Assembly (NCBI GenBank): GCA_009377845.1
Contig: WHTE01000004.1
Location: 1 to 51,924, forward strand
DNA length: 51,924 nt
Direction of reading: 5' to 3'
DNA from: Nitrospirales bacterium
GTDB taxonomy: Bacteria > Nitrospirota > Nitrospiria > Nitrospirales > UBA8639
The notes under the pieces were generated by a model. That model ran no database searches and had not been told where the DNA came from. It worked only from the letters and a program-made list of their open reading frames with translations. The position numbers were made by a program, and so were the translations under genes. Position 1 is the stretch's first letter. The number at the start of each line of letters is the position of its first letter. Positions 1-51,924 of this stretch are shown here, in pieces.

Positions 1-29
1 ATTGGCATAGTGTGGCGGTGGTCCTTACT

Positions 30-719
30 CTAATTTGAGGCAAGAACGTTCCTCTTTTTCTGAAATTTTTCCACGATCTCTCTGAGTTCCTCCAGTTTTG
101 TAACATGGAGTGAGGGGATCTGTCTGAATCGGCTGTTCTCACCCAGAATGACTCCGGCAAAGTGGCAGCCAAATTCAGCCGCAACCTCCCGGTCATCCTC
201 ACTGTCTCCGACAAAGAGTATCTCATCAGGATTTGTCCGAGTCAGCTCTTGGATGTGGCATAAATTTTCCAGTTTACTTGCAGGAGCCCCGTATATCCCG
301 GAGAAAAAGTGTGTGAGGTGTCGTAATGTCACAAGGCGGTTCAGGGCTTCGGTCGGCGTTCTGGAGTTGAGGTATAAAGGAATCCTTTCACTTGACAGCC
401 ATGCCAGGATTACTGAGGCCCCAGGTACTTCCGGACAGTCGACAATGCCTGTTTCGCAGGCGGCTGTATAGGTCTCGGCCCATTGTGCCCCAAGAATCTC
501 CGCGCCGGGCTGTGGAGGCGTCAACCCTTTGGCTATGAACTCGCGGGCAAGTTCCCGGGTGATACCGTATCGATCCTCATTAGAGCACCGTTGAAGGACT
601 TCGGTGACGGTGAACCCGCCGGCATCATAGTCTTTGACAATCTCGTAAAAGGCCTGGACCTTCACCTGGTTGGAATCGACCAGTGTTCCGTCAAAATCGA
701 ATGCGACGCAAGCAATCAT
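30..719 (-). CDS. HAD-superfamily phosphatase
   Basis: A 229-residue HAD hydrolase. The nucleophile motif DFDGTLVDS lies at residues 8-16 with catalytic Asp8 and Asp10, and motif IV (VGDSEDDREVAAEFG) is near the C-terminus, as in phosphoglycolate-phosphatase-like enzymes. The reading frame is open further upstream, but the ATG at 719 is the natural start because it places the D-x-D motif near the N-terminus as usual. It also overlaps the stop of the upstream NeuB gene as ATGA, a sign of translational coupling. Coupling to a nonulosonate synthase suggests it removes a sugar phosphate, for instance acting like an N-acylneuraminate-9-phosphatase. That role is inference; the HAD assignment is firm. 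The substrate cannot be read from the sequence. Confidence 0.85.
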   Translation of the reverse strand: MIACVAFDFDGTLVDSNQVKVQAFYEIVKDYDAGGFTVTEVLQRCSNEDRYGITRELAREFIAKGLTPPQPGAEILGAQWAETYTAACETGIVDCPEVPGASVILAWLSSERIPLYLNSRTPTEALNRLVTLRHLTHFFSGIYGAPASKLENLCHIQELTRTNPDEILFVGDSEDDREVAAEFGCHFAGVILGENSRFRQIPSLHVTKLEELREIVEKFQKKRNVLASN

Positions 720-2299
720 TGCGCATGAGGATCGGACAAAGGCACTTCCGGAGCCTTCTCCGATGATGGCTGTTGGGCGATTTGAAAACGTCCCCAATGA
801 TCGACGATCGTTTTCCGTTCCGATCGTTGCAGCTTATTGATTCGTTTGTCCGCATAGAAGGAGTCGTTATTGTAGTGGGTGGTGGAAATTTCTTCAAAAA
901 CAACTCCAGTATCGGTCCAAAAGGAATGCCATACTCCGGGAAGGATGAGAATGGTTTCACCGGGATGTAAAATGCGGGGATACCCGTCGATATTCACGTG
1001 GAGAATGCCATAGAGTATTTGAAACGTTTCCTCCTTCCTCGCATGGTAATGCGAGGGATGCCGCTGTCCCGGCAATTGGGTGACGAGTTTTTTGCAATAT
1101 TCCCGATTGATGCATTCGATAAGGACCGCGCCGGTTTGTCGGAAATTTTCGAGTCCGTAATGGTGGGAATATTCGACTTTAAACTCACTTCCTAATTGAA
1201 TGTTGGCTTCATTGAGCAACGCTTTGACTTCGTGAATCGCTTGTTTCAGCGCCACGAGGCCTGGATTAACGGCGATCTCGACAGCGTCCCCCATGACCGG
1301 TTGATCCGGCATTACGTCCTGGAGGGCCGTATAGCCCTGTTTCCATGCTCCGCTTTCCATCTGCCCTTCGACGTAGGGCATAGCAAAATACACCAGGTCC
1401 CGTGTGAGTTCCCGGCCTTTTTTAATGAGCCGTTTGGCATAGACTCCACGGCGAAGGCCATCAAGGGAGGCCTGTTCCACTTCGGAGGCGGGCGGTCGAG
1501 TTTTGGGGCCACACAACACTTTCGCCCGGTTATAGGCTTCCAGCCAGGCATCCACTTGATGTGATGTGGACGAGTAGGCATTCAATTGGATGGATTCGGT
1601 TTCCAGTCCAATGTGCCGTTCGAACAGACTGGCTCCAAGCGCCACGGCTAGTTGAACCGGGACTGTATCACCTGGGTTTTCATGCGTGGACCAGCCGATG
1701 GGGATAGTGGGATATCGGTTGCGCAACACCTGTATTTGATTCAAGGTCAGCAATGGGTCAGGAGTCGGGTACACGGACACGCAGTGCATGAGCGCGAATT
1801 GCACGGCGCGATGTTGGAAGAAACTCACGACATTGTCGATGTCTTCCAGTGTCAGGCCCCCGGTCGAGCACACGACGGGCGGCCCGGCGCCGGCAATTTC
1901 CTCAAGAAGCGGCCAATCCTTAGCTGAACAACTGGCGACCTTCAACACATTAAAACCCATGTCGACCGCAATATTGACAGACTCTTCATCGAAAGGAGTG
2001 CACATCGCTAATAGCCCCTGAGCCCATACTTCATTGAGTAATGTTTGAAATTGAGCCTGATCCAATCGAGTGGATTGAAAGCGTTGGATGTATTTGAGTT
2101 CGCTGTTTGACTGATGACGGGGATGGATAAACGTGTCGAGCTGACGGAACTGGAATTTGATCGCTGCCCGGACTCGCCGTTGTTTGACCACTTCAGCCAT
2201 TAATTGGATGATTCTCAGGCCGTGTTCCACGCTTCCCTGGTGGTTGTTGGCCAGATCCAATATGAACAAATCGTGGAAATTGAAATCTTGGTTTATCAT
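716..2299 (-). CDS. NeuB-family nonulosonate synthase fused to SAF and cupin domains
   Basis: A 527-residue three-part protein. Residues about 8-260 are a NeuB-type (beta/alpha)8 barrel that would condense phosphoenolpyruvate with an amino sugar or its phosphate: KFQ at 48-50, STGG at 145-148, and FERHIGLE near 226-233 in place of the usual EKHFTLD. Residues about 283-345 are a SAF/antifreeze-like domain (RRGVYAKRLIKKG). Residues about 405-495 are a cupin with both boxes visible (HPSHYHARKEE, then PGVWHSFW). Ordinary NeuB enzymes end after SAF, near 350 residues. The ATG at 2299 follows a GGAAGGG ribosome binding site. The stop overlaps the HAD gene by 4 nt, and the Gfo/Idh/MocA gene lies 24 nt upstream. 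The product sugar acid is unknown; the cupin may be an isomerase or a sensor. Confidence 0.85.
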   Translation of the reverse strand: MINQDFNFHDLFILDLANNHQGSVEHGLRIIQLMAEVVKQRRVRAAIKFQFRQLDTFIHPRHQSNSELKYIQRFQSTRLDQAQFQTLLNEVWAQGLLAMCTPFDEESVNIAVDMGFNVLKVASCSAKDWPLLEEIAGAGPPVVCSTGGLTLEDIDNVVSFFQHRAVQFALMHCVSVYPTPDPLLTLNQIQVLRNRYPTIPIGWSTHENPGDTVPVQLAVALGASLFERHIGLETESIQLNAYSSTSHQVDAWLEAYNRAKVLCGPKTRPPASEVEQASLDGLRRGVYAKRLIKKGRELTRDLVYFAMPYVEGQMESGAWKQGYTALQDVMPDQPVMGDAVEIAVNPGLVALKQAIHEVKALLNEANIQLGSEFKVEYSHHYGLENFRQTGAVLIECINREYCKKLVTQLPGQRHPSHYHARKEETFQILYGILHVNIDGYPRILHPGETILILPGVWHSFWTDTGVVFEEISTTHYNNDSFYADKRINKLQRSERKTIVDHWGRFQIAQQPSSEKAPEVPLSDPHAQ

Positions 2300-2323
2300 A
2301 GTTTTTTCCCTTCCTCTGAAGAT

Positions 2324-3415
2324 CTACAGGACTTCCAGTGCCTGCGGCGTATAGCCTTTCCGGTAATCGATGCGCACGGTTCGTTTTTTGGCTGACGAGA
2401 GGTGCGCGGCGGCTACCACCAGCATGGTTTCCAGGCCTCGCTCTAGGGAGAGGATGGAATTTTCTGCCTTACCTGTCATCATGGACTCGATATGCTGCAA
2501 TTCCCAGATAAAATCATCGGGCCGCGTTTTTTGAATGGTGCGGAGTTGGCTATCCTCCCCGCCGGATTTCCACTCGACCCTGTCGACACCGGCCTGGTGT
2601 CCGATCGTGAGTTCCGCGAAACCGCCACTTCCTTGAATCCTTGCCCACTTTCTGGAAGGGGAGGTGATGACGTCTTGCACCACTCGTCCGATTAACCCTG
2701 CCTCGGTTGTCAGACTAAGCAAGCAGAGTTTATCGTACTCCACCATATCCGTCTGGACATAATCCAGTGTCGCGGACACTTCGGTGATCCGGCCCTTTCC
2801 CAGTCCTCCACTCAAAAATTGCCACAAGTTGATGGCGTGGGAATGTTCCCCGCTGGCTCCTCCTCCTCGTTTCCAAAACCCCAAATAACTGTCTTGTGGA
2901 CCCTGCAACCATGGATGGGCCGCGAAGATGCCGCCCCAATGTTCCCGAAATTCCACATCGATGGTTTCAATGGTCGATAACCGGCGAGCGGCGCCGAGGG
3001 TTTCCTGCGCGGCCTTTCCCACGACGTGATCATATCCTACGAACACCAATGTGCCGGACTCGGCCACCATGGTCTGTAATGCTTGGGCGTGGTCCAAGTT
3101 CGGGGGGCAGAGGGGTTTTTCCACGAGAATGGCTTTGGGTTTTTCCTCAAGGGCCGCGAGAGCCAGGGGGAGGTGGGAGTCCGGAGGAGTCCCGACGACG
3201 ATGAGATCAAACCCTCCTTTCGGGGCGTTCTTGACCAGGGAAAGCTCGATGGCTTCATCCCATTTTCCATAACGAGTTGGATAAATGGTCTGTTTGGTTC
3301 GATCCAACGCCGCTTGGTCCACATCGCATATGGTGACGTTCCAGCCCAGGGAACGGGATGCATGAGCTAAATGATTGCCGATGGACCCGGCTCCAAATAT
3401 TTTTACGTTATACAT
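2324..3415 (-). CDS. Gfo/Idh/MocA-family oxidoreductase
   Basis: A 363-residue NAD(P)-dependent sugar dehydrogenase of the Gfo/Idh/MocA family. The N-terminal Rossmann fold has KIFGAGSIGNHLA at 5-17. The diagnostic EKP motif (VEKPLC) sits at 99-101, and the C-terminal half is the mixed alpha/beta substrate domain. The ATG at 3415 directly follows an AAGGGGGG ribosome binding site, so the longer frame to 3463 is not used. It lies in the same orientation as the NeuB-cupin and HAD genes, probably in one operon, and likely oxidises or epimerises a nucleotide sugar that feeds the nonulosonate step. The actual substrate is not evident. Confidence 0.85.
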   Translation of the reverse strand: MYNVKIFGAGSIGNHLAHASRSLGWNVTICDVDQAALDRTKQTIYPTRYGKWDEAIELSLVKNAPKGGFDLIVVGTPPDSHLPLALAALEEKPKAILVEKPLCPPNLDHAQALQTMVAESGTLVFVGYDHVVGKAAQETLGAARRLSTIETIDVEFREHWGGIFAAHPWLQGPQDSYLGFWKRGGGASGEHSHAINLWQFLSGGLGKGRITEVSATLDYVQTDMVEYDKLCLLSLTTEAGLIGRVVQDVITSPSRKWARIQGSGGFAELTIGHQAGVDRVEWKSGGEDSQLRTIQKTRPDDFIWELQHIESMMTGKAENSILSLERGLETMLVVAAAHLSSAKKRTVRIDYRKGYTPQALEVL

Positions 3416-3511
3416 GTACCCCCCCTTAGAGTTTTCGCCAGATCCGGTAGTGGGAATGCACATCCATGCTCCGCATGATTGGAGTTGTGGATACTTCTCA
3501 TGCTTGAGTGA

Positions 3512-4902
3512 TTAGTTCCGAAATACTTCAAAAATATAGTTGCGCAAGGGCCTGACTCGTATGTGTTGAAATCTTGCTAAAACATGCTGGAATCGCTCGA
3601 TGCGTTCTTCGATATGCGCCTGGGTGATTTCAGGGAAAATGTGGTTAAGGTACTCGTAGCGCTGCGACCGACTTTGATCCCTCATGCGAAATCGAGCATT
3701 GAATCTCCGTCGTAATTTTCTGCCTAGGGCATAAGATTTTGCCGCTAATACCGTTCCCCAATTCGGGGGCGATTGTGAAAAAGCGTCATCGAATGTTTGC
3801 AGGGTCTTCACGATGTTTTCTGAGGCAAAAGGCCCTTGGAGGGAGGCGAGATATTGTTCAATTAACCGGGTTTTCGCTTCAGAACCATTTTCCTTTGCAG
3901 GCTGGCCGGATGAAAGGGCTGTTTTGACGAGTTCAATTAATTCCCGGGATGAGGTAGCCTGGCGGCTCACGGCATTCGGCAGTTGCTTGTCGAAACGGTC
4001 GGAGACGATGGGTTGATACGAAAAAACGGGACGCTTCAGAACATATCCTTCCAAGCCGGTGGTGCAACTATTATGAATGATGGCATCGGCCGCCAATAGC
4101 CAGGGAATGACATGCCCCTCTATCTGCACATGGACATTTGCATGTCCGTTTGCGGCCTGCCTCCATGTCTCGTGGTTTTCGGAGGGGTGGGGACGAATCA
4201 GAATGATATGAGCGGGAAAGGCTGCGGCCATTTGGCTTACCATTTTCTGGAAGTACTGGAATAGCGTCAGACGGTGCCTGGCCATTCCAAGATCGAATTC
4301 GTCTACGTCCGATGGTGAGACCGTCGCCCGGTCCAGCGCCTTTTTTTCATCACCTTTGTCGGGTCGAAAGTTATTGAGTTTGCCGAAATTCGTATTGATC
4401 AGAATGATCTTGCCGAATTTCTTGTGTATTGCCTCAATTTGCCCGGACCAATAGGGACGCAGGTCTGTGCGTAAAAGGTCAATACGGGGATTTCCTGTCA
4501 CATGTATAGGCATTCCATTGTAATATGTTGCATTTTCCAGATTCGGGCATTTTCGGGTCCCCAAGCCAGGAATAATTTAGGTTGCGGAAAGACTACAGTT
4601 CCCAATTTTTCTTTCACATACACTTCAGGAGAACAATAGACGATCGCTTCCTCGTCTGCTCCCACGAAGGTATGGCCTAAACGGGCGAGTAGTTGGGCTG
4701 TAATGTGATTTCGGTTGTGTAGATTGATAGGGAGATAAATAGATTTTGGGAAAGAAGCTAGATTAAGGTTAATTTCGCGTTTGGCCCCGAGGATAACGGA
4801 AAATCCACGCTCTGCGGCGAAACAGGAAAGTAAGACTTTCGCATCAAATTCTCTATTGAAGATTTCAACAGGAATGATCAGGCGGTGTCGAGGTTTGGGC
4901 AT
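3512..4902 (-). pseudogene. Surface-carbohydrate biosynthesis protein, split by a -1 frameshift
   Basis: Two overlapping frames together make one protein of about 460 residues of the type annotated as surface carbohydrate biosynthesis protein. The 5' part (from 4902, or a TTG at 4911) starts with RLIIPVEIFNREFDAKVLL and reaches LAWGPENARIWK before stopping at 4498. The 3' part continues in another frame with NATYYNGMPIHVTGNPRID and runs to 3512. The frames join cleanly if one A is added in the A4 run of the coding strand (plus-strand TTTT at 4533-4536). The downstream half keeps long, family-like sequence with IILIRPHPSENHETW and HNSCTTGLEGYVLKRP. The break is therefore recent, a sequencing error, or a slippery run of phase-variation type. 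It belongs to the glycan block on this strand. Confidence 0.7.
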
Positions 4903-4946
4903 GATAGCCAATATAGAAATCTCAGTTAAAAGATCGCGGTGGATTT

Positions 4947-7304
4947 TCAGTGTTGATCAAAAATTCCCAGTGTGGCTTTGACTTTTTGGGCGACGGTCTC
5001 GATTTCGTTTAATTGCGGGCGTTTCCCATTCTCAATGGTTTCCCCGAATGGGCGAGCGATGCCTTTGTTGATCAGTAGCTCGTGAAACATATGGAGATCG
5101 CGGCGAGGCTGAATCAGCCCAGTCCGGATCAGGCGGGCGCAAATCCGTTCGATTCCCTGCTGGGGACGAGCGGTTCCCCGTTTATTTAATGGTTGGGAAT
5201 GTGCCCGCTGAACAATCCTTTCACTGAGCCGTACTTTCCATGTTGGTGAATGTTCCGGAAGGGGGACAATATACACCGGCTTGCCCAAGGAGACGGCCTC
5301 CGCCAACATGGATTCGCTTTCTCCTGTTACGAAAATCACGTCTGCGCCAGCCAGGTAGGCGAAATAGGGATTGTCAGATTGGTTTGGCTGCCAGTTATGG
5401 ACAAAATGATCAGGAGACAAGGTTGACTCAAGAGCGTGACTCAGGTCTTTGCCCGTTCTGGGAGACGTGACGGCAAAGATCTTCCCATGGCACTTTTCGG
5501 CTAAGTCTTTGAGTTGGTTTCCAATCAAGCGAGCCATCTCTGGGGTAAATTTGAACCGTGCGGTAGAACCTCCTACGACAAAGACTATGCGAGGATGCGG
5601 GGCGTTGCCGAAAAGATTAGGCCACCGCTGCCTGACGGTCTCCAGGCTTTCTTGGGATAATCCGTTCAACGGGGCGAGTGTCTCAATCCGGTGAGGATGC
5701 GGCGGAAAGCCGTAATAGGTTGGTGTAATCACGACATCAAATAAGTCAGCAGGACCTCCCCCTTTTCGCCCCAATTGAATGATACGCGTTCTCCCCTGGC
5801 TTTGTTCACGAATCCATCTGGCAATTGGTGCCGGTCGCCACCCCGTAGAAATCACGAGGTCAGGCCAGGGAGAACAAAGGGGGGAAGAGTGAGCTCGATT
5901 TAAGCCTATAATATTTGGCGGGAACAGTCCCCACAGGAGTTTTTGGATTTTATGCCACCCGTAGAATCGCAATTGTTTAATTTCATAAGGCCACCCCAAC
6001 GACTTCGCGAGTACTTCTGATTGAGTGGTATGCCCAACTTTGCCGTCTGAGAGTATCCAGGTTTTTGGAGGAGGACCGATCCATTTGCCTCCACAACGGA
6101 TAAGCCTCTGTGAAATTCCCTTAGAGGTTTCTGTGTGGAACACAAACTTCCAGTGAATACCTGGATAGCGGGCGCTGATTGATTCAAGGTGACTCATCCA
6201 CCAGTTAAAATCTCGTTTCAACCCGAGTTGAGGAGGCTCAGCAGAAAAGGATTGGTCACGATTGGTATTTTTTATTGCCACATAGACCATATCGTTTGCA
6301 CGATGAAACATTTCTTCGATGACCCACGGAATATCTTCATCCGGGACGAGATGAAGGCCTCCGGGTGATAGGACAATGTCGAATCGCTGGGATGGTAGAG
6401 AACCAGGGTCTTGATGACAAAAGTCCAAAGGGGTCATGGTTAATGAGGAAAGGCCGGTAGACCGAACGTGTTCGGGAAAACGTTCGAAAAGTCCCCCAAG
6501 GTGACAATACAGAAGAGTCTTGGCCTTGAAGGTGTGCATCGCTTCTTCAAGGTCATGCACTGTCTCGACATCCTGGAACGTGGACAGTTTAGGGGGAATG
6601 TTCTGGAGATCTGTTGCCTGTTTGGCAAATTCGGAAAATAGTGAGGAGGGATGGGACTTTGTAAATAAAAGGAATCCTCGTTGATTGGCACGGTGTTCCA
6701 AGTTGAACCAAACAGCGCCTTCGGGGCTTTTATGGTACACAAATTCCTGAGGGAAGGGCTGCCAAGGTTGGGTATGGAGAGCCGTATAATGGAGGACTTT
6801 GGATTGTCCTGCGCGATATTCTTCATCTCGGGCATTCCATTCGAGTTCCAATTTACCCCTAAGGTTGGGTACGTCCAAGGCCCGTTGTACCAGTGCATTT
6901 TTTTTCTCGAATTTGGCCGCCTCAAGGGACCAGACTGTGGCCATTTTTTTGCAATCCATGACCATCACGGAAGAATCATTCGGTGCAATGGTGAGAAAGC
7001 CGTGCTCTTGCAACTCGTGATCAAATAATTCTCCCGGGTCAGTCAGGTAAATTTGGTCCACATCGTTATAGATCGCTCGTCCGGTCTGGCCTGCAAATGC
7101 CGGAATCGCAAAGCGATAATTCGTGAATCCCGTTAACCACTGTCGTCGATCGAATCCCGATAATTCCTTCATGAGAAAAATTTCGTACACCCGGCTTGGA
7201 TCACGAACCTGTTCAATCGACCAGACCAGGATGCGTTCAGCCCGGTATTGGGCTGCTTCACTTCCAATGAAAATTCTGACGGGAGGTTTTCCGGAGGAGG
7301 CCAT
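4947..7304 (-). CDS. Three-module protein: GT8-like, methyltransferase-like and ELM1 domains
   Basis: A 785-residue fusion. Residues about 8-215 resemble family 8 glycosyltransferases, with IFIGSEAAQYRAERILVWSI at the start and YNDVDQIYLTD near 79-89 as the probable DxD metal and nucleotide-sugar site. Residues about 245-395 look like a class I methyltransferase remnant (FDIVLSPGGLHLVPDEDI, then DMVYVAI), without a clear glycine-rich SAM loop. Residues about 414-785 match the mitochondrial-fission ELM1-like family common near bacterial LPS genes (TWILSDGKVGHTTQSEVLA, VVGGSTARFKF, VTGESESMLAEAVSLGKP). The start at 7304 has GGAGGTCAGAGAAGGG just upstream; the longer frame to 7379 lacks such a site. 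Its place beside other glycan genes suggests a role in surface-sugar assembly. The order of activities is inference. Confidence 0.75.
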   Translation of the reverse strand: MASSGKPPVRIFIGSEAAQYRAERILVWSIEQVRDPSRVYEIFLMKELSGFDRRQWLTGFTNYRFAIPAFAGQTGRAIYNDVDQIYLTDPGELFDHELQEHGFLTIAPNDSSVMVMDCKKMATVWSLEAAKFEKKNALVQRALDVPNLRGKLELEWNARDEEYRAGQSKVLHYTALHTQPWQPFPQEFVYHKSPEGAVWFNLEHRANQRGFLLFTKSHPSSLFSEFAKQATDLQNIPPKLSTFQDVETVHDLEEAMHTFKAKTLLYCHLGGLFERFPEHVRSTGLSSLTMTPLDFCHQDPGSLPSQRFDIVLSPGGLHLVPDEDIPWVIEEMFHRANDMVYVAIKNTNRDQSFSAEPPQLGLKRDFNWWMSHLESISARYPGIHWKFVFHTETSKGISQRLIRCGGKWIGPPPKTWILSDGKVGHTTQSEVLAKSLGWPYEIKQLRFYGWHKIQKLLWGLFPPNIIGLNRAHSSPLCSPWPDLVISTGWRPAPIARWIREQSQGRTRIIQLGRKGGGPADLFDVVITPTYYGFPPHPHRIETLAPLNGLSQESLETVRQRWPNLFGNAPHPRIVFVVGGSTARFKFTPEMARLIGNQLKDLAEKCHGKIFAVTSPRTGKDLSHALESTLSPDHFVHNWQPNQSDNPYFAYLAGADVIFVTGESESMLAEAVSLGKPVYIVPLPEHSPTWKVRLSERIVQRAHSQPLNKRGTARPQQGIERICARLIRTGLIQPRRDLHMFHELLINKGIARPFGETIENGKRPQLNEIETVAQKVKATLGIFDQH

Positions 7305-7399
7305 CCCTTCTCTGACCTCCAAAACTATTTTTTCGGGGATTGCCCGGATGCCTTTGGGTCTAGATCGGTGACGTGGCATTGGACTTTTGGGGAAATGTC

Positions 7400-7440
7400 A
7401 AAATGCTGGGTTTAACACTTAATCGAAACGCGAGCATTTT
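7400..7440 (-). terminator. Inverted repeat just after the palmitoyltransferase-type gene
   Basis: AAAATGCT at 7400-7407 and AGCATTTT at 7433-7440 form an 8-bp inverted repeat directly behind the stop codon of the alpha-oxoamine synthase gene. The loop is long (25 nt) and the trailing T-run only four bases, so this is a weak terminator or an mRNA 3'-end hairpin at best. Confidence 0.3.
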
Positions 7441-8670
7441 TTAATTGATGATTGCCTCTGGTTGTACATGAGAGGGGTGAGTGTGGTTTTGAGTTGCATC
7501 AGGCAATTTTGAAAATGCAGAAATAATTTTTTTAATTTGCTTCTCGGTATGAGCTGCGCTGACACTGCATCGAAGGAGACATTCGCCGTTTGGGGTGGCA
7601 GGGGGAATCATGAGGTTGACATAAATGCCATTTTCCAAGAGTTCTTGCCACATGGCCAGGGCCAGTTCTTTGGTGGGGATCATGGCGGCAATAATAGGCC
7701 CGACCTCTGCCCCAAGCGAATACCCACTCTGCAGTAATCCATCATACAATTGATGAGCATTGGTCCAAAGCCGGCGACGAAGTTCTGGACGATCCTGAAT
7801 AATTCGAATGGCCGCTTTTGTTGTAGCGACAACAGATGGACAAGGGGACGCCGTAAAAATATATGGACGACTGGTGTATCGTATGAATTCGAATTCGGGA
7901 TGAAAACTTATTCCGAACCCTCCAGTCGAGCCTAAACTTTTGCTGAATGTCCCGACGATGCAATCGACGTCTTGTTCAACGCCCGTTTCTTCGGCCAAGC
8001 CACGGCCATGTTGTCCGAGTACGCCCAACGAATGCGCTTCATCAACGACCAGGGTCGCTCCATATTTCTTCTTGACTTCCACGATCTCGGCCAGCGGGGC
8101 TCGATCTCCCAGCATGCTATAAATGCCTTCGACGACAATTAAGGTCCGGTGACTTCGGTCACCCAATCGACGGAGCCGTTTTTCCAAATCGGCCACGTCA
8201 TTATGTTTAAACCGGATGATTTCTGCGCCTCCCAGCCGGCATCCGTCATAAATGCTGGCATGGGAATCCCCATCCATTAAAATAGTATCCCCAGGTCCTG
8301 CAAGAGAAGAAAGAACCCCAAGGTTGGCTTGGTAGCCCGTGGAAAAGACGATCGCATAGGGGGCTCCATAGAAATCAGCAATGGCTTTCTCTAGCTCCCT
8401 ATGGCTTAAAAATGATCCATTAGCCATCCTCGATCCTGTTGTTCCGGTCCCTTCTTGGGCAAGGGCCTCCTGACCGGCCTTGATGCAGTCGGGGTGAAAG
8501 GTCAAGCCTAAGTAGTTGTTTGTGCCAACGAGGATGGTTGTGCGGCCGTTCATGATGGCTTCTGTTGGAGAAAGAATATTTTCGACCGTCACGTGAAACG
8601 GGTTCACCCCACTTTTCAGTAAATTGTTTCGGGCTTTTTGAATAGGAAGAAATTTGTCAAATAGGGACAT
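7441..8670 (-). CDS. spt: Serine palmitoyltransferase-type alpha-oxoamine synthase
   Basis: A 409-residue fold-type I PLP enzyme that condenses an acyl thioester with an amino acid and releases CO2. PLP residues are visible: DSHASIYDG at 135-143, DEAHSLGVLG at 210-219 and GTFSKSLGSTGGF around Lys244, the Schiff-base lysine. The family includes BioF, KBL and HemA. DSHASIYDG, the FSKSLGSTGG context and above all the neighbours favour serine palmitoyltransferase, making 3-ketosphinganine in the cytoplasm. It starts 2 nt after the acyl carrier protein gene. A reductase and an acyl-AMP ligase lie further upstream on the same strand, the set known from the Caulobacter ceramide locus. No bio genes are nearby, which argues against 8-amino-7-oxononanoate synthase. 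Confidence 0.8.
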   Translation of the reverse strand: MSLFDKFLPIQKARNNLLKSGVNPFHVTVENILSPTEAIMNGRTTILVGTNNYLGLTFHPDCIKAGQEALAQEGTGTTGSRMANGSFLSHRELEKAIADFYGAPYAIVFSTGYQANLGVLSSLAGPGDTILMDGDSHASIYDGCRLGGAEIIRFKHNDVADLEKRLRRLGDRSHRTLIVVEGIYSMLGDRAPLAEIVEVKKKYGATLVVDEAHSLGVLGQHGRGLAEETGVEQDVDCIVGTFSKSLGSTGGFGISFHPEFEFIRYTSRPYIFTASPCPSVVATTKAAIRIIQDRPELRRRLWTNAHQLYDGLLQSGYSLGAEVGPIIAAMIPTKELALAMWQELLENGIYVNLMIPPATPNGECLLRCSVSAAHTEKQIKKIISAFSKLPDATQNHTHPSHVQPEAIIN

Positions 8671-8672
8671 GA

Positions 8673-8918
8673 TTACCCTTTCAGTAACTTTTCAATCTCT
8701 TGGCCTAAGTCCTGGACGGTTCGGATATTGGGAAGATTATTCAGTGGGATGGAAATATCAAATTGATCTTCGATTTTTAATAGGACCTGCATGACTTGTA
8801 GAGAATCCAATCCCAGCTCAGCGACCAGTTCGGTTTTTTCTTTTAACCGAAAGCCTTCTTTGGTAAAAGGCTTTAGTGTGTCGAACAGCTGAGGGAGGAT
8901 GTCAGAATAACTCATCAT
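8673..8918 (-). CDS. Dedicated acyl carrier protein
   Basis: An 81-residue acidic carrier protein. The phosphopantetheine attachment motif is ELGLDSLQVMQ with Ser39; four helices are predicted from the pattern, and the length is normal for ACP. It lies between the CerR-like reductase and the serine palmitoyltransferase-type enzyme, only 2 nt from the latter, so the two are almost certainly co-translated. In the Caulobacter ceramide locus a special ACP is charged by an acyl-ACP synthetase and feeds serine palmitoyltransferase; the gene order here repeats that arrangement. Two ATG codons in tandem (8918 and 8915) make the exact start uncertain by one residue. Confidence 0.88.
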   Translation of the reverse strand: MMSYSDILPQLFDTLKPFTKEGFRLKEKTELVAELGLDSLQVMQVLLKIEDQFDISIPLNNLPNIRTVQDLGQEIEKLLKG

Positions 8919-8974
8919 TATAATAATGATAATAACATAGCCCCTCTTCTGGGGAGAAAGAGACCAGACGTTTT

Positions 8975-9919
8975 CTAATTTCTTTGAGATGGCGTGAGCG
9001 TATCCGATGTAAACAAGCGGCGCAAGCCTTCCTTGAGGGAAATTTGAGGCGTCCAGCCTAGTGTCTGTGTGGCGTGAGAGTTGTCACAGACCCAATTGGG
9101 GTGAAGGAGCTCAGCAACCTTCCCACCGGTGAAAAGCGGAACATACCCAAATAGGCGCGAAAAGGTTTCATTGCTTTTTCCGAGTATTTTTAACATGACC
9201 GGTGGAATGCGCAAGCAAAAGTGTAGATGAGGATTCGAAAGACGAAAGACATCGCCCCAGGAATATCCCCCTGGGAATCCATCGTCGATCTCAAATGTAT
9301 GAAAGGGCGGCCCTCCGTTTTTCAGCCAAAGAAGAACGGCTTGTGCGAGGTCGTCGACATGAATCAAGGAAAATTTGGCATGAGAAGGGCCGAGTTGTAA
9401 CCCAACCCCTTTGCGTAACAATTTAAAAAGAGGAAGAAGGGTGCGGTCCTTGGGCCCATACACTGCTGGTGGACGAAAAATACCCCATTCAATTGCGCCG
9501 GCCTCACGTGCTAACACCGATTCACCTTCATGTTTGCTCCACGCGTAAGGCGAAAGGGATGGCTCACGAGCGGCTAGAGAAGACAGAAGAACAAACCGTG
9601 GAGGAGGCGATTGAGCAAGACAGGTTTTGATAATATTGGATACCCCGATCACATTGGTCTTATGAAAATCCTCTCGACTAACCCCTCGAATGGCAGCGGC
9701 GCAGTGGATGACCCCAATGCAGTCTCTGACCAGAGGTAGAAGGCTGGCAGGGCTTTCTAAGTTGCCTTGGACGGTTTCAATCCCAAGATCTTGCAGCTCT
9801 TGAGCTTGGCGTGGAGATCGAACCAGGCCACGTACATGCCACCCGGCTTGGCTGAAATGTCGAGCAATGACCCCACCAATGAAACCGGAAGCCCCGGTCA
9901 GGGCAACGGTAGTGTGCAT
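8975..9919 (-). CDS. NAD-dependent epimerase/reductase, CerR-like
   Basis: A 314-residue extended short-chain dehydrogenase. The NAD(P)-binding motif TGASGFIG is at 8-15, and the catalytic set is visible as LLSSLAARE (Ser113/Ser114) and YAWSK (Tyr125, Lys129). By family alone it could be a sugar-nucleotide epimerase. Its position between acyl-AMP ligase, ACP and serine palmitoyltransferase-type genes points to CerR, the epimerase-like enzyme of Caulobacter that reduces the 3-keto group of 3-ketosphinganine or ketoceramide. It lies 38 nt after the ligase gene and 56 nt before the ACP gene in one run of minus-strand genes. The fold is firm; the ceramide role is inference from context. Confidence 0.75.
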   Translation of the reverse strand: MHTTVALTGASGFIGGVIARHFSQAGWHVRGLVRSPRQAQELQDLGIETVQGNLESPASLLPLVRDCIGVIHCAAAIRGVSREDFHKTNVIGVSNIIKTCLAQSPPPRFVLLSSLAAREPSLSPYAWSKHEGESVLAREAGAIEWGIFRPPAVYGPKDRTLLPLFKLLRKGVGLQLGPSHAKFSLIHVDDLAQAVLLWLKNGGPPFHTFEIDDGFPGGYSWGDVFRLSNPHLHFCLRIPPVMLKILGKSNETFSRLFGYVPLFTGGKVAELLHPNWVCDNSHATQTLGWTPQISLKEGLRRLFTSDTLTPSQRN

Positions 9920-9957
9920 AGACAGTGGAGGAAGCTTGAGGAAAGGTGGCGTTGGTC

Positions 9958-11724
9958 TTATGCAGACCTAGCTGCTGTGGACAACATTGGAACTAACTCT
10001 TCCCATTGTATACGGGCCAGAAAGTCAGATTTGGCACGAGAGCGGGATAATTTTCCAGATGACGTACGAGGGAGAGTTCTGGGTGGAATAAGTTCAATGT
10101 AGCAAGGAATGGACAACTCTTTGTGTACCAAGGATCGTAAGCGGTTGACCAAGTCCTCCCGCTTTTGGATGTCCGTCTCGCGACATTGAACGATCATAAT
10201 GGCTGTTTCATTGCCATCGGGCCCGGAAACGGAAAAAGCGGATGAATCGCCAGGCCGAACTTCCGGTTGTTGCTCTGCCAAGAATTCCAAGTCCTGAGGC
10301 CAGATATTTCGTCCATTAATGATAATCATATCTTTGGACCGACCAATAATCACCAGGCTGTTTTCGATCCAATAGCCAATGTCGCCCGTATTGAGCCAGC
10401 CATCGGCGGAAAGTACCTCCATGGTCAAGGCCGGGTCTTCAAAATAACCAGACATAATGCTTGCACCGCGTACAAAAATAGTCCCACTTTCTCGTTCTTC
10501 AACAACATCTCCACTCATATTTCGTATTTGCACTTCATAACCAGGTAGGGGAACCCCGCAATTCACAAATTTGCTACATCGAGCCTGGTCGTCGTCAGAA
10601 AAAGATGGGACGAAAGGAATCGCCTGTCTGTTATTGGAGAGCCTGTCTCCATCAACACGATCGACTTCGAGTCCTTTATGAAGGGGGGCAAAACTGATAG
10701 CCAAAGAACATTCAGCCATCCCATAGCATGCCAGGAAGGCTTCAGACTTAAACCCGCTCGTGTTCAGGGTTTGGGCAAACCGCGAGAGGCTATCGGCACG
10801 AATCGTTTCTGCCCCAACCCCGGCTATGCGCCAGGAACTGAGATCATAGTGTTCATTGGAATCTTCGCCAAGTCTTCGCACGCAAAGCTCATATCCAAAG
10901 GAAGGGCTGAATGAAATGGTCGCCTGACTCTTTGTCATCAAATTAAGCCATTGGCGAGGACGCATGGCAAAATCGCGCGTGCTCAAATAATCAACGGAGA
11001 GTTGTGAGGCTATAGGGCCAAGGACGAATCCGACCAGTCCCATATCATGGTAGAAGGGAAGCCATGAGACGCAACGGTCACCTGGCCTGACCTGTAAGCC
11101 ATGCTGGATGATCCCGGATAGATTGGTCATCACTGCCGACTGAGTAACCTCGACCCCTCTAGGCCAACGTGTGCTGCCAGAGGTGTATTGAATATAGGCT
11201 AATTCATGTGGCTCCAGTGGTCTGAGTGGGCCATCAGCTTCTTTCAGGGAGGCAAAGGTTTCAGGACCTCCAATGAGAGACAGGTTCAGGCCAGCCGATG
11301 CTTCTTCTAAAAATGGCAAAAAGCCTTCAGGGGACATTGTGATAGAGGCTTGGCAGTTTTGGATCAGACGTCTCAGCTGGGTGACATACGCTTGATGTCC
11401 ACCCAAATGCAAAGAAATGGGGAGGGGAACTGGAATCAGGCCTGCATACTGACAGGCGAAGAAAAATCGAATGAAATCAGGGGTAGTATCGGCGATTAAG
11501 CCAACACGCGCCCCACGGGGAAGGCATAACCCATTCAGTCTTCGGGCCAAATTTTGAGCATGTTTTTGCAGATCAGCATAGGGAACCACATGAGTAATTT
11601 TTCCTCTTCCAGAGTAAAAATTACACCCTGTTTCCCCTGAAGCCGCATAATCAAGGGCCTCTGAAAGTGTGGAGAAGTTCCCATGTCTGAGTCTGAGCTG
11701 GTGATTAGTTGGAGTGGCGTTCAT
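9958..11724 (-). CDS. Fatty-acyl-AMP ligase / acyl-ACP synthetase
   Basis: A 588-residue ANL-superfamily adenylating enzyme. The P-loop signature YTSGSTRWPRG is at 180-190; the usual second lysine-rich part reads RWPRG. LPFYHDMGLVG, the acyl-AMP-ligase version of motif A4, follows, then WLNTGDIGYW, GRSKDMIIINGRNIWPQDLE, and SSGKLSRSR with the C-terminal catalytic lysine near 561. These features match FAAL-type ligases that load fatty acids onto carrier proteins rather than onto CoA. It is the first gene of the minus-strand unit ligase, reductase, ACP, palmitoyltransferase, and probably charges the ACP at 8673-8918. The upstream 218 bp are AT-rich and may hold its own promoter. Confidence 0.82.
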   Translation of the reverse strand: MNATPTNHQLRLRHGNFSTLSEALDYAASGETGCNFYSGRGKITHVVPYADLQKHAQNLARRLNGLCLPRGARVGLIADTTPDFIRFFFACQYAGLIPVPLPISLHLGGHQAYVTQLRRLIQNCQASITMSPEGFLPFLEEASAGLNLSLIGGPETFASLKEADGPLRPLEPHELAYIQYTSGSTRWPRGVEVTQSAVMTNLSGIIQHGLQVRPGDRCVSWLPFYHDMGLVGFVLGPIASQLSVDYLSTRDFAMRPRQWLNLMTKSQATISFSPSFGYELCVRRLGEDSNEHYDLSSWRIAGVGAETIRADSLSRFAQTLNTSGFKSEAFLACYGMAECSLAISFAPLHKGLEVDRVDGDRLSNNRQAIPFVPSFSDDDQARCSKFVNCGVPLPGYEVQIRNMSGDVVEERESGTIFVRGASIMSGYFEDPALTMEVLSADGWLNTGDIGYWIENSLVIIGRSKDMIIINGRNIWPQDLEFLAEQQPEVRPGDSSAFSVSGPDGNETAIMIVQCRETDIQKREDLVNRLRSLVHKELSIPCYIELIPPRTLPRTSSGKLSRSRAKSDFLARIQWEELVPMLSTAARSA

Positions 11725-11792
11725 TCTGTCTCAGGATTTTTGGCAGTCTTGTTCCCAATAAGTCGCTATAAAGCATTTAAAGTCAGTAAGCA

Positions 11793-11832
11793 ATTATAAT
11801 GCCATTATATTTACTCAAGAAATGATCAAGAA
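11793..11832 (-). promoter_or_regulatory. Possible promoter/operator of the ligase gene
   Basis: On the minus strand two TATAAT boxes occur (11804-11809 and 11793-11798). They sit in a perfect 7-bp inverted repeat, TATAATG-c-CATTATA, at 11795-11809. TTCTTG hexamers lie 17 bp upstream of each (11816-11821 and 11827-11832), but they match the -35 consensus poorly. The palindrome over the -10 boxes could bind a repressor. This is the only promoter-like feature in the 218-bp gap before the ligase gene. Confidence 0.4.
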
Positions 11833-11942
11833 CTAAGGAAAAATTGATGGCATTATTCCATATTCAATTTAGCTTGTAGCAAAAAAACATCAATTGGAGT
11901 CTATTTAGCAACAGCCAATGTGCTTATTCCTAAGTAATATAA

Positions 11943-12386
11943 CTAGAGTTTGGTTTTATGAACCCAGCTTTTTTTGAGGTGAGTCAAAATTTTCTGGATC
12001 ATGTCTTGGGACGTTTCATTGGGATTTTTAAGGAGGGGTGGGCCAGGCCATCCATGGTCAAAAAATTGCTGATGGCAGAAAGTGTGTTCCGTTCCATAGC
12101 GAGGGATCACATGGAAATGGACATCAGGATCGACCATCATCAGCATGAGATAATTTATTTTTTCATATGAAAAGGCTTCTGATACACTCGCCTCGATTTC
12201 CCGAATAGCACAAGGGAGTTCCGCAAAGGCCTCGGGGCTTATCTGGGAAAACGCGCTGGCAACATCTTGGCAAATTAACACAAGGGACCCGAGCGTCACT
12301 TGCTGTGGTCGCAAGACCACGACCCATTTTTGATATTCTTTGATGAGGGTGGCAGGGTATCCGAACTTTTGCAAGGTAGCATTCAT
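11943..12386 (-). CDS. HIT-family protein
   Basis: A 147-residue histidine-triad-fold protein. The characteristic DPDVHFHVIPRYG segment carries His90 and His92, and upstream lies the family's hydrophobic strand pattern (GSLVLICQD). HIT proteins hydrolyse or transfer nucleoside monophosphates, for example AMP from adenylated compounds. It sits upstream of the acyl-AMP ligase on the same strand, separated by 218 bp, and is divergent from the hydroxylase operon. A tempting idea is that it clears stray acyl-adenylates made by the ligase; that is inference only. ATG at 12386; the ribosome binding site AGGAGA is visible a few bases upstream. Confidence 0.78.
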   Translation of the reverse strand: MNATLQKFGYPATLIKEYQKWVVVLRPQQVTLGSLVLICQDVASAFSQISPEAFAELPCAIREIEASVSEAFSYEKINYLMLMMVDPDVHFHVIPRYGTEHTFCHQQFFDHGWPGPPLLKNPNETSQDMIQKILTHLKKSWVHKTKL

Positions 12387-12434
12387 GGTCTCTCCTTTTG
12401 TTCGCTAACTTTTGTTCAATAAGGATGGGTAACC

Positions 12435-12463
12435 TTGAGGCGAGTGTTAAAGGTTTCTATAAT
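12435..12463 (+). promoter_or_regulatory. Sigma70-type promoter of the hydroxylase / ceramide synthase operon
   Basis: TTGAGG at 12435-12440 is followed by a 17-bp spacer and a perfect TATAAT at 12458-12463. The expected transcription start is near 12470, leaving a leader of about 70 nt before the ATG at 12540. It is the best promoter match in the lipid region and lies in the gap between the divergent HIT gene and the hydroxylase gene. Confidence 0.65.
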
Positions 12464-12539
12464 GAACCGACAGGCTATCAATGAGTGAGCACCTACAGAC
12501 GGTAGCTTGCATCCAATTGAACATGGGGTAGGAGGCTGC

Positions 12540-13274
12540 ATGTTAAAGAGTCAGTGGTACCAACAGAAGTATCATCTTGATCGAATGTCCTTTCGGGATC
12601 TCGTTTGGGCGTATGTGTCTTATCCCGGCATACAGGTTTATTTCTTGTTGTTCATGGGAAGTAGTATTTTGGGGATGATGAGCAACCGCAATGATCCGGC
12701 TTCTCCAATGCTCCTGGGATTGAGCGTCCTGGGGACTCTCATCGCCTATCCCTTTGTGGAATATGGGGTCCATCGATTTATTTTGCATGGCCGGTATCTG
12801 TATCGATCACCTTGGACGGCAGCCCTGTGGAAACGAATTCATTACGATCATCATCAGGATCCGAATGACTTGCGGGTCTTATTTGGGGCGTTATCCACTA
12901 CCCTTCCAACCATTGTCATTGCCACATTACCGATTGGTATGAGCATAGCTGGTTGGTCAGGGGGAGCTCTTTCGTTTGCTACTGGACTGGCGTGCTTTAT
13001 GGTGTATGAATTATGTCATTGTATGCAACATTTGCGAGTGGCTCCCCAAAATAAATTTTTACGACGGATCAAGCGCCATCATTTGCTGCATCATTTTCAT
13101 AATGAACAGGGAAACTTTGGTATCACGAGTATGTTCTGTGATCGGATATTTGGCAGTTTGTATGGGAGTTCCGAGGATGTGCCTTTCAGTCAAACCGTTT
13201 CCAATTTGGGCTACGCAAACCAGGAACGATCCCACTATCCCTGGGTGGCCCAATTATCCGAACAGAAGCACTAA
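12540..13274 (+). CDS. Fatty-acid hydroxylase / sterol-desaturase family membrane enzyme
   Basis: A 244-residue integral membrane di-iron enzyme. The histidine boxes are all visible: HRFILH at 78-83, HYDHH at 101-105, HCMQH at 160-164 and HHLLHHFH at 180-187, separated by hydrophobic segments near 30-48, 58-75, 115-140 and 143-160. The family inserts hydroxyl groups or double bonds in sterols, fatty acids, carotenoids and ceramides. The start at 12540 follows AGGAGG with a short 4-nt spacer; a TTG at 12507 would add 11 residues. It heads the plus-strand unit that includes the ceramide-synthase-like GNAT protein, so hydroxylation of the long-chain base or the N-acyl chain is the natural suggestion. 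That role is inference from context. Confidence 0.8.
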   Translation: MLKSQWYQQKYHLDRMSFRDLVWAYVSYPGIQVYFLLFMGSSILGMMSNRNDPASPMLLGLSVLGTLIAYPFVEYGVHRFILHGRYLYRSPWTAALWKRIHYDHHQDPNDLRVLFGALSTTLPTIVIATLPIGMSIAGWSGGALSFATGLACFMVYELCHCMQHLRVAPQNKFLRRIKRHHLLHHFHNEQGNFGITSMFCDRIFGSLYGSSEDVPFSQTVSNLGYANQERSHYPWVAQLSEQKH

Positions 13275-13373
13275 GAGACAAATGGTTGTCGAGAAAGGTG
13301 ACTTTCATTTCGCCTTACTAGTCCGCACTCCCAGTGCTCAATGGGTGTGTGAGGATGGCCGGGGAAAGGCATT

Positions 13374-14498
13374 TTGATTCGGGTTGAACCGGTCAGTGAC
13401 CGTGCCACCCTCAAAGAATTTATTCGTCTTCCCTGGAAGCTGTACCACTCAGATCCATATTGGATTCCCCCTTTACTCGTTGAACGGCTTCATACCTTTT
13501 CCCCGAAGAATCCCTATTTTCAGCATGCCCGGTGGCAATGCTGGATTGCCTATCGAGGGCATGAACCAGTTGGTCGGATCAGTGCCCAAATCGATGATTT
13601 GCATTTGAGCCGGTACAAGGATCAGACCGGGTTTTTTGGGTTACTTGAAGCGGAAGATGAGGCCAGTGTCTTTCACGCCCTATTTCAGACTGCGGAAGAG
13701 TGGCTTCAGGCTCAAGGGATGACGAACGTTCGAGGGCCATTTAATTTGTCGATCAATCAAGAATGTGGTCTGTTGGTCGATGGATTTGATTCTCCACCCA
13801 TGATTATGATGGGACACGCCAGGCCTTACTACTCACAGTGGGTTGAACGAAATGCCTATAAAAAGGCTCAAGACCTTCTTGCTTATCGGATTGGAATTCA
13901 TTTTACCTTTCCCCCGGGGGTGTCCTTGTTTCTCAAAAAAGCTAAAACCTCTATGCGCATTCGTCCATTGCGGCGGAAGCACCTCAAGGAGGATTTGGCT
14001 ATTATCCAGGAAATTTACGAAGAGGCATGGTCGGATAATTGGGGATTTCTTCCGTTTAGCAGTGCAGAATTTTCCGAGATCGGACAACAGCTCAAACTAT
14101 TGGTACAAGATGATTTTGTGCAGATCGCTGAAATAGACGGGGAGCCCACCGCGATGTTGGTGGCCTTTCCCAATATTCATGAGGTCATCCAAGATCTGAA
14201 TGGGCGTCTTTTTCCATGGGGGTGGCTCAAGATCTTATGGCGGCTGAAAGTTTTCTATCCCCAATCGGGTCGGGTCGCCTTAATGGGAGTTCGCAAACGA
14301 TTCCAATCCAGTCCGATGGGTGCGGCGATGGCCTATGGCTTGATTGAGGCTGTGAGGGAGGCAGGACTTCGTAAAAATATTCAGCAGGTCGAAATGTCCT
14401 GGATTTTGGAAGATAATAAACGCATGCGTCACATACTTGAATCCCTCGGAGCCGAACCATATAAGACGTATCGAATCTATCAGAAAAATCTCCAATGA
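13374..14498 (+). CDS. GNAT-fold N-acyltransferase, candidate bacterial ceramide synthase
   Basis: A 374-residue protein of the large GNAT-like family marked by the N-terminal segment LPWKLYHSDPYWIPPL, then VGRISAQIDD, FFGLLEAEDE and GPFNLSINQECGLLVDGFD. Bacterial ceramide synthase (bCerS) of Caulobacter is a GNAT-family protein required for N-acylation of the long-chain base, and this gene lies beside a serine palmitoyltransferase set. That makes it the best candidate for that step here. The start is a TTG at 13374 preceded by GGGGAAAGG; no ATG is available in frame because a stop lies at 13350. Its stop overlaps the next gene as ATGA. The GNAT assignment is good; the ceramide role is inference, since the family also occurs outside sphingolipid loci. 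Confidence 0.7.
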   Translation: MIRVEPVSDRATLKEFIRLPWKLYHSDPYWIPPLLVERLHTFSPKNPYFQHARWQCWIAYRGHEPVGRISAQIDDLHLSRYKDQTGFFGLLEAEDEASVFHALFQTAEEWLQAQGMTNVRGPFNLSINQECGLLVDGFDSPPMIMMGHARPYYSQWVERNAYKKAQDLLAYRIGIHFTFPPGVSLFLKKAKTSMRIRPLRRKHLKEDLAIIQEIYEEAWSDNWGFLPFSSAEFSEIGQQLKLLVQDDFVQIAEIDGEPTAMLVAFPNIHEVIQDLNGRLFPWGWLKILWRLKVFYPQSGRVALMGVRKRFQSSPMGAAMAYGLIEAVREAGLRKNIQQVEMSWILEDNKRMRHILESLGAEPYKTYRIYQKNLQ

Positions 14499-15334
14499 TT
14501 ACAGGCGTCTTATCCGTGAGCCCGTATGGTCTTGATCGCCAACCTGTCACGGCTCTGGTGTTGGCTGGGGCCAGAACTGATCGAGATCCGGTTGCCCGTA
14601 TGGCAGGGGTATCGAATAAGGTATTGGCAAATGTGGGTGGTGAACCCATGATATCCCGTGTATTACAGACTTTAGAAAAGGCCCACACGGTGGGGAAGAG
14701 AATTTTATGCGGGCCTGCGTGGGAAACGGTTCAAGGCAATCCTTTCCTTGGGACGTTGATTGAGTCAGGAAATGTTCAATGGGTCGAACCTCAACAAGGC
14801 CCGAGTTTAAGCGTTGGGAGGTTTTTGCACGAGCATCCCCAGGAATTTCCCATTCTGATTACGACCGCTGATCATGCTTTATTGACTGCAGAGATGGTTG
14901 ATTATTTTCTTCGAGAGGCACAGCAAGTGAGGGCGGATGTTGCTGTGGGACTCGTGCCATATTCATTGGTCGTTGCGTCGTATCCCCAATCCAAACGAAC
15001 GGTCACTCGGTTCACGGGTGGAGGGTTTTGTGGGTGCAATTTATTTGTCCTCTTTACGCCAAAGGCCGAGCGAATGGTGGAGTTTTGGAGTCACATTGAG
15101 CGGGAACGCAAGCATCCTCTTCGCTTGATTCGGACCCTTGGGGGGCTGGTCCTGGTCCGCTATGTGCTTGGCCGGTTGTCCCTTTCAGATGCACTGGATC
15201 GGCTCGGTCGGCGTCTCGATCTTCACGTTAAAGAAATTCTGCTCCCGTTTCCTGAAGCCGCTATTGATGTGGATACTTCTGCAGACCTGGCATTGGCGGA
15301 ACAAATCTTGGCGGAACGCCGAAGAAAAGGATAA
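14495..15334 (+). CDS. MobA-like NTP transferase
   Basis: A 279-residue nucleotidyltransferase of the GT-A/MobA-like fold. The nucleotide-binding loop is VLAGARTDRDPVARMAGVSNK, a variant of LAGGxSxRMGxxK, followed by ILITTADHALLT, the equivalent of the metal-binding D-x-D region. Its ATG overlaps the stop of the GNAT gene as ATGA, so the two proteins are very likely made together. That ties it to the lipid pathway rather than to molybdopterin synthesis; no moa or mob genes are seen. It may activate a headgroup precursor as a CDP or GDP derivative, but the substrate is not evident. Confidence 0.7.
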   Translation: MITGVLSVSPYGLDRQPVTALVLAGARTDRDPVARMAGVSNKVLANVGGEPMISRVLQTLEKAHTVGKRILCGPAWETVQGNPFLGTLIESGNVQWVEPQQGPSLSVGRFLHEHPQEFPILITTADHALLTAEMVDYFLREAQQVRADVAVGLVPYSLVVASYPQSKRTVTRFTGGGFCGCNLFVLFTPKAERMVEFWSHIERERKHPLRLIRTLGGLVLVRYVLGRLSLSDALDRLGRRLDLHVKEILLPFPEAAIDVDTSADLALAEQILAERRRKG

Positions 15335-15402
15335 AAAGGCATGAAGACTGGTTGACGGTGAGAGGTTATTTCATGAGTTGGGACAGGCGTGTTCCTCGAA
15401 AA

Positions 15403-16164
15403 TCAGCCACCGTGAGAAATCGATGGAGAAGCACTGAAAGATTGATAAATTTTTAACAGACGCTCAGCCTGTTCTAAATCGGAAGGATTGTCGATCTCGG
15501 CCCAAATCAACCCCTTGATGGAAAAGGTCGACACGTGACCTTGTTGGGCTAATTCGTCAATGAGTGATAAATACCATTGCTTAAGTGCCTCCGGTTTTCG
15601 AATGCGTTGGTCCAACGTCGAACAAAATAACCGAGATCCCCGGTCTTGAAACCGAATCATGCCGATGGACTCCCCATTGACCTGCTCGATCGGGAGCGTT
15701 TTGCCGATGCGAACTAATTGTGTGCCACGTACGATTACTTTCATGTCGTCCGCATCGTAGCGGGGTTTTTCATCGGTCACCAAGGTGATCGGAGCGGAGG
15801 GTGCTTGCAGCAGACCTTCCAGAACCGCTGATTCAAATAATGTATCGCCATTAATTAACACAAAATCCTGGGTCATTTCGTTCCGGGCAACCCAACAACT
15901 TATGAGGTTATCCGCCAGCGCATAGAATGGATTATAAATAGTATGAATGGAACTTGACCCCACTCGATGAGCCAATAAGGCTTCGACTTTGTCAGCTCCA
16001 AAGCCGACGACGACGTGAATTGAATCCATCCCTAATCGGATCAACTCCTGAACTTGCCACTCTAAAATGGAATGCCCATTAATGGAAACGGTGCATTTGG
16101 GTTGGTCAGTTGTTAACGGCAGCAACCGTTTTCCTTGCCCAGCACTTAAGATCACGGCTTTCAT
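15403..16164 (-). CDS. LicC-like phospho-alcohol cytidylyltransferase
   Basis: A 253-residue NTP transferase with the signature AVILSAGQGKRLLPLTTDQPK at the N-terminus, NPFYALADNLISCW near 98-111 (typical of LicC-type phosphocholine cytidylyltransferases), and FVLINGDTLF as metal site. It would activate a phospho-alcohol with CTP. It stands alone on the minus strand, convergent with the MobA-like gene and divergent from lptF. With the CDP-alcohol phosphatidyltransferase at 18745 it could form a two-step headgroup route of the kind used for inositol phosphates and choline. The real alcohol is unknown. Confidence 0.72.
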   Translation of the reverse strand: MKAVILSAGQGKRLLPLTTDQPKCTVSINGHSILEWQVQELIRLGMDSIHVVVGFGADKVEALLAHRVGSSSIHTIYNPFYALADNLISCWVARNEMTQDFVLINGDTLFESAVLEGLLQAPSAPITLVTDEKPRYDADDMKVIVRGTQLVRIGKTLPIEQVNGESIGMIRFQDRGSRLFCSTLDQRIRKPEALKQWYLSLIDELAQQGHVSTFSIKGLIWAEIDNPSDLEQAERLLKIYQSFSASPSISHGG

Positions 16165-16223
16165 TGTTTGAAATCTCCTATCCTGGGATGCCCAATGAAT
16201 AACGTTGTGTTGAGGTTTGTCGG

Positions 16224-17282
16224 ATGTTAGTCAGATATCTCGTCCGAGAGGTACTGAAGCCATCAATTGTGATCTGTGGGCTTTTGGTGGCCTTGTTTGC
16301 CGGATATAGTTGGGTCACGTTTCTATCCAAAGCCGTCAATGCGTTGTTGCCCGTGCATATGATTCTAATGTTAATTGCCTTAAAAGTGGGAATTGCCCTT
16401 GAAGTGTTAATTCCCATTTCGTTGTATTTCGGGGTTATTTTAGGGTTTGGTCGTTTGTATGCCGATTCTGAAATGAAAGCCTTTATGGCGTGTGGTGTCA
16501 ATCCGTATCGGATCCTCCTTACGGTTTTTGCCCTTTCCTGTTTGGTGGCTGTGCTGGTCAGCATATTTTCCTTGTATCTTCGTCCCTTGGCTTATGCGCA
16601 GAGTTATCGATTAAAAGCCGAAGCAGAGGCCGGATTTCGTATCAGCAATTTGGATGCCGGACATTTTTATGAACGACGTAATGGATCCCTGGTATTTTTT
16701 GCGGAGGATATCGATCAACGCCACCAAAAATTAAGTAAGGTGTTTGTTCAAAGTGAACATGGGGATGATATACAGGTCTTTTCGGCCAAGGAAGCTCAAG
16801 AGCATATGGATCCCCAAACCGGTATCTCTATTCCGGTGCTCTTTGACGGGTTCGAATATAAACTGACAAGGGAGGGGGAGATCAAGCACATTTCTGGTTT
16901 TTCACGGCTAGCGATTTACCCTCAGGAGCTGGAAGCGGAGTATAAACGGAAAGCTGAATCCACGCAAAATTTAATGAAATCTGATTCTCGCAAGGATATC
17001 GCAGAACTTCAATGGAGGGTTTCAACCCCGTTTTCGGCTATTCTCATGGGGCTTTTAGGTGTGCCATTGAGTCGCGCTTCTCCAAGACAGGGAAAATACG
17101 CCAAAATTTTTACAGCGACGATTATCTTTTCCGTGTATTACTTTACAGGGTTGATGGTGAAAACCCTCGTTGAACAAGGAACACTCCCTATGATTCCCGG
17201 TCTTTGGTGGATTGTTCTTGCGTTAGGAACCTTACTGGCGTATTTATTGGCACCATCGCGTTTCACAAAAGTCACGTCCTAA
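16224..17282 (+). CDS. lptF: LPS export permease LptF
   Basis: A 352-residue YjgP/YjgQ-family inner-membrane protein. Transmembrane segments lie at about 10-32, 48-75, 95-120 and three more after residue 270. The periplasmic beta-jellyroll domain between them (about 130-255) receives lipopolysaccharide from the LptBFG ABC transporter. The end LGVPLSRASPRQGKYAKI is the conserved cytosolic coupling region and typical of the family. The start at 16224 follows GAGG with 8-nt spacing. It precedes lptG by 84 nt. As the first copy, and by its LptF-like N-terminus (RYLVREVLKPSIVI), it is called LptF rather than LptG. Its place inside a sphingolipid-type locus is notable. Confidence 0.88.
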   Translation: MLVRYLVREVLKPSIVICGLLVALFAGYSWVTFLSKAVNALLPVHMILMLIALKVGIALEVLIPISLYFGVILGFGRLYADSEMKAFMACGVNPYRILLTVFALSCLVAVLVSIFSLYLRPLAYAQSYRLKAEAEAGFRISNLDAGHFYERRNGSLVFFAEDIDQRHQKLSKVFVQSEHGDDIQVFSAKEAQEHMDPQTGISIPVLFDGFEYKLTREGEIKHISGFSRLAIYPQELEAEYKRKAESTQNLMKSDSRKDIAELQWRVSTPFSAILMGLLGVPLSRASPRQGKYAKIFTATIIFSVYYFTGLMVKTLVEQGTLPMIPGLWWIVLALGTLLAYLLAPSRFTKVTS

Positions 17283-17366
17283 GAGCCTTGAGCTCATTCT
17301 ACCTGAAGATTCTCAGGTTTTCTGAACAGGAACATCTAAGAGCCTTACGTAAACCACGGGTTCCTC

Positions 17367-18437
17367 ATGAAAATTCTCAATCGATATCTAGCGGTCAGTT
17401 TACTAAAAGGATATCTTCCCGTGCTGGCGATTTTTTTGGCCGTCTTCAGTCTCATCGTATTTGTTGAGGAATTGGATGAAGTGGGTAAAGGTCGCTATAC
17501 CTTTTGGAATGCCAGTGAGTTTTTGCTGCTGACCTTGCCAAGTCGATTCGTATTTTTGGCCCCGTTTGTGGCGCTGTTAGGAAGTATCATGGCCTTAGGT
17601 GGTCTTGCCAATGGCCGGGAACTCATCGCGATGCAAGCCGGTGGGATTTCTCCCTATCAAATTGCCTGGTCGGTCATGAAGGTTGGGGCATTGTTTATTT
17701 TTGTCGTGGGGTTCTTTGAAGAGGCTGTCACTCCTCCTCTGGACCAGGAGGCCTATTTAAAGCGATCGATGGCTCTGTCGGATTCAGGGGCGTATAAAGG
17801 AAAGCAGGGGTTCTGGTTTCGGGAAGGGAGGCGTTTTGTCAGAATTCATGAGATACGCTATGGAGAGGTTCCCCAGGGTATCGATATCTTTGAATTCAAT
17901 GAAGGGGGACAAATGGCTACCTACATGCATGCCCAAGAGGCGGACATTCTGAATCCTCAAAAGTGGACTCTGAAAAATATTCAAAAACAGGTTATTCATG
18001 GGTTTAGTGTATCGCGAGAGCATCTGGTGAGTCTGGAATGGAATTCTCCTCTCAAGCAAAAGGAAGTGCGGTTGTTGACACTTCCTGCTTCCTCATTGGC
18101 TCCTTCTGAACTCTTTCAATACATTGAGGTCTTGAAACGGAAAAAGCAAAATTTTCTCAGATATGAGTTAAGTTTTTGGGACAAACTTCTTATGCCCTTG
18201 AATACGGGGCTCATGATTTTAATAGCAATACCGTTTGTTTTTGGTCCGTTGCGAATGGCTACGGCGGGCAAGAGAGTATTCATTGGATCCTTAGCAGGTC
18301 TGGGATATTACTTGATGACGGAAATTTTTAAACATGTGGGAATCTTGTTCGGAGCGTCTCCTTTTTTGACAACAGCCGCTCCCTTCCTGATTTTGTCAAT
18401 TGTTACCCTTGTGTTGTGGCGGCGTTATGTATATTGA
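17367..18437 (+). CDS. lptG: LPS export permease LptG
   Basis: A 356-residue YjgQ-family permease and partner of LptF in the LptBFGC complex. It begins LNRYLAVSLLKGYLPVLAIF and has the usual six transmembrane segments around a periplasmic jellyroll (about 125-250). The GPLRMATAGKRVFIGSLAGL segment near 282-301 is the LptG version of the coupling region. The gap to lptF holds a small hairpin (ACCTGA/TCAGGT at 17301-17318) of unknown use. LptB, LptA and LptC are not in the window. The pair is complete and intact. Confidence 0.88.
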   Translation: MKILNRYLAVSLLKGYLPVLAIFLAVFSLIVFVEELDEVGKGRYTFWNASEFLLLTLPSRFVFLAPFVALLGSIMALGGLANGRELIAMQAGGISPYQIAWSVMKVGALFIFVVGFFEEAVTPPLDQEAYLKRSMALSDSGAYKGKQGFWFREGRRFVRIHEIRYGEVPQGIDIFEFNEGGQMATYMHAQEADILNPQKWTLKNIQKQVIHGFSVSREHLVSLEWNSPLKQKEVRLLTLPASSLAPSELFQYIEVLKRKKQNFLRYELSFWDKLLMPLNTGLMILIAIPFVFGPLRMATAGKRVFIGSLAGLGYYLMTEIFKHVGILFGASPFLTTAAPFLILSIVTLVLWRRYVY

Positions 18438-18744
18438 AAAAAAGGATGGAAAATGTCCTTAGGGATAATGCATGATCAAAGAAAAAATGCCCACCCGCGG
18501 GTGGCTGTCCATACGCAGTGGCCTGTACCTGATATTCATGCAGATTCCTATTGACGTGGAATAAACAGTATGGTGCACGATATCTAGGCTTGTGCCCTAT
18601 GGTTTTGGCTGAAAGAACTCCGATTGCGGGAATAGACCGGGTTCGGAGGGGGGAATAAACGGGTCTGTGTCGGTTAGTGCCTATTCGAAAATTTGATCGA
18701 CTTCATTTTTTTAATGCGCTAGGTAGACAAGGCATGAAAATTCA
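18438..18744. other. Intergenic region after lptG
   Basis: 307 bp without a supported gene. It holds a perfect 14-bp palindrome, CCACCCGCGGGTGG, at 18491-18504 without a T-run behind it, which could be a protein-binding site or a weak hairpin. A 28-codon frame starting at 18468 has no recognisable product. No convincing promoter was found for the downstream CDP-alcohol phosphatidyltransferase gene. Confidence 0.5.
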
Positions 18745-19950
18745 ATGAGTGTGTATGCCTACATCGTGAATGATCCGAATATCCGATTGTGGAATCTGAC
18801 GTCTCGTACGCGGTATCAACGGATGTTAAATCCGATGGGGGTCAAGAATTTTCTGGATAACATCAACGAACTTCCATCCAATAATTCTGTTCTCATTATT
18901 AGAGGGGATTTTTTATATGATGAGCGAGTGTTCTCATTTCTCTTGAAACACACAAATGTCGTCCTGGAAGTTCAGGCGGGAGTTGGTCTCCTGCCAATCG
19001 CGGCTCATGTTGATTCTCCTCTGGCTTCTTCAACGTGGTGTGGTATACAACAGGAATGCACACGAGAAATCACGAACCTGCAATCTGTAACCCTTAAGGA
19101 TCTTTCGATTTCTTTTTCAAACGAATTGCGAAAATCTGATCATCCCTATGTGTTCTCCATTCGGGATGATAATCGGGTGGCACTGGAAGAGCATTTATTT
19201 TCAGGATCATATAAAGGGGTTACCGATCTGGTGACAAAATTTCTTTGGCCGGTTCCAGCTCAATGGGCCACTCGGCTTTGTGCGCTTTGGGGAATTTCAC
19301 CGAATCAGGTGACATCGTTGAGCTTCATGCTTGTCATCGCAGTAGGGGTTTTGTTCGGCTATGGATTGTTGTTCTGGGGTCTTGTGCTGGGATGGGTAAT
19401 GACGTTCCTTGATACTGTTGATGGGAAATTAGCTCGAGTGACGGTGACTTCAAGCAAATGGGGAAATATTTTTGATCATGGCATTGATTTAATTCACCCA
19501 CCTCTTTGGTATTTAGCGTGGGGAGTTGGTCTCCACACATTTTCCCCTTTTCTCCCCTGGTTGACCGTGGAACTAACCGTTGGAATCATTTTCATCGGAT
19601 ATATTCTGGGGCGAATAGTTGAAGGGATTTTTCAATGGTGGTTAGGGGGCTTTGTCATCTTTTGTTGGAAACCCGTGGATTCCTATTTCAGGCTGATCAC
19701 GGCTCGGCGTAATCCGAACCTCATTTTATTAACTGGCAGCTTTCTTCTTGGACGCCCGGATTCGGGTCTGGAGGCTGTGGCGATTTGGACGGTTGGCTCC
19801 ACCATGATTCTTCTCGCCAGGCTGCTCATGGCGGTTTGGGAAAAATCCGCTATGGGTTCTCTTACCTCCTGGTTGGCTGCGGTCGATCCGGTGAATCGAA
19901 ATTCCTTGGCGGTCAGAATGTTTACAAATCCTCCTGCGACGTTAGAATAA
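18745..19950 (+). CDS. CDP-alcohol phosphatidyltransferase with N-terminal extra domain
   Basis: A 401-residue membrane protein. The C-terminal part has the complete CDP-alcohol phosphotransferase signature with Asp223, Asp226, Gly227, Ala230-Arg231, Gly240, Asp244 and Asp248, the two-metal site, inside six hydrophobic helices (about 170-380). Residues 1-165 are soluble and resemble the nucleotidyltransferase-like half of bifunctional inositol-phosphate enzymes (SVLIIRGDFLYDERVF), but I see no intact catalytic loop. The enzyme would move a phospho-group between a CDP-activated substrate and an alcohol at the inner membrane. It leads a triad with the lipid kinase and the Tam41-like gene. Similar triads accompany Caulobacter sphingolipid genes (CpgABC), which supports a ceramide-headgroup role by inference. 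Confidence 0.8.
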   Translation: MSVYAYIVNDPNIRLWNLTSRTRYQRMLNPMGVKNFLDNINELPSNNSVLIIRGDFLYDERVFSFLLKHTNVVLEVQAGVGLLPIAAHVDSPLASSTWCGIQQECTREITNLQSVTLKDLSISFSNELRKSDHPYVFSIRDDNRVALEEHLFSGSYKGVTDLVTKFLWPVPAQWATRLCALWGISPNQVTSLSFMLVIAVGVLFGYGLLFWGLVLGWVMTFLDTVDGKLARVTVTSSKWGNIFDHGIDLIHPPLWYLAWGVGLHTFSPFLPWLTVELTVGIIFIGYILGRIVEGIFQWWLGGFVIFCWKPVDSYFRLITARRNPNLILLTGSFLLGRPDSGLEAVAIWTVGSTMILLARLLMAVWEKSAMGSLTSWLAAVDPVNRNSLAVRMFTNPPATLE

Positions 19951-20053
19951 AATAATAGTCACTCAGGCCGGACTCCATTGTTGACCGAAATCTTGGACTC
20001 GGTTGAATTTCTCTTCGTCATCTTTCCAGATTCCAAACCTATGCAGGTCTGAA

Positions 20054-21025
20054 ATGCCTATAGGGATCCTCCATAATCCGCTTAGTGGGCGCAATAAACG
20101 GCAGCCTCTTCTTTTTCAAGCGGTATACGCGCGGTATCCCGAGGTGCGACATGCTGAGGTCACCACTCCCGCGGATATCATGAAAGCCCTGGAGACATTT
20201 GCCCACAACCAGGTGAATCTGGTGGTAGTGAATGGAGGAGATGGCACGATCCAGGCGACGGTGGATGCATTGTTCACCTATCGACCTTTTCCAGAGATGC
20301 CGCTCCTTGCGGTAATTCCGGCAGGAACTGCGAATATGATTGCCGGGGATGTGGGGCTGGGAAAATTTGAAGAGGCCACACTGGAACATCTTTTGTCATG
20401 GATTCAATCTTCGGTATCTGCGATAGCCTTCGTCAACAGGTCGATTCTTCGACTTCGGTTCTCCTCTAACCAGAGACCAATTCATGGGATGTTTTTTGGC
20501 GCCGGGGCTATTTATCATGGGACCCAAATGGGTCGGGAGACAAAGCAAACGATTGGCCGATTAGGGGAGTGGGGAGCCGGCCTCATTCTTGCGAAATTTT
20601 TATTAGCGTTGGCCACAGGATCGCGGAAGGGGCTTCAGCCAGTGACCGTAGGTGTGTCAACAGGAGAATCAACAACCGAGCATCATGAGTATCTGGTGTT
20701 GTTGGTCACGACATTGGAACGGTTATTTTTAGGGATGAAGCCATTTTGGGGCTCGACTTCCGGCCCGTTACGGTTTACCAGTTTGAAGGTCCCCTATCGC
20801 TATTTGTGGCGTGTGTTACCGGCTCTCCTTCGTGGAAAATCTCATCCCTTGGCCACAATCGATCATGGCTATGTGAGTGAGAATTTCTCCGAGATTCGAC
20901 TGGTCTTGAACAGCGGATTTGTGTTGGATGGGGAAGTACATTTGCCGTCTCAACCGGAAGAGCCCATCATTCTTGAGTTAGCCGGAGAACTCTCGTTTGT
21001 TCGTCTCTCCTCCGGGGCCAAATGA
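20054..21025 (+). CDS. Diacylglycerol-kinase-type lipid kinase
   Basis: A 323-residue lipid kinase of the DAGK catalytic-domain family, related to YegS and sphingosine kinases. The ATP-binding motif VVNGGDGT has GGDGT at 61-65, PAGTANMIA follows at 89-97, and the C-terminal VLDGEVHLPS holds the conserved Asp-Gly-Glu. Start: the ATG at 20054 gives the family's usual start (PIGILHNPLSGRN); the TTG at 20003 is less likely. Its stop overlaps the next gene as ATGA. It is the middle gene of a triad, between a CDP-alcohol phosphatidyltransferase and a Tam41-like cytidylyltransferase, so it may phosphorylate ceramide or diacylglycerol. In Caulobacter a homologous kinase acts on ceramide. Confidence 0.82.
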   Translation: MPIGILHNPLSGRNKRQPLLFQAVYARYPEVRHAEVTTPADIMKALETFAHNQVNLVVVNGGDGTIQATVDALFTYRPFPEMPLLAVIPAGTANMIAGDVGLGKFEEATLEHLLSWIQSSVSAIAFVNRSILRLRFSSNQRPIHGMFFGAGAIYHGTQMGRETKQTIGRLGEWGAGLILAKFLLALATGSRKGLQPVTVGVSTGESTTEHHEYLVLLVTTLERLFLGMKPFWGSTSGPLRFTSLKVPYRYLWRVLPALLRGKSHPLATIDHGYVSENFSEIRLVLNSGFVLDGEVHLPSQPEEPIILELAGELSFVRLSSGAK

Positions 21026-21975
21026 ACGTATCGCCCCCGGTTTTTGATGTAGTGGCTCAACCGAGTGGCCGGCCAATTCCAAAGGCCATTCGTGCTGTTG
21101 GAGATGCCTTGTCAAAGAAGTATGGTCCATCTGCTTTGGGAGTGTTGTTGTATGGGTCATGTTTACGGGCGGGGACCGATCATGACAGTTTGGTGGATTG
21201 TTATGTATTAGTGGACCACTATGCTTCCGTGTATCAGAAAGCTTGGCTGGCGCTGTTCAATCGCTGGTTGCCTCCGAATGTGTTTTATTGGGAAGTGCCG
21301 GTGGAGGAACGGGTGGTTCGTGTGAAATATGCCGTGCTGTCTTTGGAAGATTTTGAACGCAGCGTGTCTCCTGATTGGTTTCATTCATATTTTTGGGCAA
21401 GGTTTGCGCAACCGACGGTTCTGTTAGTGTCCTCATCCCAGACAGTACGACAGCGAATTTTGAATGGGTTGGGCATGGCGGTGCTCACCTTTCTGAGAAA
21501 ATCGCTTCCGAGGGTATCTGGCCGATTTACGGCTAGGGAACTTTGGAGTGTTGGGTTGTCACTCAGTTACGGGGCGGAATTTCGGGCGGAATCCACTGGG
21601 CGGGCGGACACCTTATGGAGAAACGATTGTGAATATTATGAGCAGCTGACTCACGCTGTCTTTTCTTCTCATTTTCCCAACGTTCAGGTGGTGCCACAAC
21701 AGGAAGGTCGTGCCTATGTGTTCGAAGAGACAGGTTGGGAACGATTCAGCAATCGTATGGGGTGGATTCTTCGTCGATGGCAGGGGAAAATTTTGTCCGT
21801 CCTTCGACTCATGAAAGGGGCTTTCACCTTTCAAGGGGGTATGGATTATCTCTTGTGGAAAATTGAACGGCATTCAGGGGTGAAAATTCAACTGACCCCG
21901 GCGCAGCGACGGCATCCAATTTTGACCGGGCTTAGAATCTTTTGGCGCTTGTACCGGCAAGGGGCCTTCCGATGA
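21022..21975 (+). CDS. Tam41-like phosphatidate-type cytidylyltransferase
   Basis: A 317-residue nucleotidyltransferase-fold protein. LLYGSCLRAGTDHDSLVDCY carries the Gly-Ser motif (45-46) and Asp59, with Asp65 after it. VKYAVLSLEDFERSV and FARPxx-like text (FWARFAQPTVLL) follow. This order of motifs resembles Tam41, the soluble CDP-diacylglycerol synthase of mitochondria, and is unlike CdsA, which is multi-spanning. Translation is coupled to the lipid kinase by an ATGA overlap. The chain kinase, cytidylyltransferase, phosphatidyltransferase gives a complete route from a neutral lipid to a CDP-lipid and to a phospho-headgroup lipid. The assignment to Tam41 is by my reading of motifs; a plain uncharacterised nucleotidyltransferase is the fallback. 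Confidence 0.65.
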   Translation: MNVSPPVFDVVAQPSGRPIPKAIRAVGDALSKKYGPSALGVLLYGSCLRAGTDHDSLVDCYVLVDHYASVYQKAWLALFNRWLPPNVFYWEVPVEERVVRVKYAVLSLEDFERSVSPDWFHSYFWARFAQPTVLLVSSSQTVRQRILNGLGMAVLTFLRKSLPRVSGRFTARELWSVGLSLSYGAEFRAESTGRADTLWRNDCEYYEQLTHAVFSSHFPNVQVVPQQEGRAYVFEETGWERFSNRMGWILRRWQGKILSVLRLMKGAFTFQGGMDYLLWKIERHSGVKIQLTPAQRRHPILTGLRIFWRLYRQGAFR

Positions 21976-22161
21976 GGCCTATCAGCGAATTTCAGTTGCG
22001 CGGGATTCCTGCGAGTACTTGTAAAGGTTCTTGTGGAAAACTGAGAGTGTAGCTCGAAGTAGTTTGAACCCTACCGGAAAGGCTTGCAGCGTCGTGAAGA
22101 ATGTCCTAACGGATAATCTGTCTGGAGATGAGAGAGAAGGGAAAACAGAATGAGTAAGACT

Positions 22162-23166
22162 TTATTGATCACGATTGACCATATAACACGAAACAATCGC
22201 TAACGATCGTTTGGCTGTGCTATCGGGAAACCCTTCCAAATCCAGTGCGGCCGCTTCAACATATTCTCTTGCCTGGACGGTGGCATAAGCTAAAGAACCT
22301 AATTTTTTCATGAGGGTCAGGATGGTTTGCAAATCTTGATCGTCCACTGAATGGGAGGCAATTTTTTCTTTTAGCCAAGTGCGTTCCGATGGGGAGCATG
22401 TTTGCAACAGATGTAACAGGGGAAGCGTAATCATCCCTTGGCGAATGTCCTGTCCCAAAGATTTCCCCAGCCGGCTTCGGTCTGCTGCATAATCCAAGCG
22501 ATCATCGGCAAGTTGAAAAGCCATTCCGAGGTGAAGGCCAAAACGATATAACGCTGCTTGTTCTTCCAAAGAGGCTCCGCCAATGATTCCGCCGACTTTA
22601 CAGGAAGCGGCCACCAGGGTTGCGGTTTTATATTCGACGATCTTAAGATAGGCAGCCTCGGTCAGGTCGGGCTGGCTGTTGGCACAGAGTTGAAGCACTT
22701 CTCCCTCAGCCATTTTGCGGCACGCATCGGCTAAGACTTCGTTTATACCATGGTTGTGAAAGCTGGCGATGAGCGCCATGGCCTGTGAGTAGAGGTAGTC
22801 CCCGACCAGAATGCTGGCTTGATTCCCCCAGATACGTCGGGCAGTTTTTTGTCCGCGGCGGATATCCGCTTCATCCAGGACGTCGTCATGGAGGAGGGTG
22901 GCCGTGTGAATGAACTCAATGAGACTGCCAAGCAGGAGGAAGTCTTGTTCAATATACCCGTACATCCGAGCGCCAAGGATAAGCAGGAGCGGCCGAATGC
23001 GTTTGCCTCCGCTATTGAGAATATGCCCGGCGACGGTATTAATGAGTGGGGCATGGGAATGCAGATGTTTGTGAATTTGAACTTCGACCTCATTGAGGTC
23101 AGGCCGGAAGGCATCCCACACATCCTCCATTGAATCCAGGTTTTTGACGGCTGGTTCATTTGGCAT
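22162..23166 (-). CDS. ispB: Polyprenyl diphosphate synthase (IspB-like)
   Basis: A 334-residue trans-isoprenyl diphosphate synthase. The first aspartate-rich motif DDVLD is at 94-98 and the second DDRLD at 221-225. GGKRIRPLLLIL at 53-64, GNQASILVGDYLYSQ and a long C-terminal helix bundle follow the family pattern. It elongates farnesyl-type diphosphate for quinone side chains; the length fits octaprenyl-type enzymes. The frame is open to 23310, but the upstream part is basic and not family-like, so the ATG at 23166 is chosen; the ribosome binding site is poor. It is convergent with the Tam41-like gene and divergent from gltB. Confidence 0.85.
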   Translation of the reverse strand: MPNEPAVKNLDSMEDVWDAFRPDLNEVEVQIHKHLHSHAPLINTVAGHILNSGGKRIRPLLLILGARMYGYIEQDFLLLGSLIEFIHTATLLHDDVLDEADIRRGQKTARRIWGNQASILVGDYLYSQAMALIASFHNHGINEVLADACRKMAEGEVLQLCANSQPDLTEAAYLKIVEYKTATLVAASCKVGGIIGGASLEEQAALYRFGLHLGMAFQLADDRLDYAADRSRLGKSLGQDIRQGMITLPLLHLLQTCSPSERTWLKEKIASHSVDDQDLQTILTLMKKLGSLAYATVQAREYVEAAALDLEGFPDSTAKRSLAIVSCYMVNRDQ

Positions 23167-23466
23167 GGCGGCGATACTAGGGGGTCGCCTGTGGATTGTC
23201 AAGCTGAACCGAAGCCGGACAGCCGATCGAAAATCCTCGAAAAAAACAGCGAATGCGAGGGAATCATTTCGTAGAAGAAAACAGCTTGCCTTGACAGATT
23301 TTTTGACCATCCAGTAATGTTATTGGTTACAATTTTGATTCGTTCTTCCCCTTTCTTCCATTACTCTCCGGGACCACACAACGGAAAAAATGGCCCATTG
23401 AGTCATACACAAGGGGTGGCGTGTCTTTTTTAAAAAAGATGACCAGCAACATTTTTTAGGTGAAAA

Positions 23467-26400
23467 GTGGAACAGATGGATAATCGACCAGAGGTGAGAC
23501 TCCCAGGATTGCCCTCAGCCCAAGGCCTCTACCACCCCAGTAACGAGCATGATGGTTGCGGGATTGGGTTTGTTGCCAACATCAAAGGGCAGAAATCCCA
23601 TGACATTGTCGAAAAGGGCCTTCAGGTACTTAAGAATTTGACTCACCGTGGAGCACAAGGGTGTGATCCGTGCACAGGAGATGGGGCAGGTATTCTCTCT
23701 CAAATTCCGCATGATTTTTTCTATCGGGTTACTGCCGAAACCGGCGTCCATCTGCCCACAGCCGGGGCCTATGGCGTTGGTATGACGTTTTTGCCGCAAG
23801 ACCCCAAGGCCCGCAAACAATGTGAAACCCTCTTTGCAGCCATCATCCGGGAAGAGGGGCAGGAATTTTTGGGGTGGCGTGATGTACCAGCCAAAGAAGA
23901 TCAAATCGGGGAGCAGGCACGAGAAACGATGCCCGTCATTCGGCAGTTCTTTGTCGCACGCAAGTTACTGAATCCGACGCAGTTCGAACGCAAACTTTAC
24001 GTCATTCGTAAACGAATTACCCGGGCGCTTCGAGAATCTGCCTTACCGGGGAAAGAATGGGTCTACATTTCCAGCCTGTCTGGCAACACAATTGTCTATA
24101 AGGGAATGCTGATGCCAGAACAGGTTTCCCTGTTTTATCCGGATCTTGTGGATCCCACATTTACGTCGGCATTGGCGGTCGTGCATTCTCGCTTTAGCAC
24201 GAATACTTTTCCTACATGGTCCTTAGCACATCCTTATAGATACACCGTTCATAACGGGGAAATTAATACGCTGAAAGGGAATGTCAATTGGATGCGGGCA
24301 CGGCAGGGGAGGCTTGCTTCAGACCTGTTCGGGGATGATCTCAAGAAACTGTTTCCGATAATTGATGATTCCACTCAAAGCGATTCGGCCTGTTTGGATA
24401 ATGCCATAGAGTTTTTGGTCATGGCCGGCCGATCGTTGCCTCACGCCATGATGATGCTGATTCCCGAACCGTGGGTAGGAAATCCACAAATGGATTTTGA
24501 CCGGCGAGGGTTTTATGAATATCACGCGGCCGTCATGGAGCCGTGGGATGGTCCGGCGGCGGTGTGTTTTACCGATGGAAAACTGGTCGGTGCGACTTTG
24601 GATCGAAACGGTCTTCGTCCATGTCGATATCAAATTACGAAGGATGATGTGGTGGTTTTGGCTTCGGAGGCCGGAGTGCTCCCCACTGATCCTCACACCA
24701 TCCGAATGAAAGGCCGTCTTCAACCGGGCCGGATGTTTGTTGTGGATACCGTTCAGGGACGCATTCTTGATGATGAAGAAATTAAAGCAGACATCACCAA
24801 ACGCAAGCCCTATCGACAGTGGTTAACACAATATCGGGTATCCTTGGATGAACTGCCCGAACCACTCAATGTGCCTCAACCGGATCATCCGACACTACGC
24901 CAACGCCAACAAGCCTTCGGGTACACTGTAGAAGAATTGAAAATGGTTTTGTTTCCCATGGCGGTAAATGGTGAAGAGCCTGTTTCCTCGATGGGAACTG
25001 ATACCCCCTTGGCGGTCTTGTCAGAACGACCGCAACTCCTCTTTAAATATTTTAAGCAATTGTTTGCTCAAGTAACGAATCCTCCTATCGATCCGATCCG
25101 GGAACATCTGGTGATGTCCCTCGTCACGAATATCGGACCCAAGCCGAATGTCATTGCGGAGATTCCAGAGGCCTGCCGACGGATCAAATTGCAGCAGCCG
25201 ATTCTCAGCAATGTGGATCTGCAAAAGATTCGCATGATCGGGGATTCTCACTTCAAAAGTAAAACGCTTTCCTTGCTCTTTAAGGTACCGGAAGGCCCTG
25301 ATGGTTTGGCTGCGGCTCTTGATCAGTTGTGTCAGCAAGCCTCGAAAGCCATAAAGGAGGGTGAAAAATTCTTGATTTTGAGCGATCGGGGAATCAATGC
25401 CGAATGGGCGCCAATCCCCAGTTTATTAGGGGTGTCGGCGGTTCACCAGCATCTGGTTCGGGAAGAAACCCGAACGGAAGTTGGGTTGATTCTGGAAACA
25501 GGTGAACCACGCGATGTGCATCATTTTGCCTGTCTCATAGGATACGGAGCCGGGGCCATCAATCCCTATCTGGTATTTGAGTCCCTCGTGGATATGGAAC
25601 GGGAAGGTTTTTTCCCTGAAAGTGTCGATGCGGCGACGGCCGAATTGAAGTTTATCAAGGCGGTGAACAAAGGATTGCTGAAAATTTTCTCTAAGATGGG
25701 TATCTCGACAGTCCAGTCCTATTGTGGAGCTCAAATTTTTGAGGCCATTGGCCTCAACAGCAAGTTGATTGATCGGTTCTTCACGGGAACGGCTTCACGG
25801 ATCGAGGGAATCGGTCTCAGTGAGGTGGGAGAGGAGACTTTGCGGCGTCATGCGCTTGCCTATCGTCCGGTTCCCGTGCGGCAATTAGATTTTGGCGGAG
25901 AAATTCACTACCGGATTCAGGGAGAACATCATAATTGGAATCCCGAAACCATATACAAACTGCAGCATGCGGCCCGTGCTAATGATGCCAAAACCTATAC
26001 GGATTTTGCGGCCTTGGTGAATAAGGAGGACCAGCGGCGCTCCACGCTTCGCGGGTTGTTTGAGTTTAAATGGGCGGCCGACCCGATCCCTCTTGAAGAA
26101 GTGGAACCCGCTAGCGAAATTGTGAAACGATTTACCACGGGTGCCATGTCGTTTGGGGCGATCAGTAAAGAAGCGCATGAGACATTGGCCATCGCGATGA
26201 ATCGCATAGGCGCCAAAAGCAATACTGGAGAGGGTGGCGAGGATCCAGAACGATTTAAGCCTTTACCAAACGGGGATTCCAAAAATTCGTATATCAAGCA
26301 GGTGGCGTCCGGCCGCTTTGGGGTGACGGCGCATTACCTGGTGAATGCCAGGGAATTGCAGATCAAAATGGCGCAGGGGGCCAAGCCTGGCGAAGGGGGA

Positions 26401-28047
26401 CAGTTGCCGGGACACAAGGTGGATGAATTTATTGCCAAACTTCGATATTCCACGCCGGGGGTTCAACTGATCTCTCCTCCCCCTCACCATGATATTTATT
26501 CTATTGAAGATTTGGCGCAATTAATTTTTGATCTCAAAAATTCGAATCCCGAAGCGGCGGTTTCCGTGAAACTCGTGTCTGAAGTCGGAGTCGGTACCGT
26601 GGCGGCGGGGGTATCAAAGGCCCATGCCGATAAAGTTCTCATTAGCGGCGATTCGGGGGGAACGGGGGCGTCTCCCTTATCGTCCATTAAGTACGCGGGA
26701 ATACCCTGGGAACTGGGTCTGGCCGAAACGCACCAGACGCTTGTGCTCAATAACCTGCGTGGACGTATTCGAGTGGAAACCGATGGCCAGCTGAAAACCG
26801 GCCGTGATGTGGTCATTGCGACGCTCTTGGGGGCGGAAGAATATGGTTTTTCCACAGCTCCCTTGATTGTCGAGGGGTGCATCATGATGAGGAAATGCCA
26901 CCTCAACACCTGTCCGGTGGGAGTGGCTACGCAAGATGGGGAGTTACGAAAACAATTTACGGGAAAACCGGAACACGTCGTGAACTTTTTTATGTTTGTG
27001 GCGGAAGAAGTCCGCTCCCTGATGGCTAAGCTCGGGTTCAGGACCATGCGCGAGATGATTGGCCGTGTGGATAAGTTGAAAGTGCAAAAAGCTGTTGATC
27101 ATTGGAAAGCCAAAGGACTGGATTTGTCTCCGTTATTGGTGAAGCCTGATGTCGGTCCTGAAGTGGCCACTTCTTGCGTACAAGAACAGGATCACGGTCT
27201 GAAAGGAATTTTGGATAATCAATTGGTGAAATTGTGCCAACCCGCCATTGAACGGGGCGAACCTGTTTCATTGGATCTGCCTATACGAAATGTGAACCGG
27301 ACCACTGGCACCGTCCTGTCAAGCTATATTGCACGAAAGTATGGGACGGAGGGGCTCCCTCCCGATACGATTCGGATCAAATTTACCGGCTCGGCCGGAC
27401 AATCCTTTGGAGCATTTTTGTCGAAGGGTATTACGTTAATCCTGGAAGGCGAGTCGAATGACTATTTGGGGAAGGGTCTCTCCGGAGGGACAATAATTGT
27501 GGTGCCGCCGAAGGGCGTGACGTATTTACCGGAGGACACGATTCTCATCGGGAACACTTCTCTGTATGGGGCGACCGGAGGAGAAGGATATTTTTATGGT
27601 ATTGCGGGAGAACGGTTTGCTGTTCGGAATAGCGGCGCGCGGGCGGTCATCGATGGAACCGGCGATCATGGGTGCGAATATATGACTGGGGGTGTGGTGG
27701 TGGTTCTGGGAAAAACGGGACGCAATTTTGCGGCCGGGATGTCGGGAGGCGAAGCCTATGTATTGGATGAGGACGGGCAATTCTCCGCACGCTGCAATAT
27801 GGGCATGGTGGAATTAGAGCCTGTCGTGTCATCTGAAGATAAACAAACCCTTCGTGTGCTGGTCGAGGCCCATTTTCGATACACCCAAAGTGTTAATGCA
27901 AGCCGGGTTCTCGGTTCGTGGGAGACGATGCTACCGAAATTTGTCAAAGTCATGCCGAGTGATTACAAGCGAGTGCTGCAGGAACGGAAAACGGCCCTGG
28001 CAAAAGAGCATGCTCAACGGGAACGGGAGGCGGTGAGCCGTGGCTGA
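23467..28047 (+). CDS. gltB: Glutamate synthase large subunit
   Basis: A 1526-residue GltB, full length for the family. The mature N-terminal nucleophile is Cys31 in [16 protein letters not shown], after a 30-residue propeptide, so the glutaminase domain is intact. The central and FMN-binding synthase domains follow ([35 protein letters not shown]), then the 3Fe-4S cysteines in [17 protein letters not shown], and a GXGXG beta-helix at the end ([19 protein letters not shown]). GTG at 23467 has AGG six bases upstream; ATG at 23476 is the alternative. It makes glutamate from glutamine and 2-oxoglutarate with GltD, whose gene overlaps it by 8 nt. Confidence 0.97.
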
Positions 28048-29470
28048 TCCTCGTGGATTTTTGAAATATCAACGGGAAGGACCTCAACGGCGGCCTATTG
28101 AGCTTCGAGTCAGGGATTGGAAGGAATTTTACGAACCTTTTCCCGACGAAAAGTTAAAAGTTCAAGGGGCCCGCTGTATGGACTGTGGGGTGCCATTTTG
28201 CCAAGGCGTCACTGGCTGTCCTGTGGTCAATCTGATCCCCGAATGGAATGATCTGGTGCATCGAGGCCGATGGAAAGATGCCCTAAAAGCTCTCCATGCG
28301 ACCAATAACTTTCCTGAATTCACCGGACGGTTGTGCCCGGCTCCCTGTGAGTCGGCTTGTGTGTTAGGCATCAATAGCGATCCGGTCTCTATCCGTGTCA
28401 TTGAGTGGAATATCATTGATAAAGGGTTCGAAGAAGGCTGGGTCGAGCCCGTGTTACCAGTTGTCTCCACCGGGAAACGGATCGCGATTGTGGGCTCTGG
28501 TCCAGCCGGGTTAGCGGCGGCCCAACAATTAGTCCGAACTGGTCATGAAGTGACGGTATTTGAGAAAGCTGATCGGATTGGTGGATTGCTTCGCTATGGC
28601 ATTCCCGATTTTAAAATGGAGAAGTGGGTGTTGGACCGGCGTTTGGAACAGATGCGAAAAGAGGGGGTGTTGTTCGAGCCTGGCGTGTGTGTCGGAGTTG
28701 ATATCGACATCAACGCATTACGTCGTGACTATGATGCGGTCCTGCTAGCGATGGGGGCTGAACAACCTCGGGAACTGCCGGTTCCAGGGAGAGATCTCAA
28801 AGGCATTCATCTCGCCATGAACTATCTCACACAACAGAATAAGCGCGTGGCCGGGGATAGCGTGCCGGGAGAACAAATATCGGCTAAAGGCAAACGGGTG
28901 GTGATTATCGGTGGTGGAGATACCGGTTCAGATTGTTTAGGAACTGCTCATCGTCAAGGGTGTGTGGAAGCTCATCAATTTGAGTTGTTACCTGAACCGC
29001 CACCGATGAGGGGTGAGTCCACTCCATGGCCTTTATGGCCGATGCAATTACGAACGTCTCATGCCCATGAGGAAGGATGTGATCGCGAATGGAGTATCTC
29101 AACCACTAAATTTTCTGGTCAGAATGGTCAGGTCATTAAACTGCATGCGACCCGCGTGAAATTTGAGCAGAGCAAGGTAATTCCTGTGCCTGGGTCAGAG
29201 GTAGAGATGGATGCTGACCTGGTGTTATTGGCGATGGGATTTGTGGGGCCGGTGAAAAGCGGCCTGTTGGATTCTCTGGGGCTCCACTATGATCCCCGGG
29301 GTAATGTGGTGGTTGACGAACATTTTATGACCAGTGTGGATGGGGTGTTCGCAACTGGAGACACCAGGCGCGGGGCTTCCTTGATTGTCTGGGCCATCGC
29401 AGAAGGGAGAAAAGCTGCGGCTGGCGTCCACCACTATCTGCAAGCCGGAAAATCCTTTCGGAAACTCTGA
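28040..29470 (+). CDS. gltD: Glutamate synthase small subunit
   Basis: A 476-residue FAD/NADPH and iron-sulfur protein that passes electrons from NADPH to GltB. N-terminal cysteine clusters are [10 protein letters not shown] and CPAPCESAC, the ligands of the 4Fe-4S centres. The FAD-binding [13 protein letters not shown] follows, and [19 protein letters not shown] is the second Rossmann motif for NADPH. The C-terminal [20 protein letters not shown] is family standard. The start is a GTG at 28040 inside the end of gltB, with GGGAGG 10 nt upstream; the overlap indicates coupled translation of the two subunits. Confidence 0.97.
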
Positions 29471-29587
29471 TTGTTTTTTCCCCTCTTGGTGTCTTTTTCG
29501 TCCTATTCATCTTTCCGCAATCTCTTTCTCATTCTAAATTCTGAGCTACCAGAGTGCGTTTACGCTCTCTGTAAAAGACCATCACGT

Positions 29588-31054
29588 ATGTCAGGCATTC
29601 ATCAAGAGTTTCTTCGGCGCGCAAGCAGGATTCCATTTTTTGGTCTTGGTTTGTCGGTGGATGTGTATTCTCCGGATATCTTTGAATTATACGAGGAACT
29701 TCAAAATCGGAAAATCTTGATGTCCTATCTCGAAATATTCCATGCAGCTCCCGAGGCCTTAGAGGTCGTTCGAGCGCGGCTTCCAGGCATCCCTCTGGCC
29801 TATCATGCAGAGGGGTTGTGGTTCACTCAGCCTGAATGGGAAACGGCGTATGATTCTCAAGAGCGACTACAGACCGCTGCACGCGATCTCCAAATATTAC
29901 AGGCTCATTGGGTGAATCAGGAATGTGCGACTAAAGAAATAGCTGGCTTTGCCTTTGGGACGTATTTGCCCCCTTTATTTACCGGAGCATCTGCTGAAGT
30001 CACCGCCTATCATACGTGGAAGGCTCAACAGCAGCTTGATCAATGTGATTGGGGTCAACAGGCAGAATCGCCTTTGCTACTCTTGGAGGGACCACCTTTA
30101 AGCTATTTTTCGATAGGTGATATTTCTTATGCGGAATTTTTTACGAGAGTCGTGGCCATGGCGCCTTGTGGGTTGGTGCTGGATTTAGGCCATGTGTGGA
30201 CGGTGTATCGGTATTCGGATGCGTGGAGGAGTCAGGATTTGCAATCATTTTTTGAGGCATTTCTTGAACAGTTCCCCTTGGAGAGGGTAATCCAAATTCA
30301 TATCGCCGGTCTGGATTGCCATCCTACAATACTCAACCGGCTGGCGTCAGGACCGCACCAGAACCCTCCAGCGTGGATTGATGCCCATGAAGCCCCCATC
30401 CCGGAAGAATTACTTCAGCTCTTGGCTCGGGTTGTACGAGAGCCTCGCCTGATCAATCTCAAAGGGATCGCCTTAGAAGTGGATAATAAACAGATATCTC
30501 TCATCTGCCGGGAAGTGAAAACGATAATGGAGATTTTGGAACCGCTTGTTCCTTCGCGGCCCCAGGTGTTTGTGCCTGGCACAGAGGTTCATGGTGAAGA
30601 AGGCCCTCAAGAATGGGATTTTGAACCTTCCAGGGAGATTCGGCACATGTTAACCCGGCAATATATGGACTATGTTGATCTGGTCACGGGAAAAGTTAGA
30701 GGCAGGCTGGACATACCCAAAGCATGGGATGAGGGAGTGGGTAAGGAGCTTGGTTATTATGCCACCCAATATTTGCCCTATGAAATTCTATCATGGGGGG
30801 GAGATGTGAGAGTGATGTTTCCCCAGACTTGCCAATTATTGGATCAACATGGGGTCCGGTTGAACCAATTCGTCGAATTTTGGTTTGCGCATGCTCGAAC
30901 ATCTGAATCTGAGTATGATTTTTTCCTTCTCAAAATTCATCTGTTTGTGGAATTTCTTGATCAGGTGCTTCCCCGTGCTGTTTCCCCGGTCAAGCTGGAA
31001 GCCGAACTCCTTTCCCAAGCTTACGTCATAGCATGCCAGGGCTCACCGGCTTAG
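29588..31054 (+). CDS. DUF692/MNIO-like protein with C-terminal extension
   Basis: A 488-residue protein whose first 290 residues match the DUF692 (multinuclear non-heme iron oxidase, MbnB/TglH-type) barrel. FFGLGLSVDVYSPDIFELY opens it, then YLEIFHAAPE, AYHAEGLWF (His73), LLLEGPPLSYF (Glu167), LVLDLGHVW (Asp199, His202), IQIHIAGLDCH (His238) and WIDAHEAP (Asp265, His267). These are close to the usual metal-ligand positions, although the normal DxNN reads DLGH. Residues about 320-488 form an extra domain I do not recognise. The start at 29588 is the first ATG before the conserved part; upstream text is not protein-like. No small cysteine-rich precursor peptide or DUF2063 partner is adjacent, so it may not be a RiPP enzyme. 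Confidence 0.65.
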   Translation: MSGIHQEFLRRASRIPFFGLGLSVDVYSPDIFELYEELQNRKILMSYLEIFHAAPEALEVVRARLPGIPLAYHAEGLWFTQPEWETAYDSQERLQTAARDLQILQAHWVNQECATKEIAGFAFGTYLPPLFTGASAEVTAYHTWKAQQQLDQCDWGQQAESPLLLLEGPPLSYFSIGDISYAEFFTRVVAMAPCGLVLDLGHVWTVYRYSDAWRSQDLQSFFEAFLEQFPLERVIQIHIAGLDCHPTILNRLASGPHQNPPAWIDAHEAPIPEELLQLLARVVREPRLINLKGIALEVDNKQISLICREVKTIMEILEPLVPSRPQVFVPGTEVHGEEGPQEWDFEPSREIRHMLTRQYMDYVDLVTGKVRGRLDIPKAWDEGVGKELGYYATQYLPYEILSWGGDVRVMFPQTCQLLDQHGVRLNQFVEFWFAHARTSESEYDFFLLKIHLFVEFLDQVLPRAVSPVKLEAELLSQAYVIACQGSPA

Positions 31055-31168
31055 TAACTGTTTTGCTTAAAAAAACAGGATTCTCTTTTAACCTGCGAAA
31101 TCACAAAATGGTAGGAGACAGAATGGGCCAGTTGACGGTCAATAGGGAGCCTCTGCCTGACGGGGAAA

Positions 31169-32083
31169 TTAAAAATTCTTGGCCTGGGCGGCCGCTCCGT
31201 TGGAAAGGACTTGATGAATTTCCTGAATGAGGCGCAATTCGATTTCAGTGATTTCAGATTGGGGAGCGGAGAACATCTGGCCGTTTTTGGAAAGTTTCTC
31301 GAATTCGGCACGGACCCATACGATGGCATGATCGGAGGGCCCCTTCTCAATCGAGAGGAGGTATTGGTTGCGAAATCCTGGTAATTCCAGCGAGGGAGGA
31401 AGCGAGGTTTTACGATCAGTAATATAGATAGCTTGTTGGTCTGTTTGCATGCTGGAAAGAATAGAATAGCCATTTTTAGTAAGGGCCTCTTCAATGATTT
31501 TTGAAACCGAGGAAAAGGAAAAAGGTAATTCCATGGTCTGGCCGCCAATTTGGTGAAGGGTGAGGGCTTTTCGTATCTGGTCTCTTTGGCTCCTGAGCCA
31601 TTTGGTTTCTCCTTCCAGTTTTCGATTTTCTTGTTCTAATGTTTTAATTCTGGCCACGTCCTTTTTCGGACCATTCACCAGTTCGGTCATTTTAGCCTGT
31701 GCGTCTCGAAGTTGTTCCAGGTGTGTGGCTTCGGCATCCCGTAGTTGCTCCTCATACGATTCTGCTGTTTTTCTGGCCTCTTGGTTTAACAAGTTGATTT
31801 GTTGCTGCATAATTCTATTTCCCTCCTGGAGGGAATGAATAACCGACTCCAATTTGGCAATTTGTTTTTTGAGCTTGATATTTTCTTCATGAAGGCCAGA
31901 ATTATCCTGGGAACAACCGGTAAGGAAAAGAAGGAGCATGGCTACTAAAACAGAAAAGACTCTCCCACTCGGCCAGGAGAAAATGCCGGGAATTTGATTG
32001 GATGTTGGGGGGCGCTGTAATGCTGGGATTTTCACCGGCTCAGCGCATCCGTTAATGGGGGGGTTCTGTCCTGATTGGAGCAA
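31169..32083 (-). CDS. Coiled-coil lipoprotein of unknown function
   Basis: About 304 residues. A hydrophobic segment ends in the lipobox LLLFLTGC, so the mature protein is probably anchored through that Cys. It continues with a long charged heptad-like coiled coil (about residues 65-180, HEENIKLKKQIAKLESVIHS) and a C-terminal alpha/beta domain (about 195-300). I do not recognise a catalytic motif. The start is uncertain: TTG at 32083 is the longest, a GTG at 32035 is possible, and no ribosome binding site is convincing. It is convergent with the DUF692-like gene. A structural or envelope-scaffold role is only a guess. Confidence 0.6.
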   Translation of the reverse strand: MLQSGQNPPINGCAEPVKIPALQRPPTSNQIPGIFSWPSGRVFSVLVAMLLLFLTGCSQDNSGLHEENIKLKKQIAKLESVIHSLQEGNRIMQQQINLLNQEARKTAESYEEQLRDAEATHLEQLRDAQAKMTELVNGPKKDVARIKTLEQENRKLEGETKWLRSQRDQIRKALTLHQIGGQTMELPFSFSSVSKIIEEALTKNGYSILSSMQTDQQAIYITDRKTSLPPSLELPGFRNQYLLSIEKGPSDHAIVWVRAEFEKLSKNGQMFSAPQSEITEIELRLIQEIHQVLSNGAAAQAKNF

Positions 32084-32340
32084 ATGGGTACCTTTTATTA
32101 AGTATTTTATGCTTAATCGATGCTTATTTCAAATTTCTGTGTTGAGGAGTTCATGGAGATCAATGATGAGGAGTAATCTGGAAATCTTATTCGGGATTTT
32201 GTAAACCCTAACCGAGAGGGGATGTGCCGCATTCAAGCTGAGCGCCAATCACCGTGGGCGCAAAAGAAGTGATCACCGTGATACAGTTCAAGGGTGAAAC
32301 CTCGCTAGTATGCCTAGTATGCGTTGTTAAGGAGATTTCA

Positions 32341-32979
32341 ATGAATCAGCTCATTCGAAAAACCTTTCCCGTCCCTCCTCTCTCGTGTAATTGTTCGATT
32401 ATCGGTGACAAGGACACAAAACAGGCCATAGTTGTTGATCCCGGAGGAAATCCTGAACGCATACTAGAAGAGATTAATGCCCTGGGATTCACGATCTCTG
32501 CTATTTTGCATACGCATGCCCACTTTGACCATTTCTTAGCCTCCGGTCATATTAAGCACGCGACCGGGGCTCCTCTGTGTTTGCATCCTCAAGACCAGGA
32601 TCTCTGGGAAATGTTAGAAATTCAGTGCCGAATGTTCAGTATTCCTTATGTGCCCGCTCCTCCTCCTGACCGCTGGATTGACGATGGGGCAGAGGTGAGA
32701 GTCGGTCCGTACACAGGGACCGTGATCCATACTCCTGGCCACACTCCTGGTTCGGCATGTTTTTTCTTTGAAAGACAGGGATTGGTGCTCTCTGGGGACA
32801 CCCTATTTCGAGGTGGAATCGGCAGAACGGACCTTTGGGGTGGAGATGGCCAGGCTATTTGTCGATCTATTCGCGAACGATTGTACACGCTCAAGGAAGA
32901 CACGATCGTTATACCCGGACATGGACCTGAATCGTCTATTGGATGGGAACGGGAACATAATATGTTTGTGAATGCGTGA
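32341..32979 (+). CDS. MBL-fold hydrolase, glyoxalase II-like
   Basis: A 212-residue metallo-beta-lactamase-fold enzyme. The metal motif HTHAHFDH at 57-64 contains HxHxDH, VIHTPGHTPGS follows, then LSGDTLFRGGIGRTDL and IPGHGPESSIGWEREHN, the order and spacing of small bacterial glyoxalase II-like hydrolases. The ATG at 32341 follows AAGGAG with 7-nt spacing; the longer frame from 32254 is unlikely. A 9-bp tandem duplication, CTAGTATGC twice (32305-32322), lies just upstream. The substrate is probably a thioester or other small hydrolysable ester; nothing in the neighbourhood decides it. Confidence 0.85.
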   Translation: MNQLIRKTFPVPPLSCNCSIIGDKDTKQAIVVDPGGNPERILEEINALGFTISAILHTHAHFDHFLASGHIKHATGAPLCLHPQDQDLWEMLEIQCRMFSIPYVPAPPPDRWIDDGAEVRVGPYTGTVIHTPGHTPGSACFFFERQGLVLSGDTLFRGGIGRTDLWGGDGQAICRSIRERLYTLKEDTIVIPGHGPESSIGWEREHNMFVNA

Positions 32980-33022
32980 AGATCGTCGATTGTGACCGGC
33001 ATTTTTGCATAGGAGAAAAATC

Positions 33023-33532
33023 ATGAGACACTATTTATTCTTTGGATGGTTGATGTTGTTTCTGGTGCTTACTTTGGGAGAGGAGGTTGCTCCCGTTTCG
33101 GCGACTTCGCGGGAAGTCAAAATTGAAAAAGTTGAAGTCCGGTTTTTACCAATGAGTGCCGTGGTTCTCTTAGCCGTGGGAGATAAAGCCATCTCAATAT
33201 TTGTCGATCCTACCGTGGCTGGCTCTATTCAGGGTGCCCTCACAGGGGAAAAGTTTTCTCGCCCCCTTTCACATGACTTAATGCAGTCCATTCTGAAGAC
33301 CTACGAAGTCCGCGTCGATCGGGTTTTTATTACTCTTCGGGATGGAGTGTTTTACGGGACTCTGACTCTTTCGCAAAACGGCCAACAGCAATTATTTGAT
33401 AGTCGGTCCTCCGATGCAATCGCGCTTGCAGTTCATTTTGATAGCCCGATTTTTGTTGAACGGGAACTGATGGAATCTGCAGGAAAAGCCATGGGACTCG
33501 GAATGGAGACCAAGAAAGATGTTGAGTTATAA
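33023..33532 (+). CDS. Exported DUF151 (bifunctional-nuclease family) protein
   Basis: A 169-residue protein with an N-terminal signal peptide or membrane segment (YLFFGWLMLFLVLTLG, residues 4-19) followed by a DUF151 domain. ISIFVDPTVAGSIQGALTGE, RPLSHDLMQSIL, YGTLTLSQNGQQQLFDSRSSDAIALAVHFDSPIFV are the family hallmarks. Most DUF151 proteins are cytosolic; a secreted form is less common. Start ATG at 33023 follows AGGAG. It begins 43 nt behind the MBL gene and could share its transcript. The nuclease activity described for some members is not established for exported ones. Confidence 0.75.
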   Translation: MRHYLFFGWLMLFLVLTLGEEVAPVSATSREVKIEKVEVRFLPMSAVVLLAVGDKAISIFVDPTVAGSIQGALTGEKFSRPLSHDLMQSILKTYEVRVDRVFITLRDGVFYGTLTLSQNGQQQLFDSRSSDAIALAVHFDSPIFVERELMESAGKAMGLGMETKKDVEL

Positions 33533-33843
33533 GAGAACGTTGGCATGCAAGAGAGAATCCTTCCAAATCATTAAAGCATTTGCCATGAAGATTAAGTTGG
33601 TATAACCACGGAAATTAACGGGAAATGCCTGAGTATCTCTCAAGCATTTTCTGGATCATGGATGAATTTCCTTATGTATCGCTATCGGGAATCTCATCGA
33701 AAAAAACCTTCTTGCGTCGGAAATGTCATATGCTATAAACAATCCTCTTGTCCAAACTAAAACCGTATATAGTTTAGAAAAATTGGCTTGCGTTCTTAGG
33801 TAACAAATTCATTATCAACAAGCTTCTCATGAGGAGGTAGGCG
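33533..33843. other. Intergenic leader upstream of the small cupredoxin
   Basis: 311 bp without a gene on either strand that I can support. AT-rich text lies at 33740-33820, but no promoter hexamers with correct spacing stand out. The last bases hold a very strong ribosome binding site (GAGGAGGTAGGCG) in front of the ATG at 33844, which points to high expression of the cupredoxin. Confidence 0.5.
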
Positions 33844-34341
33844 ATGCACAGAGTGCTTCTATCTGTCCTTTTAAGTGCGGTGATCATTGCGGTCGGTAGT
33901 TCAGTTTCGTTTGCGTTGCAGTCCGGTGGTGTGGAAATTGGTGACCTTGAAACAGGGTCTGTCGTGGGTCAGCCATTTTCAAAGTTGGATGTCGATATTG
34001 AGTTGAATGCCATTGAAATTGCTGGAAAGAAAGTCTGGTATCCCCCGACGGCCATTTTGAACCTTGTTTCTAGTGGAACAGGCGGGAGAGGAGGAAGACC
34101 GGTTTTAGTCAAAGTAACCAATAATATGGATAAGGAACACGGCTTTGATCTTTCTGCGGATTCGGCCTTTGCCGGTCCGACTTCGATGCACATTAAAATT
34201 GTTGTTGGCCCTGGAGAAACCAAATATATTGGGATTCCCATCAGTGATCTCACATATGTCACGTCCAATAATTTATTGGTCTATAAGTGTCAATTGCATG
34301 CTGCCCATCTTGGTGGTCAATTGCTGGTCATGACCAAGTAA
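33844..34341 (+). CDS. Small exported cupredoxin-like protein
   Basis: A 165-residue periplasmic protein: signal peptide MHRVLLSVLLSAVIIAVGSS with AFA-like cleavage near residue 24, then one beta-barrel cupredoxin domain. Likely type 1 copper ligands are His99 (KEHGFDL), Cys149 and His152 in YKCQLHAAHLGGQL; the position three after His152 is His155 rather than the common Met. The strong ribosome binding site and an isolated position with its own terminator suggest a monocistronic, highly expressed gene. It could be a soluble electron carrier for the copper proteins downstream. The family assignment is by fold pattern and ligands only. Confidence 0.72.
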   Translation: MHRVLLSVLLSAVIIAVGSSVSFALQSGGVEIGDLETGSVVGQPFSKLDVDIELNAIEIAGKKVWYPPTAILNLVSSGTGGRGGRPVLVKVTNNMDKEHGFDLSADSAFAGPTSMHIKIVVGPGETKYIGIPISDLTYVTSNNLLVYKCQLHAAHLGGQLLVMTK

Positions 34342-34367
34342 CACAATTCTCGGTCATACTCGTGTAT

Positions 34368-34410
34368 AAAAAAGCCCCATCCCTGTTGTTATAGAGGATG
34401 GGGCTTTTTT
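34368..34410. terminator. Bidirectional rho-independent terminator
   Basis: AGCCCCATCC at 34373-34382 pairs perfectly with GGATGGGGCT at 34396-34405, flanked by an A-run before and T6 after. The A-run on one side and T-run on the other let it serve both the cupredoxin gene and the convergent gene at 34435-34770. Confidence 0.9.
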
Positions 34411-34434
34411 AACACCAGATATAGTTTGAAAAAA

Positions 34435-34770
34435 TTACGCTTCTTCTTCTTCACTACTACAATCCACGTTAGCATCCAACGGAATCTTCTGGGTTGCCAT
34501 TAGCTCTCCTTCAACCACCAATAATAAAAAACGACTTTCTGTCAGCGTTTTGTCAGGCAAATTTCTGAGGCTGGCGTTGATGTCAATAATTATTTCTTCC
34601 TGAGACTGGGTTGAAGTGTTATTGATTACCCAGAAGTACCGGCTTCCCTTTGGGTAGAGGGTAGAGACGAATCTGTCAATGGTGGTCGCAATCGAATGAT
34701 GTGCGGGTTCACTGACAGACGGAAAGAAAACAAATGAAATCAATAAAATGAGAGTTGGGAGGTAGCGCAT
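34435..34770 (-). CDS. Small exported protein of unknown function
   Basis: A 111-residue protein with a clear signal peptide (MRYLPTLILLISFVFFPSVSE) and an acidic tail ending in SSEEEEA. The ATG at 34770 follows GGAGGGG with good spacing; the frame reaches 34884 but the upstream part is not signal-like. I recognise no family. A short direct repeat (GTATGTAGTGA twice, 34784-34805) lies just upstream of the ribosome binding site. It is convergent with the cupredoxin gene across a shared terminator. Confidence 0.55.
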   Translation of the reverse strand: MRYLPTLILLISFVFFPSVSEPAHHSIATTIDRFVSTLYPKGSRYFWVINNTSTQSQEEIIIDINASLRNLPDKTLTESRFLLLVVEGELMATQKIPLDANVDCSSEEEEA

Positions 34771-35020
34771 GTGACCCCTCCAAGTATGTAGTGAGTATGT
34801 AGTGAGTTTTACCTTTTGATTGAGGGGGGACATTGGGCTGGGCCACTTCATGACATGTCTCACGTTGGCTGCAATCGAATGCATTATAGTGATATCTTAT
34901 CTATTGTTTAGCCAATTGAGCAAATGGAAAACCCAAGACAAATCAGTCAGGTAGGGGGCAAAGGTTCCGGCCTTGAGCCAGAGACCATTTTCAGAATAAT
35001 TTAGGATAATAAAACATACG

Positions 35021-35518
35021 ATGCTGTCGTTTCTTCGATTGAAAGGTGTGGGCGATAAAAAACGAATATTTTTTCTTTTGGTTATGGCTTTGCTCTTGAT
35101 TTCGGGGGCCTTGCTGTTTAATGCTCCAGAGCAAACACAGGTCATCAATATAAACTTTCCCGGTGGTGCTGTGTTGAAAGCGGAGGTCGCCGATACTCCG
35201 GAAAAACTGCTATTTGGATTGGCCTTTAGAAATGTACTCCCTTCCGATGAAGGGATGGTATATATTTTTGAGGAATCAGGACCCCATCGGGTTTGGACAA
35301 AGGAGTTTCAATTTCCCATAGATGTGATTTGGGTGGATGAGAGTAAAATAGTGGTGCATGTGGTTGAAAAGGCTCCTCCATGCATTGAAAGCCGATGTCC
35401 TTGGTATGGGCCCCCTCCTCAAAATGCGCGTTATGTCATTGAGGCCAATGCTGGATTTGTGGAACAAGCAAAAGTGGCAATAGGAGCACAATTGAAATTC
35501 ACGATGTATGTCTCCTGA
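35021..35518 (+). CDS. Exported DUF192 protein
   Basis: A 165-residue protein with a membrane or signal segment (IFFLLVMALLLISGALLF, about residues 16-33) and a DUF192 domain. Visible family text is LLFGLAFRN, GMVYIFEESGPHRVWTKEF, PIDVIWVDE, and the C-terminal PPCIESRCPWYGPPPQNARYV followed by a short strand. The function of DUF192 is unknown; it is often secreted. It is the first gene of a run with the Rieske protein (2 nt gap), the chagasin-like protein and the aminotransferase. Confidence 0.8.
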   Translation: MLSFLRLKGVGDKKRIFFLLVMALLLISGALLFNAPEQTQVININFPGGAVLKAEVADTPEKLLFGLAFRNVLPSDEGMVYIFEESGPHRVWTKEFQFPIDVIWVDESKIVVHVVEKAPPCIESRCPWYGPPPQNARYVIEANAGFVEQAKVAIGAQLKFTMYVS

Positions 35519-35520
35519 AA

Positions 35521-35922
35521 GTGAAACCGGGATTGATTGTTCCGATTGAGAGTAGTATGGACCTCACGAAACATGAACCGATTAGTCCCAAGGAGGGATT
35601 TATTTTTGTTGCGAAACTGGAGGATATCCCCAAGGGAAAGGGGCGTGTATTCAAGGTGGAAGGCAAAAGTCTGGCAGTCTTTCGAATTGATGATCGGTGC
35701 TTTGCCATAAATGATATCTGCCCGCATCAAGGAGCCTCTTTGGGTAAAGGAAGGTTGAAGGGTTTTGTCGTTTCTTGTCCGTGGCATCATCAACAGTTTG
35801 ATATTCGTTCGGGATTTGGCCCGGATGGGGGCGGGTACTGTGTGGTCAATTATGAAGTGATGGTAAATAAAGGAAATGTCTTTGTTTGCCTGGAAAGGCG
35901 TGATTGGTTGACAGGAAAGTAA
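35521..35922 (+). CDS. Rieske-type [2Fe-2S] protein
   Basis: A 133-residue soluble Rieske domain. The cluster ligands are in CPHQGASLGKG (Cys67, His69) and SCPWHHQQFD (Cys86, His89), and the fold matches the small nitrite-reductase (NirD-like) or biphenyl-dioxygenase ferredoxin type. There is no signal peptide or transmembrane anchor, so it is cytoplasmic and not part of a bc complex. GTG at 35521 lies 2 nt after the previous stop; an ATG at 35557 is the alternative. No dioxygenase or nitrite reductase gene is adjacent, so the partner is unknown. Confidence 0.85.
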   Translation: MKPGLIVPIESSMDLTKHEPISPKEGFIFVAKLEDIPKGKGRVFKVEGKSLAVFRIDDRCFAINDICPHQGASLGKGRLKGFVVSCPWHHQQFDIRSGFGPDGGGYCVVNYEVMVNKGNVFVCLERRDWLTGK

Positions 35923-35969
35923 TTTTATACACTTTTTCATCGCCAGCGAGAAATAGCCAGGTTGAGAGA

Positions 35970-36284
35970 ATGAATACAGATCAAGTTGATACAAAAACGA
36001 TTCAGGTCTTTCAATTGGCCACTTTTGTTGTTCATTTGTGGGAGGATCGGACCCGCGGTGAACAATGGGTGCCAACATATGACCCCAAAGCGTTGGGATT
36101 GGTTGGAGATGATTTTCTTCGAACCGTCAGCAATAATGCTGTAGATTCCGGTCGGCGATCTTTTGCATTTCAGGCGTTGGAACCAGGAAGGCATTGTTTG
36201 GAGTTTAGTAAAAGGATGGCTTGGAAGTTTACGTCGGAAGATCGACGGGTCTATCAGGTCATCATACTCCCAACCCCTTCCTGA
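35970..36284 (+). CDS. Chagasin-like (I42) protease-inhibitor-fold protein
   Basis: A 104-residue protein without a signal peptide. VVHLWEDRTRGEQWVPTYDP, then SGRRSFAFQALEPGRHCLEF and RMAWKFTSEDRRVYQVIIL follow the order of chagasin-family inhibitors of cysteine proteases: the G-x-W loop, the beta-strand with F-x-F, and the R-x-W loop. Chagasins are usually 110-130 residues, and the usual NPTTGY-type loop reads DRTRGEQW, so the call is tentative. It is 47 nt after the Rieske gene and 13 nt before the aminotransferase gene. Confidence 0.45.
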   Translation: MNTDQVDTKTIQVFQLATFVVHLWEDRTRGEQWVPTYDPKALGLVGDDFLRTVSNNAVDSGRRSFAFQALEPGRHCLEFSKRMAWKFTSEDRRVYQVIILPTPS

Positions 36285-36297
36285 ACGAAGATACAGC

Positions 36298-37152
36298 ATG
36301 CCGGATATTGGTTATCTCAATGGGCAATTTTCCCCACTGAAAGAGATTAGGATTTCGCCGGACGATCGCGGATTCCTGTTTGGCGACGGGGTTTATGAAG
36401 TTATTCGCGCCTATCATGGGGTACCTGCCTTTTGGGGTGAGCATTTCGCCAGATTGGTCAGGAGTGCCAGAGAAATCCAACTTACTTTTTCTTTAGAACA
36501 AACTGACTTTCAACGTCTCCTGCTCTCCGGTCTTCAGCAGAGCGGGTATCGGGAGGGTAAGATTTATATTCAGGTGACCAGAGGAGTTGCTCCGCGAGAG
36601 CATATTTTCCCATCCAAAGGAGAACCCACGGTCTTTTTATCATTTCGGAAAATGGTCTCCTTGCCAACGGAGGTATGCCAACGGGGTGTGAGTGCCATTA
36701 CCCTGCCTGATATTCGGTGGGACCGCTGTGATATCAAAAGCCTCAATTTGCTTCCCAACGTGTTGGCTAAGCAAAAAGCTCAGGAGGCCAATGCTTTTGA
36801 GGCGATTTTTGTGAGAGACGGATGGGTGAACGAAGGGGCTACGAGCAATATCTTTGTGGTGAAAAATGGTGTGACCATCACACCGGAACGCAATCATTTT
36901 GTTCTAGCGGGTGTAACCCAACAACAGGTGGTGACGTTGGCTCAGGCAAAGGGCCAGGACGTCCAATTTCGACCAGTTCCTATTTCGGATCTGTTCCAGT
37001 CCGATGAAGTCTTTCTCGTGGGCACAACAATAGAGGTTCTGCCGGTCATTCAAGTGAATGGGCAACCTATCCGGGATGGAAAGCCTGGTCCCATTACCAC
37101 TGCTCTGCAGCAGCAATTTGCCACGCATGTTTCTGGCCTCACCCTTTCTTAA
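36298..37152 (+). CDS. D-amino acid aminotransferase (class IV)
   Basis: A 284-residue fold-type IV PLP enzyme, the family length. RGFLFGDGVYEVIRAY opens the fold and CDIKSLNLLPNVLAKQKA carries the PLP-binding Lys147; EGATSNIFVVKNG follows. These match D-alanine aminotransferase more closely than branched-chain aminotransferase. The D-amino acids made could feed peptidoglycan; a cytosolic role is expected. The ATG at 36298 is the natural start. It ends the DUF192, Rieske, chagasin unit. Confidence 0.85.
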   Translation: MPDIGYLNGQFSPLKEIRISPDDRGFLFGDGVYEVIRAYHGVPAFWGEHFARLVRSAREIQLTFSLEQTDFQRLLLSGLQQSGYREGKIYIQVTRGVAPREHIFPSKGEPTVFLSFRKMVSLPTEVCQRGVSAITLPDIRWDRCDIKSLNLLPNVLAKQKAQEANAFEAIFVRDGWVNEGATSNIFVVKNGVTITPERNHFVLAGVTQQQVVTLAQAKGQDVQFRPVPISDLFQSDEVFLVGTTIEVLPVIQVNGQPIRDGKPGPITTALQQQFATHVSGLTLS

Positions 37153-37319
37153 TCTCTTGAAATCTGAATTTTTCGAAGCCGATTTTGAATAATGGGCGGC
37201 TGTCCTGCGAGAATTTTCATATGATCAATCATTATGGTGAACCTGGATTGGGATTCCTCTTCTGTCATTTTATGATAGTTTGTGAAAATGCAATGAAATC
37301 AACAGCATTCATGTCGGAC

Positions 37320-37348
37320 TTGACAGTCTGAATCGATTTGATTACCTT
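37320..37348 (+). promoter_or_regulatory. Possible promoter of the multicopper oxidase gene
   Basis: A perfect TTGACA at 37320-37325 followed after 17 bp by TACCTT at 37343-37348, a weak -10. It lies about 100 bp before the start codon. The leader ends with TAAGGAGG 8 nt before the ATG, an ideal ribosome binding site. Confidence 0.4.
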
Positions 37349-37446
37349 TGCCCCTTCCCACCATTTTCATGGAATATTATCGACAGCTTGAACTGTAAAA
37401 TAGCTAGGTCGTTTGTCAGTCTATTTCACCTTAAGGAGGCCGGTCC

Positions 37447-40400
37447 ATGTTTCATGTGAAGTCTAGGAAAGCCATTACCACACTTTCCATTGGATTATTA
37501 GTAGGAGGGTCCACTCTTTTCTCCGGGGGTACGCTCTTGGCCGAAGATATTCAGGACAAAGTCATCCACAACACGGGAATGGTTCATCAAGAATCTCCTG
37601 GATGGGCTGAACGGTTAAAAGGGCAGACTATTATGGAGGACATTCAGTCTGGCCGTCCAGAACGGTCCGCAATGGTCGAGCGTCAGCATGACCGAATCAT
37701 GCTCAGAATGAACAGTGAATCGGATGGTCAGTCCCATACCGACCATACTTCTTCCGGCTTTTACAACACCATGTCCAATATGCACCAATATGGAGCAGGA
37801 GGACAAGATTTACTTTTGGCGTCTGATCGTAGCGTGGAGCCTGTTGCAGCTAGTGGGGGGCGTTGTCCTTCAACTGCTCCTGTCAGGGAGTATGATATTT
37901 CGGCTATCAATGCCGAGATTACCCTTAACCAATGGCTTGATTACTACCCTGGCTATATGTATGTCCTGACGGAAAATATCGACAAGGTTCGGGAAGAGGA
38001 GGCTAAAAACGCTGAAGCGAGGGAGGTGGCTGGCCACAGTGATCCTGGCGCAGTCACGAATGGTCTTCAGGATCAATGGATTCAACCACTGGTGATCAGA
38101 GGCAATCAGGGGGATTGCGTGAAATTTACTCTCCGAAATCAATTGGAGTTCGGTGAGGATGTCAGTTTCCACATTCACGGCTCGAATATGATTGTCAGCA
38201 AGACCGGACAGCCTGCTACGACAACCAATCGCGACACCGTTGCCGAGGAAGGGCAAACGGTAGAGTTGGAATGGTATATACACCCGGAAACCCAGGAGGG
38301 TGGCCGACAGTTCCACACGTTTAGTAATGATCGGGAATTGACGGTTATGGGCATGATGGGGACATTTGTTGTCGAACCTCATGGCTCAGAATATTTGAAT
38401 CCGTTGGGAAACGGAGATCCAACTCCCATGAAAAGCGGTTGGCAGGCCATTATCAAAAATGGAACCGGACCGGATTTTCGGGAATTTGTGTTGATTTATC
38501 ATGAAGTGGGTGATGAAGCGTTTCGTCCGGTGAACAAGCATGGGGATTTCCTGCCTCAACGCGATCCTCTCACCGATTCATATCGGCCTGGGGCTCGAGC
38601 TCTCAATTATCGGAGCGAACCATTCGGGATCAACAACATGCATGTGCAGCACGAATACTTCGGGTTTGAAGATGAATCGATGGGATATAGCTCCTATACA
38701 TTTGGCGATGCACCAACGACGATTCCTCGATCGTATTTGGGCGATCCAGCCAAATTCAGGCTGGTTCACGGAGGTTCGGAAGTCTTCCATTCTCACCATC
38801 CCCACGGGGGCACTATTCGATGGCCAAGGAGTCCACGGGCGATTGACGAAATGCCGATGTGGCATGCCGCGAAAAACGGTCCGGTCAAATATCCCGTCAT
38901 CAGAGCCAAAACCGACCGGGTCGATGTGGAAGTGATCGGGCCTTCCGAAGCCCTTGATTTGGAGACGGAATGTGGATCTGGCTTATGCCAACAACTGGCC
39001 GGTGATTTCTTATTTCATTGCCATGTGGCCCATCACTATGTTTCAGGAATGTGGGGGTACTGGCGAGTATATAACACCATGCAGACGGACGATAATCGGA
39101 CGGATGTGATGCCAAATCTCAGGGAATTACCCGACAGAAAAGGCCGCATGAAAATTGGTGTGACTTCGGATCAATTGATTGGTAAGACGGTCGATTGGTT
39201 CGGAAAAAAATTCACCATTGTGGAAAAGGGGAAAACCAATTGGAAAGCTGACCCGACTGTCGTAAATATTAAGGAGTGGGTTGAAATCCAGTTGCCCGCT
39301 CGAGGGAAGCCTGGCCACAAGGATGACGAACGTGGCCAAATTCTTTCTTATGATGCGACGGTGCTGGATTGGGCGTGGGATGGCAATAAAGCCCTGTCTG
39401 AGAAAGAAAGCACCATTGAGAATCCCAAGTACCACTCAAAGACCCCGGGGAAACGGCGGCCGATTCTGTTTGAGCCCACAACGGGAAAGGTTTCATGGCC
39501 TCACTTAACCCCTCATTTCGGCAAGCGGGTCATGTTCCCACCAAACCACAATCCGGCCCCATGGCTGGAAATGATTCATCAGGATGAAAATGGATTGCGA
39601 ACCTCTGAACCAGCCAAGCCCGGCGAGAACGGCCGGTGGAGTTTGTGTCCGCAGAATGCCGGACGAAAATATTACAATATTCACTTCATTAATACTCCCA
39701 TTCAAATGGCTGGTCCACAGGGGAAGGAAGATCCTATTATTGATCCCTACGGATTGATTTACGTCCTCCATGAGGAAGAAGAAGAAACACGAAAAAATAA
39801 CGATAAAAAATATCCGTTGGTGTTTCGTGCCAATATTTACGACTGTGTTGACTATACCCTTACCAGCGAATGGGAGGATGACGACTTCACAAATTTCCAA
39901 TCCTCCAAAATTAACATTCATCCTCATTTCCTCCAATTCGACAATCAGGCATCGGATGGAGTGATTACCGGTATGTCCTACGAACAGTCTGTCCGCCCGT
40001 TTACCATGCTGGAGAAAAAAACGAAAAAGGGACTTCCCGCGCCGATGAATACCGTCTTGAAGGCTAAGGCCAAAAAAGGCGATTCCAGCATTAAGGTGAA
40101 GAATGCTGCGCAATACCATCTCAACACGGAATTGCTGGTCGGTGCCGATAATGTGAAAGGCAACGAAATCCGTCGCATTAAATCCATTAAGGGGGATACA
40201 ATTTCCTTTGTTCGACCATTGCAGCATAATCATCCTGCGGGGGATATCGTGACCGTGGAATTTGTGCGGTCGCGACTCTGGGCGGACGCTGATGTGGGAA
40301 CGGTGTTCTGGCACGACCATGCCTTTGGGGCGACCACGTGGCCCCATGGGGGATTCGGAACCTTGATTGTGGAACCAGTGGGCTCCACTTATCATGATCC

Positions 40401-42324
40401 GAAGACCGGGAAACAAATCAGGAGCGGGCCCATCGCGGATATCCATACCGTAGAACCGGTCGGTTACGGTGTGAACGGTAGTTTCCGTGAACTCATGGTC
40501 CAGGTTCATGACACGGTGCCTCATACGGTTAATATTGTCACGGCCGGTAACCCGCCTGGGCAGCCTGTAGAGGTGGCGTTGGAGGCAGGAAAAACGGTGT
40601 CATTCATGATGCCGGACAAAATTGCTATGACACCCATGCCTTTCCTCAACGGGGGAACGCATACGACGGGGAGCGGCCTCAATTTCAGGGCAGAACCGAT
40701 CGCTCAACGATTGGCCGTTAATCCCGATGCTTCAAAGGTATTCAGTAGTGCTGAACACGGTGATCCGGATACGCCATTATTGCGCGCGTACCTGGGAGAT
40801 ACAGTGGTGTTCCGTCTTCTGCATACCCTCATGAATGAAACCATGACCTGGACACTATCGGGTCACACGTTTTTGACCGAGCGATATGCCGGGGATGCCA
40901 ATAGAAAAAATTCGATTCATATTGGTATCGCCGAGCGCTATGATTTAGTCGTTCCGAAAGCAGGCGGGCCACGTCTGCAACCGGGAGACTACATTCATTT
41001 CAATGGCCGGTCTTCTAAATTCTCCGAGGGAGGTTGGGGAATCCTTCGAGTGTTGGAGAAAGAGATTTCCGATCTGAAACCGCTACCAGCCGGGTATTCG
41101 GGTCGAAATGAGATTCCGAAGCCCCTTCCTGTTTGTCCTGAAGATGCACAGGTGAAGTCCTTTAATGTGGTGGCCATGGACTTTCCAGGGATGAGTTTTA
41201 ATTCCAATGCTCCGGAATCCATCGAGATTGATTTTGAGAGAACAATCGACCTCAGAAATCCTGATGCCAAGATCTACGTTCTTGAAGATGAGGTCACAAA
41301 GGTGGCAGGGGATTTCCACCCAATGCCATTGACCATTCGAGCGAACGTGGGAGATTGCATCAAAGTGAATCTCAAAAATAAGATGAAGGAGAGCCGTGCT
41401 TCGTTTTCGGCCATTTCATTGGCCTTTAATCCACAAGACTCACTGGGAGCCAACGTCGGGAATAATTCAGGGGATCAAACCATTGCCCCGGGGGAGTCCA
41501 GGACATATACCTATTATGCCGATCCCTTTATCGGTGAAATTTCGTCTCTGGTATGGGATTGGGGAAATGTGATGCTCAATCCTCGAAACGGTCTATTCGG
41601 TGCGGTAATCATCGGGCCGAAAGGGTCTCAATATCGTGACCCAAGGTCCGGTGCTGACATTTCCTTGAAAAATAACTGGGAAGCCGATGTGATTATTGAC
41701 CGGACCATTCCTGGTCAAGAATCGCGCCGAAATTACCGGGATGTGGCCCTCTTCTTTCAAGATGAAGACAACATCATTGGGACCAGCTTTATGCCGTATG
41801 TGCAGAATGTCGCCGGCCTCACCGGGGTCAATTACCGGTCGGAACCTTATCCTTACCGTGAAGAGGCTGGTTGTACACTTGGACGCATGTTCCAGCCCTG
41901 TGAGGTGGATAATCCAAAGGATCCGGTAACTCCACTGATCCAGGCACATGCAGGTGATCCTGTCAGGATTCACGTGTTCGGTGCCAATAGCGAACAAAAC
42001 AGTATGTTTAGTGTAGAAAAGCATGAATGGCCGATTGAACCATTCATGCCGGGTGCCGATCAAATCAGTGTAGTCGAATTCGCCGGATCGGAAACGATCG
42101 ATGTGTTGATTCCTTCCGCTGGAGGGATTGACATGCTTGCAGGGGATTATGTCTGGAATAACCAGCGCCTGCCTTATTCACAATCCGGTCAGTGGGGCTA
42201 CTTCAGGGTTCTTCCAAAAAGTGACCAACGGATTGTTCCCCTCGAAGGAGGTGCAAGGGAGGTCAAGCAGGCTTCGATTGATCCGGTGGAGGATGGGAGA
42301 GCGTTGCCGGTGGCAGTCAAGTAA
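37447..42324 (+). CDS. Giant exported multicopper oxidase with three two-domain units
   Basis: A 1625-residue periplasmic protein. Signal peptide about residues 1-32. Unit A (about 150-545) holds all copper motifs: His242/His244, His279 or His290, HSHHPH at 448-453, and HCHVAHHYVSGM at 524-535 with type 1 ligands Cys525, His530 and Met535. Unit B (about 740-1205) keeps HPH (825-827), HDH (956-958) and His967, but no HCH motif follows; GDYIHFNGRS stands in its place. Unit C (about 1240-1590) is similar in outline without the ligand histidines. The size resembles ceruloplasmin-like multidomain oxidases. The substrate is unknown. The gene has an ideal ribosome binding site and its own terminator. 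It is the largest gene of the copper region. Confidence 0.85.
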   Translation: MFHVKSRKAITTLSIGLLVGGSTLFSGGTLLAEDIQDKVIHNTGMVHQESPGWAERLKGQTIMEDIQSGRPERSAMVERQHDRIMLRMNSESDGQSHTDHTSSGFYNTMSNMHQYGAGGQDLLLASDRSVEPVAASGGRCPSTAPVREYDISAINAEITLNQWLDYYPGYMYVLTENIDKVREEEAKNAEAREVAGHSDPGAVTNGLQDQWIQPLVIRGNQGDCVKFTLRNQLEFGEDVSFHIHGSNMIVSKTGQPATTTNRDTVAEEGQTVELEWYIHPETQEGGRQFHTFSNDRELTVMGMMGTFVVEPHGSEYLNPLGNGDPTPMKSGWQAIIKNGTGPDFREFVLIYHEVGDEAFRPVNKHGDFLPQRDPLTDSYRPGARALNYRSEPFGINNMHVQHEYFGFEDESMGYSSYTFGDAPTTIPRSYLGDPAKFRLVHGGSEVFHSHHPHGGTIRWPRSPRAIDEMPMWHAAKNGPVKYPVIRAKTDRVDVEVIGPSEALDLETECGSGLCQQLAGDFLFHCHVAHHYVSGMWGYWRVYNTMQTDDNRTDVMPNLRELPDRKGRMKIGVTSDQLIGKTVDWFGKKFTIVEKGKTNWKADPTVVNIKEWVEIQLPARGKPGHKDDERGQILSYDATVLDWAWDGNKALSEKESTIENPKYHSKTPGKRRPILFEPTTGKVSWPHLTPHFGKRVMFPPNHNPAPWLEMIHQDENGLRTSEPAKPGENGRWSLCPQNAGRKYYNIHFINTPIQMAGPQGKEDPIIDPYGLIYVLHEEEEETRKNNDKKYPLVFRANIYDCVDYTLTSEWEDDDFTNFQSSKINIHPHFLQFDNQASDGVITGMSYEQSVRPFTMLEKKTKKGLPAPMNTVLKAKAKKGDSSIKVKNAAQYHLNTELLVGADNVKGNEIRRIKSIKGDTISFVRPLQHNHPAGDIVTVEFVRSRLWADADVGTVFWHDHAFGATTWPHGGFGTLIVEPVGSTYHDPKTGKQIRSGPIADIHTVEPVGYGVNGSFRELMVQVHDTVPHTVNIVTAGNPPGQPVEVALEAGKTVSFMMPDKIAMTPMPFLNGGTHTTGSGLNFRAEPIAQRLAVNPDASKVFSSAEHGDPDTPLLRAYLGDTVVFRLLHTLMNETMTWTLSGHTFLTERYAGDANRKNSIHIGIAERYDLVVPKAGGPRLQPGDYIHFNGRSSKFSEGGWGILRVLEKEISDLKPLPAGYSGRNEIPKPLPVCPEDAQVKSFNVVAMDFPGMSFNSNAPESIEIDFERTIDLRNPDAKIYVLEDEVTKVAGDFHPMPLTIRANVGDCIKVNLKNKMKESRASFSAISLAFNPQDSLGANVGNNSGDQTIAPGESRTYTYYADPFIGEISSLVWDWGNVMLNPRNGLFGAVIIGPKGSQYRDPRSGADISLKNNWEADVIIDRTIPGQESRRNYRDVALFFQDEDNIIGTSFMPYVQNVAGLTGVNYRSEPYPYREEAGCTLGRMFQPCEVDNPKDPVTPLIQAHAGDPVRIHVFGANSEQNSMFSVEKHEWPIEPFMPGADQISVVEFAGSETIDVLIPSAGGIDMLAGDYVWNNQRLPYSQSGQWGYFRVLPKSDQRIVPLEGGAREVKQASIDPVEDGRALPVAVK

Positions 42325-42345
42325 CCACCGTTAGTGTTTAAGTTT

Positions 42346-42384
42346 TAAAAATGGGGGATTCATTGAGAATCCCCCATTTTTTTT
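42346..42384 (+). terminator. Rho-independent terminator behind the multicopper oxidase
   Basis: ATGGGGGATT (42351-42360) pairs with AATCCCCCAT (42368-42377) around a 7-nt loop, followed by a T7 run. A strong intrinsic terminator 20-60 nt after the stop codon. Confidence 0.92.
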
Positions 42385-43102
42385 GAAATTCAAACACTAT
42401 TCTTTGATTTTCTGTGAAAAGAAGAAGATTAAAGTGACCACTTATGGAAATCTGAAAGATATTTCGCGTCTCTTTTTTGAAATGGGACCGTACCACCTTC
42501 AATCAATGGCCTTAAATTATGTTATTACCCCTCGAAGATTTGTAATTATTCGCTGCTTTTGAAGGGAGATAACCATATATCATATCGCAATTATTTTTCT
42601 CTTTCTTGAGAGAAGGTCATAAACCCAGCCACGGGATGCAATCTCCTTGGTTCTCTCAACTTTATTATATTATTAAGATTATCCGATAAATGCAGCGTCC
42701 TATTTCTTCATTCTATCGGCGTTCCCAAAATCTCAATGGGGGAATGTGTTTGTGAGGTAATACGACTTCACCCCTATATGAATTTCAAAGGTCTTGTCCT
42801 GTACCGGCCTTCTATGGCTTAAATCGATGGAAATAGGCCGTTTCCCTTTCCGGCTTTTCATCACTTCCCCTATTTTAGAAAAACATCGTATATGGTCTTT
42901 GCCTGAAATCTCTTGACCCCGCCAATAGGCGAAGCTACGATTTGATTTTATGGATGAGGAAGCTGAATCCAAAATAATTTGGTTCAAGGTCAAGCCTTCT
43001 TCCACGGAAGACAAGGAGAGTTCATAGTTCGTATTAGGATTTTGAATTCACCAGTTGTTTCATCTGTGCTCCCTTAGGCCTAGAATGAACTCGGAGGACC
43101 CT
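42385..43102. other. 718-bp gap between the oxidase and the SUMF1-fold gene
   Basis: AT-rich, with no strong gene. A 93-codon minus-strand frame (42733-43014) starts at a TTG and shows no family resemblance. The last 20 bases hold the GGAGG for the gene at 43103. I found no clear promoter hexamers, tRNA or IS ends. It may carry regulatory sequence for the copper region. Confidence 0.5.
42733..43014 (-). CDS. Doubtful hypothetical ORF
   Basis: A 93-codon frame beginning with TTG; no ATG and no clear ribosome binding site. The translation is basic (GEVMKSRKGKRPISIDLSHR) and has no signal peptide or motif I recognise. It lies alone in a 718-bp gap. It may be a real small protein or the remnant of one, but chance is about as likely. 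Confidence 0.2.
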   Translation of the reverse strand: MSSVEEGLTLNQIILDSASSSIKSNRSFAYWRGQEISGKDHIRCFSKIGEVMKSRKGKRPISIDLSHRRPVQDKTFEIHIGVKSYYLTNTFPH

Positions 43103-44044
43103 ATGTGTGCAATACAACGAAGGAAAAGCCTTGTTGCAAAGGGCTTGTTGGCGGCTGGTCTCACTCTGTTGTCCGGGATGATGGCATGGGCACTGGACGT
43201 GTCCGATATACGACCACAATGGACCGACGAGGGCAAGCGCTTGGCTTTGCAGCGAACACAATGGCCGACCAAAGAGGAGCGTGTGTTGATTCCGGCAGGC
43301 TGGTTTACCATGGGGAGTAATAAAAAAATTGACCGGGTAGCCTACCGGGCTGAAATGCCACAACGTCAGGTGTATCTGGATGCTTTTGAAATCGATAAAT
43401 ATGAAGTGACGGCCTTGGAGTATTTGCGCTTTGTCGTGGCTACGGACCGTCCGCCATTGCCGGACTGGAAATACGACGGGGGCAATTTCCAGGAAAGCAT
43501 GTCCCACCATCCGGTGATGCATGTATCGTGGCATGATGCTGATGCCTATTGCCGGTGGGCGGGCAAGCGACTGCCTTCGGAGGCGGAATGGGAAAAAGCC
43601 GCTAGGGGAAGCGATGGACGGATCTATCCCTGGGGAAATACTCCGGCGGGTCTCACACGAGCCAATTTTGGGCGAACGGGCGCATCCGGTCCGGTCCGTG
43701 ATAGACCCGAGCGGTTGCTTCTCTATCCGCCGATAATTTCCGTTGATAAATATGAAAACGGGGAGAGTCCCTATGGGGTGGGGCAAATGGCGGGGAATGT
43801 CGCGGAGTGGGTGAACGATTGGTATGAACCTGAATACTATCGCACGGCTCCAGACCGGAATCCTCAAGGCCCGTCCACGGGTTCGCATCGGGCATTTCGT
43901 GGCGGTGGCTGGATAGATAGCACCCCGACCGTGCGGACGGCCCAGCGCAATGGGACGGCTCCGGAAACCGCGGCTAACTGGCTTGGCTTCAGGTGTGCTG
44001 CCGATGTGAAGACAGACCTCACTCATTCGCCACCAAAATCATGA
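43103..44044 (+). CDS. Exported SUMF1/FGE-fold protein without FGE catalytic cysteines
   Basis: A 313-residue protein: signal peptide about residues 1-30 (KGLLAAGLTLLSGMMAWA), then a complete sulfatase-modifying-factor fold. VLIPAGWFTMGSNKKIDRVA opens it, then VYLDAFEIDKYEVTALEYLRF, WAGKRLPSEAEWEKAARG, YGVGQMAGNVAEWVNDWY, AFRGGGWIDS and WLGFRCAAD. The paired cysteines that oxidise sulfatases in human FGE (in the CHRSYCYRYRC stretch) are absent; the segment reads DSTPTVRTAQRN. So it is not expected to make formylglycine. NirV, which travels with copper nitrite reductase, has the same fold, and a link to the multicopper oxidase is plausible. Start ATG 43103 after GGAGG. Confidence 0.82.
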   Translation: MCAIQRRKSLVAKGLLAAGLTLLSGMMAWALDVSDIRPQWTDEGKRLALQRTQWPTKEERVLIPAGWFTMGSNKKIDRVAYRAEMPQRQVYLDAFEIDKYEVTALEYLRFVVATDRPPLPDWKYDGGNFQESMSHHPVMHVSWHDADAYCRWAGKRLPSEAEWEKAARGSDGRIYPWGNTPAGLTRANFGRTGASGPVRDRPERLLLYPPIISVDKYENGESPYGVGQMAGNVAEWVNDWYEPEYYRTAPDRNPQGPSTGSHRAFRGGGWIDSTPTVRTAQRNGTAPETAANWLGFRCAADVKTDLTHSPPKS

Positions 44045-44262
44045 AGGTGAGAGGTGGTGGGTCTCAGGATGCGTCGTTGGTCTACCCCGTTTCCCCTTCC
44101 ATTGTGCTGGCTACTTGCATTGAAGGCCTCATCTCCTGGACTCAGTGAAGCCTAAGGGCCTTAGTGGATTTTGGGATGCCTGGAGGCTCAGATCTGACCT
44201 CGCTGTTATTCAACAATGGCAGGGTGATTTTTAAGGAGTGGCTTACTCAAAAAGGAGCCTCC
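44045..44262. other. Spacer upstream of the CxxHxxM gene pair
   Basis: Together with the small ORF that follows, this makes 379 bp before the first CxxHxxM gene. It holds GC-rich text with a partial inverted repeat (AAGGCC ... GGCCTT near 44123-44160) and no T-run. No good promoter was found. Confidence 0.4.
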
Positions 44263-44433
44263 ATGGGTTATGAATTGCCATTGTGGATTTTTAGAAGGCT
44301 TCGGTTTGTCGTGGAACGTGACTCGAGTTTATTCCAGCCCTTCGTGCCCATCGGAATGAAACAGATGCAAAGCATTTCTAATTATTCTTATTTGTCGGCA
44401 GTTATGGAAAGGAGGGAGTTGGAATGGCGATGA
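44263..44433 (+). CDS. Possible small protein translationally coupled to the next gene
   Basis: A 56-residue frame starting at an ATG five bases behind AAAGGAG, and ending 10 nt inside the start of the following CxxHxxM gene. MGYELPLWIFRRLRFVVERD is not a typical signal peptide, and no family is recognised. The ribosome binding site and the overlap favour a leader peptide or a real small gene; the odds are moderate. Confidence 0.3.
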   Translation: MGYELPLWIFRRLRFVVERDSSLFQPFVPIGMKQMQSISNYSYLSAVMERRELEWR

Positions 44434-45341
44434 GTGTCATGTTACTCGTTATTATCCTGATGATGTGTTCATCCATGGGGTTGGCCTATCAAGAGATCGC
44501 GGTAAGCAATGGCGGGGCGATTCAAGGTCGTGTCAGTATTGTTGGGGACAATCCTCGACCTATGGCGTTTAATCTGGTCACGATCCCGGACGCGGTATAT
44601 TGTGGAAGGATTTCAACTGGAACAGGATGGCGCATTGTTGAGGATTTTATCATTGGTCCCCAGGGGTCATTAAAAGATGCCGTGGTCATGGTGAGGGGGA
44701 TAGAAAAAGGCAAACCGTTTTCTTTGCCAAAGGTGGAGGTCGAAGCGATTGATTGTGATTTTTTGCCGTTTGTCAATGTGTTACGTGACCAAGATGAAAT
44801 CACCGTGATTAATATGGATCCGGTAGAACATGATATCCAAGGATATGAAACGGCCAGAGAGCGAGGGGCCAGGGTATTGTTTAATCGTCCATTGCCCATG
44901 AACCCATTCCATAAGGTGGTTGGGCTGTTCGGGAAAAGTGCTCACACTCACCTCCCTGGGGAACCGATGGTTGAACAAATCCATTTGCGAAAAGGACGAA
45001 ATGTGTTTGTCATGCAATGTGGATTTCATCCTTATATGTTTTCATGGGGGGTAGTGGTGGAAAATCCCTATTATTCGATTTCTAAAGAAGATGGAGCCTT
45101 CGAAATTAAGGATATTCCAGCCGGAGAATATGAAGTTGCTGTTTGGCATCCTGGGATGAAAACCTATTTGGAGAAAAAAGTGCTTGTGGAAGCGGGGAAA
45201 ACCATGACGTTGGATTTCCAATATGAGTCTCCCCAAGGACGGCGAAGCGTGCATGAAATGCAGAAGAATCCGCATTTTGGCCTGGAATTGCTTGGAGAAG
45301 GAGTTGAGATCATTCCGTCGGTACGACAGCAAATTCCCTGA
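44424..45341 (+). CDS. Exported CxxHxxM copper-type protein with carboxypeptidase-regulatory-like domain (paralog 1)
   Basis: A 305-residue exported protein. Signal peptide about 1-21 (MLLVIILMMCSSMGLA). Domain 1 (about 30-210) is a beta-rich cupredoxin-like fold with likely type 1 ligands His136 (PVEHDIQ), Cys199, His202 and Met205 in MQCGFHPYM. Domain 2 (about 215-280, YSISKEDGAFEIKDIPAGEY to EVAVWHPG) is a carboxypeptidase-regulatory-like or CNA-B-type beta sandwich. ATG at 44424 with AAAGGAGGGAG upstream. The next gene is a close paralog, 21 nt after this one; a third lies at 50727. The ligand set and pairing suggest copper binding and a structural or electron-transfer job in the periplasm. 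Confidence 0.75.
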   Translation: MAMSVMLLVIILMMCSSMGLAYQEIAVSNGGAIQGRVSIVGDNPRPMAFNLVTIPDAVYCGRISTGTGWRIVEDFIIGPQGSLKDAVVMVRGIEKGKPFSLPKVEVEAIDCDFLPFVNVLRDQDEITVINMDPVEHDIQGYETARERGARVLFNRPLPMNPFHKVVGLFGKSAHTHLPGEPMVEQIHLRKGRNVFVMQCGFHPYMFSWGVVVENPYYSISKEDGAFEIKDIPAGEYEVAVWHPGMKTYLEKKVLVEAGKTMTLDFQYESPQGRRSVHEMQKNPHFGLELLGEGVEIIPSVRQQIP

Positions 45342-45362
45342 GGTCATGAGGTGATCCTGAAA

Positions 45363-46277
45363 ATGAGTCGAATGGTAAAAATTGTCGTGATGGGTCTCAT
45401 CTGGGCCATCAGTTCGACCGCTTTAGCCTATGAAGTGACTGAAGTAAAAGGAGGGGCCACCATTCTAGGCACGGTGACCCTAAAGGGAGTTCCGCCTTCC
45501 CCCAAAGCCTATAACCTGATTACGTTCCCCGATCCTGAGTATTGCGGCCGCATTTCGGATGGCCAGGGCTGGCGCCTGCTCAAAGATTTCGTGGTTAATG
45601 ATCAGAGTCAGATTCAAGGGGTTGTGATGGTGGTTGAAGGAGTCAAATCTGGAAAACCATTTACGCTTTCCATTCCGCGAGTGGAAGCTCGGGATTGCCA
45701 GTTTCTCCCTTTTACAACGGTGATTCGTGATGAGCATGGGGTTGAAGTGGTGAATATGGATCCGGTCATGCATGATATTCAGGCCTATGAGACTTCTTTG
45801 ATGCAAGGAACGCGGGTGTTATTTAATTCTCCTCTGCCTTTTAATCCTCGGCATCAACGAGAGAATATTCACGCGACGCATGAGCATCTTCCGGGTAAAT
45901 CCCTGGTTCATCAATTTCAACTGAGCAAGGGACGCAAAACCTTTGTGATGCAGTGTGGGTTCCACGCCTACATGGAGAGTTGGGCCATCGCGGTGGATAA
46001 TCCCTATTTCACCTTTACCAATGAAATGGGAGAGTATGTGATTTCGTTACTCCCACCGGGAAGCTATCGCATCCGGGCCTGGCATCCCAGCGTCAAACAT
46101 GAGCAGGTCCACACATTTACCGTGGAATCCAATCAGACCGTTCGGATGGACTTTTCTTTGTTATCTCCCGTGGGGCGTTGGACCCCGCACACCATGCAAG
46201 CCCCGCCTCGATTTACCTCCGCTGTGCTGGGACGCCCTGTCCTGATCGAGCCGCTGGTCGAACAGCAAAGGCCATGA
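45363..46277 (+). CDS. Exported CxxHxxM copper-type protein (paralog 2)
   Basis: A 304-residue paralog of the preceding protein, aligned end to end. Signal peptide about 1-22 (RMVKIVVMGLIWAISSTALA). Likely ligands His137 (PVMHDIQAYE), Cys198, His201 and Met204 in MQCGFHAYM. The second domain reads FTFTNEMGEYVISLLPPGSY and RAWHPSVK, as in paralog 1. The start is the ATG at 45363, with GAGGTGAT before it; a GTG at 45351 is possible. Both genes probably share one transcript. The ligands are conserved in both copies while much of the rest has diverged, so the motif is under selection. Confidence 0.75.
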   Translation: MSRMVKIVVMGLIWAISSTALAYEVTEVKGGATILGTVTLKGVPPSPKAYNLITFPDPEYCGRISDGQGWRLLKDFVVNDQSQIQGVVMVVEGVKSGKPFTLSIPRVEARDCQFLPFTTVIRDEHGVEVVNMDPVMHDIQAYETSLMQGTRVLFNSPLPFNPRHQRENIHATHEHLPGKSLVHQFQLSKGRKTFVMQCGFHAYMESWAIAVDNPYFTFTNEMGEYVISLLPPGSYRIRAWHPSVKHEQVHTFTVESNQTVRMDFSLLSPVGRWTPHTMQAPPRFTSAVLGRPVLIEPLVEQQRP

Positions 46278-46324
46278 AATGAATAGATTTTTTCGACCTT
46301 CACTCACAATCATGTAACAGGAGA

Positions 46325-46948
46325 GTGGGAAGCCTGGTTGTTTGCACCATTGTCGGAATGGTGTCCTGGTGTCCATCGGGCTTGGCCTTTGCCGAACCCG
46401 TGCATCTCTCTAGCGACCGTCCCATTGAATTTTCAGCAAGACTGGTGCGGAAAACGGGTGGACGTATCGCCAACGCCCAACTGTTTGTGAAAAAGGATCG
46501 CTATCGCATTGAACCTTCAGGGGGAATACGAACGGAGTTGGGCTATGCGGGTGTCACAATTGTCCGGTTGGATGAACAAAAAATCTGGCATGTGTTGTCC
46601 CGTCGGCGAATCGTCCTGAGCATTCCCTTCACTTCGGATTATTTGTTACCATTTTCTGTTCAGTTGGAAGGAGAGACGAGTCGAATCGTTATTGGGAATT
46701 CCGTGGTAGGTGACCAGCCGGCCTTGCTGTATGAAGTGGTGGTCCAAAATCGGTTTGGCCAACTCGAACGATATTTCGAATGGGTGGATCCTCAACGAGA
46801 AATTCTCTTGAAACTTTTAAGCCAGGATCGAGATTGGTTTGTGGAATATCGGCATGTGGTGCTTTCCCCGCAACCAGATTATTATTTTGAAGCCCCTTTG
46901 GGCTACCGGACTATTAAGGCTCAGGAAGCCCAGGTTCCGAGAGGGTAG
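46325..46948 (+). CDS. Exported protein of unknown function, possible 5' frameshift
   Basis: About 207 residues as read from a GTG at 46325. The N-terminus reads like the middle and end of a signal peptide (SLVVCTIVGMVSWCPSGLAFAEP) without a basic start. Another frame begins with a good ATG at 46279, 8 nt after an AAAGG and one base after the stop of the previous gene, and reads MNRFFRPSLTI before stopping at 46315. Joining the frames by dropping one base between 46311 and 46322 restores a normal signal peptide. The mature part (about 25-207) is a beta-rich domain with a LolA-like or DUF4412-like outline, uncertain. Either an error or a disabled gene; the rest of the frame is intact. Confidence 0.55.
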   Translation: MGSLVVCTIVGMVSWCPSGLAFAEPVHLSSDRPIEFSARLVRKTGGRIANAQLFVKKDRYRIEPSGGIRTELGYAGVTIVRLDEQKIWHVLSRRRIVLSIPFTSDYLLPFSVQLEGETSRIVIGNSVVGDQPALLYEVVVQNRFGQLERYFEWVDPQREILLKLLSQDRDWFVEYRHVVLSPQPDYYFEAPLGYRTIKAQEAQVPRG

Positions 46949-46955
46949 GAGTATT

Positions 46956-48332
46956 ATGATTCAGACAGGAGATGGGATTGGATATAAAAAGATGGGGAGT
47001 GCTTGGACGTTGGTCTTAGGAATCATGTGGCTTTTCTCAGGCTTCGTCTGGGCGGAAGAAGCTCGTGATTCAGCGGTATTACAAGCGCAAAGAGCCTATA
47101 AACAGGGGCAATTTCAACAGGTGGTTGATCTTGTGAAACCCTTACTCAAGGATGCTTCCACGCCTTCTCAGGTTTCTCGATTGCACATCCTCGCCTTAGC
47201 CGGTTTGGGGAAAACCGCCGAAGCCCTTGATGCCTATGAAAAAGGGATAACAGTTGCGAAGCAGGAAGATGAAAGTTTGTTGCGACAGACCGCCATTGCC
47301 AGTATTTTGCCCCTCCGTTTTGATATGCGGGATCAGATTCGAGGGGCTGCATATACGGCGTTGAAGGAAATCGATTCAGATAATGTCGTGGAATATTTGG
47401 AAGAAGGTCTGACTGACGAATCCGGCATGATCCGGGCGTTGGTGGCCGAAGCGTTAGGAAAACGAAAGGCCGGACAGCGTTCCAAGCGATTTCGAGAATC
47501 CTTGAAAGATGAGGCCGGTTTGGTTCGATCCACAGTCTTGATCGGGCTTGGACAATCTGGTGACGGGAGCCTGGTGCCCATGATTGAGCCATCCTTGAAC
47601 GACGAGCAGCATCTCGTTCAAATTGCAGCGGCCAGGGCGTTATATGAATTGGGCAACAAGCATTACTGGGCTCGTTTGGAGCAAGGCGCTCAAAGCCAGG
47701 AGGGCTATGAACGCGGAGCGGCCATCCGTGCCTTTGGCGAATTGGAAGATCGTCGTGCGATACCCATCCTGGAAAAGACAATTTCCGATGATCAGCCCTC
47801 TATCCGTGCCGCGGCCATTGCCTCTTTAGGAAAATTGAAAGCTCCAGAATCCTTACCGACCCTGAAAGCTGCCTTGTTTGATCGAATTCCTGCGGTGCGG
47901 AGTGTGGCGGCCTTCAGCATGGGGTATTTTGAGCAACGTCAGGTTTTAACCCCATTAACCAGGGCGTTGGCCGATTCGAATGCCGGTGTGCAGGCGGCGG
48001 CAGTGGCGTCATTGTTACGCGTGGGAGCACCTTATGCAGTGGTCAAGGATACCGTCCAACAACTTCTCACTGACCAAAATCCCGCCATTCGGTCTGGTGC
48101 GGTCAAAGCGCTCGGAAATGGAAAGGGCAGGGATATCATTGCGGCTCTAATCTTGGCCCTTAATGATCCGCTTCCTCGTCCTCGGATTGTGGCTGCCCGC
48201 GCATTGGGCCGAGTAGGGGATCGCATGCAGTTGGCGGTTTTGAAACGCACGCTTCGGGATGCCGATGAAGCGGTGCGGGTGACCGCGGCGGCAGCCATTG
48301 TGACCATTCTGGATAACGAGATCGGCATTTAG
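46956..48332 (+). CDS. Exported HEAT-repeat protein
   Basis: A 458-residue exported protein. A signal segment (WTLVLGIMWLFSGFVWAEEA, about residues 16-35) is followed by a TPR-like stretch (QAQRAYKQGQFQQVVDLVKPL) and then about ten HEAT/PBS-lyase-type helical repeats (for example RSTVLIGLGQSGDGSLVPMI, RAAAIASLGKLKAPESLPTL, RIVAARALGRVGDRMQLAVL). Such proteins scaffold complexes; no enzyme motif is seen. ATG at 46956 with TAGGAG six bases upstream, 7 nt after the previous gene. It likely forms an operon with the CxxHxxM genes. Confidence 0.85.
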   Translation: MIQTGDGIGYKKMGSAWTLVLGIMWLFSGFVWAEEARDSAVLQAQRAYKQGQFQQVVDLVKPLLKDASTPSQVSRLHILALAGLGKTAEALDAYEKGITVAKQEDESLLRQTAIASILPLRFDMRDQIRGAAYTALKEIDSDNVVEYLEEGLTDESGMIRALVAEALGKRKAGQRSKRFRESLKDEAGLVRSTVLIGLGQSGDGSLVPMIEPSLNDEQHLVQIAAARALYELGNKHYWARLEQGAQSQEGYERGAAIRAFGELEDRRAIPILEKTISDDQPSIRAAAIASLGKLKAPESLPTLKAALFDRIPAVRSVAAFSMGYFEQRQVLTPLTRALADSNAGVQAAAVASLLRVGAPYAVVKDTVQQLLTDQNPAIRSGAVKALGNGKGRDIIAALILALNDPLPRPRIVAARALGRVGDRMQLAVLKRTLRDADEAVRVTAAAAIVTILDNEIGI

Positions 48333-48435
48333 TCGATCAACAAATTGTTGCGCGGTGTTGGTCTGTCCTTAGATATCCCTGATGGGAGTGACAAACAATC
48401 CTGCTGTGAACGTTCCCCCCTAAAATTGGGTTGAT

Positions 48436-50421
48436 ATGAAATTTTCCAGCGTAGCGCGATCCTGGCACCTTATCCTGAAGGAATGTTCCTTTCCTGGTGT
48501 TTCTGCCGTGTATGATTCCCTTCCTATTCCTGGTGGAAGCAGATCCTGGATCATGGGTGGGCTCAGCGTGTTTCTTCTCATGAGTCCCCTTCACGCTGAA
48601 ACAACCCCTGTGGGTGAGGAGGCCGGCCGGCCGGCTATCCAATGGCATGAATGGGGATCGGAGGCCTTCCGAAGAGCCCAAGCTGAGGATAAATTGATTC
48701 TCTTAGATCTCACTGCCGTATGGTGTCATGCATGTCATGTGATGGATCGGACCACTTACGCCAATCCTCGTATCATCCAGTTGTTGAATGACAACTTTAT
48801 TCCTATTCGGGTCGATACCGATCAGCGTCCGGATTTAGAGGCTCGCTATCGAGCGGGAGGGTGGCCGACGACCAATCTGCTATTACCGACCGGGGAGATT
48901 CTCTTTCAAGCGAACGCACTGGAATTTGAGGAAATGGAAGAAATGCTTCATCAGGTGCAGTCTATCTATGCAACCGACAAGGCTGCTTTACTCAAGCATG
49001 CCTCCCTGTTATGGAAGCGGGTGCAGGAGAAGGTCGAACCCAGCCCTTCCAGAGGGAATGCGCTTCAGGTTTCTATGGTTGAGCAAAGTGTTGAGATCCT
49101 GAGAAAGCAATTTGACGCTGTCAATGGAGGGTTTCGGGATGCCCCCAAATTTTTTGAACCCGAAGCGATCCAGATGGCCTTTGCACATGGCTTCTTTGAA
49201 GATGACCCTGAGTTGATCAAGATGGGATTGGACACCTTGGAAAAACAGGTGCCCTTGCTTGATCCGGTTTGGGGCGGGTTTTACCGCTATGCTGAACAAG
49301 CGGACTGGACCCAGCCGCATTTTGAAAAAATATTGATGATTCAAGCCCAAAATCTTCGCAATTATGTTGAAGCCTTCCAACTCACCGGAGATCTTCAGTT
49401 CAAACGCATCGCCTTAGCCCTTATTGAGTATGTCTCGCGGTTTTTAACGGATCCGCAAACGGGGTTGTTTTATGAAAGCCAAGACGCCGATGTCCGGGGC
49501 GCTGAGGAAGGACGGTTTGTATCGGGTACTGAGTACTATGCCCTGAGCGAGAGCAGGCGATTGGCCATCGGCATTCCGCGAGTGGATCAGCGAATGTTCA
49601 CAGGGAGTAATGCGTTGATGGCGTGGGCCTACCTGTATGCCTCCCCGGTGTTGGGAAAGCCGGAGATACGGGAAACGGCACTTCAGGCGCTGAACCGGTT
49701 GTTTGAAAAACGCTTTGACGTGAAGAGGGGGCTCGCCCATGTCGAAACGGAAGGCGTGCACAACTTGTACGGGTTATTATCGGACCACATTCTCTTTGGA
49801 CAAGCGTTGGTTGAGGCCTTTAGCTCGACAGGGCAGTCCCGATTTTTGCAAAATGCCGAAGCTCTTGCCGAAGTCAGTCAGCAATTATTACAAGATCCCG
49901 TGCATGGGGGATTCTTCGATCATCCACGCATGTCAGACACATTGGGTCTTTTGAAGTTACCCACGAAACCGGTGACGGAAAACTTTCGAGCCGCGCTGTG
50001 GTATCTGACTCTTTTTCATCTCACGGGGAAGCAAGAGTACCGATCCATTTCCGAGAGGACGTTGCAGTCCATGGTCACTTCTCTGCAACCTCTTCCCATC
50101 GCGTTGGCCGGTTTAGCTATCGATCAATGGTTTCGGATTCCTGTTCATATTGCGGTGCTGGGAACACCCGGGGATCCAAGGGCAAAAGCCTTGTTGTTGG
50201 AAGGCCGGCGACTGTATTGCCCTGGGAAAATTGTGAGAGGGTATGACCCCCAGGAAGGGCAACCGAAATGGGGTGAAATTGTTTTTCCTTTTGATGGTCG
50301 TCCGGTGGTCTTTGTCTGTACTGATCGAATATGTTCGGCTCCGGTCTTTCAAGAAGAGGCGATAAAAGAGAGTATTGCTGAAATATTGGCAGTACTGAAA
50401 GAACCTGTGCGTAGTAAATGA
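48436..50421 (+). CDS. Exported DUF255 thioredoxin-like / six-hairpin protein
   Basis: A 661-residue protein. The N-terminal hydrophobic segment (SWIMGGLSVFLLMSPLHAE, about residues 37-55) suggests export. A thioredoxin-like DUF255 domain follows with WCHACHVMD (Cys97, Cys100) and cis-proline in GGWPTTNLLL, and then an (alpha/alpha)6-barrel-like half with repeated GGFRDAPKF, GGFYRYA, GLFYESQDADV, as in YyaL or spermatogenesis-associated protein 20. Most relatives are cytosolic, so an exported form next to copper proteins could act in thiol or copper handling. That role is inference. ATG at 48436; a later ATG at 48553 is possible. Confidence 0.8.
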   Translation: MKFSSVARSWHLILKECSFPGVSAVYDSLPIPGGSRSWIMGGLSVFLLMSPLHAETTPVGEEAGRPAIQWHEWGSEAFRRAQAEDKLILLDLTAVWCHACHVMDRTTYANPRIIQLLNDNFIPIRVDTDQRPDLEARYRAGGWPTTNLLLPTGEILFQANALEFEEMEEMLHQVQSIYATDKAALLKHASLLWKRVQEKVEPSPSRGNALQVSMVEQSVEILRKQFDAVNGGFRDAPKFFEPEAIQMAFAHGFFEDDPELIKMGLDTLEKQVPLLDPVWGGFYRYAEQADWTQPHFEKILMIQAQNLRNYVEAFQLTGDLQFKRIALALIEYVSRFLTDPQTGLFYESQDADVRGAEEGRFVSGTEYYALSESRRLAIGIPRVDQRMFTGSNALMAWAYLYASPVLGKPEIRETALQALNRLFEKRFDVKRGLAHVETEGVHNLYGLLSDHILFGQALVEAFSSTGQSRFLQNAEALAEVSQQLLQDPVHGGFFDHPRMSDTLGLLKLPTKPVTENFRAALWYLTLFHLTGKQEYRSISERTLQSMVTSLQPLPIALAGLAIDQWFRIPVHIAVLGTPGDPRAKALLLEGRRLYCPGKIVRGYDPQEGQPKWGEIVFPFDGRPVVFVCTDRICSAPVFQEEAIKESIAEILAVLKEPVRSK

Positions 50422-50428
50422 AGAGAAT

Positions 50429-50462
50429 TATCCCGATAACTGGTTGTCCTTGGGATATTTTT
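50429..50462 (+). terminator. Weak terminator after the DUF255 gene
   Basis: TATCCC (50429-50434) and GGGATA (50452-50457) flank a 17-nt loop and are followed by T5. The short stem makes it weak. Confidence 0.35.
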
Positions 50463-50551
50463 GAGAAGAACCGTATTTCTGTAACTTTGTATTTTTCATA
50501 AACTAAAAGGCCTAAGACATGATCCGAATGACCTAATATGGGTTAGTTTCC

Positions 50552-50581
50552 TTGACACGTTTTTTTTGTTCCTGATATATA
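50552..50581 (+). promoter_or_regulatory. Sigma70-type promoter of CxxHxxM paralog 3
   Basis: TTGACA at 50552-50557, a perfect -35, followed after 18 bp by TATATA at 50576-50581, a four-of-six -10. The expected start of transcription is near 50588, giving a leader of about 140 nt before the ATG at 50727. Confidence 0.6.
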
Positions 50582-50726
50582 CGGAAGTGGGTGCTGTCTT
50601 GTTATCATGCCAAGATCAACTTTCTTTATCTGGCCGGGGTAAAGCTGGGAGGTCGGTTTTAAGCTGTTCAAGTTTAGTGAGTTACCCTCGTCAACTCAAT
50701 TTTTTTCTTAACTAGGAGGAAGAATC

Positions 50727-51521
50727 ATGAGGAATCGTCAGTCTCTTATTATGTCTCTGTTGGTCGGTGGCATTCTGCTCGCCGCACCTTTAGTTGCCCA
50801 GGCAGGTGGAACCATTAAAGGAAAAGTTACGTTTGCCGGAAAAGTTCCGCCACCGAAGGAATTTGCGTTCTCCAAATTCCCCAATGTGGAATTTTGTAAA
50901 AAAAATGAGAGTAAAAGCGCGGATGGGAACACCCGTTTGCTTAAGGAAGTTGAAGTGGATGGAAGCAAGGGGTTGAAAAATGCGGTGGTGTCGGTTCGTG
51001 ATATTGAGGACAAGGAATTTAGAGCCAAAGCCAAAAAAGAGGCCCCGCAATTGGTGGAAGCCGAATTATGCGAATTTAAGCCGTATACGGGGATTTCTGT
51101 GAGTCTGGGCCAATTTAAAGTGGTCAATAACGATGCCGATCCCAGCGATCCCAAATCGGCGGAAGGCGTGTTGCACAACCCACATAGCTTCGACCAATTG
51201 GGTGCCAAATCCAGCACGGAGTTCAATATCGGTTTGGCCAGGAAAGGCGATTCGTTGGAAAAAATGGTCAAACTGAAAATGTCTAAAAAGGGTTCAGTGT
51301 TGCGGTTGCAATGTGACCAGCATGAATTTATGCAAGGCTGGTATTTGCCGGTGACCAATGCCCACTATGGTGTGGCCGGTGCAGATGGAACATTTGAAAT
51401 CAAGGATGTGCCGGCTGGTAAGCACAAAGTGATGGCGTGGCATCCTATTGCCGGTAAAGTGGAAGCCGATGTGGATGTGAAGGATGGGGGAACCATCGAA
51501 GCCAATTTTGAAATTAAATAA
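50727..51521 (+). CDS. Exported CxxHxxM copper-type protein (paralog 3)
   Basis: A 264-residue, lysine-rich exported protein. Signal peptide about 1-26 (SLLVGGILLAAPLVAQA). It has the same layout as the pair at 44424-46277: beta-rich domain with likely ligands His150 or His153 (VLHNPHSFD), Cys196, His199 and Met202 in LQCDQHEFM, then a carboxypeptidase-regulatory-like end (GADGTFEIKDVPAGKHKVMAWHP). It is shorter and more distant from paralogs 1 and 2 than they are from each other. It has its own promoter and terminator and an AGGAGGA ribosome binding site, so it is probably monocistronic and well expressed. Confidence 0.78.
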   Translation: MRNRQSLIMSLLVGGILLAAPLVAQAGGTIKGKVTFAGKVPPPKEFAFSKFPNVEFCKKNESKSADGNTRLLKEVEVDGSKGLKNAVVSVRDIEDKEFRAKAKKEAPQLVEAELCEFKPYTGISVSLGQFKVVNNDADPSDPKSAEGVLHNPHSFDQLGAKSSTEFNIGLARKGDSLEKMVKLKMSKKGSVLRLQCDQHEFMQGWYLPVTNAHYGVAGADGTFEIKDVPAGKHKVMAWHPIAGKVEADVDVKDGGTIEANFEIK

Positions 51522-51552
51522 GTCTGTTCCCGTCGAGGAATAGCTTTTCCGA

Positions 51553-51591
51553 CAAGGGCAACTAGCACACGGCTAGTTGCCCTTGTTTTTT
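51553..51591 (+). terminator. Strong rho-independent terminator
   Basis: A perfect 14-bp stem (CAAGGGCAACTAGC at 51553-51566 with GCTAGTTGCCCTTG at 51572-51585), a 5-nt loop and T6 behind it. The strongest terminator in the window, placed 32 bases after the stop of CxxHxxM paralog 3. Confidence 0.95.
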
Positions 51592-51705
51592 GGGGCGGCT
51601 TCGATAACTTTCCTTATCTTTAAAGATTTGACCTCGCAAAGTGACCCCGTTAAGATCGACTTCGGCAATGACTCTTTATGTCGTCTTTTGAGTTTGAGGC
51701 ACCGT

Positions 51706-51924
51706 GTGACACGTGAGTTGTCCCTCGCAGATATTTTCCAGATAGGTTATTACTGGGAAACCAAAATTCTCCTCACTGCTGTTAAGCTCAATCTCTTTTC
51801 CGCTCTCAAGGGACAATCTCTGACAGTCAATCAGGTGGCCAATACCCTGAATCTTAACCCACGGGCCTTGGAATTGGTGATGAACGCCTTAGTCGCTATG
51901 CGCGTGTTAACGAAAGAGGATAAG
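51706..51924 (+). CDS. Methyltransferase, N-terminal part (runs off the window)
   Basis: 73 codons from a GTG at 51706, six bases behind GAGG, to the window end. The text IFQIGYYWETKILLTAVKLN and then LTVNQVANTLNLNPRALELV matches the N-terminal winged-helix dimerisation domain of plant-type O-methyltransferases, as found in many bacterial SAM-dependent methyltransferases. The catalytic domain is beyond the window. An alternative upstream start in the same frame would need a TTG. The substrate is unknown. Confidence 0.65.
   Translation, partial: MTRELSLADIFQIGYYWETKILLTAVKLNLFSALKGQSLTVNQVANTLNLNPRALELVMNALVAMRVLTKEDK

Follow-up and report, generated by a model that had tools for sequence, protein, structure and literature searches.

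The window analysed here, a stretch of 51,924 nucleotides from a draft genome of a Nitrospirales bacterium (169 contigs, 4.5% contamination), carries a block of genes between positions 7441 and 21975 (Table 1). A first-pass annotation had described positions 7441-14498 as an apparently complete gene set for ceramide synthesis, and an open reading frame check recovered the six frames at the coordinates and strands it gave. The set is genuine, but that description stops halfway: the block extends beyond 14498, and the part from 14495 to 21975 adds putative head-group genes, which are counterparts, by domain, of five of the six further genes required in Caulobacter for ceramide (di)phosphoglycerate, and an LptF/LptG pair. 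An additional frame, encoding a HIT-like protein, sits between the ligase and hydroxylase genes and was absent from the first-pass annotation.

Table 1. Predicted genes of the block, with positions in the window and the main basis of each assignment
Product	Position	Strand	Basis
Spt, serine palmitoyltransferase	7441-8670	-	NF047599, 628 bits (cut-off 500)
AcpR-like acyl carrier protein	8673-8918	-	PF00550
CerR-like reductase	8975-9919	-	PF01370; NCBIfam below cut-off only
AasR-like fatty acyl-AMP ligase	9958-11724	-	NF006624, 786 bits (cut-off 600)
HIT-like protein	11943-12386	-	PF01230, just under cut-off
Fatty acid hydroxylase, Scs7-like	12507-13274	+	PF04116
bCerS-like GNAT N-acyltransferase	13374-14498	+	48% to YghO
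MobA-type nucleotidyltransferase, CC_1153-like	14495-15334	+	PF12804; domain and place
CpgD-like cytidylyltransferase (CC_1152)	15403-16164	-	Residue mapping, 55 rows
LptF2-like permease	16224-17282	+	PF03739; own group in tree
LptG2-like permease	17367-18437	+	PF03739; own group in tree
CDP-alcohol phosphotransferase, CpgA-like (CC_1159)	18745-19950	+	PF01066
DAGK-family lipid kinase, CpgB-like (CC_1160)	20003-21025	+	PF00781, 58 bits
Tam41-like cytidylyltransferase, CpgC-like (CC_1161)	21022-21975	+	PF09139, exactly at cut-off

The ligase, reductase, acyl carrier protein and synthase genes are contiguous in the transcription order aasR-cerR-acpR-spt, which is that of CC_1165-CC_1162 in the available text of PMC11324152 and PMC9386255, and the hydroxylase-family and GNAT genes stand divergent from this run, as the first-pass annotation had it. 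All five rhodobacterial ceramide genes are present, and the presence of all five enzyme types of the Caulobacter pathway was confirmed, each protein aligning with the corresponding one of E. coli BL21(DE3) along 83-99% of its length. Identity was 57% for Spt, 36% (over 83%) for AcpR, 40% for the reductase, 45% for AasR and 48% (over 99%) for YghO, which is the E. coli counterpart of CC_1154 in the part of PMC9386255 consulted; this likeness is in line with the assignment of the GNAT protein to the bacterial ceramide synthase kind. The Pfam cut-offs of Aminotran_1_2, PP-binding, Epimerase, AMP-binding and FA_hydroxylase were exceeded by ceramide-side frames, and the GNAT score lay just under its own (20.1 against 20.7). 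NCBIfam cut-offs were passed by two of the six frames, those of the synthase and the ligase; the acyl carrier protein and the reductase matched below cut-off only, and the hydroxylase and the GNAT protein had no NCBIfam match. Among 39 rows, 95% or more retain Ser39 of the acyl carrier protein.

The synthase gave 463 bits against the serine palmitoyltransferase 2x8u of the PDB. It was placed in the group of the solved serine palmitoyltransferase, apart from BioF and KBL, the comparison that the first-pass annotation had proposed, in a quick tree in which the E. coli reference rows sit on long branches and from which Spt proteins of less than 300 residues and the L040 protein were dropped. Its scores on TIGR00858 (BioF; 344.9) and TIGR01822 (KBL; 288.9) lie under the curated cut-offs of 426.45 and 493, and on these scores and the tree a BioF or KBL identity was rejected. 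A sulfonolipid synthase was likewise rejected on scores and tree.

Only two PDB entries matched the hydroxylase at E up to 1, both of them yeast Scs7, with ten histidines aligned. These residues are presumably the metal ligands. The product of this gene is probably a ceramide hydroxylase, a substrate suggested by the neighbouring genes, and a hydroxylase resembling Scs7 occurs in 14 of the 15 Nitrospirales blocks. The HIT-like protein travels with the block, with a gene for it in 22 of the 46 loci that have both ligase and GNAT genes, including all 15 Nitrospirales loci.

Judged by domain and place, a ceramide kinase, a CDP-DAG-synthase-like enzyme, a CMP-displacing transferase and two nucleotidyltransferases adjoin the ceramide genes. 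The MobA-type gene overlaps the bCerS gene by 4 bases. The catalytic residues named for Caulobacter CpgD, and almost every contact named for it, are retained in the CpgD-like protein when residues are mapped by their spacing across 55 rows; in this mapping T93 answers to Ser89 and is not conserved. Relatives of this protein at 45-53% were found in 20 of 289 alphaproteobacterial genomes. In the CDP-alcohol phosphotransferase, D223, D226, G227, A230, R231, G240, D244 and D248 are each retained by 95% or more of the 42 rows, and the same holds for G79, D80 and G81 of the GGDG motif of the lipid kinase (30 rows). The Tam41-like gene overlaps the kinase gene by 4 bases; its product matched a solved Tam41 at E 0.001, and the kinase and the Tam41-like protein are fused in Nitrosomonadaceae (7 of 39 rows). 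The orthology proposed between block and Caulobacter genes rests on domains, spacing and synteny.

Set beside the CC_1168-CC_1152 region of Caulobacter crescentus (PMC11324152), the block shares the five ceramide genes, has counterparts by domain of CC_1152, CC_1153, CC_1159, CC_1160 and CC_1161, and has LptF2/LptG2 in common. Pfam detected no counterpart of the CC_1158 phosphoesterase among the frames of the block; CC_1158 is described in PMC11324152 as missing in six other species and non-essential. The block differs in its internal PF04116 hydroxylase, the corresponding role in Caulobacter being ascribed to the unlinked DesA-type CC_0202. The yghO-aasR-epi-acpR-spt locus of E. coli BL21(DE3) (PMC9386255, in part) shares the five ceramide genes and an adjoining LptF/LptG pair, whereas the head-group genes of the block were unmatched among the 13 neighbouring proteins compared.

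A closer likeness was found in Pseudomonas asuensis (L123), in which 13 genes keep the order and orientation of the block, although no hydroxylase was found in the stretch. P. luteola, a relative of this species, is part of the published set. Order and orientation are conserved across Nitrospirales and P. asuensis, and the block was carried by all six other genomes having a GNAT relative at 57-89%, a recurrence that is more than chance. One of these blocks lacks the hydroxylase (L043), one has a synthase broken over two frames (L040), and two stretches end before the last two genes (L042) or the last gene (L044). Further loci are labelled Desulfobulbaceae, Rokubacteria and others; Caulobacter was absent among the best 80 of the genome scan. 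In other classes of Nitrospirota, 10 of 12 stretches hold a CerR-Spt-bCerS trio (three of the five ceramide proteins), the Spt of which (41-46%) falls outside the block's tree group, and no further gene of the block was found in these stretches (17-20 kb, E 1e-5).

The source genome has one LptF/LptG pair in the block and another elsewhere. In the LptF/LptG tree, limited to proteins of 300-520 residues, the grouping of the block pair may be read as a sign of horizontal transfer, because it lies with proteobacterial proteins and away from the organism's second pair. This is the only tree to give what appears to be a clear sign of transfer: those of Spt, bCerS, FAAL and the CDP-alcohol transferase, which are quick and poorly resolved (rows under 330 or 450 residues were dropped from the last three), put Nitrospirales rows in three places. 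Three stray frames (L220_hAzo_2, L222_hG246_2 and L223_hG141_0) form their own branch in the LptF/LptG tree and are probably not LptF/LptG. Within the order, extra LptF/LptG copies are found in 29 of 30 genomes with the synthase and in 5 of 116 without it, Spt being scored by cut-off and G252, whose Spt is broken and below cut-off, counted as positive; two of those five, G307 and G298, are not explained by low completeness. Some carriers, Nitrosomonas oligotropha for one, have the block's pair only, and the pair is therefore not dedicated everywhere. Lipid A is probably made too, since LpxC is present in the source genome and in 26 of the 30 Spt-positive genomes; a replacement of LPS by sphingolipids is unsupported on the same grounds.

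From gene content and order, residues, trees and co-occurrence, which are what the analysis provides, we infer the reactions, the head group and the transport role. The block probably encodes the synthesis and handling of an anionic sphingolipid like the ceramide phosphoglycerates of Caulobacter. A fatty acid would be loaded by the ligase onto the dedicated acyl carrier protein, and Spt would condense the bound fatty acid with serine. N-acylation by bCerS and reduction by CerR, the order of which is disputed in the literature, would turn the product into ceramide, a probable substrate for hydroxylation by the Scs7-like enzyme. Phosphorylation by the lipid kinase would yield ceramide-1-phosphate, which the Tam41-like enzyme probably converts to CDP-ceramide. 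The CpgD-like enzyme would make CDP-glycerate, and the CDP-alcohol transferase would join the CDP-activated parts, releasing CMP. Transport toward the outer membrane, alongside ordinary LPS, would fall to the LptF/LptG pair of the block. For the CC_1161 counterpart, its fusion to the kinase suggests CDP-ceramide as the product. A more tentative reading is that the block makes a hydroxylated ceramide (di)phosphoglycerate by way of free CDP-ceramide, formed by the kinase and then the Tam41-like enzyme, which are fused in Nitrosomonadaceae, and that the HIT-like protein takes the place of the absent CC_1158 step. On this reading, the genes for synthesis, for the head group and for a dedicated LptF/LptG pair might have passed together from one phylum to another, and members of the Nitrospirales might thereby have gained a further acidic lipid of the outer membrane in addition to LPS.

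A ceramide with another head group, such as phosphoinositol or another CDP-activated polyol, for which the nucleotidyltransferases and the CDP-alcohol transferase would serve, appears unlikely. Choline-phosphate and inositol-phosphate cytidylyltransferases do stand among the solved proteins most closely related to the CpgD-like one, and even for Caulobacter the reactions catalysed by CpgA and CpgC have yet to be established (PMC12275187); however, the phosphoglycerate contacts named for CpgD are retained in 53-55 of the 55 rows, whereas 4jd0, once aligned, differs at four of them. It is highly improbable that the synthase uses cysteate, alanine or glycine to yield a sulfonolipid or deoxy-lipid, given the score against 2x8u, the position in the tree and the neighbouring genes, which are the ceramide phosphoglycerate ones, even though a cysteate acyltransferase of the same superfamily gave 203 bits. 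Slighter still is the chance that the block is foreign to the organism. The fragmentation and contamination of the draft might suggest a binning error, but this was rejected because genomes of the same genus, assembled in 1 and 7 contigs, hold the block as well (bCerS 88-89%), and the eight named matches that rank best all carry labels of Nitrospirota lineages, the phylum that the first-pass annotation had considered as a possibility. For nitrite oxidation, TIGR03479 gave matches in the source genome below cut-off only, one of them a fragment at a contig end.

Until now the ceramide/phosphoglycerate gene kit has been characterised in proteobacteria, Caulobacter among them, and in Caulobacter ceramide diphosphoglycerate can substitute for LPS (PMC13228409). 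A literature search for sphingolipids in this phylum or in nitrite oxidisers showed none whose title or abstract dealt with sphingolipids in Nitrospirota; priority for Nitrospirota sphingolipid genes is not claimed. The comparison makes testable the step of the Tam41-like CC_1161 counterpart, as well as the service of an LptF/LptG pair to sphingolipids, to which copy number and trees point. Since the gene set apparently occurs in Nitrospirales, and also in loci that bear the labels Desulfobulbaceae, Rokubacteria and others, the distribution of the lipid may reach much further than the study of its chemistry so far.

The six genes that the first-pass annotation had read as an apparently complete ceramide-synthesis set are all present at the positions and on the strands proposed (see table), and each carries the expected Pfam domain, the GNAT score falling slightly below its cut-off (20.1 versus 20.7). 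Two of the six also pass an NCBIfam cut-off, namely the synthase (NF047599, serine palmitoyltransferase, 628 bits; cut-off 500) and the ligase (NF006624, fatty acyl-AMP ligase, 786 bits; cut-off 600). The order ligase, reductase, ACP, synthase, for which likeness to Caulobacter had been claimed, is indeed that of CC_1165-CC_1162 in the available text of PMC11324152 and PMC9386255. The latter also pairs aasR, epi, acpR, spt and yghO of E. coli BL21(DE3) (BL21) with the Caulobacter genes as their counterparts, and its authors tested the BL21 SPT; all five window ceramide proteins have BL21 counterparts, at 36-57% identity. The assignment of the synthase was likewise borne out by a 57-row quick tree, in which the window Spt, 33 other block Spts and the solved SPT 2x8u form one group (SH-aLRT 100). 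Outside it lie ten Spts of other Nitrospirota classes, ten alpha-oxoamine synthases of relatives, and E. coli BioF and Kbl, each of these two on a long branch. Compared with solved structures, the synthase reaches 463 bits for SPT 2x8u and 288 bits for SPT 3a2b; no chain named KBL or BioF exceeds 237 bits, and a cysteate acyltransferase gives 203 bits.

Features of the block and its flank, with identities to BL21 counterparts (coverage refers to the window protein)
Feature	Position	Strand	Remark
NeuB-family and GFO/IDH/MocA proteins	716-3463	-	same strand, downstream of ceramide genes
ORF4498 and ORF3512	3512-4911	-	two frames
810-aa protein	4947-7379	-	directly downstream of Spt; C-terminal ELM1 domain
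Synthase (Spt)	7441-8670	-	BL21 Spt, 57% over 95%
ACP	8673-8918	-	BL21 AcpR, 36% over 83%
Reductase (CerR)	8975-9919	-	BL21 counterpart, 40% over 96%
Ligase	9958-11724	-	BL21 AasR, 45% over 95%
HIT-like ORF	11943-12386	-	between ligase and hydroxylase
Hydroxylase	12507-13274	+	
GNAT (bCerS)	13374-14498	+	BL21 YghO, 48% over 99%
MobA-type nucleotidyltransferase	14495-15334	+	
LicC-like (CpgD-like) nucleotidyltransferase	15403-16164	-	
LptF	16224-17282	+	
LptG	17367-18437	+	
CDP-alcohol phosphotransferase	18745-19950	+	
DAGK-family lipid kinase	20003-21025	+	
Tam41-like protein	21022-21975	+	

The block continues beyond the ceramide genes with seven further genes. In Caulobacter, ceramide diphosphoglycerate (CPG2) requires six genes on top of the ceramide genes. 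According to the available text of PMC11324152, CC_1153 resembles CofC, CC_1152 is a further nucleotidyltransferase, CC_1156/CC_1155 are a second LptF/LptG pair, CC_1159 displaces CMP from a CDP-alcohol, CC_1160 is a ceramide kinase and CC_1161 resembles CDP-DAG synthase. By domain, five of the six have a counterpart in the window block, in which none was found for the phosphoesterase CC_1158. For CpgD (CC_1152), the available text of PMC12275187 and PMC13228409 places R16, K26 and D112 in the active site and lists contacts that include G12, N90, N110, G111, M147, K161, S170 and W201. Mapped by the spacing of these published positions, they correspond to window R13, K23 and D107 and to G9, N86, N105, G106, M141, K155, S166 and W197, each conserved in 53-55 of 55 rows; T93 falls on Ser89, likewise a hydroxyl residue, in a column below 85% conservation. 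In the solved control 4jd0, named an inositol-phosphate cytidylyltransferase (PMC12275187, available text), N105, M141, S166 and W197 are replaced by C, S, D and Y, respectively, and N86 and K155 are retained, in an alignment read by eye. CpgD-like matches at E 1e-15 occur in 46 of the 289 genomes searched in the class to which G343, the genome of locus L132 (titled Alphaproteobacteria), belongs, 20 of them at 45-53% identity and the others at 26-33%.

The window lipid kinase and Tam41-like ORFs overlap by four bases. Of the 39 rows listed, seven, each from Nitrosomonas or Nitrosospira (loci L106, L107, L114, L117, L118, L125 and L130), have the Tam41-like match inside a 664-669 aa ORF, with the kinase first and the Tam41-like part last (four of the seven sequences inspected); the two are unfused in five further Nitrosomonadaceae rows (L099, L110, L113, L119 and L126). 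This fusion further supports the proposal, already made in PMC11324152 (available text), that CC_1161 might form NDP-activated ceramide. The putative membership of the window protein in the Tam41 family is itself thin; its Pfam score lies exactly at the cut-off, and in the profile search solved Tam41 comes up at E 0.001, on a par with another nucleotidyltransferase.

Regarding LptF/LptG, NF047599 is above cut-off in 29 of the 146 genomes of the order, and G252, whose Spt (L040:15754-16981) is broken over two frames, was counted with them to give 30 Spt-positive genomes. PF03739 is present in at least four copies in 26 of these, in three copies in 3 and in none in 1 (73% complete); of the 116 other genomes, 3 have four copies, 2 have three and the rest one or two. 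Fisher p is ~2e-24 for at least three copies and ~2e-21 for at least four, values that overstate the association, the genomes being related. Three of the five Spt-negative genomes with extra copies are incomplete (64-81%), and completeness does not account for G307 (97%) and G298 (90%). The window's genome has one LptF/LptG pair in the block and another on contig C137. A quick tree of 51 rows places block LptF in one group and block LptG in another (94 and 95), each spanning Nitrospirota, Pseudomonadota, Desulfobacterota and Rokubacteria, and both closer to Pseudomonas and Azotobacter housekeeping copies than to Nitrospirales ones; because of this placement, we read the block pair as a probable horizontal gain from a Pseudomonadota-like source. 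A strict sphingolipid role for the pair is weakened by Nitrosomonas oligotropha (L113) and Nitrosospira multiformis (L110), whose genomes (G346 and G347) have two LptF/LptG copies, the block pair only. Since LpxC is found in the window's genome and in 26 of the 30 carriers of the order, lipid A is probably retained.

HIT and the hydroxylase are the block's two unassigned companions. Among 46 loci with both ligase and GNAT, HIT is found in 22, including 15 of 15 Nitrospirales ones, and the hydroxylase at 40% identity or more in 15, of which 14 are among the 15 Nitrospirales loci; four loci from an alphaproteobacterial search also have it (46-50%). Its PDB matches at E <=1 are two Scs7 entries only, with ten histidines aligned. 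Since PMC11324152 (available text) attributes amide-chain hydroxylation in Caulobacter to an unlinked enzyme of the DesA family, block carriers would perform a similar step with an unrelated enzyme.

Beyond Spt, the N-terminal 440 aa of the 810-aa protein have no Pfam match above cut-off; the protein, which adjoins Spt in some relatives (e.g., L039, L041, L063, L065 and L066), is possibly a glycosyltransferase for glycosphingolipids, and the NeuB-family and GFO/IDH/MocA genes are perhaps surface-glycan genes. ORF4498 and ORF3512 form a single ORF in all six relatives having both, and their split appears to be a frameshift private to the window, either decay or an assembly error.

A GNAT relative occurs in 118 of the 295 genomes of the phylum, at 57% identity or more in seven, own genome included, all of the same order, and at 32-43% in the remainder. 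The block is present in the stretches of all six other carriers of the order (20 stretches taken), with the exceptions that L043 is without the hydroxylase and L040 has Spt in two frames; the L042 and L044 stretches stop short of the last genes. Of 12 stretches of other Nitrospirota classes, two have bCerS only and ten (L045-L051, L054-L056) have CerR-Spt-bCerS, a trio that would represent a simpler sphingolipid locus of a second type. In named genomes, the best 80 of 581 confirmed places comprise Nitrospirales MAGs (including UBA8639, Nitrospira sp. HKST-UBA08 and NPIRA01) together with Nitrosomonas, Nitrosospira, Pseudomonas, Azotobacter, Geobacter, Desulfobulbaceae, Rokubacteria, Nitrospinota and more. 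Among 102 loci matching bCerS, many of which are truncated at contig ends, at least 10 of 12 core genes are found in 17 and the full 12 in 11 (tblastn match at E 1e-3). The Pseudomonas asuensis locus (L123) agrees with the window in order and orientation for 13 genes.

None of the titles and abstracts found in searches that covered Nitrospira, the phylum and nitrite oxidisers dealt with sphingolipids in Nitrospirota. Priority of report for the phylum is left unclaimed, since supplements and Stankeviciute et al. 2022 may list it. The Black Sea paper (PMC11334938) places Spt-like proteins in 38 phyla, and the string 'nitrospir' is absent from the main texts, as available, of PMC11334938, PMC9386255, PMC11324152 and PMC11087976. 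What the window holds is an almost complete set for a known pathway, accompanied by LptF/LptG and by HIT and the hydroxylase, in a phylum for which no published account was found; it is of an ordinary kind but an uncommon find.
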